Shown: piece by piece, positions 1-40,965 of the stretch | How positions within the stretch are numbered: position 1 is the stretch's first letter | How the letters are laid out: every line of letters starts with the position of its first letter | Source of the DNA: Priapulus caudatus | Lineage: Eukaryota > Priapulida > Priapulimorpha > Priapulimorphida > Priapulidae | DNA length: 40,965 nt | Reading direction: 5' to 3' | Assembly: GCF_000485595.1 (NCBI RefSeq) | Contig: NW_014577166.1 | Location: 112,812-153,776, forward strand | Translations under genes and position numbers: made by a program | Notes under the pieces: generated by a model | What the model was told of the DNA's origin: nothing | The model's input: the letters and a program-made list of their open reading frames with translations, nothing else | Database searches by the model: none

Positions 1-1620
1 CGCTGGGTGCGGGGGGGGTTTGTTCTGGTTCCTGCCTGTGTAGTGGGGGGGGGGTGGATGCCGTTAACGAACCTGCAGTTGATTTTGAGGATGCACGTGT
101 GAGTCGTGGGGATGGCTTCGATATGGGACGCCGTGCACGTGGGTTGGGTTGTCGTTTCGTGCGTTGTCGCATCACTGAAGGCGCTTGTGAGCTGCTCGGA
201 TGTTTCGACAGAGTTCGAAGTTTACGCTTGGCATGGCAAATGTCTGATTTCTTTCGTTTTTCGTTTCGATTTGTCGTGTGCATGACGCAGAAGCGAGTTT
301 GTGTGGGACCACGCGGGTCTGCTTTCCACGGTCCACTTTCGGTTTCTATTCTCTTAGGTTTGTTCTGTGTTTTGAATGAATAATTGTCCTTACACATGCG
401 CATTGTACGTGTTTTATTTTCAACAGGTAATTCTATTCAGTTTCTTAGACTGTTACTATTTATGTATTTGAGTGTCGGCTCACTCCTAGTCATCATAATC
501 ATTGTCTCAGTGCTGTGTGCGTTATTAGAGGTGATAAATGTTTTAGCGATTTTTCATAGACTTTTTGAAAGCTATTTAATTTTGTATGCCTTATAGTCAG
601 ATTTTCTAGTCTCTGCTATAACATTGGATTTCAGTAGTAGTAGTATTTGTTGTTGTAGTTGTTGTGTCTTGAAAGGTAATTGGTTTGCTTTAATTTGTAG
701 TAAATATCTCTCAGAGACCACCTCAACGACGAACCTACCAGGAAGGTACTTGCGATAATTCCGCTGGTTAAACCAGGTTGTAAGAGCTTGCCCTTCTCCT
801 GCTTCGGTTTCAACCAATGGCTCGTTCGGACGTGTGCTTGGACACGCGTCTTTGTCACAGCTAACGCTCTGCCACGCCTTGATCGAAGCATTTTCTAAAC
901 CACGCCTGCTTAGGCACACCGCTGTTTGCTGCTTGCTTTCGTTCTTTATCTGGCACATCCGCATAATTTTCTGCAGGGGAATAACGTCCTATAGCAGATG
1001 TACGTGCAAAAATTTACGCTGTTATTCGTATATATTGCAAAGTTTACATCGAATCTATGCATCGTATTTGTGATGTTATCTGTCGACGTGTTAGTTTTTT
1101 TGTGAGGGAAGAAAATATTTTTGTTGGGCATGTGCAGTGACTCGTTCCGTACGTGGTTATTGTACCGCAAGACATTGTGTTGTTGCTGTTTTGGTTTTGT
1201 CTGGCTGATTTTCAGTTGCCTTGCTGTGAGTTGCAGGTGTTTCGTTTCCATATGCTTACAATATTATTGAACGCAGTAGGTAGAGATTCTAACACCATGC
1301 AGATACTCTTGAAAACGTGTGTTTTTCACTTGAGAATAGCGTGTTGCCTCCAGGAATTGTTATAACGCCTAGCATGGGTGTGTGGTCCATCCTGTACCCC
1401 TCGACGAACGAGACTTGATCTGTGATATGCAGTTTGAAGTTGGGTTTTTTGTGTCATTCCTAACTGGAAGCGTTACGTCTCGGCTTCCCCGCGCGTGCGT
1501 GCCGTGTCGTTCCGTTGTCGTCTGCCGGCGTTTCTCTCTCGTGCGTGTCTCGTGCGTGTGTCTGCCGTGCGTCGCCGTGTCGTCTGCCGTCTCGCTGTCG
1601 TCGTCGTCATTGCCGCGCAG
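1..1620. other. Probable intron or upstream sequence, no supported exon
   Basis: No exon in this stretch has convincing splice sites and a sustained coding pattern. It begins with two G homopolymer runs (around 8-15 and 45-55), becomes AT-rich from about 360 to 1380, and turns GC/TCG-rich just before the first candidate exon. Open frames here have no recognisable composition or motif. Because the vinculin head is absent from the window, this is read as intron of that gene. Confidence 0.5.
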
Positions 1621-1677
1621 GGATCCGGCTGCTGGGACGGAGGTCACTGCCCAAGGTCATGCCGGGGGACTTTGTGG
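1621..1677 (+). CDS. Candidate 57-nt cassette exon, vinculin hinge insert (exon a)
   Basis: A 57-nt open segment with a good acceptor (pyrimidine/TCG-rich tract ending GCGCAG) and a good donor (GTGG then GTGAGC). Read in phase 1 it gives IRLLGRRSLPKVMPGDFVG, a basic peptide I do not recognise. It takes two bases at its 5' end and leaves one at its 3' end, so it is a symmetric phase 1-1 exon that can be skipped without a frameshift. The same phase is shared by every following candidate exon and by the vinculin hinge exon at 16657. The splice sites and phase are seen directly; membership in the vinculin transcript is inferred. Short length makes a chance match possible. Confidence 0.45.
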
Positions 1678-1754
1678 GTGAGCCTGTCGCAGTGTGGGTC
1701 GCCGGCAGCGACTAGGCAGCGAAAACTGCGAGTGCAATGCTCTGTTGCTTTCAG

Positions 1755-1841
1755 CAGCACGGGAGAGGATGAGAGCTGACAGTGCACCCGCCCCTCCTCT
1801 GCCACCGCCTCCACAGCATGTGGCTAGCAGGCCTAAGCAAG
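1755..1841 (+). CDS. Candidate 87-nt proline-rich cassette exon (exon b)
   Basis: The acceptor follows a strong pyrimidine tract (CTCTGTTGCTTTCAG). The donor is weaker (CAAG then GTTAGA). The phase 1 reading starts ARERMRADSAPAPPLPPPP and continues QHVASRPKQ. The APPLPPPP core resembles SH3- or profilin/EVH1-binding polyproline, and its style matches the vinculin hinge exon at 16657 (APPRPPPP). It is 29 codons long and phase 1-1, hence skippable in frame. No domain is visible. An alternative is a first exon of a nested gene, since it contains an in-frame Met (RM), but the upstream acceptor argues for an internal exon. Confidence 0.5.
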
Positions 1842-2997
1842 GTTAGACGTTACCGTAGCGAATGCATCGTGATGCGCTCTGGTCGTCGTGCAGCCATCTT
1901 GATAATCACGCGTTTTTTTCTTATAGAAAATTCTCGTGCTCAACGTACGGTACGAGTGTGTGATATATGGCGTTCATTGAGCAAACATTTTAATAGTCAC
2001 ATCGTGGTATTCGATTATTCGGTATATCTGGATTCATTACTTAATTACTACGAGAGGCTACTGGAATATACCTATGCATGTATTTTATTTTCTTGTCTGC
2101 ATGCTGGAAATCCAAGTCTGTTGAAAGAATTGCAACGAGTAACCTTCGCTTAGCGTATCGATGTGATATTGTCGTATGCGCCCATTCGCCGCAAGTGATT
2201 TCTGTGTGCATGTAATGTTGAACTGACAAGATTCTCTGCATGACGACGTGGTGTTCACTATGATTGGCTCAGCCTGAAGGAGGGAAAGCTCGTGTCCTCC
2301 TAAGACATAAACATCACTGTGCTAATGCAAACTATGCAGTTCTCTACGAATCGAATACGCAGTGCCTTATTCTAGGTCGTATAAATTAAGTATCCATTAA
2401 CGTCATTGACGTTGATTAGCGTGACGCGGTGATGGATGTTGGTTATGTTGCTGATGTCGTGGTAATTGCCGTCGTCGTCGTCGTCGTCGTTTAGTTGCCT
2501 GGTTTAACTACGAACGTGTGATTTATACTGTCTACCGTTCTTACGACCGTACCCATTAATATCATACTCGAGCGTTGTCCTTTTCAGTGTCTTTTTACGC
2601 TTCCCGAACACTAACCGTTTCATTAACAGGTAGACCGTAGTGACCTCGCGTGTGTACGCACGTGCCGCCGGGGTTTGTACCCGTGTCGTCGGTGGCGTCG
2701 TCATCGTCGTCGTCGCCACGTGTTCTGCAGATAACCTCGACCGCTGATCTGTGTGATGCGCTTTCGAAACGCCGCCGTTTTTTGTGCGAGAGCGAACATG
2801 AGTCATCGCTGAGCGTGTGTCGATCCCTGTTGGTGTCGCTGGCTGCTGCCGCTCGTGTTTAGCCGAAAAATGAACCGCGTTGGTTCCCGAGCTGCGCTCC
2901 CCCCCTCCGACGCTCGACTTTCATGAACAGACACATATCGATCGATGCATGTTGTACGCAGCGTGGCGCCACTGACGTTTTAACCCCTGCCGGTCGC

Positions 2998-3029
<32 letters not shown>

Positions 3030-3066
3030 TTAACCAAGCAATAATGTTTTTTACTTTGACGCACAG
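1842..3066. other. Probable intron with trinucleotide repeats
   Basis: AT-rich sequence, then a TCG-rich stretch. It holds a short (GTC)n run near 2470-2493 and a (CCG)n run near 3000-3028 just before the next acceptor. An open frame at about 2729-2862 in another phase has mixed composition and no matching splice sites, so I do not call it coding. Confidence 0.5.
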
Positions 3067-3558
3067 CGCCGCCGCGCGGCAGGAACGGGAGCAGGACGCC
3101 ATCCCCCAACGACAAGCCTCCGCGCCACCCCTCGCCGTCGTCCAGCCCCTCCCCGAAGAGCTCTCCCCTCTTCCAGCATCGGCTGAAGCAGGCGAGGGAA
3201 GAATTCTTCCGAGCAAAGTCCGGCAATCCCGCCAGCGCCAACCCGACGACGTCTCCCCTTCCTCCCGCCGCCGCCCGTGACGACCCGAGGCCGCCGCCGC
3301 CGCCGCTGCCGCCGCCGCCGGCGACCGTGTCGCGAATAGCCGAGTTTACAAAGTCGCTCAGCGAATCGCCGCCGCCGCAGCGCCGCCGGCCGTACAGCCG
3401 CGAGGAGTTTGTGAGCGAGTTTTACGCGAGCATCGGACGCGGGTCGGGTTCCGAGGATGGTGGCGGCGACGGCGGCGCGGCGACGTCGCCCCCCGCGCCG
3501 CGCCGGTCCAGACGCGATTTTAGGTCGGACGACGACGATTGGTCGGCGTTCGAATCAG
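3067..3558 (+). CDS. Pro/Ser-rich exon with short helical segments (exon c)
   Basis: This 492-nt exon opens after an acceptor (TTTTTTACTTTGACGCACAG), with in-frame stops upstream of it. In phase 1 it encodes 164 residues: a Ser/Pro-rich start (RTPSPNDKPPRHPSPSSSPS), a charged, probably helical segment (FQHRLKQAREEFFRAKSG), polyproline (RPPPPPLPPPPATV), SRIAEFTKSLSESPPP, YSREEFVSEFYASIGRG, and an acidic end (SDDDDWSAFES). The chosen donor is CAG then GTGTGG at 3558, leaving phase 1. A stronger-looking GTAAGA lies 11 nt downstream, but it would leave phase 2 and give an early stop in the next exon. The role is unknown; polyproline and TP/SP sites suggest an unstructured scaffold. Coding status is well supported by composition and frame; linkage to vinculin is inferred. 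Confidence 0.72.
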
Positions 3559-4420
3559 GTGTGGGCGAGTAAGATGGAACGCCACTGTGTGTGTGTGTGT
3601 GTGTGTGTGGCGAGCGTGCTTGCTGCCCTTTCCCGGCTTTTTCGCGGTGCCTTTTGCTGCATTGCCGAGAGAGCGAGAGGCGTTGTTATTGCTCTTTTTT
3701 GCGCTCTTCCCCTCTCTCGCTCTCTCGTCAGTTTCTCTTTTGCTTCGCTTGCGTTGTTGCGGAGAGTGAGAGCACTTGTGTCTGCTCTCTCACTCTAGCT
3801 CTCTCTCTCTCTCTCTTGTTATCTTTCTTCCCATCTCTTGCTCTCATGCCGGTTTCTCTTTTTGTCTTCCGTTTTCCCTCGCTATATTGATCTCTCCCCT
3901 TTTACTGTTGGAGTGGCTGCTGCGGTAGTTGTAATTCTGCATCAAAGGAACGACTGCTACAGAAAATTGAACTTGTGCAACAGAGCGATGTACCTTACTA
4001 TGATTTAATTGAATGCTTCCTTCTTTTTGTTTGTATACCTCTTGTAGAATTTATGTTGAAAGTTTGCTTTGGAATTTAATCGTTGCAATTTAGTAAACTA
4101 AACGTTTAGTTTAATTGCATGTGTTTTGAAGGGGCATAAGAGGATCAAGATAATAAATCGGAGGGTACGTAACTCGACTCATTTTAAATTGTTTGGTTTA
4201 AAGTTTCATAATTAAATGTTACATTTTCGTCGATCACTTCTTTTACGCAGCGAAAGTTTTATAGTGCTCTTTTTAATCTGACCACCTTCGGATTCTATAA
4301 TTCATTCAATTCGTTTACTACCGCTCGAATACCCGCTTTGGTCGTCACAGTGAAAATTCGTGAGTTTTCGTTTCTTGCTTCCCTTGTTTAATTTTGCTGT
4401 TCGATCTTCTTGCTCTGTAG
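3559..4420. other. Intron with (TG)n and (CT)n tracts
   Basis: It starts at the candidate donor. A (TG)n run at 3586-3609 is followed by CT-rich stretches to about 3900, then AT-rich sequence leading to the next acceptor. No exon seen. Confidence 0.55.
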
Positions 4421-4549
4421 CAGCAGTTCCTACGCGGCACCCGCATCATCAGCAGCAAGATGAGTCGGTAACCCGCGCTACTGGCCATTCGCACTTTGAA
4501 TCGGCTTACACGAGACCCATTTCCAAATCGTCCCATCTCCAGCAGACAG
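4421..4549 (+). CDS. His/Gln-rich 43-codon cassette exon (exon d)
   Basis: The acceptor is TCTTCTTGCTCTGTAG and the donor ACAG then GTAAAA; both are good. The 129 nt are open in phase 1 and encode AVPTRHPHHQQQDESVTRAT followed by GHSHFESAYTRPISKSSHLQ and QT. It is symmetric (phase 1-1). The peptide is low complexity, rich in His, Gln and Ser, with no recognised domain. Adjacent intron sequence loses the frame. It is likely part of the same transcript as exons c and e. Confidence rests on two good splice sites plus phase agreement, not on homology. Confidence 0.65.
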
Positions 4550-4905
4550 GTAAAACGACGTGCGAAGGGCGGGGCGGCGACGACGACGATCGCGCCGCCT
4601 CTCGATGCACGCACGTTGCCCAATGATTGACAGCTAACCCCCCCTGGGGGCCTCCTCTCGCTGCGGCGGCGGTGTCGACGCTTTGCACGTGTGGCTTGTT
4701 GCGTCGAACCACCCCCCGTGCGAGGGGTAGCGCCCCGTCTCCCCCGCTCCCTCGATAGCCTTCTTACTCGTTCGGCATGTTCACCGCTCGCCGTTAGAAT
4801 GCACGACCCGAGACCTCTTACCTCTCGCATCGTGACACCGACTCGCATGCTATAGCCAGTAGCAGCCGGGAGTAATAGCAATTGAGACTCATCCCAGCTT
4901 GTGTG

Positions 4906-4941
<36 letters not shown>

Positions 4942-5652
4942 GATACATGGCAGCGGTGATTTACGCTGTCCCTTTCGACGGCATGTCCGATCGGTATAAC
5001 CACGCATCTTGGCCTGGTTTCGAAACCACAGCCACTCCATTAGCGACTTGTCGGAATGCTTTAGTGTGAGCAACTCACAACTTTGTTGTCATGCATCGTA
5101 ATTCTCCCCAGCCCCCGTTCTCTCGGGTCTCGTGTCACAGTTTTTGTCGCCAAATCGCGTGTGGCCAAAATAACTCGCATGTGTGTCCCGTTGGCTGCAT
5201 TCCCCATTACCTTCTAGGTGCGGCCCGTTGTCGGGTGCGTTCACTCACCTAGTCCCGGTTGCTGTGAATGTCTAACGTCTTCTGCTAGCTGGGTATTGAC
5301 CGGAAGAACTTAACAGAATGTTGTTTCTGTGGCTTGCTCTTGTGTGGACTGACCTTTTGACCCTTTGATCTTTGTCTGACTGAGCGCTGCATTGTCCTAA
5401 CTGTTATGGCGTGGCATGGATTGCGTAGTTTTCTGTCATCCATTGTTAGTTTTTGAACGATGAATATCCGGATGTTTTTTCGTGCTTCATTTTCTTGAAA
5501 CCCAAACGTATTCCATTCTCATCTGTTTGGCGGTTATGATAAAAATGGAACTGCGTCGCAGGCGGCATTTTTACGACGAATAAACGCGCGACTCGTGTTG
5601 TAGATCACCGACGGATGGTATAAGCACGTTCTTCTTTTCTTCTCTCTTCTAG
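4550..5652. other. Intron with (GTGC)n microsatellite
   Basis: GC-rich at first, then ordinary intron-like sequence. A perfect tetranucleotide run, (GTGC)n, occupies 4901-4940. A pyrimidine tract and TTCTAG close it at 5652. Long minus-strand frames here (4345-5073) read through the microsatellite and are not believed to be genes. Confidence 0.55.
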
Positions 5653-8600
5653 TTCAGAGCGAAAAGCACTCGGAAGCCACTTCTTCCCTTCACTCCGCCC
5701 GCTCTACCAATCCCGCTCCCACCACGCCCAAACGCTCAAGCGAGCCGAGGCCCAAGTCGGCCCTGCCCGCCGACGATTACATTGGCGAGATACTTTGGCC
5801 CGATGAACAGGTGTCGCCCTCTCTGCAGACGCAGCCGGTCAATGCCGGCCTGAGCCCGCGCCGCGACCACCCGGACGCGCACGCGGCGCCCCCTATGCAT
5901 GCGCAACCGGCCAATCCCGGCCTCATCCCGCGCCGCGACCGCCCGGACGCGCACGCGGCGCCCCCTATGCACGCGCAGCCGGCAAATCCTGGCCTCAGCC
6001 CACGCCATGATCACCCACACGCGCAGCCGGCCAATCCCGGCCTCAGCCCGCGCTACGACCGCCCGGACGCGGCCACGTCGCCGACGACGTCGCGTTCGTC
6101 CTACCACACCGAGCTGAAGATCAAGATGAAGCCGGAGAGCCTCAGCGACACGGAGGCGACGAGCAGACGGCAGGCGAGCCACGCGCTCTGGCCGCCGCCG
6201 CAGCAGCAGCAGCAGCAGCGCACCGCATCGGCGGCAAGCCGGGCGACCACTGCGCGCGCCATCAGCGCGCGCCTGCGGTCGACTCCGACGACGACTCCCT
6301 GACGCAGCGCGATGTCGAAGGTCGCGCAGCTGCTCGACGCGGGCCTGCTGCGGCGCTGCCGCACGCTCGACGACGGTGTCGCGGCGGCGACGCGGCGTCG
6401 CCCGAGATCACGGTGCGCTACAAGCGCGAGAAGACGACGCGCAGCACGCGCACCGTACGCGACGGCGTCTCGTCGATAATCAGGAGCACGCCCATTGCCG
6501 CGCCGCCGCCGCGCGCGGAGCAGCCTGCGATCACGTACGAGGCCGCCGAAGAAGCCCGCGGCTCGCCGGCCGCACGCGCAGCCGAAGCAGGAGTGGTTGG
6601 CTGACGATCTCGTCGGACGCTGAGGACGCTCCGTCGATCCAGATCCTGTCGAGCCGCCGGTGGAGAAGTGGTGCCGCCGCGGAAAGAGAAGCCGGTTGAG
6701 AACCGCCGCCGGCCGTCGCCGGAGGATGAGAAGCCGACGATACGCCTCGTGCCGAAGCAGCAGAAGGAGCCGGAGAGAAAGAGGAAGCCGGAGCCTCCGC
6801 CGCCGCAGGCCCGTGGAGGAAGATGATCGTGCCGACGCGCGCGCCCGAGGACGAGCGCCCCGTGACGCGGCCGCGTCGTCGAGGAGCCGCCCGAGGAGGA
6901 GCCGCCCGAGGAGGAGCCGAGAGGAAGCGGAGAGGAGGCGGAAGCCGCACAAGTCCGCACCACACGACGTCGTGAGCACAACGACCGAGGAGCAGATGGC
7001 GTCGTTGTACGATCGCCGCGGCCAAGGGGCGCCGCGGTGGGCCGCCGCCGGGCGGGTCGCCGCCCGCGTGAGCCGATCGACGAGCGGCCCACGCAGGAGC
7101 GGGCGCCCGTGCCAGGAGCGGCCGCCCGAGAGACCCGAGCCGCGCCCGAATCGCCGCCGCGGGTGGAGGGAGCCCCGCGGAGCGCGCACGGCCGCCACAT
7201 GACGTCGGTGACGACGACGGAGGAGACGATGAGCGAACACGAGAGAAGGACGGCGGCAGCAGCAGCAGGCCAGCAGCAGCAGCACCCCATCACGATCCCG
7301 CCGCAGGCGCTCTCTCCGCCGCCCCGCCGCCGGGCGTCGCCGTCGACGACGACGGCCGCGTCAAGATGCCGTTCTACCAATGTCGAGTACGTCAACGGCA
7401 GGATCCACGTGCCCGCTGACGGTGCGTCGAGCTGCAGCCGAGCACACGCATCCGCCCCGCCAGGGGGCGCCGCGCGCCCTGACGACGCCGACGTAGAGGT
7501 CGTCGACCCGCGCAAGTCATCCAACGGAGTATCGCGCGCGGCGACACGCTGGACGCGCGCGCGCTCGCAGTCGATGCCGGCGCAAGGCATCCTGCGCAAC
7601 AGCGCCCGAACCGCCTCGCCGCAGATGGAGCAGCACCACGAGACGCGCGGCACCCGTCACCGAGCCACCGCCACCGCGCGCCGCGACGACGGCGCAGGGC
7701 GCCACGTAGCGTCGGCGACCGTGCGGCGCGCGTCCCCGCCGACGACGACGCGTGGGGGCGCCCACCGGCAGGCGTCGGCGACGCTGCGCCGCGCCCTCCG
7801 CCGCCGGACGACTGGGGGGCGCCACCGTCCGGACGCCGTTCCGCGACGATGCGCGGCGCGGCACTCGTCGGCGACGCGTACGCGGACAGCGCATCGGGGG
7901 CACCGCGCCGCGACCGCAACGCCGCGCCACGGCCGATCAGCCGATGCGACGGCAGCACAGACGGAGCAAGGACTGTTCCGCGAGCAGCGCGGCGCCGGCG
8001 GAGGGAGCGCGCACGGCGCGGCAAGGGACCGTCCGCACGGCGGCGCGGTCGCGCTCGTGCCGGACGAACGCGCCCGCCGCTCCGGCATCGTCGGCGACGC
8101 TGAGATCACGTGCGACTGCCGCGCGGGTCGGGAGAGCACGCAGACAGCAGCGCGCGCAGCCGCTCAGGTGGATCTCCGCGCCTCCGGTGGCGTTCGCCAC
8201 GGCCGCAGCGACCCGCGGAGCGTCCCCGGAGCCGCCGATCATTTTCGACGCACGTCTCGCGCCGCGCGGCCAGCAGGCGGCGCCACCGCATCCCCGCGCC
8301 TTTCTGCCAGAGCAGCAGCCACAGCAGCGCGCACCCCAGCAGGTGGCGCCACAGCAGCGCGCACCCCAGCAGGTGGCGCCGCCGAGGGGTCGCGGCGAGG
8401 AGCGCAGCCGAGAGACGCGGGAGTACGTGTCGACGCAGACGACGAAGTACCGCACGGAGGACGCGCGCCACGCCATCACCGACAACCGCTCGCCGCGCGC
8501 GCCAATCATCTATCGCCGCGACTACTACCCGGACTACATCGTCGACCATCCGATCAACGACCCGTCGCTGCAGCACCGCCCCCGGCCCAAGACGCCCGAG

Positions 8601-11600
8601 ATCACGACGGTGGTGATGACCGCGACCCTGGAGCGAGACAGGCAGCCGGGCGGGCGCCGACCGCGGGAGGTGGTCGAGGTCTCTCCCCCACAGCAACAGC
8701 AGCAGCATCATCATCAGCAGCAGCAGCAGCAGCAGAATCCGACAGCGAACGGCAGCGGGAGCGAGACGAGGTCGTCGTACGCGACGCGACGCGAGACACA
8801 GACGACGACGACCTACAGCGGTCGCGACGCCGGCCGCGGCGACGAACAGGTGGCGCCGCCACCAAAGTCGACGACGCGACCCGTCGAAACGCGGCCGAAG
8901 ACGCTGCCCATCAACGAAAACGTCGACGCGAAAATCTCCAAGCCCGTGCAGGCGTCGCGCGCGCCCGCCCCCCGCGCCGCTGCCGACACGGACGGGGATC
9001 TCACCAGACCTCCTTTCAATGCGGCCGTCGTCGCTGGACAGATACCGGCCGGCGGTCAGCACGAGTCGGATGTGTCGTACGCGCAGCAGCGTAAGTTCAC
9101 GACGGTGACTCGGGAGGAGGAGTACAGCAGCAGCGGCGGCAGCGACGGCGGCGACTCATACTCGGACGAACCGAACACGCTGGAGAGGAACGCTCGTGAC
9201 CGGGAGAGGAAGTCGCTCGCGTACTCGCGCAAGGACTACCCCGCCACCGAGAGCAAGCTCGCCGCAGGGAAGTCTCCGCTAACATCTGCCGCTAAATCCC
9301 CGGTCACATCCGCGGGTAAATCCCCGGTCACATTCGCGGGTAAATCCCCGGTCACATCCGCGGGTAAATCCCCGGTCACATCCGCGGAGATGAAGCCGGA
9401 GAGCCTCAGCGACACGGAGGCGACGAGCAGACGGCAGGCGAGCCACGCGCTCTGGCCGCCGCCGCAGCAGCAGCAGCAGCAGCCACATCGCGGAAAGCCG
9501 GGCGAACACGCGCCGCCGCCGCCGTCGGACTCCGACGACGACTCCCTGACGCAGCCGATGTCGAAGGTCGCGCAGCTGCTCGACGCGGGCCTGCTGCGGC
9601 GCTGCCGCACGCTCGACGACGTGTCCGGCGGCGACGCGGCGTCGCCCGAGATCACGGTGCGCTACAAGCGCGAGAAGACGACGCGCAGCACGCGCACGTA
9701 CCGCGACGGCGTCCTCGTCGATAATCAGCAGCACGCCGCCGCCATTGCCGCGCCGCAGCCGCCGGAGCAGCCTGCGATCACGTACGAGCCGCCGAAGGAA
9801 GCCCCGGCTCCGCCGCCGCCGCCGCAGCCGAAGCAGGAGTGGGTGCTGACGATCTCGTCGGACGCCGAGGACGCTCCGTCGATCCAGATCCTGTCGGACC
9901 CGCCGGTGGAGGAAGCGGTGCCGCCGCGGAAAGAGAAGCCGGTTGAGAAGCCGCCGCCGCCCTCGCCGGAGGATGAGAAGCCGACGATACGCCTCGTGCC
10001 GAAGCAGCAGAAGGAGCCGGAGAGAAAGAGGAAGCCGGAGCCTCCGCCGCCGCAGCCCGTGGAGGAGATGATCGTGCCGACGCGCGCGCCCGAGGACGAG
10101 CGCCCCGTGACGCGGCCCGTCGTCGAGGAGCCGCCCGAGGAGGAGCCGCCCGAGGAGGAGCCGGAGAGGAAGCCGGAGAGGAGGAGGAAGCCGCACAAGT
10201 CGCACCACACGACGTCGGTGAGCACAACGACCGAGGAGCAGATGGCGTCGTTGTACGATCGCCGCGGCCAGGGGGCGCCGCCGGGTGGGCCGCCGCCGGG
10301 CGGGCCGCCGCCGCGCGAGCCGATCGACGAGCGGCCCACGCAGGAGCGGCGGCCCGTGCAGGAGCGGCCGCCCGAGAGACCCGAGCCGCGGCCCGAATCG
10401 CCGCCGCGGGGGAGGGAGCCACGCGGACGCCATGGCCACCACATGACGTCGGTGACGACGACGGAGGAGACGATGAGCGAACACGAGAGAAGGACGCGGC
10501 AGCAGCAGCAGCAGAGCACAGCACCCATCACTGATCCCGCCGCAGGCGCTCTCGCCGCCCTGCCCCTTCCGCCGGGCTGTCCGCCGTCGCACGACGAACT
10601 GGCCGCGTTCAAGATGCCGTGCTACAAGTGTCGAAGCTACCGTCAACGGCCAGCGAATCCACGTGCGCTGGACGTTGCCGCTCGAGCTGCAGCCGAGCAC
10701 ACAGCCCATCCCCCGCCAGGGGGGCGCGCCGCGCGCCCTGACGACGCCCGACGTAGAAGCGTCGTCGACCCGCCCCGCAAGTGTCATCACGGAGTACGCG
10801 CCAGCCGCGGAACACGCTGACGCTCGCTGCGCGCTCGCAGTCGATGAACCGCGCAAGGGCATCCTGCGCACAGCGCCACACAGCCAGTCGCCGCAGATGC
10901 GAGCAGCACACGAGACGCTCGGCTCCGCACCGTTCACCGCAGCCACGCCACCGCAGCCGCCGGCGACGACGCGCAGGGGCGCCACCGTTTAGCGTCTGGC
11001 GGACCTGCGCCGCGTCCCGCCCGACGACGGACGCGTTGGCGGGCGCCACCGCAGCGTCGGGAACCTGCGCCGCGCCCCCGCCGCGACGACTCGGGGGGGC
11101 GCCCACCGTCGGACGACCTTCCGCCGACATGCGCGCGGCACTCCGGTCGCGCGACCGCGTACGCGGACCAGGCACCCGCCCGCGACCCACCGCGCCGCGC
11201 AGCGCGATGTGCTGTATCACGCCAGCCGGCACACGACGGCAGCACGACAGGACGTCGCGGCAGCGCGGCGGCGGCGGAGGGAGCGTCCGCATGTGCGGGG
11301 CGCCGACGCGGCGACCTGTCCGCACGGCCGCCGCGCGCGCGGCCTACGTGCGGACGAACGACGCCGCCGCCTACCGGAGCGTCAGGCGACTCTGAGCATC
11401 CGAGCGATCGCCGCGGTGGGGCAGCGCAGCAGCAGCGCGCGCAAGACCGCTCAGAGTGGATCTCGCGGCCTCCGCGTGGGCGCGCCACCGCGCAGCCGAC
11501 CCGGAGCGTCCCGCCGGAGCCGCCGGATCATTTTCGACGCCACGCTTCTCGCCGCGCGCGGCCAGCAGGCGGCGCCACCGCGTCCCGCGCGCGTTCCTGC

Positions 11601-13513
11601 CAGAGCAGCAGCACAGCCAGCGCGCCCCAGCAGGTGGCGCCACAGCACACGCCGCGCCCAGCAGGTGGCGCCGCCTGAGGCGTCGCGTCCGGTTCGAGCG
11701 CAGCCGAGCAGACGCGCGGAGTACGTGTCGCACGCAGACGACGAAAGTTACCGCACGGAGGACGCGCCGCCACGCCATCACGCGACAACGCTCGCGCGCG
11801 CTGCCATCATCTATCGCCGCGACTAGCTACCCGGCTACATCGTCGACCATCCGATCAACGACCGCGTCGCTGCGAGCAGCCCGCCCCCCGGCCAAGACGC
11901 CGAGATCACGACGGTGGTGCTGATGACGGCTACCCTGGAGCCGAGACAGCGCAGCCGGGCGGGCGCCGACCGCGACGAGGTGGTCGAGGTCTCTCCCCCA
12001 CAGCAACAGCAGCAGCATCATCATCAGCAGCAGCAGCCAGCAGCCGAATCAGACAGCGAACGGCAGCGGAGCGAGACGAGGTCGTCCTACGCGACGCGAC
12101 GCGAGACACAGGACGACGACGACATACAGCAGGTCGCGACGCGGCGGCCGCGGCGACGAGCAGGTGGCCGCCGCCACCAAAGTCGACGACGCGACCCGTC
12201 GAGACGCGGCCAAGACGCTGCCCCCATCAACGAAAACGTCGACGCGGAAAATCGCCAAGCCCGTGCAGGCGTCGCCGCGCGCCGCCCCCCGCCGCGCTGC
12301 GCACACGGACAGGATCTCACCAGACCTCCTTTCAATGCGGCCGTCGTCGCTGGACAGATACGGCCGGCGGTCAGCACGAGTCGGATGTGTCGTACGCGCA
12401 GCAGCGTAAGTTCACGACGGTGACTCGGGGAGAGGCAGTACAGCAGCAGCGGCAGAGCACGGCGGCGACTCATACTCGCGACGACACGAACACGCTGGAG
12501 AGGAACGCTCGTGACCGGAAAGGAAGTCGCTCGCGTACTCGCGCAAGACTACCCGCCCACGAGAGCAAGCTCGCCGCAGGGAAGTTCTCCGCTAACATCT
12601 GCCGCTAAATCCCGGTCACATCCGCGGGTAAATCCCGGTCACATTCGCGGGTAAACCCCGCCATCACGCGAGTAATCGCGTCACCCGCGAGTAAATCCCC
12701 AGTCACATCCGCGGGTTAAATCCCCGGTCACATCCGCGGGTAAATCCCCGGTCACATCCGCGGGTAAATCCCCAGTGACATTCGCGGGTCAATCGGGCGC
12801 CACCGCTACTACCGCCGGTGCCACGACAAAGACGCGAACAGAGATGATGAAAAAGATGACGACGACGACGAAGGGAGCGAGGGAAGGCGGCGTCGCCGCG
12901 GCGACCTCGCCGCCGCTGAGTCGGGAGCCGCTCATCGTGAAGACGGAGGCGGCGGACGCGGAAGCCGCACGAGGGAGGGGACGCGTCAATCACACCGCCC
13001 CCGCCCCTGGAACTTTCCCGTCGCGAGACCGGGACAGCGCCAACAAAGCGCAGACCGCAGTGAACGGGGGCGGGTTTGTCCAGCTGGGGGGAGCGTCGGG
13101 CGACGACTCGAGCATCTACCAGCGGTACACGCAGAAGCGCCGCGGTGGCGGCAGCAGCGGCAGCAGTGGCGGAATCACTAAAACTGTTGTCGTCAACAAG
13201 CAGCGGCGCGACCTAGCGGGCGGCGTGGGCGGCGGCAGCGGCGGCAGCGGCGGCGCGGGCGCAGGCACGGGGCACAACGAGCAGCAGCGAGCGATAGCCG
13301 AGCTGCTGAACGCGTCCGAACACCTGATGCGCGACATGCAGAAGGGACTGAAGACAGACACGCAGACGAGGGCCTCCTCCTCCGCCTCCTCCTCCGCCGC
13401 CAACCGCCAGTCCTCCTCCCTCACTGCGATGAAACGCTCCCACCATACCTCGCAGTCCGTTCCGACGCCCGGAGGTGTAGGAGCAATCGACGCGACGTAC
13501 GCTGTCGATGCAG
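5653..13513 (+). CDS. Giant low-complexity exon with tandem 3.3-kb coding units (exon e), frame broken by apparent assembly errors
   Basis: A 7.9-kb exon between a strong acceptor (TTCTTCTCTCTTCTAG) and a donor GCAG/GTACTG, entering and leaving in phase 1. It would encode about 2,600 residues. Order: a unique start (QSEKHSEATSSLHS...); four 24-residue AQPANPGL repeats; ELKIKMKPESLSDTEATSRR, opening unit 1; the same MKPESL motif opening unit 2 at 9390; a unique end with GGSSG-type glycine runs and a probable helix (EQQRAIAELLNASEHLMRDM). Recurrent features are polyGln, polyPro, RPEPRPE and TSVTTTEE motifs and KSPVTSAG repeats. About 8230-10620 reads cleanly in one frame; 6200-8230 and 10620-12760 jump between frames at small indels absent from the other copy, which suggests raw-read errors rather than a pseudogene. 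No catalytic or globular domain is recognised. A disordered scaffold inserted in the vinculin hinge is inferred; a nested independent gene is possible, since the frame also stops at 13615 if the donor is unused. Confidence 0.75.
5835..6072 (+). repeat. 72-nt tandem repeat, 24-residue AQPANPGL units
   Basis: Inside exon e, about four in-frame copies of a 72-nt unit encode AQPANPGLxPRRDRPDAHAA followed by PPMH. The third copy lacks the DAHAAPPM part, so it is shorter. Copies differ by single residues (Arg/His, Ile/Ser), and there is no frame damage here. Confidence 0.85.
6125..9389 (+). repeat. 3.27-kb coding tandem unit, copy 1
   Basis: It begins with the codons for MKPESLSDTEATSRR and ends with the KSPVTSAG minisatellite directly before the second MKPESL. 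The first half (to about 8230) carries many 1-2 nt insertions and deletions relative to the matching part of copy 2; the second half is clean. Motif order is the same as in copy 2. Confidence 0.85.
9267..9386 (+). repeat. 24-nt minisatellite, five KSPVTSAG repeats
   Basis: Five in-frame 24-nt units (consensus AAATCCCCGGTCACATCCGC plus GGGT) encode KSPLTSAA, KSPVTSAG, KSPVTFAG, KSPVTSAG and KSPVTSAE. Each carries a Lys-Ser-Pro motif, a proline-directed kinase consensus. Confidence 0.92.
9390..12790 (+). repeat. 3.3-kb coding tandem unit, copy 2
   Basis: The start is at the second MKPESLSDTEATSRR (offset 3265 from copy 1). The first 1.2 kb is clean and open. After about 10620 it carries many small indels relative to copy 1. 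It closes with a longer KSPVTSAG-type minisatellite and then the unique 3' end of the exon. Confidence 0.82.
12579..12790 (+). repeat. 24-nt minisatellite, second and longer array
   Basis: About nine units of the same 24-nt repeat as at 9267, several with indels or substitutions (for example one block reads GGTAAACCCCGCCATCACGC). It ends in unique sequence coding for ATTTTAGATTKTRTEMMKKM. Confidence 0.85.
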
Positions 13514-14999
13514 GTACTGATTGTCAGTCGGTGGTGCGCCCGCGTGTAATACCCGGGACCCGCTCCCCTTGCGATGTGCGCTTTTGCGCAACCCCCGTAC
13601 TGCGTGGGCGAATCTGACACCGTGCGGTGGGGTTGTCGGTGGGAGATGCGTCCGCGGTCTTGCACGTGGGGAACGCGCTGATGTACACACATGCCGTTTG
13701 ATGTCTGTTCATGAAAGCATCCTTGCCAAATCACTAATGCTTAAGCTGCTTCGTACGACTAAAACCCCCGATTCCGTGTTTAGTTTACGAAAGCAAGAGA
13801 AAAAGCGCAACGTGGTTTTGTGCTCTGGCTAAACCGCTCGCCGAATCTCGACGAAACGTTTCGGTTTCAGGTTGGCCGTTAACTTTGGATTTTTGGTTGC
13901 AGATCCAAGTTATTTAATCGCTGTTCCGTTGCTCGCTTTTTGCAACGTGTCGCTGCACATTTGCAAGTCGTGTCGTTCGCTATGCGTGTTTTGTTGCGAT
14001 GAAAATGGATCGCGTCGTGAAAGATGGGTACAGAGGGTAAAACTAATTTCGATGGTACACGTTCTCTGTGTGGACACGTACGTATGTTTATCCAGAGCAC
14101 GAAATGTTTGTGCTTGTACGTTCGTACGAGATTCCCCCCCCCAATGTGTGTCTTCTGTGTCTGTGAGATTTTGCCGTTCGTCGCCTCAGGTGGCGTGTGC
14201 GGTATTTTTAATGCTACAGTTGATAGCATTCAGCTGGAAGGATGCACCAGAAGCAAGGTCAGTTTGTTCGTCACGTCGGTATTATTTATCGAAAACCGAT
14301 CGACGGATTGTCTTGGTAATGTGATGGCGGCACTAGTTACCGTTCGCTCTCTGGTCGAGAAGTGCATAGTTTGCGATGATATGTTCTTGGTGACGTCATT
14401 TGCTGGGTCGTGTTCGTGCATGTGGAAGAAGCACCTTGTTTGGGTGGCGTTCGTTGTTTGACGATATGTTACCACGATGCGTGTTTTGTTCTCACCTGTG
14501 AATGCCATGAATGGTTGCCGGCATTGAATTGTAAGTTCCAGTGCGTTTGCGGAAGACCGTGTCAGTTTCTAATGTCCGTTAGGATGCGGTTCTGTAGTGG
14601 CCGTGAGCATACTAACCTCTCCAGTTGTGCAGGAGGTGCTGCTGGCTGAACATAACTGAGCCTGCATTGGCAAGGACGTTCGATACTAATATACACTGTG
14701 TTTTTACCACGACTGTGTGAATTAAACACGAATTGATGTTTTTTTGGCAGCATTGCTTTGTGTTGGTATCGTTATCCACGTCCGTTACCTTTTTCAATGG
14801 TTCATTGACCTTTTTTTCTTCGTGTAACATTCGTCCTAACACCGTAACAGCTTTGATGGTTTCCTTGACTTGTTCACCGAGAAAGTGGATAAGCTGTGAT
14901 TGGTTTTCCCCTATTAACATGATTTTGCGGATGTGTGTATAGCTGTGGGTACTATACGTGGTGAAGGATACTACAATGCGATAATCTCTTAATTTACAG
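13514..14999. other. Intron (or 3' region of a nested gene)
   Basis: If the donor at 13513 is not used, the frame continues 34 codons to a stop at 13615. I see no AATAAA nearby; the nearest ATTAAA is around 14722. The remainder is AT/GT-rich with no strong exon. A 24-nt segment at 14234-14257 has splice-like ends and phase 1-1 but is too short to call. Confidence 0.5.
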
Positions 15000-15029
15000 A
15001 AGCGCCCATAACGGCTGGACATGCCCAAG
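15000..15029 (+). CDS. Candidate 30-nt microexon (exon f)
   Basis: A 30-nt segment between an excellent acceptor (ATAATCTCTTAATTTACAG) and a good donor (CAAG then GTAACT). In phase 1 it reads APITAGHAQ with one base left over, so it is symmetric and compatible with neighbours on both sides. The flanks are plainly intronic. It is too short for homology; the claim rests on the two sites and the phase. Confidence 0.5.
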
Positions 15030-15387
15030 GTAACTCTATTACACTAAATTGTTGGCTGTGTTGATTTCTTCAGTAGTGTGCTTTCCCGGATTTTTTTAAC
15101 CCATAGTATTCTATTTATTTTTGTCAGCTTTTGTGTGTAATTTATCACGTCACGTTGTAGTAGTCATTAGCTTTATGAATTTATATCACATATACTTATT
15201 TTCCATTAACTATTATAACAATTAATTTCAACACCACTGTATTATTTATGTTATGCTTCTTAGCTTTCTCATAGGTTTTGCATTAGTGATCTTAGAATGT
15301 CTTTGTCGTAATTTATTACCTTTCTTTAGGTTTTGTTGTTTCCGTATGACTTTGTTTTTGAGATGTGTATATATTTCACTAATGTAG

Positions 15388-15525
15388 GCCACCAAGCATC
15401 CCCCCAAATATACCACGGATATGGCCCCGACTATGGCAAAGAACAAGACCAGTATGCGCCGCGTGTAATACACAAAGATCAGGGATATTACTCTCAGAAT
15501 TATCCATCCTATGCGAGCTACCATG
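15388..15525 (+). CDS. Tyr/Gly/Gln-rich 46-codon cassette exon (exon g)
   Basis: The exon follows TTCACTAATGTAG and ends CATG then GTAAAC. It is open in phase 1 and symmetric. The peptide HQASPQIYHGYGPDYGKEQD continues QYAPRVIHKDQGYYSQNYPS and YASYH, with nine tyrosines in about 45 residues, resembling prion-like or tyrosine-phosphorylation-prone low-complexity sequence. It is the last cassette before the vinculin hinge exon and joins it in frame (G plus AA gives Glu). The acceptor's pyrimidine tract is only moderate. The antisense open frame across it is hydrophobic but has no other support and is treated as a shadow. Confidence 0.6.
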
Positions 15526-16656
15526 GTAAACTGCTGCGGCAACGTGTGAAAGTTTGCTGAACAGCATGCCAGCTCTCTCTCTCTCTCTCTATCTCCCCTG
15601 TCTGCCTTAAATCTGTCCAGGCAGCCTGAGCGGAAAGCTCAGGGCAATGTGACGCAGGCAATGGATCCTGCTTGTGCGACAGGCTAACACCGGGATGGCA
15701 TGCTGCGAGATTACTGCCGTGTCTGTTGGGAATATGTGTAGTAGCATCTTGGTCATCACCACTTAACCTTGGTACAATCCCGTGTAGAAATCCCAGAGGT
15801 CTGTGCTTGTATTGAACAGGCTGAATCGGTTGCATTGTAGTCCTAATAACATGGCATGCGTCAGGAAGACAATAGAATCTGCATGCGTTTTCCATCTCGG
15901 TCAACAGATGGCAGCACCTATTATTAGTACATTGGTAGTGTAGAGAGACATAACAGGACATGCTGCGGAGACGCATTGGGACGGGATTGGTACTTGTCCA
16001 CGTCGACAATACTACGCGAACTTACTAAAACGGCGGAGCATGATATTTTCGTGTAGATCTCGACGCAGATCTTGTAATGAAGCCATTCTAATCGCATGGT
16101 AGGCTGCTCCGGTAGCCGCAGCTCGTACCTCAGACGAAGCCGTAGCCAGCTCTGAGAGAAGAAGGATTGCCGAATGTCGGCATTCTCTGTGCATGTTAGA
16201 TGTGTTACATGTTATAAGATATTCTAAGCAGATGTTTATACAGGCCGAGTAGAAGACTTGCATGTTTCGCGTTAACATGCAGCGCTGCTCGCAGCATCAA
16301 CGCCCGGATGATTCGCTATAGCTTTCGATTTACAATAGATTGCATATGATCATGATGTGTTTGATGTAGCACGAAGTCGATAAGGCCCCATGTAGATCAC
16401 GGAGATCCGTGTTTGTGTGTTTAATGGCTTCATATATTTCGCTGTATTTTTCTCGATTGTGCAGTTATTTATGAAATAATTCCTTCAATTCCATACATGG
16501 TTGATCTCGCAAGCTTTTAACGACGGTTAATGTAGTGCCACGTTGCAATTTTTTTCAGCGGCCATCTCGTCGCGTTGTAATCGCATCATGTCTCGAGCCA
16601 AATGCAGTGATTTATAAGTTCGATTGGGTTCACACAATGTTGCTCTGGTGTTGTAG
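15526..16656. other. Intron, nothing recognised
   Basis: A short (CT)n run lies at 15573-15591. Minus-strand open frames at 15518-16009 and 16012-16278 show no recognisable motif or coding bias and are not called. A CTGAGC/GCTCAG mini-hairpin sits near 15626-15645. Confidence 0.5.
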
Positions 16657-16790
16657 AAGACTCGGCCGCGCCGCCGCGGCCACCACCACCAGGGGGAGCT
16701 TTCCCGCCACCGAGACCGCCGCCGCCGGAGACTGACGATGAGGATGAGATGGTGCATTTCCCTGCCCCGCAGGCGAACCAGCCCATCATG
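16657..16790 (+). CDS. VCL: Vinculin, proline-rich hinge exon
   Basis: Encodes the end of the vinculin hinge: DSAAPPRPPPPGGAFPPPRP, PPPETDDEDE and then FPAPQANQPIM. This parallels the vertebrate vinculin hinge (APPKPPLPEG...VPPPRPPPPEEKDEE...INQPM). The hinge links the autoinhibitory head to the tail at integrin and cadherin adhesions. It is where SH3 proteins (vinexin/ponsin family) and EVH1 proteins bind; FPPPRPPPP is a candidate site. The exon starts after TTGTAG in phase 1 (an acceptor three bases further on is also possible) and ends in phase 0 at the ATG before GTAACC. The phase 1 entry is what makes all upstream cassettes compatible. No head-domain exon occurs in the window. Confidence 0.93.
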
Positions 16791-16958
16791 GTAACCGTAG
16801 CAACTGCATGCTTGGGTTAATGAGATGAATCGGACACATGCAACAATTAAAGCGTCCAAACGATCGCATCCACTCCTTACACAATTGGTGGGGGGGGGGG
16901 CAGATTACAATATCACAGATTAATAGCTAACGTTTTTACTGACTTTCTACTACACTAG

Positions 16959-17074
16959 ATGGCAGCACATTCACTCCATCAAGAAGCGAAGCAATGGTCG
17001 AGCAGAGACAATGAGATCATTGGTGCAGCAAAACGCATGGCCATTCTGATGGCAAGACTCAGTCAACTCGTAAG
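16959..17074 (+). CDS. VCL: Vinculin tail exon, helix 1 region
   Basis: Translates as [20 protein letters not shown] followed by [18 protein letters not shown]. This matches the conserved start of the vinculin tail bundle (AARQLHDEARKWSSKGNDII...AAKRMALLMAEMSRLVR in vertebrates). The acceptor is CTACACTAG, the donor AAG then GTAACG; the last Arg codon is split with the next exon (phase 2). In vertebrates the muscle metavinculin insert enters right after the WSSK motif. Here WSSR lies mid-exon, with no intron at that place, so a metavinculin-type exon at the classical site is not evident in this gene. Confidence 0.95.
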
Positions 17075-17354
17075 GTAACGTGACAAGTCTCTTCTCTGAC
17101 AAGACGCGCAAGGCGTAGAACTGTTCACAAGTAAAAGCACCAACCTGAGAGGGTTCAACTGTGACTGGTTTACATTTGTAGAGATTTGGGAAGTAAAACA
17201 TAAGCGTGGCGCAGAGCCTGAGATATGCTGTCGGGACCCTTATAGATATTCTTGGTTAATGAATACAGGAGCTATGAGCCTTGATGGATCTACAATTATC
17301 GTAGTCGTTGCCCATGTTAATGTCGAAAGTCTATACGTGGCTTCCCTTTTGTAG

Positions 17355-17478
17355 AGGTGAGGGTGGTTCCAAGAAGGACCTGATCGCTTGTGCCAAGGCC
17401 ATCGCTGATGCTTCCGAGGAGGTGACAAGGCTTGCCAAGGAGCTGGCACGTCAGTGTACGGACAAGCGTATGCGAATG
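17355..17478 (+). CDS. VCL: Vinculin tail exon, helices 2-3
   Basis: Reads [40 protein letters not shown] and M, after completing the split Arg codon. The [20 protein letters not shown] stretch is nearly identical to the family signature in the tail, which forms part of the five-helix bundle that binds F-actin and acidic lipids. The exon is flanked by TTTTGTAG and GTAAGA and ends in phase 0. Length and sequence agree with the canonical tail. Confidence 0.96.
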
Positions 17479-17530
17479 GTAAGAGCTGTATAGAAAAGGA
17501 TATATGTAGTGAAGTTCATTTATTTTGTAT

Positions 17531-17534
17531 TCTT

Positions 17535-17565
<31 letters not shown>

Positions 17566-17615
17566 ATTTCTATCTCCCTCCCTCCCTCCTTCCCCCTCTC
17601 TCTCCCTCTCTCTAT
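17531..17615 (+). repeat. (CT)n microsatellite in vinculin intron
   Basis: Uninterrupted CT dinucleotides followed by CCCT/CTCC variants, starting about 50 nt after the donor at 17478. Simple repeat only. Confidence 0.9.
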
Positions 17616-17771
17616 ATGTATTGTTTGTATTGTCTGGTTTGTTTCCATGTTCTTTTTAGTTGCACCTTAAACTTTTATTTAATTACGTTTCTATTGCTTT
17701 TCCTAATTTTCGAATTTCGGAAATCTGTAAAGCTAACCTCTAATGCTTTTATTGATAATGTGATTTTTCAG

Positions 17772-17862
17772 AATCTGCTACAAGTGTGTGAGCGAATCCC
17801 AACGATTGGAACACAGCTGAAGATTCTGTCTACAGTGAAAGCCACTATGCTTGGTGCACAAG
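17772..17862 (+). CDS. VCL: Vinculin tail exon, helix 4
   Basis: Encodes [20 protein letters not shown] then [10 protein letters not shown], with one extra base (phase 1). [11 protein letters not shown] and [14 protein letters not shown] are highly conserved vinculin tail blocks, the latter contributing to F-actin binding. The GAQ ending is of the type I associate with invertebrate vinculins, where vertebrates have GRTN. The acceptor is GTGATTTTTCAG and the donor AAG/GTACGT. The next constitutive exon at 21000 continues in phase 1, with a possible cassette between. Confidence 0.96.
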
Positions 17863-18243
17863 GTACGTCTGTGAAATATGTGAATACTTTGTCCGATTAG
17901 AAAATATACAAGTTTCATCAGTCATCATATCTTATGACTTAATAGCAGCATTGTACAAGACACGTTTTTCTGATCATGTTCATGGCAAAACGGATTAATA
18001 TATATTTGTGTATATGATATGTGGTAATAATAATATGATGAACCTAGTTTGTGTAAATACACCACTTTGTGTAGGTCATTTCATAGCATCAAGTGCTTGG
18101 ATTTTGAACTGGGGTAAAATAAATCGAATGCTCTATGCTAATCACCATAATTCAATGCTCTATACACTCTAATGACTTCCTGAAACTAGAAAGTTTTGAT
18201 TTAGAGTGGCACCAGTATTTTTGCAGGCATTTAGGGGGTGATA

Positions 18244-18427
18244 CTCCATTAGGAGTGTTCCCAACTTTAATGTTATTAATGGTCATAACAACATAGCTAT
18301 ACATATATATATATGGTCATGGTCATATATTAGTTTGTGGTTTAATGTCATTTAGGTTATGGTTAGGGTTAGGGTTATCAATCATTAATCATTAATGATA
18401 TCAAAGTTGGGAACACTCCTAATGGAG
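18244..18427. mobile_element. MITE-like element with 25-bp terminal inverted repeats
   Basis: Perfect inverted repeats at 18244-18268 (CTCCATTAGGAGTGTTCCCA...) and 18403-18427 enclose a 134-bp AT-rich centre with (TA)n and TTAGGG-like (GGTTAGGGTTAGGG) sequence. There is no coding capacity. Imperfect extensions (GGGGGTGATA outside on the left, CGTTAGCCC on the right) suggest the true ends lie slightly further out, perhaps with a TTTA flank duplication. It sits in the intron between the tail exons at 17862 and 18946. Confidence 0.8.
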
Positions 18428-18945
18428 CGTTAGCCCGTTTATGTCAATCAATAAATTTTCCGTGTAATGGCGCTCCCTAGTGCGTACGTAGAATGGTGGA
18501 GATTTCTGATAGCTTTGAAAAAGATTAGACCTTGAATCTACAAAGATAGGACCAACTATACAGAAGATCAGAAGTGTCTCTTTTGCTGATATGTTGTTAT
18601 TGATATAAGCAAGGAAGAAAATAAAAAGATATAACGATTAATATAAATTCAGCCACCAACTTGGTATTAAGGTAATCGAAAAAGGATGCCGAGTCATTTT
18701 GTCTATTTCATTGTTTTGAATAAATCTGCCGCGTCATCAAAAGGCTATGACCTTTCATGAATCTTACCTTAGCCGTAAACTTAATCTGTCCTTTTTTATG
18801 GAAAAATTAATGCTATCACTTTATCTATGAACCGTATCTTTATCTAGTAATATAGATAGGGGCCTATATCTAGTGCATTTTATCTCGAATTTTGTGTGTT
18901 CAAGGTGTAATGTTGTGTAATCACTTCTGAGTGTTTGGTTGACAG

Positions 18946-18990
18946 AGATGATGCCATTGAGTCCAGATGGGAGTGAGATAACTGGCGATG
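18946..18990 (+). CDS. VCL: Putative 45-nt alternative exon in the vinculin tail (H4-H5 loop)
   Basis: Between the exons ending 17862 and starting 21000, both phase 1, lies a 45-nt open segment with acceptor GTTTGGTTGACAG and donor GATG then GTAAAA. It takes two bases, leaves one, and adds EMMPLSPDGSEITGD before the conserved [11 protein letters not shown]. Because it is symmetric, skipping it restores the usual GAQ-G-SEEDQ junction seen in the family, so alternative splicing is likely if the exon is real. It would lengthen the loop between helices 4 and 5 and add an SP phospho-site. This is distinct from the vertebrate metavinculin insert, which lies before helix 1. Both splice sites are moderate. 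Confidence 0.55.
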
Positions 18991-20999
18991 GTAAAACCAT
19001 TTAGCAAAACTCTCAGCATGGTGTGATCGTTACCTAGATTACCTACGCGTAATTTGTCCGACGCCAACACTCGATCACGCTGCGCACGCGCGTGATTCGA
19101 GTAGGGTAGCAGTGCAGGGTATCATTCCACCTTCCACCACAATCTTGTATACTTACCACTGTACGTCTGAACAAATAGCAGACGCACCATTTGTTCCTTT
19201 TTCACTCTGTGTTGAGCTGTTTGTGAATCCGGGCTCTGTGCCAGCCACCGCAACCTTGAATCAGCCCAGTGTGTCTAAATGTATGGGCTACTAGAATTCG
19301 AAGCCGGTCTTGTATTCATAACACTATTGTGTGAGCGTGAACTGAAATATAGCATTTAACCTAGAAATGTGTGAAGCGTGTGCATGTCCGTCACAATGGC
19401 CACGCAGCGCGGTTCCTTGATGGCAGCATGAGTGCTAACAATTGTGGTTAACTATATTTATGTGGCTTTACTACCAATTTACCTACCTACAGGTTATTTA
19501 CCTGCAATAATAATTCATCTTCAAATTAACCTCATCCTGCAGATTTCAGAATACGTGATTTTAACATGAAACCTTTTAGGATGGATGAATGATTGGAGGT
19601 TACACCTCTACGGAATTTAACTGGATCGTACGGCCATGTACACACTAATAACAAAGATTGCGCATGTATATGGACAAGCTGTAGATTTAAAAAAACAGAA
19701 TGCTATAATGTTAAAGCAGAAAATATTCAAAGGTGTTCTAAAAGAACATTGAAATATACAGATAATCAAATGCAAATGTTAAATAATCACCTGAGTGAAT
19801 AACTACACAGAAATGAATCCAGTTGTCTAAATAAATCCCCACGTTAACGTATAGTCATGGAACAGGCTGTGTGACATCATCGAACTTCTGGTGACATTTG
19901 AAGGCAATCGCGCTAGTGTCCCACTACTAATTTGGGGCTGTTGCATAGGTTCATGCCAATTAGCATGTACCGTTAAATAGTATTAATACTAGTTAGAATA
20001 ATATAACTTTAGTACTAGTATTGCATTTCAGTCGGCAGCATGCTAGCTAGTGCTGTAGTATTTGCACTATGAACTAATTCTGTGCTAACCTCTTCTTCCC
20101 ATGCTTCTCTCTCTCTCTCTGGATATGCCTATCTATGATTATTGCTCTGATTCTCTACTAACAGTAACAAGTGAGTATACAGTAGCTTCTCATTTTCTGT
20201 CGAAAATTTTTAACATTTATGGATTAAATCATCAGGGATTTAGTTCACATTACTGTTGGCAGAAACATCACAAATACTTATCATGCACTATAGTAAGTCT
20301 AAAATGTCACAACCTTTGTACGGCACCTTTGTGTTTATCGGCATTTTAAACTTGTGTTGTCATAACTATGCATGATGTTTCTGATAACGGCCCGCCTGAT
20401 CTTTAATTCTTATTTCTTAAAAATCTTATAAAAATCTTAATTTTCGATTATGGACTCTGGATATATATGCACACCTGACTAGGAGCGCTTAACTGCACGT
20501 GTGATTTGCTTCACATGTAGTACGAAGCGTCTGCATGAGCTGTATGACATGACATGTCTTGGTGATTTGATGTATTTGACGACAAGTGTACTGTCACTTA
20601 TTTCTCAGAGGCTATGCATAACATCTCGTGACGAATTTGGTTAAATGCATAATAAGAAGAACCTTATAAGAATTACGAGAGATTTAGACGATTAGATTAT
20701 TAGAGATTTTTAGACATGCGGCGTTCTGTTGTTATACTTTATGTTCATACAAGTTTTCTAGTATTTTTCCTCTCTAATAGATGTCACTCTGCTGTAAATC
20801 TACTCTATTTCCTTCATTACTTGCGACATTTATTTTTTTGCGCGTATATTCCACAGCCATGCACTTATCGATTGTGCGGGTACATTACGATATGCACCCG
20901 CCGGGACTCCTTTGTCCACGCGTGCGTTCCCGTGTGAGTAGTTAAACCACTCGTTTACTTATACCTTACTGATTATCTGATTATCTGCGCTGCTCGTAG
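18991..20999. other. Long AT-rich vinculin intron, nothing recognised
   Basis: No exon with good splice ends was seen. A short (CT)n run lies near 20104-20120. Small open frames (for example 19593-19802, 20101-20349) have random composition. Confidence 0.6.
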
Positions 21000-21166
21000 G
21001 TTCCGAGGAAGACCAGGAGGCGACGGAGATGCTGGTGGGAAATGCCGAGAACCTCATGCACTCGGTCAAGGAGACGGTGCGAGCGGCCGAGGCCGCCTCC
21101 ATCAAGATACGCACGGACTCCGGCTGCAGGCTGCGCTGGGAGCGCAAGCCCGCATGGTACCACTAA
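21000..21166 (+). CDS. VCL: Vinculin terminal coding exon (helix 5 and C-terminal hairpin)
   Basis: Encodes [40 protein letters not shown] and [14 protein letters not shown], then TAA. This is the conserved vinculin helix 5 plus C-terminal arm. The Arg-Lys pair of the lipid-binding tip (Arg1060/Lys1061 in human numbering) and the penultimate Tyr (Tyr1065, a Src site in vertebrates) are kept; the last residue is His instead of Gln, and Thr-Pro before the final Trp is Pro-Ala. The acceptor is CTGCTCGTAG in phase 1. The stop agrees with the family C-terminus to within a residue, so the gene is intact at its 3' end. Confidence 0.97.
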
Positions 21167-21300
21167 TTATCGGCGACGACGCCTCGCCTCGTCTCGCGAG
21201 CAGTGACGAAGCACGACCGAGCGAACAACACCGACACGGACAACACACGTATTCTACTCGATGCCAGCGGTGCCGAAGTTGAGATGTCAAGTGATAACAT

Positions 21301-21441
21301 CCAGGCAGGCAGGCAGGCAGGCAGGCAGGCAAGCAGGCAGGCAGGCAAGCAGGCAAGCCAGCAGGCATGCCGTCAGGCAGGCAGGCAGGCAAGCCAGCAG
21401 ACCGTCTGGCAGGCAGACAGGCAAGCCAGCAGACCGTCTGG

Positions 21442-21497
<56 letters not shown>

Positions 21498-21498
21498 C
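21301..21498 (+). repeat. (CAGG)n tetranucleotide tract in the vinculin 3' UTR
   Basis: About 200 nt of CAGG units interrupted by AAGC and by two copies of a longer variant containing CAAGCCAGCAGACCGTCTGG. It starts 135 nt after the stop codon. Open frames reading through it on either strand are artefacts of the repeat. Confidence 0.95.
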
Positions 21499-21952
21499 GC
21501 CTCACATATACATCTAGCGAAAGCTCCAAATACTTTTTTATAGCAACAGTCGTCGGCGAACTTTTACGTATAACGAATATAGCAGCGGCAGTTTTTGCCG
21601 CCGCAGTGTAGTATTTAACTCGAGGTTTCAGCGCGTTGGGAGTAAGACGTAACTTTAGAGGCCACCCTGTTCTACTGCAGCTGGGATTAGATTCCAAACA
21701 TTTTCGTCCCTTGTTTACAGTAGAAAAACTACTTGCATACGCATGCAAAAAGAGAGCGTTTGGAATTAACCTAGGGAATCGGTGTTTTCTTGCGAGGGCT
21801 TCCTCTAAATTGGATACAGATATATCGTTTGTATTGTAAAGTACTCTTAAGTTACTCCATGTATGATTTCGCTGTTCAGTTATTAGAATGTGGGCATAAC
21901 ATATATGTTGTGGGCATCGCTCCTCTGGCCGTTAAAACCGCTTTAATGTGTA

Positions 21953-21958
21953 ATTAAA
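21953..21958 (+). terminator. Candidate poly(A) signal ATTAAA for vinculin
   Basis: First ATTAAA after the stop, about 790 nt downstream. It is the common variant of the canonical hexamer and lies in AT-rich sequence. Position alone supports it. Confidence 0.25.
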
Positions 21959-23131
21959 CACACATATACAGATTGGAGTATATATTGAACGTAGGTTTAT
22001 AACCCTAGAGAGAAAAGAGTACTAACATACAAAAAATTAAGGTAATCTAAATATATCTAAAACTAGAATATTATCATGGCTGAAGCATATTGCTAATTGT
22101 ATGGGGGAAAATCATGCCTTTGAAAATCTACATTAATTATCTATGAATCCAAGCAAGTGATTAGTTTGTCAATGTTTTTGTTAAAATTGTTGGGTAAAAA
22201 TGTACCTTATTCGTTTTAAATTTAATATATTCACGCACTGCACTATTCTTTACGCGGCTATCTGTCAAAGAACCCCACAAATGCGTCAAAAGAGATATCG
22301 TCTATCCTTGAGAGTGATTACATGAAATATAATGCACATTGTTGCATGTTCTTTCAGGTAAGGTGGGCATTGTTGTATTGATATACTGTTTACTACGAAA
22401 GAATAGATTTTCATACTTACACTGTAGTTATAGTTATATATAAATATATGTGCAAATGCTGTTAAATTAATCAAAGACATTAAAAAACGTGTAAATTAAA
22501 GGTGAACGGTGTACCTTTTGAATAGCAACTTTACTGTTTTCAATGTATTCTTCCAAGCCTTACATATGTGAATAAGTGTCAAATCTATTGTGGAAACGGT
22601 GAGCCCGTGTTTCGTGGTATCGTGGCGAATTATGCATCGTACAAGCATCAGTTACATTTTATGTATATTTAATAATATAAAACGTAATAATTTTTACTTA
22701 AAAAAATCTAAATCTAGGCGTAGTAGAACAAGAACACTATAGTAGGGCTCAGTAGAAATACATTGTAGTGTTTTACTTTACTTAAGGTGAATGGTTGTCG
22801 AACAGGTAGGGCAACTTAATATCGTCATTGCATCTGCTACAACAGTTAATTAAAAACTCCAATGAAATGAACTAGCTTGAAGTTATTTTTTATATGTTGA
22901 TTGTTAACTCTTGTTATGTGCCAATGCAACGTGAAATGACTGCAAATATGAATCATGTCTTCATATGCAATAGTTGCTGGCTACTTGTAGATCGTAAAGT
23001 CTTTGTAAGCAGAACAGGTACTCTGTCTTTGAATAACCACTGTACTTGTAAGGATTGCAGTGCAATAGGACGAAAACGTGTTGATTTAATACAACGTGAT
23101 GAATATAGGCTTTGTGGTAGGACTGTTTTAA

Positions 23132-23137
23132 AATAAA
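23132..23137 (+). terminator. Candidate canonical poly(A) signal AATAAA
   Basis: First AATAAA that I find downstream of the vinculin stop, about 2 kb away. It would give a long 3' UTR; the ATTAAA at 21953 is an alternative. Confidence 0.25.
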
Positions 23138-23804
23138 TCTGTTGAAACGTTCGGAATTTATGTTTATAAAACGTGTATTTTGTGTGTAAACTTTTCTTTT
23201 TCGTGCATACATAACTAATGAGTCAACTAATGAAATTATATAAGAATCAGTCGAGCAGACAACAACAAAACACTAGCTGATACTAGCATAATACAAAATA
23301 GTTATATCAAAATTCGCTTCCTCGGATATAAGCTAGTTCACGTTAGATTTTCGTGCATAACATTGGATTTTTCAGGGATGGGAATCTGATTCACACTCCC
23401 AGGGTCGATTTTGTGAAACGTCTAAATCCGTTGAGAAAATTTTAGGGGGGGGGGGGGTTAGAATGTACACATTTTCATTTTACAGTCCAACAGTACATTT
23501 AATAACATAACAGTTATATGATATTGTAATGATATGAAATTGTAATATACAGCAGGCTGTAACATTGTAATCCCATTATGCAATGATAGCATATATTTGC
23601 AAGCGCCAGCATAAATGTGATGTGTATTATACATTGTATCAAGCGAACCAGACAATGCGTCTAGAAATACGCCTGTCTGCAGTGTAAGTACTGTGGAGGC
23701 GTATGTAAAATGATGAAGGCCTTGTATACCACGGCTTGAGTGTGCAAAATAAAACGAAACGGAATTCATTTCGAGCAGCGTTTTCATGCATTTGACCACT
23801 AAAT

Positions 23805-24020
23805 ATGGTGAGATTAATTGAGAAGACGGACACATCTACCATAGCAGAGATCGACAAAGATGTGAGGAACAAGTTTCGCTGGGCTTGCTTAGAAAAATCT
23901 GTCACACTGAGTGTCAAAATCGGGAAGAAAACTGAAGAGGTGACGGAGCGGTTGAACGACTATGTCGGAAAGTGCGATGTAGCTGGTACTGCAGTGAATT
24001 TGAAACTGCCTGGACAATGA
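23805..24020 (+). CDS. Unrecognised 71-residue ORF, possibly coding or a gene relic
   Basis: An ATG-to-TGA frame encodes MVRLIEKTDTSTIAEIDKDV, RNKFRWACLEKSVTLSVKIG and on to NLKLPGQ. Unlike most small frames nearby it has balanced, protein-like composition: alternating charged and hydrophobic residues and a likely helical stretch (KKTEEVTERLNDYVGKC). I do not recognise a family. There is no clear promoter, and sequence before the ATG is AT-rich. It could be a single-exon gene, one exon of a larger gene, or a fragment of a transposon-encoded protein. Nothing nearby completes it. Confidence 0.35.
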   Translation: MVRLIEKTDTSTIAEIDKDVRNKFRWACLEKSVTLSVKIGKKTEEVTERLNDYVGKCDVAGTAVNLKLPGQ

Positions 24021-24545
24021 ACATCTTATATTATATAAAGGTTAGCCTTTGGGACAGTGTGGAAGTGTACATTAAAATAATTTTGTTTGCAGAATGTAAG
24101 TAAATTTTTGTATTGATTATTAATTCTGGTGTTATGATAATGACAGTGATAATGACAAGATATACTCCCTGCAGTGTACTGTAATATGCTCTGTAACAAT
24201 TCTGTTCTGTATGTGTCTCCTAATGCAATTTTATGCCTTGTAAGTTGTGAAAATTCAAAAACTTCCTGAACCCCCCTGACCAGGCTTCGCCCTGGACCTG
24301 ACCGCCCCCCCCCAACCTCACCTCGCTGGACCCCGGCTATTTTCAGCTGAAAACACAAATTGTCATTCCCATTTTTTATGCATAAAACTCGCGTCGAAAA
24401 TTCTAAAGAAATGCTATCATATTGTACAATTAGTTAGGCCACCTGCCATCCGTCCATACAGCGACGTAGTGAAGGAGGAAGAAATAACTGGAACCTGTCT
24501 CTCTCTCTCTCTCTCTCTCTCTCGCTCGCTCTCCTCCTCTCTCTT

Positions 24546-24576
<31 letters not shown>

Positions 24577-25744
24577 TTCCTCCCTCTCTCTTTCTCGTTG
24601 TCTGTCTTTCTCAGTCGCCGTAACTCCTCGCTGTTGTTTTATCCCAATTTTATCGTGTGGACATCTACACCGAGTTCAGATTGTGTTGGAATTTTTTCCG
24701 TTGAATGTCGTGAAACGCGTATTTTAGTTGTAATATGTTTTTTACGGACGTCAATTAATACGCTTCGGCGACGGCTTTATTCGGTGACAAAAAATGTCTA
24801 TCAAGTCTATCAATTAAGCCTCTATAAGCAGATGTGAACGTGCTGTACACTTTAAACACAATGACTTGCGTAGTGTCGGTCAACAATTAACGACTGATTA
24901 TTATCAATACATCGCGATTTTACACAAATAATCTCACGGATTCATCTCTGTGAAATACTGATGAATCCATTTCGTCACACTGGAAACTTTCTTCTACAGA
25001 GAAAGACACTTGAAATACACCCCCTGTAACTGTTTCTTTATGTTACATGTTCACAATTTGCTATTTGTGACATTCTAATGGCAAAAAAAGTTTAGGACAA
25101 AGTAACATCTTTTTTGGTTTGGATGAACGCTGTTTCATCGCTAGCGTATAAGCTACTCGATGTGAAAAGCAGCAAATGCCAGAAATTCAATTGAGATGTT
25201 TTTTATTAGATTATTTGGAAAAATGTGATTTCTAGATACTGATAATTTCCTAGAAGTGTATTACTCCTGCCAATATCGAACTCGGTTATTATCGGTTCAC
25301 CAAATGCCTTTTTCATGATTACTTCGTAGTGACCATATGCCGACTTCCTCATGTCCGATGTAGGCGATATAGCGCTCACTGCCAACCCAAGTTCACATAT
25401 GTTCTATGAAATGAGCAAAGCGCGCAAAAAAATTATTGACACGTCTAAGATAATATACTGAACTCAAGTTAAACAGTTTTTTCTTCATATTTTTGCGCTC
25501 GACACATTTTAAACGACCAATTCGGGTGGTTTATTGCCACGATATGGAGGCAGCTTCGACACCATTATTTTTTCAGAAGAACTTCATCAAGTTCAGTTAG
25601 TTGAAACAGCTAGCTAGGTCAGCTATATTGCAATGAAATTTGATTAAATATAAATTTGTTGTCACGTAACTGCCATCGTCTATAATGAGATCAAGCGGAG
25701 ACAACCATCGACTACGTGATGATATGATATATGTTCCTAATTAT
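24021..25744. other. Intergenic sequence with C-rich and (CT)n repeats
   Basis: At 24268-24345 there is a C-rich block (two C runs, plus a small CCAGG/CCTGG hairpin) that resembles the arm of a degenerate repeat element. A (CT)n tract covers 24498-24596. The rest is AT-rich with no gene seen. Confidence 0.55.
24498..24596 (+). repeat. (CT)n microsatellite
   Basis: About 100 nt of CT dinucleotides with occasional CG or TTT interruptions. Confidence 0.9.
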
Positions 25745-25850
25745 TGTGTGCGTGCGTGCATGTGTGTGTGTGTGTGTGTGCGTGCGTGCGTGTGTGCGTG
25801 TGTACGTGCGTGCGTGCATGCGGGCGGGCGTGCGTGCATGTGTGCGTGTA
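25745..25850 (+). repeat. (TG)n/(TGCG)n microsatellite
   Basis: Alternating TG, TGCG and GGGC units. The open frame through it (Val/Cys/Arg repeats) is not a gene. Confidence 0.85.
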
Positions 25851-26379
25851 TTCGTTAGATGCGATGGTCAAGATTCGCTAGATGAGATACATGAGATCTT
25901 GAATAGCTTTCGGGCATAACCGAAATAACTGCTTTATGTGGGTATTTTTACGCATGGATTGATATGTAGGTACACTAACACATCACTAGACATCGGTTTG
26001 GGTTTGTATACTCCATAGGTAATATTGTACACATCCATACATACACGCACATCAAGAGTCTATAATAGTATAATAGTCTCTATATTACGTCAGTCTATAT
26101 TATGGACTCAAGATTGATACATATACATGTGCGTGCGTGTGTGTGAGCCCGTGAGCGCGTGCGTGCTTGTGTAAGGTACGTGCTATCTAAAGATGTTAGT
26201 AACAGATAGAATGATTAAAAAAGCGTCATCATGAATAGCAAGCATCTCTTTTATTTTTTCATCTGTATTATTTTATCCCAGAGTAGTTTACTTAGTACAT
26301 ATACACATACACGCACAAAAAATCTTAGACGTGCATGTAAAATTTAATAATGTACGCACACGTGACCCATGTGTTGATG
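25851..26379. other. Intergenic sequence, nothing recognised
   Basis: AT-rich with short repeats (TAATAGT/TATAATAG near 26060-26080; TGCGTG near 26128-26170). No gene seen. Confidence 0.5.
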
Positions 26380-26769
26380 GTGTGGTCACAACCATGGTGA
26401 CGCAGCAGTGCGTCGGTCTGTTTACAACCAATCGGCGCTCAGCGCGGTCATTGGCGTGCTGCCAAGACGATTTACTCCAGTAGCCATGAATGAGTAGGTC
26501 ACGACGTGAGCAGTGAGCACTTGCACGCGAGCGTGCGTTCGTGTTGAGCGACTGACAGGTTTGTGCACACACTCTGACACTCACACTGTCTCACATCAGA
26601 GACGTCGCCTGATCCTGTATCAGTGACACCTGTGTACCAGTATTTTGTGCATACAGGCGTGATCGTCGCCTCGCCCTCGGCAGTCAGGCCTGTTACTGTA
26701 TGTTAGCCGGAGACCACGAGTATTTACGGATTGCAGTTACGAGTACAGATTGACACCGTACAAATGCAA
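26380..26769 (+). promoter_or_regulatory. Possible promoter and non-coding leader exon
   Basis: A locally GC-richer block in AT-rich intergenic DNA. It contains CCAAT at 26428-26432 and the reverse ATTGG at 26450-26454, 22 nt apart, typical of NF-Y-type promoters, then about 310 nt ending CAAATGCAA followed by GTGAGT, a strong donor at 26770. No long frame is present, so it would be a 5' UTR exon. The nearest same-strand downstream gene is the SLCO gene, whose coding start at 39772 follows an acceptor-like site. A link over 13 kb is speculative. Confidence 0.25.
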
Positions 26770-27108
26770 GTGAGTAAAATAGGTAGAACAAGCGATCACC
26801 TTATGTTACCTCTTGCGATAAGTTATCTGTTGAGAAGTATAATATATAATGTGCCATAGCCGAGTATAGGCTGTTGGAGAGCACTGCATGCACTGCATTC
26901 TTTGCTTTTGCTACAGTACGGTATACATGTATACGTGCGTGTACGTGGTATGTTTATTTGTGGGAGTACGTGTATTCTGGTGCCTTTGAGCGGTCGCTTT
27001 TCCTCGTATAACGAGATCATAAAAATATCTCTAGTAATATTACTAATAAGAATGATATTTATATACGTACCGTACTATATATACCGTATATACCGGTATA
27101 TATATATA
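26770..27108. other. AT-rich intergenic sequence
   Basis: Contains TATACCG/TACCGTA-type short repeats from about 27058 up to the insertion site of the next element. No gene seen. Confidence 0.5.
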
Positions 27109-27115
27109 CCGTATA

Positions 27116-27190
27116 CAGGCCCGTAGCCAGCTTTATATTGGGGGGGGGGGTTCGTTCGAACCCCCCGAACCCCCCCTGGCTACGGGCCTG
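27116..27190. mobile_element. 75-bp foldback MITE with 7-bp target site duplication
   Basis: The element starts CAGGCCCGTAGCCAG and ends with its exact reverse complement CTGGCTACGGGCCTG. Between lie a G run, TTCGTTCGAA, and C runs, so the whole folds on itself. CCGTATA flanks both sides (27109-27115 and 27191-27197). No coding capacity; non-autonomous. The superfamily is not assigned. Confidence 0.9.
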
Positions 27191-27197
27191 CCGTATA

Positions 27198-27793
27198 TAT
27201 AACTGCAATGTATGCAATATACAAGGTAAGCAGCTCACGTACTTTACCAATGAAATTGCATTTAGGAGAATGCATTACCTATGTTGTGGTACATAGGTAT
27301 TCGCAGTAGGTATAAACACGTATAAAACAGGTACGTGTGCGCGTACCGCACTGTATTTATTGACATTAATTTTGTTTATTCAATAAGAAAGATATTGCTC
27401 ATCGTGTGTGTTTCACGGGCGTGTGCATGTACGCCCAACGGCCAAATATTTTAGCCTTGTTCATAGAGGTGCTTTTCGTCATTTTATCATAAATTGCTCG
27501 CGTGTATATACATTTTTTAAATGTCAACTGGGATCGAATCAGTCTAGTACAGACGGTGGTTTGAGTTGGGGTTGTCACAGGAGTAAATAATAGGTGTATA
27601 ACATCATGTATATAATGTCCTAAGTGGCCGAGAACAATGCTATATTGTGTCGTCAGCACTGAACGTGCGGCCTTTAATTGAACCTAGAATACAAGACTAG
27701 AAATACTTACAAGTAGAAATACAAGTAAATATACAAGTAATAGAGTCAGACCTTCCCACAAAATCTAAAAAACTCAACGTTTGAACTTTTATC
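27198..27793. other. Intergenic sequence, nothing recognised
   Basis: AT-rich, with a small inverted ACCTATG/CATAGGT near 27278-27299. No gene seen. Confidence 0.5.
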
Positions 27794-28455
27794 ATGTCAT
27801 TTTTGAAGAGATGATCATGAGTAATTGTACTTACGCCTGTAATATACCCCTAGGGCTAGGGCCACTACAATATTAATAATTGTGAATGGCCACTAATTCA
27901 CCCCATTAATACGTACCACGTATACCACTATAGTTTTGTGTTCATGGGGTCTATGGGTTCTGTCAATGTGTGTGTGCTTGCATGTATTTGTGGGTAGTAC
28001 GTAGTGGTACGTATAGTCACTATAGCTCATAGGGTCTATGTCCCCCAGGGTACTGCCGGAACGTACCCTGGGTACGGTCCGGTATACCGGAACGTACCCT
28101 GGTCACTATTTGTTATGGTTAGGGTTAGGCACGGCATATTAGATAGTACCAGGGTACGTTCCGGTATACCGGACCGTACCCAGGGTACGTTCCGGCAGTA
28201 CCCCGGGGGACATAGACCCTCTCAGCGTCACTATACGTACCACTACGTACTACCCACAAATGTGTATGCAAGCACACACACATTGACAGAACCCATAGAC
28301 CCCATGAACACAAAACTATAGTGGTACACGTGGTACGTATTAATGGGGTGAATTAGTGGCCATTCACAATTAATAATATTGTAGTGGCCCTAGGCCTTGG
28401 GGGATATTTCAAGGGTAAATTCCATTAATCATGGTCAATTCTTCCAAAATGACAT
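27794..28455. mobile_element. Large foldback element, left copy
   Basis: The sequence from ATGTCATTTTTGAAG at 27794 is repeated in reverse complement up to 28455 (…CTTCCAAAATGACAT), with arms of about 310 nt. The inner arms are near-identical, and include two GTACC-rich motifs (CCGGAACGTACCCTGG and relatives). The outer 140 nt have diverged. The loop at about 28108-28145 carries GGTTAGGGTTAGG. Short open frames inside (YVPQGTAGTYPGYGP…) arise from the GTACC motifs. It is interrupted by the N gap at its right end. Confidence 0.85.
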
Positions 28456-28465
28456 NNNNNNNNNN
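28456..28465. other. Assembly gap (10 Ns)
   Basis: Ten Ns, a fixed-size scaffold gap. The sequences on both sides are reverse complements of each other right up to the gap. Confidence 0.99.
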
Positions 28466-28989
28466 ATGTCATTTTGGAAGAATTGACCATGATTAATGGA
28501 ATTTACCCTTGAAATATCCCCCAAGGCCTAGGGCCACTACAATATTATTAATTGTGAATGGCCACTAATTCACCCCATTAATACGTACCACGTATACCAC
28601 TATAGTTTTGTGTTCATGGGGTCTATGAGTTCTGTCAATGTGTGTGTGCTTGCATACACATTTGTGGGTAGTACGTAGTGGTACGCATAGTGACGCTGAG
28701 AGGGTCTATGTCCCCCGGGGTACTGCCGGAACGTACCCTGGGTACGGTCCGGTATACCGGAACGTACCCTGGTACTATCTAATATGCCGTGCCTAACCCT
28801 AACCATAACAAATAGTGACCAGGGTACGTTCCGGTATACCGGACCGTACCCAAGGTACGTTCCGGCAGTACCCTGGGGGACATAGACCCTATGAGCTATA
28901 GTGACTATACGTACCACTACGTACTACCCACAAATACATGCAAGCACACACACATTGACAGAACTCATAGACCCCATGAACACAAAACT
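28466..28989. mobile_element. Foldback element, mirror copy right of the gap
   Basis: 524 nt that are the reverse complement of 27932-28455, with a handful of single-base differences. The match stops abruptly after CACAAAACT at 28989, so the outer 138 nt present in the left copy are missing here. Confidence 0.9.
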
Positions 28990-30611
28990 GCATAAATTCA
29001 TGACATTTTTTGCAATTCATATCTCTTTCTATCATCGGTGAGTATTAGAATGCATTAGAATGCCACGTAAATTAGGTGCATAGATTAAAGCGAGTACACA
29101 TTATTTTGTTGGCGGATGAACCAGTATAACTGTTTACTAGCATCGATATACCGGCATAATTTACCGTTTTATGAGATGTTACCTGCCAGCAGTGTAATAT
29201 TGACATTCAGAAATTAATTGTGTGGAATAAGCAGCTGCTACAACTGCGTAAACGGATTCTGAAATTTGTGTACGACAGTTTTTTTGTTGCCCCTCTCATA
29301 TACAGTGGCTGTATGTAAAACACACTGATACACATGAATCTGTGTGGTATTGCTAGATGACAGCTGATGTTGTCAGTCATGGCTACTGGTTACAGTTTGA
29401 CTTCTGCATGGTCCCTCATTGGTGGTGGATGAGTTAAAGATGTGATGTATACCCTCACATTTGCTATCTTATTTCGTACAAACGAGAACAGCCGGGCCAA
29501 TTATGCTGTCCATGCGAAGTAGAATTGTGCTCTTCATAAAAAATAGTGACACAGTGAGAAAATTACTAATTATGGAAGATCATCAATTATTTACTTATTA
29601 TTACTTATTATATTACCTTAGGTTTATTATGTATTAAATTCCTTTAAACGTGCGTATATATGCAAACGCATCTTACATAGATATATACTAACTTGATCAA
29701 GACAACGCTCAGCTGTATGCGTGTCCTTCAACATTAATTACTGGCACATCAGTATGCAAACACTATAATAAAAAATGTGCGACTGCTGCTGTGAACATAC
29801 TGCTAGTATTTATAGTATTTTGAGTATTTGTTTTCGCTACTATACTACTGTAGTGATGTTATGTTAATTGCTATATAACTAGTATCTAGAACACATCCAC
29901 CAAAAAAGCTGGCTCAAGTCTTCCCATAGCTGTACCCTATTAGCATAACTACGCCCAATCTTCCCTATATCATATCAGGATCATATGCTGCTATATGAGC
30001 TGGAAGGGTGCGTAAATCCTCTCTGTAAAGCCACCACGACGTCGAATGCTCATCGTAGTTTCTCTTCTGCAAATATAAATAATTAATTGAGTAAAATTTT
30101 AACAATTCGTGAATTCTGTTTTAACATGCATCGTGTGTGTATGTATTTGCGTGCGCGTAAGCATCGGTGACACACGTTGCACACATGGCTATATAACTAT
30201 ATAGTGCTTTCCTCGTAAGTGGCATGCAGACCGTACGTCACGGCTTGGCGCCACGGAAGATTGATGCTCAAATCCCGTATAGTTTCCGGTTTCTATTCCT
30301 CGCTACACACATCCTATCGCAGAATGTGTGCGCGCAAATCTCATACAAGGTTCTTAGAAATCGGTGGGTGACGTGCTCTGTCGGTCAAGAGTACACACAT
30401 CCGGATAGAATGACGGAAATTATATGACCAATTGATCAGCTAGGCGTCTCTGTCCCCCTAGTAGAGGTAATTTAGTGGTCATATTGAGTTTTAGAATGAT
30501 GATCGATAGCACACACAGCACGTACATGTATGGATCTGCGTATCAAAAGAGGTATACAAATTATCGTGTAATTAGTCTATGTACACGCTGATTGAGCATC
30601 AAAGCGATTGG

Positions 30612-30925
30612 GAGGGGGGGGGAGACAGCGAGAGGGAAAAAGAGAGTGAAGGAGTGTGATGAAGACCAAAAGAGAGAGAAGGGAAGCGAGGGAGAGAGAG
30701 AGAGGGAATGTGAGGGATTGAGGGAGGGGAGCGAGAGAGAGAAGGTGAAAGAGCAAGCGAGAGAGGGAGAGAGAATATGAGGGGAGAAGGAGGGAGGGAG
30801 GGTACGTGGCAGCGAGAGAGAGAGAGAGTGAGCGAGGGAGAGAGAGCGAGAGAGCGAGAGAGAGAGAAAGAGATAGAGAGCGAGTACGTTAGAGAAAGAG
30901 AGCGAGTACGTTAGAGAAAGATAGG
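30612..30925 (+). repeat. GA-rich purine tract
   Basis: About 300 nt of GAGA/GGGA/GAAA units on the + strand, with two copies of GCGAGTACGTTAGAGAAAGA near 30880-30920. The short Arg/Glu-rich frame here is a repeat artefact. Confidence 0.9.
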
Positions 30926-32847
30926 GAGAATGTGTCTGAATGCCTGAATGCCTTCTGTATACACTGCCTTAGAATTGTATTAGTTTTAGGGCCTGATATA
31001 ATCAAGAGCGTATAAAGAAGGGATATATATATAATAATGCATATAATAAAGAACAGCAGCACGCTACGTACACGTTAAATTGACGGCTTTGTCACGGGTA
31101 TAAGCAGCGTGGTGGTGTTTTAATGAGGCGTCACAAAACCATAAAACGCATATCAGCTCAGGCTGTCACGGACGGGGGAGATTATTAATTAACTGATATA
31201 GACGGCAATACAAGAAAAATCTCGCAAAAGTCGGTGTCATGCAGTAATGCGATTGAATATCGCTAGGTCACAGAGTGCACTAAGTACTACTAAGACTTCT
31301 TTATTTATTATAAGTTGATAATAATGCGCGTGTAATACGTCGGAGAAAGGCATTGAAAATATACCGCACGAAGCTATATATACTGTTCAGCTAGTTTGTA
31401 AAGGCGGAGTATGAGAGTGAGCTAGGGGTTTTTTAATTGTTAATTGTTTAATTATGCATAATTTGCTATTGTATTCTAGCAAAATGTTTTTTGAAGCTTC
31501 TCAAAAAAACTTTATCATTAAAAATAGAAATGTCTAGTGTTAAATAGAAACAATCTTAATTCTTGGACATATGGTCACGTTGAGATTATATGACTAAATA
31601 TGTAAACTATTCTAAACTAAATGTGAAAACGAAAATAGACTTTTATGCTAAAAATGATGGAAATTCACGTTCCTTTACCTTAACCCACAGGTTAAATTAA
31701 CATGTGTTTAAAAGCTTTTAGCTAGAGTGCGCATATGATACAGCACAACTGTTTTTTATTTCTATAAAACATTTCCCAAACGATTTGAGATACGTGTAGG
31801 ACTAGAAGCATAGCCAGTTATTGCCGTGGCTAATTGACGTTTATATGACAAAATATTGTTAGATTTTATGATTATGTCCGTGCATGTGAGTGTGTACATA
31901 TACTCCTGTGTGTGTAAAAACAGCTGGCATAACGTTTTAATTCTTGTAATATTAGCTATATTTATAATCGAAAACAATTAAGTCGTATACTAATATTATT
32001 ATAAGATGTTATTAGAATGTTATGGCGAATATATCTTATGCTACCCTTGCATTATCTTTGCGGCAGCTTTAGTTTCATAAACACGTACATTTAACTGGAG
32101 TTTGAAATCATGATAATGGTCTAAACGTTTTGATTGAATTTTATTTCTCAACTATAACAGCTGCTATAACGTTAGCATTTCAAAAATTAAATTAGTGCTC
32201 CTTCTCTACTGCTCACACATCCACACGTGGTTTTAATTTCAATCACTTCTTTATACGCTCTTGATATTATAGAAATCTGCGATCACTCTGTTCCTACTGT
32301 TCACGAGAGTTGACCGGACCGCCAGTTTTCCTCAATGAAAATCAACCGATCAGATTCTCTTTCTACCACCGCAATTCGGCTCGGTCGGTGAAAGTTCACC
32401 GATGCTTCATAGATTTACTGTGTCCGTAATGACTTCGGCTCGTAGAGGAGGATACGAGAGGGTATCAACTGCACTACGTTATAGCCGTTAAATTGCGAGC
32501 TGTTAAACGTAGCCGTGCGGGCGGGCGGGCGTTTGGGCAGCTATGGATATATTTATGTGCGGCGGTGTTGATAGTGGGGGGGGGGGGTTAGTGGGGAAAT
32601 GGACAAGCCCATCCCCCGCGTACGCGTAAGGCCATCAGCGGCTGCAGCTAGAAATATAGCGGGCAAGTGTTGAGCGAGTTTAAGTAGGTGCAGGTTTTCA
32701 TTGCTATTTATATGCCGCCAGATGAAATGTTTGCCCGGCTTTGAGAAGGAGGAGGGATGGCGGAATGTCTGTCGTTTATGAGATGGCATATTATTGATGC
32801 GTGTGGCCCATGCTGGATCGTGCGCCATTACGCGCTTACATACACGT

Positions 32848-32848
<1 letters not shown>

Positions 32849-32886
<38 letters not shown>

Positions 32887-32900
32887 CACACGCACGCGCA
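32849..32900 (+). repeat. (CGCA)n microsatellite
   Basis: About ten near-perfect CGCA units, with ACAC variants at the end. Confidence 0.92.
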
Positions 32901-33280
32901 CGTACACCATGCATTAGATTCAGAGTTGCGCTCAAGTGGCATGCTCAGTAAGTAGTACGATAATGATTGCCCGGGAATGTAATCCAAATATTGATATCAA
33001 TCTGGCTCGATAATAAAACATCGCCTGCAGCATTTCTTCTTCTAGGAGGATCGAAGCAATGTTGAACCCCTGATGGTGTAATATGCATAATAATTAAAGA
33101 TCGATCCATCAGATCAAATAACAAATCAATAAATATATCACTTTCGCCCACACCAAGTCCCCCTTTTCCCATTTGATGTATATAATATTCGTTTGGCTGT
33201 GTATATTGATCAAACCTAAGAGAACGGTCTCTGTCCAAAATGTTCGCACAGATACATGTAGCTAAAGAAACGGTGATCAC

Positions 33281-33665
33281 TCAGACTGTGTGTGTGTGTG
33301 TGGCGGGGTACGGGTTGTTGCCGCCGCGCCTGTGCGCTACGTTCGTGGTGTGCGCGCTTGCGTGTGTTTGCGTCATCGTGCGTGCGCTTGCGTTTCAGTG
33401 CGTGCGTGCGTGGCATGAGTGTGTGTGTGTGTCGTGTGTGTGTTTGTGTTTGTGTGTGTTGTGTGATGTGTGGTGGTGTCGTGTGGTCGTGTGCCGTGCG
33501 TGCTGTGTCGTGCGTGCGTGCGTGCGTGCGTTGCGTATTCGCGTGCGCTGCGGTGCGTGCGTGTCCGTTGCGTGCCGTGCGTGCGCTGCGTGCTCGGGTG
33601 CGCTGCGTGCGTGTCCGTGCGTGCTGTCTTTGTGTGGGGTGATGTTGTTGTTTTGTGTGTCGCTG
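33281..33665 (+). repeat. GT/GTGC-rich low-complexity region
   Basis: TG dinucleotides and GTGC tetranucleotides with many interruptions. Overlapping long frames on both strands (Cys/Val/Arg-rich or His/Thr-rich) come from the repeat. Confidence 0.85.
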
Positions 33666-34062
33666 TGTGACTTCAGTATATCAATGCAATCACGCATATA
33701 GATACATTGGCACTCAATCAACACTAGTCATCATGTACTTCAGTCGCACTTGAGGTGGCCAAATCTTGTGTTATGTTAAAGGGCCGGACACACTAGGCGA
33801 TTTAAATCGGGGCACTAAATCGGGCGACTCACATTCCGCGCCGGATTCGTCCGCCCCCCCCCCCCCCGCTCCGATTTCGTCGCCGATTTAATCGACCATA
33901 GATCAAAAACGCTTTTTGATATTATCGGTGCGATTTAGTCGCCGATTTAGTCGCCGATTTAGATCGCCTAGTGGATCTCGCGAGGCCGGCGATAAATCGC
34001 CAGCGTTGTTCAATGAACTGTACGTAATAGCGATGTTTATGTTTAGTATGTCATGTCATGCT

Positions 34063-34711
34063 AATAGCAATGCCACGCACGCAACGGCACGTGTACGTGC
34101 ATCACGCACGCAACGCACGCCTGTACGTGCAACACGCCACGCACGCTATGCACGCACGTCGTACGTGCCACACGCCCACGCCGCACGTCACGCTGCACAT
34201 GGCACTGCCACGCCACGTACGCACGGTGCTACCTGCCACACACACACGCACGCACGTACGCAGCACTGCACACATGCACACACGTGTAACCTGCACACCG
34301 CACCACGCACCGCACGCACGCACCACATGCAGCACACGTGCACACGCACGCACGCACCACATGTACGCACGTGTAAGTGCACACCGCACCACGCCCCTAC
34401 GCGCGCTTACGAACGCACCGTGTACGCTACACACGCACGGCACGCACGCCCCACGCACGCACGCACGCACGTGCTTACTTGCCACACCGCACGCAACGCC
34501 CACGGCACTGCTGCGGCACGTGTTACGCTGCTCACACGCCACACATATCGTCACGCACGTGTTACGCACGCGCACGCACGCCACCGTACGCCACGTATAC
34601 CGTGCACACGCACGCTTCTACACACGCACGCACACACGCACGCACTGCACGCCACGTTTTACATACACACGCACGCTCGACACATTTAATGCACGCAGGT
34701 GTACGTTCACA

Positions 34712-34742
<31 letters not shown>

Positions 34743-34760
34743 CCGCACGCACGTTATTAC
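34063..34760 (+). repeat. (CACG)n satellite block 1
   Basis: About 700 nt of CACGCACG units with GTAC, CACAC and AACG variants, directly after the ATGTCATGTCATG motif of the host element. All long His/Ala/Arg/Thr frames here are artefacts. Confidence 0.88.
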
Positions 34761-35280
34761 GTTGCTACATGCATGCACGACTAGGCGATTTCACCGGCGA
34801 TTTTAGTCGCTGCCGATTTAATCGCCTAGTTCGTTCCACTCGACTCGCGCGATACTAATCGGGTCGTTAGTCGCCCGATTAGTCACGCCGAATTTCATAT
34901 CTGCCTTAAGTGCTGTTCGGCCTACTAGACGCTATTAAATCGGCGCGACTGTAAGGGCCGGCACACACTTAGGCGATTAAATCTGGCGGCCGACTTAAAA
35001 TCGCTTGGGAAATCGCCCCTAGGTGTCACTCAATCGCCGCGCCGATTTAGTCTCGCCGATTTATTCGCTCCGATTCATCGCACTGATCAAAAGCGTTTTT
35101 GATATTTATCGGCGGCGATTATTTCAGTCGCGCCGCATCAAAATCGCCTCAGTGTGTCGGGTTCGGCGATTTTAGTCGCCTCGATTGGACAATTCAATCA
35201 GCCAATCCAGAGTTGTTCAATGATAATGAACGTAATAGCGATGTTCATGCTTTTTAGTATGTCATGTCATGGTAATAGCG

Positions 35281-36065
35281 ATGCACGCACGCACGAACGT
35301 GTACCATCTGCACACTGCGCGCCCACACACGCACGCACGCACCGTGTACGTGCACACGCACGCCAGGCACGCTATTGCCACGCCACGTGTTACCGTGCAC
35401 TACGCCACGCAGGCACAGTACGCACGCACGCATGCACGCAGTACGTGAACGTGTACACGCACGCACGCACGTATATGTGCATACGCCGCTCGGTCACGCC
35501 ACGTATACGTGCACACGGCACGCACTCACTGTACCCTGCCACAGCACACGCCACGCACGCACGCACGCACGTTGTACGGCCTCTGGTGACACGCACGCCA
35601 CTCACACACGCACGCAGGCACGCACCGTGTACGTTCACACGCGAGCACGCACGTCACGCACGCACGCATGTCGCTACAGTTTAAGTGCCGCACACGCTAC
35701 GCACGGACAGCACGTTGTACTTGCACGACGCCACGCACGCACGCACGCGCGCACGGTAGTGTACACGCACACATGCACGCACGTTACGCACGCACGCCAC
35801 GCACGTATACCTGCACACGCCACACACGCACGCACACACGCACGCACGCACACACGCACACACGCCCACCGCATGCCCACGCCGTTTTACATACACACTG
35901 CACGCACGGCATGCATGCCGCGACATGTGTACGCTGCACACGCACGCACGCCACGCACGCACGCACGTCTACAGTGCACATGCGATGCACGCACGCCACG
36001 TGTACCTGTACTACACACGCACACCGGGACGCACGTACGCCACCAACGCACTCATGCACACACGT
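35281..36065 (+). repeat. (CACG)n satellite block 2
   Basis: About 785 nt of the same CACGCACG repeat, again directly following the GTCATGTCATGGTAATAGCG motif, so the microsatellite and its flank were copied together. Confidence 0.88.
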
Positions 36066-37337
36066 GTAAAATTCGCCTAGTGTGTTCCGTGTCTATCTCG
36101 CCTCGCTCAAATAATCCACTCGGACTCGCACGATAGAATTCGCGGCGATTTCGCAGTTCCTGCCCGATTTAGTCCGCCCGATTTAATCAGACAAGAATAG
36201 ATAGATACAACATCGAATAAACAGAACGAAAAGAAATAAAAGAAATACGAGGCAATAATAAATAATATCAGAGAGACCGATAAAATATACGGACAAGAAC
36301 AGTTAACAATAATCGACAAAGGCATAAATTAGAAAAATACGACCTAAGTGATGACTTCCAGTCAGTACCTCGGATCTGCCGCCAGATTATAGTCGCCCGA
36401 TTTAATCGCATACGCATATTAATCGCCATAGATCAAACGTTTTGATATTGATCGGATGCGATTAATTAGTCAGTCGCTCGCTAAATTTAATCGCTAGTCG
36501 TGTCCGGGTCGGCGATCAACAGTCGCCGCATCTGTACCAATTCACTCAGCCAATCAGAGTTGTTCAATGAGACTGACTTAATTCAGACACGATGGGCAGA
36601 TTCAATGGCAGCAACCGTGGTCCTCACGACCAACAGTTGGCCAATGTTGATCACTTTGAGGGAGGCGAAGCCCCCCCTCTTGCTAACGATACTGTCCTTG
36701 TCTGAGTTACAGGATCACAGAACGAAGAGAGAGGACCGTGAAGGTTTCGATGGCCGAGCGAACGACTCGGCGTCCACCGGTATGACCGGGCGGGGAAAAT
36801 TGCTCATAACAATACACCGCGTACTGTAGGCCTTAAATATTAGCACTCAGTTGACAAAAATACAAGTCTCGCGCTTCGTCCTACAAGATTCAGTCACGAT
36901 CCCGTTTATAGTTTTGTTACTACTGGTGTGGGGGTCCGAATTACATCGGAGTTCTTCGTGATCATTACTCTCGTTTGCGCGCCTGCCGTAGTGGCATTAA
37001 TCGCAAGATAGAAAAATTCGGCACGATCCTTTTCACGAAGATATTCAACGTCGCACTTTCTAACAATAAAAACTTTTTTTCACGAATCGTATACATAAGA
37101 ACAAGTGTGTACAGCTACATACCTCACTACACAATAACCTTCGTGATAAAGACTCTTCTTGACTTGTGAACATTGTCTTGCTATTACTATAGGGATTCAT
37201 CATAATAATCAAGTAGTCGACCATAAAGAAGTAGGAACCTCGCCGTCAAAACAATCGCGTGATGTGTCCACTCGACTCGCGCGATAGAATCGGGCGATAA
37301 AGTCGCCCGATTAAATCGCCTAGTGTGTCCGGCCCTT

Positions 37338-38544
37338 AGCAGCTTTTAGGCTTTTAGCTTTTCCGGCTTTTAGGCTGCTTTATTATCGGAGATATCGTGT
37401 GTGTACCTAGATGTGTGTACCTAACATTTAACATTTAACGTCTAACACTTAATTTTAGCACAGGTATACATTTATCATGCTTGGTACGCGGGTACTATAG
37501 CTGTTTTAAGGTCACATTGATTTTGTCACGTCCAGTATGCATGCATCTACTGAGTAAATGGATAATTATATTGTTCTCTGGCCAATAAATATTTTACAAT
37601 TGATCTAGATCTCTTCAAATATATTTCTAAGTACTATACATATAAAACATAACAAATAATTTCATACAATTTTAGACCGTTTTAAAATTATTTTTGAGAT
37701 TATTTTAACTTTTTAACAGTAAACTAATCATCCCATGTAGTAGTTGTCTTCTGTACGAACTTCTGCTCCAATGATCTATATATCACACGCAGTCACCAGC
37801 ATATACTGGGGAAAGGGATGGGAGCGTGGGTGATTTAGAGAATAAATCTGTGCACAGTCTGACCGACATACATGATTTAGAAACGTGGTGGCAGATTTGC
37901 TATCTACAGATATAGCTGTAGATAGCTGTAGATAGCTGTATATATGAAAACGCTGCTCACACAGAGATGGTCTGATGTGGTCTAAAGTTCAATTCTGTGC
38001 GTCGCGATAGGTTGCAAGCACCTCTAGCAGTAGCAAGCAAACACTGCGAAGGCCGTAGGGTTCGTGCTGAGCCGATGAGAGAGAGAGAGAGAGAGTCGTC
38101 CCTCCACACAGAGCGTATATCAGTGTGAGGTTGGGTCGGCAGTACGTGAGAAGGGTTGGAAGGCATCGTACGTGGCAGCTGCAGTGAAGAGTTGACACCG
38201 TCTCCAGCTGTTACGCAAGTAAGCTAACTAACTAATGCTCGCGCGGGAATGGTCTCCCCTCCCCCACCACCCCCCGCAGCGTTGCTCCGGCTGCAATTAG
38301 TTTGATTGGCTTAAAAATACAAATGATCTATTTTGTTGTTAAATTTATTTTGTTGTTAAATCCTGAGCATACGTAAAAAAAAGCGTTTAAATATAGCGAT
38401 TACTAAAGCAGATGCCACTAATTTCGGAATGACTCACTATAATCAGCACGCTTACTCACTTATTACCCATATTATATCAAGTGTTAGTGTTATTAATACC
38501 TTGAATATATATCTTGATATATGTATATATAGAGAGAGGGGAAG
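37338..38544. other. Intergenic, AT-rich
   Basis: Nothing coding recognised. A short (GA)n run lies at about 38078-38095. A donor-like TTACGCAA followed by GTAAGC at 38219 could end a leader exon, but nothing else supports one. Confidence 0.45.
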
Positions 38545-39053
38545 AGAGAGTGAGTCACCGCCGAGTGACGATACCAGAGCCGACCCCGACGCCTCCCCCC
38601 GCTGCGCGCGAGGATGAGCGCGGCGGTCCCCGGGCGCCGCTCCCCGGAGAGGCCCCCGCTGCCCGCGCCGCTCGATGCGCCCACGCGTGCGTCCCCGCAA
38701 CGGCTTCCTCTCGTCCTCGGCGGCTCCCCGCCGCCACACGCGGCAGCGACGCCAGCTCCCCCGCGGAAGCCCCCACCGCTCCGAATCCCGACGCTCTCTC
38801 TTCTCGTCACCGTCTCTCTCTCTCTGCGTCTCCTGTCGTCCCAACGCGGGCGTCCTCTCTCCCTCCGACCAAGCCACCTTTCTCGCCACGCCTCCTAGCA
38901 GAGGCGCCCCGCCCGCCCGCCTCAACGACGCACACCTCGCTCTCTCACCACGCGGGAGCCGGGCAGGTTCGAGACACGATGCTCTGTAGCGTGGCGGCTA
39001 CGATCGCCCGACGGCACACGGACCCGATCGTCGACCGCCCGATCGCTCGGTGA
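38545..39053 (+). other. GC-rich, exon-like Pro/Ser/Ala-rich block of uncertain status
   Basis: Composition changes abruptly to GC-rich. Three forward frames are open for 85-180 codons; the longest reads ...TPTPPPAAREDERGG...SPPTKPPFSPRLLAEAPRPP... and stops at 39051. A donor-like GGGCAG/GTTCGA sits at 38966. It could be a CpG-rich promoter or 5' UTR exon upstream of the SLCO gene, or an exon of an unseen gene. No frame is clearly better, so I do not call a protein. Confidence 0.3.
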
Positions 39054-39359
39054 TCCGGCCGACGGCCCGACCGAGGACCCCAGCCTCTCTCTTCGTCATC
39101 TCTTCTCGATCGTCCCCCAGCTCAGGCACCGGCGGTGCTCGCCCGGCCAGCTCTCGCCCTCATCTATGATAGCTACGTCCACACTATATAATATATACCA
39201 CTATATAGTATACATATATATATATATTGCTTGCCATCTCCTCTGCGGCCGGACCGGGGGAGGAGAGGGCGAGCAAGAGCACATTGCGAGAGACGAACGA
39301 CGAAGGCGACAGACGAGAGAGAGGATGAGCTATGCAGGGAGGGGCAAGAGGGAGAAATG

Positions 39360-39515
39360 AAGAGACGAGGAGAGAGAGGAGAGAGAGGCGAGAGAGGGAG
39401 TGAGAGAGAGAGGAGAGGGGAGAGCAGAGAGAGAGAGAAAGAGAGAGATGGGAACAGAGTACCTTGGTGAGAGAGGGAGCGAGAGAGAGAGATACTGTGT
39501 GAGAGAGAGAGATAC

Positions 39516-39556
<41 letters not shown>

Positions 39557-39675
39557 GAGAGGATGAAGAGAGAGAACCGCAGAGAGATACTGTGAGAGAT
39601 AAGAGAGAGAGAGAGAGAGAGAGAGATACAGTGAGAGAGAGAGAGAGATACCGTGAGAGATACCGAGAGAGTAAG
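39360..39675 (+). repeat. (GA)n purine tract upstream of the SLCO start
   Basis: About 300 nt of GAGA with GATACTGTGA-type units recurring (39492, 39512, 39585, 39625). It ends about 100 nt before the SLCO ATG. Long Glu/Arg frames and the opposite-strand Ser/Leu frame are artefacts. Confidence 0.92.
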
Positions 39676-39771
39676 ATATCGACACTAACAATGCACTACA
39701 GGAATCGTCGCTGGCAGCGAGACGCCCCTCCACTCGTGCCGACGCTGCTCCGATGAAGCACACCCGCGACA

Positions 39772-40450
39772 ATGTCTAGCAAACGCCCGCAGCGGCTGCA
39801 GACGAGCGAGTCTGCGAAGAGCCTCGACGACAATGAGCACGCGAACCCGACCGTCTGCGGCATCGAGATGAAGGGCGAGCACGAGGACTCGCCGTACGGA
39901 TGGGGGCGGCTGCAGCCGTCCTGCTTGCAGGGCATGCGCAGCGTCAAGTGGTTCCTCTTCTGGATCTGCTGGGCCGGCGCGCTGCAGGGCATGATCGTCA
40001 ACGGGTTCGTGAACGTCGTCATCACGACGGTGGAGAAGCGCTTCTCGCTGAGCGGCGCCGAGGCGGGCCTCATCGCCAGCTGCTACGACATCGCGTCCGT
40101 CATCTGCGCGCTGCCCGTCAGCTACTTCGGGGCGAACGCGCACCGGCCGCGCTGGCTCGCTCTCGGCACGATCGTGATGGGCATCGGCGCGTTCGTCACC
40201 AGCCTGCCGCACTTCCTGACGGCGCGCTACGAGCCGAGCGTGGCGGCGGTGAACGGCAGCGACAGCCTGTGCGTGCTCGGCGGCAACGCGACGGACGTCT
40301 GCGACGAGGCGGACGCGTCGCTGCGCGGCTACAAGTACGTGTTTTATCTCGGCCAGCTGCTGCACGGCGCCGGCGCGTCACCCTTCTACACGCTCGGCAT
40401 CGCCTTCCTCGACGACAACGTGCGGCCGAAGCTCGTGTCGCTCTACGTCG
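39772..40450 (+). CDS. Organic anion transporter polypeptide (SLCO/OATP), first coding exon, partial
   Basis: Encodes the N-terminal 226 residues of an OATP, a 12-helix plasma-membrane transporter for amphipathic organic anions such as steroid conjugates and thyroid hormones. Order: cytoplasmic N-terminus (1-56) with GWGRLQPSCLQ; TM1 about 59-80 (WFLFWICWAGALQGMIVNGF); TM2 about 97-119 (AGLIASCYDIASVICALPVS); HRPRWLALG into TM3 (about 127-147); an extracellular loop with Asn-Gly-Ser and Asn-Ala-Thr glycosylation sites (about 161 and 172) and two Cys; TM4 about 187-212 (GQLLHGAGASPFYTLG). The PSCLQ, NGFVN and PRWLALG blocks resemble SLCO4A1/4C1-type members. The ATG is fixed by an in-frame TGA 15 nt upstream. 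The exon ends TACGTCG/GTGAGT in phase 1; the other helices lie beyond the window. An acceptor-like CACTAAC...CTACAG at 39681-39701 suggests a 5' UTR intron. Confidence 0.93.
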
Positions 40451-40965
40451 GTGAGTGCGGGGACGGTCGGAGAGGGAGGAGGGGTGGGGTTATATTGTCG
40501 AATTTCATATATTATAGTTTTTTTAAATTTTTATTTTTTTATATATTATTTAGGATGCGGCGAAGGGTTGGAAGGGTTTACATCGGCAAAGACGGATTAA
40601 GAAGTTTTTTTATGTGTTATTTTCTCCGTCCTGTTTTGGCTTCTCCTTTATCACTGAGTCGTTAAATTCTTCGGCATTGCTGGGGTTTTTCGCTAGCAAT
40701 TAAAGTTTGTCGGGGTACTCGCTGTCTTCCGGTTGAGGTTGTTAGCTTTGCACCGTTGCGAGTTCATTTCGAGTTAGTTTATGTTACGACCCTAAAGAAG
40801 TACGATTTGATATGACAGTGTGCAAATAGAATACGCACAGAGCGTGGCGAACTGAGGTAGACTGTTTTCTAGTTGGCCGTTCCTAAAAAGTTATTTAACA
40901 AGTGAATTATAGGTCATCTAGGAAGATTAGCGTAGCAAGAAGCTGGGTGGGCTTACGCACATTTT
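40451..40965 (+). other. First coding intron of the SLCO gene, partial
   Basis: Starts with GTGAGTGCGG. AT-rich; no further exon appears before the window ends. Confidence 0.85.

Follow-up and report, generated by a model that had tools for sequence, protein, structure and literature searches.

The window analysed here, a 40,965-nt stretch of Priapulus caudatus DNA, is best read, with a probability of roughly 0.55, as holding the 3' half of a vinculin gene with additional phase-1 cassette exons in its hinge, among them a giant one. The vinculin identity of the hinge and tail exons is, on sequence criteria, certain. The vinculin tail is recognized by Pfam PF01044 with E 2.6e-93 (314 bits against a cut-off of 38.1), chicken and human vinculin chains of solved structure match the tail exons with E down to 1.9e-90, and the proline-rich hinge peptide APPRPPPPGGAFPPPRPPPPETDDEDE, encoded by 16657-16790, also aligns with solved vinculin chains. 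The phase-1 entry of this exon, noted in the first-pass annotation, was confirmed. This part of the gene comprises the following features:

16657..16790, + strand: hinge exon of vinculin, coding for PPRPP, entered in phase 1 and left in phase 0
16959..17074, + strand: vinculin tail exon
17355..17478, + strand: vinculin tail exon
17772..17862, + strand: vinculin tail exon, phase 1 out
18946..18990, + strand: candidate alternative tail exon, 45 nt, phase 1-1, borders read by eye
21000..21166, + strand: terminal vinculin tail exon including the stop codon

Additional residues occur in two isoforms from crustaceans, P0074 and P0109, where the candidate exon 18946-18990 falls in the tail. A metavinculin-type insert was rejected by position: the ...WSSK stretch is located inside exon 16959-17074, with no intron there. 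Comparison of 120 vinculins with the window (tblastn, E<0.01) produced 729 matches, only two of which stay within the part of the query ahead of residue 740, with weak E-values of 0.003 and 0.005; no vinculin head exon (D1-D4) was found in the window by this search, in agreement with the earlier observation that none lies in the 16 kb before the hinge exon. The placement of the exons upstream of the hinge inside the vinculin gene is therefore an inference. The upstream features, in order, are:

1621..1677, + strand: doubtful candidate hinge exon, 57 nt, phase 1-1, acceptor and donor top-ranked
1755..1841, + strand: doubtful candidate proline-rich hinge exon, 87 nt, phase 1-1, donor ranked first, acceptor third
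3067..3558, + strand: likely hinge cassette exon, 492 nt, phase 1-1, proline/serine-rich, acceptor and donor top-ranked
4421..4549, + strand: likely hinge cassette exon, 129 nt, phase 1-1, acceptor and donor top-ranked
5653..13513, + strand: candidate giant hinge exon, phase 1 in, phase 1 out, frame-broken as sequenced
6124..9387, + strand: first copy of the duplicated unit, noisy on the left, clean over 8238-9387
7710..10820, + strand: open frame P0001, 1,036 codons, crossing the copy junction, both ends in noisy sequence
9388..12714, + strand: second copy of the duplicated unit, clean over 9390-10532, noisy on the right
15000..15029, + strand: doubtful candidate microexon, 30 nt, phase 1-1, sites top-ranked
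15388..15525, + strand: plausible tyrosine-rich hinge exon, 138 nt, phase 1-1, donor ranked first, acceptor second

The seven candidate exons lie on the same strand as the hinge exon and are compatible with it in phase. The six short ones have AG/GT borders, and the giant candidate has AG at 5653 and GT after 13513. When the sites were ranked by score only, in stretches around each claimed site, using splice-site weights that also served the exon scans, the claimed donor came first in all seven cases, every one with a phase-1 exit, and the claimed acceptor in five of the seven. The exceptions are 1755, where the best acceptor, 1758, is phase 1 as well, and 15388, where the best acceptor, 15330, is not. 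Each of the seven candidates ends in G, and GNN codons occur at all seven junctions of the chain.

A strict, unbiased scan of the + strand (22-16656) for exons of 121-700 nt returned two candidates, 3067-3558 and 4421-4549, both phase 1-1, and the same scan of the minus strand of 1-16656 returned none, on which ground antisense coding was rejected. Under looser thresholds, the minus strand of 1-16656 yields nine open candidates of 24-700 nt or more, and therefore short exons prove little; symmetric candidates of 24-60 nt number seven on the + strand and zero on the minus strand, because of which the exons of 57 and 30 nt may not be beyond chance. Of the chain of seven phase-1 exons originally proposed, the borders and the phase-1 exits stand, and at least these two members are questionable. 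Frame composition is uneven, the claimed frame not being the best in four of the nine upstream segments (those at 1755, 4421, 15000 and 15388). It is the sole open frame in 3067-3558 (score -1.4 vs -46.2 and -18.2), in 4421-4549, where the frame score is not decisive, and in 1755-1841, yet there it does not score best of the three; in 1621-1677, the claimed frame scores best and all three frames are open. With respect to the tyrosine-rich exon 15388-15525, a tyrosine occurs within 20 residues upstream of PPRPP in 113 of 143 vinculins, a raw count, and the peptide gave no significant alignment with the hinges of 135 vinculins.

The segment of about 7,860 nt that the first-pass annotation listed as one candidate exon is not open as sequenced. 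The entry frame (codon start 5655) contains 16 stops, the length of 7,861 nt is 1 mod 3, and the entry frame differs from the exit frame (12676-13617), which is not interrupted until the stop at 13615, 102 nt past the donor. The acceptor at 5653 is strong (10.7) and the donor at 13513 weak (0.8), with a rival phase-0 site at 13533 (0.5). Most of the segment consists of two units adjoining in tandem (6124-9387 and 9388-12714). Single-nucleotide indels account for 164 of the 195 gaps between the copies, which looks like the signature of raw long reads, and the mismatches are spread over the codon positions (7/7/12 and 15/11/20). The clean core, 8238-10532, is strongly coding in the entry frame (96.4 vs -213.9 and -195.8), and no noise affects the entry (5653-6125), the copy junction or the exon end (12763-13513), all of which are coding and agree in frame. 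The noisy copies match the clean protein, each in two frames, and therefore the frame breaks look like indel error in a long coding frame. A giant hinge cassette exon, which may measure about 4.5 kb or 7.9 kb, is the most likely reading of 5653-13513. Other places in the window are suspect for assembly as well: a 10-N gap whose flanks mirror each other (519 of 524 bases) and a stretch of noisy repeats at 34000-35967.

By charge-hydropathy, seven of seven clean pieces of the insert fall on the disordered side, piece 12763-13512 by a thin margin (0.430 vs 0.432), and the tail and OATP controls fall on the ordered side. Searches with a composite insert yielded no homologue at E<=0.001 among 7,967 scored candidates; no Pfam family was detected in five upstream pieces, and no PDB relative of P0001, at E<=0.1. 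Local alignment of eight insert pieces with the hinges of 135 vinculins gave nothing convincing, with 3 of 60 shuffles as good in the best case. The hinges of vinculins diverge strongly from one another, too. The conserved arthropod hinge motifs PxDMSxL, DFxxIF and YQGIxLP have no match on the + strand of 1-16800 beyond two, an IFxxDF-like match at 15336, attributable to chance, and a [DE][DE]x[IL]F match at 1108. TQT motifs, which we take to be LC8-like, occur three times in 1,172 clean residues (shuffling expects 0.6, and 2% of shuffles reach three); they might be docking motifs of this type and are offered as a lead only.

Hinge length in vinculins is more variable than the tens of residues originally quoted. 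Of 150 vinculins fetched, 122 had a measurable hinge, with a median of 98.5 residues and a range of 58-777; the quoted figure is too narrow because hinges of 438-777 residues are found in copepods, a clam and echinoderms. The long hinges measured 777, 689, 650, 605, 604, 501 and 438 residues. Long disordered hinges recur among copepods, a clam, sea cucumbers and an urchin, and none exceeding 777 residues was found, although protein lengths up to ~4,035 were permitted in the search. Vinculins with such hinges, namely those of the copepods Tigriopus and Lepeophtheirus, of Mya arenaria, sea cucumbers and S. purpuratus, and JGI protein P0126, resemble the Priapulus candidate in their long low-complexity linker between a retained head and tail; their hinges have 438-777 residues, and the Priapulus insert has no significant sequence similarity to theirs.

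The location is supported by relatives: cassette exons directly before the PPRPP hinge exon also appear in isoforms predicted for crayfish, ants, bees, wasps and a stick insect. In crayfish, the cassettes fall between ...SLSLN and DQAPPRPP, and one gene gives linkers from 62 to 192 residues, the usual linker in arthropod relatives being roughly 60-200 residues. Like these cassettes (e.g. in predicted proteins of Procambarus clarkii), the Priapulus candidates lie on the same strand directly before the PPRPP exon, encode disordered sequence and have junction residues that fit phase-1 G|NN codons, as do 16 of the 17 scorable hinge junctions of relatives; apart from the giant one, whose length is 1 mod 3 as sequenced, the candidates share the 1-1 phase and GNN codons of the arthropod type. 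Unlike the arthropod cassettes, which add ~9-130 residues, the giant candidate would add ~1,500 to 2,600. The assignment of the upstream exons to the vinculin hinge is thus strengthened by the boundary and the junctions in relatives, and weakened by the broken, duplicated frame of the giant exon and the lack of a relative of the insert. No report of long or alternatively spliced invertebrate vinculin hinges was found in the accessible part of the open-licence literature.

The giant-hinge reading is weakened by the 16 stops, by the weak donor nearly tied with a phase-0 site and by the lack of an insert homologue, and three other explanations have to be considered. The chain could belong to a separate same-strand gene nested in a long vinculin intron, encoding a disordered product, with a last exon running through 13513 to the stop at 13615. 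The open exit frame beyond the weak donor and an insert unlike any known vinculin hinge fit such a gene, as does an ATTAAA at 14721; AATAAA occurs at 4152 and 5579, that is, between exons of the chain. We nevertheless consider it unlikely: the hinge phase is not required of a nested gene, yet the best donor of each of the seven candidates gives a phase-1 exit, the next 3 kb after 13615 lack AATAAA (none between 13615 and 17000), and relatives have cassette exons at the same hinge boundary.

Somewhat less probable still is an assembly error, in which gap filling put the giant frame, or its duplication, in the wrong place or doubled it, and the real locus has one unit or none. The raw-read indel signature in both copies and the further suspect places in the window are in its favor, but the entry, copy junction and end are clean, coding and consistent in frame, and the clean state of the junction points to accurate reads across it. 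The least probable of the three is that the giant exon is a decayed or unused relic, and vinculin skips from the head to 16657 or takes the short exons only. The frame breaks and the prevalence of short hinges would be compatible with this, but the breaks cluster in the noisy arms, the clean core, entry and end retain strong codon structure, and the predominance of 1-nt indels together with mismatches across codon positions resembles sequencing error, not decay.

Under the favored reading, that of a giant hinge cassette exon, splicing would add the upstream exons to vinculin, probably in a restricted set of tissues. The resulting protein would retain the talin/catenin-binding head and the actin-binding tail of an ordinary vinculin, with a disordered P/Q/R/T-rich chain of ~1,820 residues between them if there is one unit, or of 2,930 if there are two. 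For the linker, 0.38 nm per residue was used. With a persistence length of 0.48 nm (PMC6053308), the computed stiffness is 0.0186 pN/nm (~1,820 residues) or 0.0115 pN/nm (2,930) vs 0.343 pN/nm for 98 residues, so the long linker would be ~18 to 30 times softer than the 98-residue one. Vinculin loading is described as extension-controlled in work with engineered insertions between head and tail (PMC6053308), a regime in which a softer linker bears less force. The long linker would then act as a low-force, long-reach tether and docking scaffold, not as a stiff clutch.

Giant coding cassette exons are known in cytoskeletal adaptors, namely, the 7.8-kb exon of ANK3 and those of ANK2, MAP2, MAP4, MAPT, NIN and CLIP1 (PMC10901741, PMC12202978); vinculin is not mentioned among the giant-exon genes in the available parts of these sources. 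Like ANK3, the Priapulus gene, which also encodes a linker between membrane and cytoskeleton, would have a giant coding exon that keeps the frame, of similar size (7.8 vs 7.86 kb); unlike ANK3, inclusion in mRNA is a prediction, and no homology to the ANK3 insert is claimed. Metavinculin is similar in that alternative exons extend the region between head and tail, but its insert follows ...WSSK at the hinge end, whereas the Priapulus exons precede the PPRPP exon. We tentatively suggest, at somewhat less than even odds, a 'giant vinculin', that is, an isoform of particular tissues with a disordered hinge of 1.8 to 2.9 thousand residues encoded by a single giant cassette exon enlarged by in-frame tandem duplication, a long, soft tether and scaffold and a counterpart of giant ankyrin-G. 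If this reading is true, hinge length across invertebrates would be a mechanical setting open to evolution and tuned by splicing. Vinculin is a standard model of force transmission. Natural hinges from ~60 to 777 residues, perhaps thousands in Priapulus, would amount to a natural experiment on linker length via alternative splicing.

The hinge and tail of vinculin are, by sequence similarity, certainly coded by five exons:

16657-16790, + strand, vinculin hinge exon (PDB vinculin chains, Pfam PF01044)
16959-17074, + strand, vinculin tail exon (same matches)
17355-17478, + strand, vinculin tail exon (same matches)
17772-17862, + strand, vinculin tail exon (same matches)
21000-21166, + strand, vinculin tail exon (same matches)

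PDB vinculin chains match these exons down to E 1.9e-90, PF01044 scores 314 bits, and among the best 120 of 2,311 matches most proteins are arthropod vinculins, with 60-85% identity across the part of the query that aligns. A 45-nt phase-1 candidate alternative exon (18946-18990) lies within the tail, at a point where two crustacean isoforms, P0074 and P0109, carry extra residues. On the same strand, 3' of vinculin, lies an OATP-family transporter gene (PF03137, E 7.3e-52), whose coding sequence begins with the exon 39772-40449.

Seven candidate exons precede the hinge exon on the + strand: 1621-1677, 1755-1841, 3067-3558, 4421-4549, 5653-13513 (the giant exon), 15000-15029 and 15388-15525. 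The first-pass annotation gave their borders correctly, and rightly saw no vinculin head exon in the 16 kb before the hinge exon. None lies in the window: with 120 vinculins as queries, only two of 729 matches are head-only, both weak, and 34 of the 144 upstream matches start before query residue 740, the six best examined being proline-rich matches. The placement of the candidates inside the vinculin gene therefore rests on the head lying further upstream.

When splice sites around the claimed ones were ranked by score alone, using consensus weights, the claimed donor came first in 7/7 cases, each leaving in phase 1 as proposed. The claimed acceptors ranked first in five of seven; with the top-scoring acceptor, six enter in phase 1, all but 15388, which is outscored by 15330. 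Among the known hinge and tail exons, used as a control, top rank went to 4/4 donors and 3/5 acceptors. In a strict scan 5' of the hinge, 3067-3558 and 4421-4549, both phase 1-1, are the only + strand candidates of 121-700 nt, and the minus strand has none. Looser thresholds yield seven symmetric + strand candidates of 24-60 nt, with every phase represented, and the 57- and 30-nt exons therefore carry no weight as evidence. In five of nine upstream segments (1621, 3067, 5653-6125, 12761-13513 and the core 8236-10532) codon-position composition puts the claimed frame first; in 1755, 4421, 15000 and 15388 it does not.

The phase argument finds support outside the window. Phase-1 exons ending in G must place V, A, D, E or G, which make up 31% of hinge letters, at each junction; every one of the seven candidates has a final G, and their junction residues are A, A, A, V, E, G and E (7/7). 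The comparison vinculins include isoforms of single genes, all of them gene predictions; in crayfish, cassettes inserted between SLSLN and DQAPPRPP bring the linker from 62 to 192 residues in total. Comparison of 72 isoform pairs differing by at least 5 residues (24 species groups) gave 29 insertion events in 16 groups or, with eight ambiguous ones set aside, 19 distinct events. Both junction residues fit the rule in 16 of the 19, and in 16 of the 17 predicted hinge insertions, from species that are mostly hymenopteran and not independent; two misfits, in crayfish and crab, precede the hinge (last head helix) and the third is from sea urchin.

The giant exon has a strong acceptor (score 10.7), where the coding frame enters in phase 1. 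As sequenced, it is not the single open exon initially proposed: the entry frame meets 16 stops before 13513, and 7,861 nt is 1 mod 3. The breaks are due to a noisy direct repeat, 9388-12714 being a second copy of 6124-9387 (86.8% identity, 191 gap openings); in another alignment, 164 of 195 gaps are single-base. Mismatches are spread across codon positions (7/7/12 and 15/11/20). Per 200 bases, the copies diverge by 2-14% in their outer parts and by 19-29% in the middle, a region (7324-8324) with 74-79% G+C. On the simplest reading, the outer parts pair one clean and one raw copy and the middle two raw copies. Clean sequence covers 8238-9387 in copy 1 and 9390-10532 in copy 2, joined across the copy border by a 1,036-codon frame (7710-10820); the frames of this core score 96.4 vs -213.9 and -195.8, and each noisy arm matches the clean protein in two frames. 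The clean state of the border itself would point to accurate reads spanning it and to a genuine duplication. With one unit the exon would thus be about 4.5 kb long, and with two about 7.9 kb. Both copies end in a 24-bp tandem array coding for KSPVTSAG repeats (9282-9387, 12595-12794).

The insert has no match in the sequence search (7,967 candidates scored), in Pfam or in PDB. Against 135 other vinculin hinges its pieces give no convincing alignment, 3/60 shuffles being as good at the lowest; the tyrosine-rich 15388 piece does worse than all 60. Tyrosine occurs within 20 residues before the hinge exon motif PPRPP in 113/143 vinculins, a raw count. The clean pieces 8238-10532 and 12763-13513 contain three TQT tripeptides (0.6 expected by shuffling), which we take to resemble LC8-binding motifs.

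Known hinges had been put at tens of residues, which is too narrow. Measured by pattern, with the PPRPP exon included, in 122 of 150 comparison vinculins, they have a median of 98.5 and a range of 58-777 residues. Seven exceed 400: a JGI protein (777), Tigriopus (689), Mya (650), Holothuria (605), Apostichopus (604), Lepeophtheirus (501) and S. purpuratus (438). Several phyla thus have vinculins with long disordered hinges, and none of the 122 (maximum 777) is as long as the present candidate. Restricting a search to proteins of about 1,268-4,035 residues yielded 30 that contain the vinculin tail; in one of the 28 unmeasured vinculins, P0148 (2,579 residues), the extra length follows the tail.

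The observation thus holds in part, the giant exon not being open as sequenced, and the proposed giant hinge insertion is partly supported. Location, phase and precedent favour hinge cassette exons, with the giant one a candidate cassette of vinculin (probability roughly 0.55). Its belonging to a nested gene instead is unlikely; misassembly, for which the noisy repeat speaks and against which the clean copy border does, is somewhat less likely still, and an unused relic is improbable. Elsewhere in the window, a 10-N gap (28456-28465) has mirrored flanks (27932-28989; the left is the reverse complement of the right in 519/524 bases), probably a scaffolding artefact or long inverted repeat, and noisy GCAC-run-rich direct repeats (34000-34736 and 35207-35967; 69.5% identity, 60 gap openings) are possibly another raw long-read fill.

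If spliced in, the candidate hinge cassette would form a disordered linker in vinculin. All seven clean pieces fall on the disordered side, as proposed, but the proposed length of roughly 2,900 residues requires two units: all candidates sum to 2,931 residues, or otherwise to 1,822, with 29 from two doubtful short exons. Each residue adds 0.38 nm of contour. With this value and a persistence length of 0.48 nm (PMC6053308), the computed entropic stiffness falls from 0.343 pN/nm at 98 residues to 0.0186 at 1,822 or 0.0115 at 2,931. For the same three lengths the mean end-to-end distance is 6, 26 and 33 nm, and the contour measures 37 nm, 0.7 micrometres and 1.1 micrometres. In genetics, the closest parallel is the class of giant coding cassette exons known from cytoskeletal adaptors, for example the 7.8-kb exon of ANK3 (PMC10901741; PMC12202978). 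The human vinculin linker is described as binding Arp2/3 (PMC11568829). As vinculin loading is described as extension-controlled, with force proportional to sensor stiffness (PMC6053308), a giant hinge should bear little force and would instead offer reach and docking sites.
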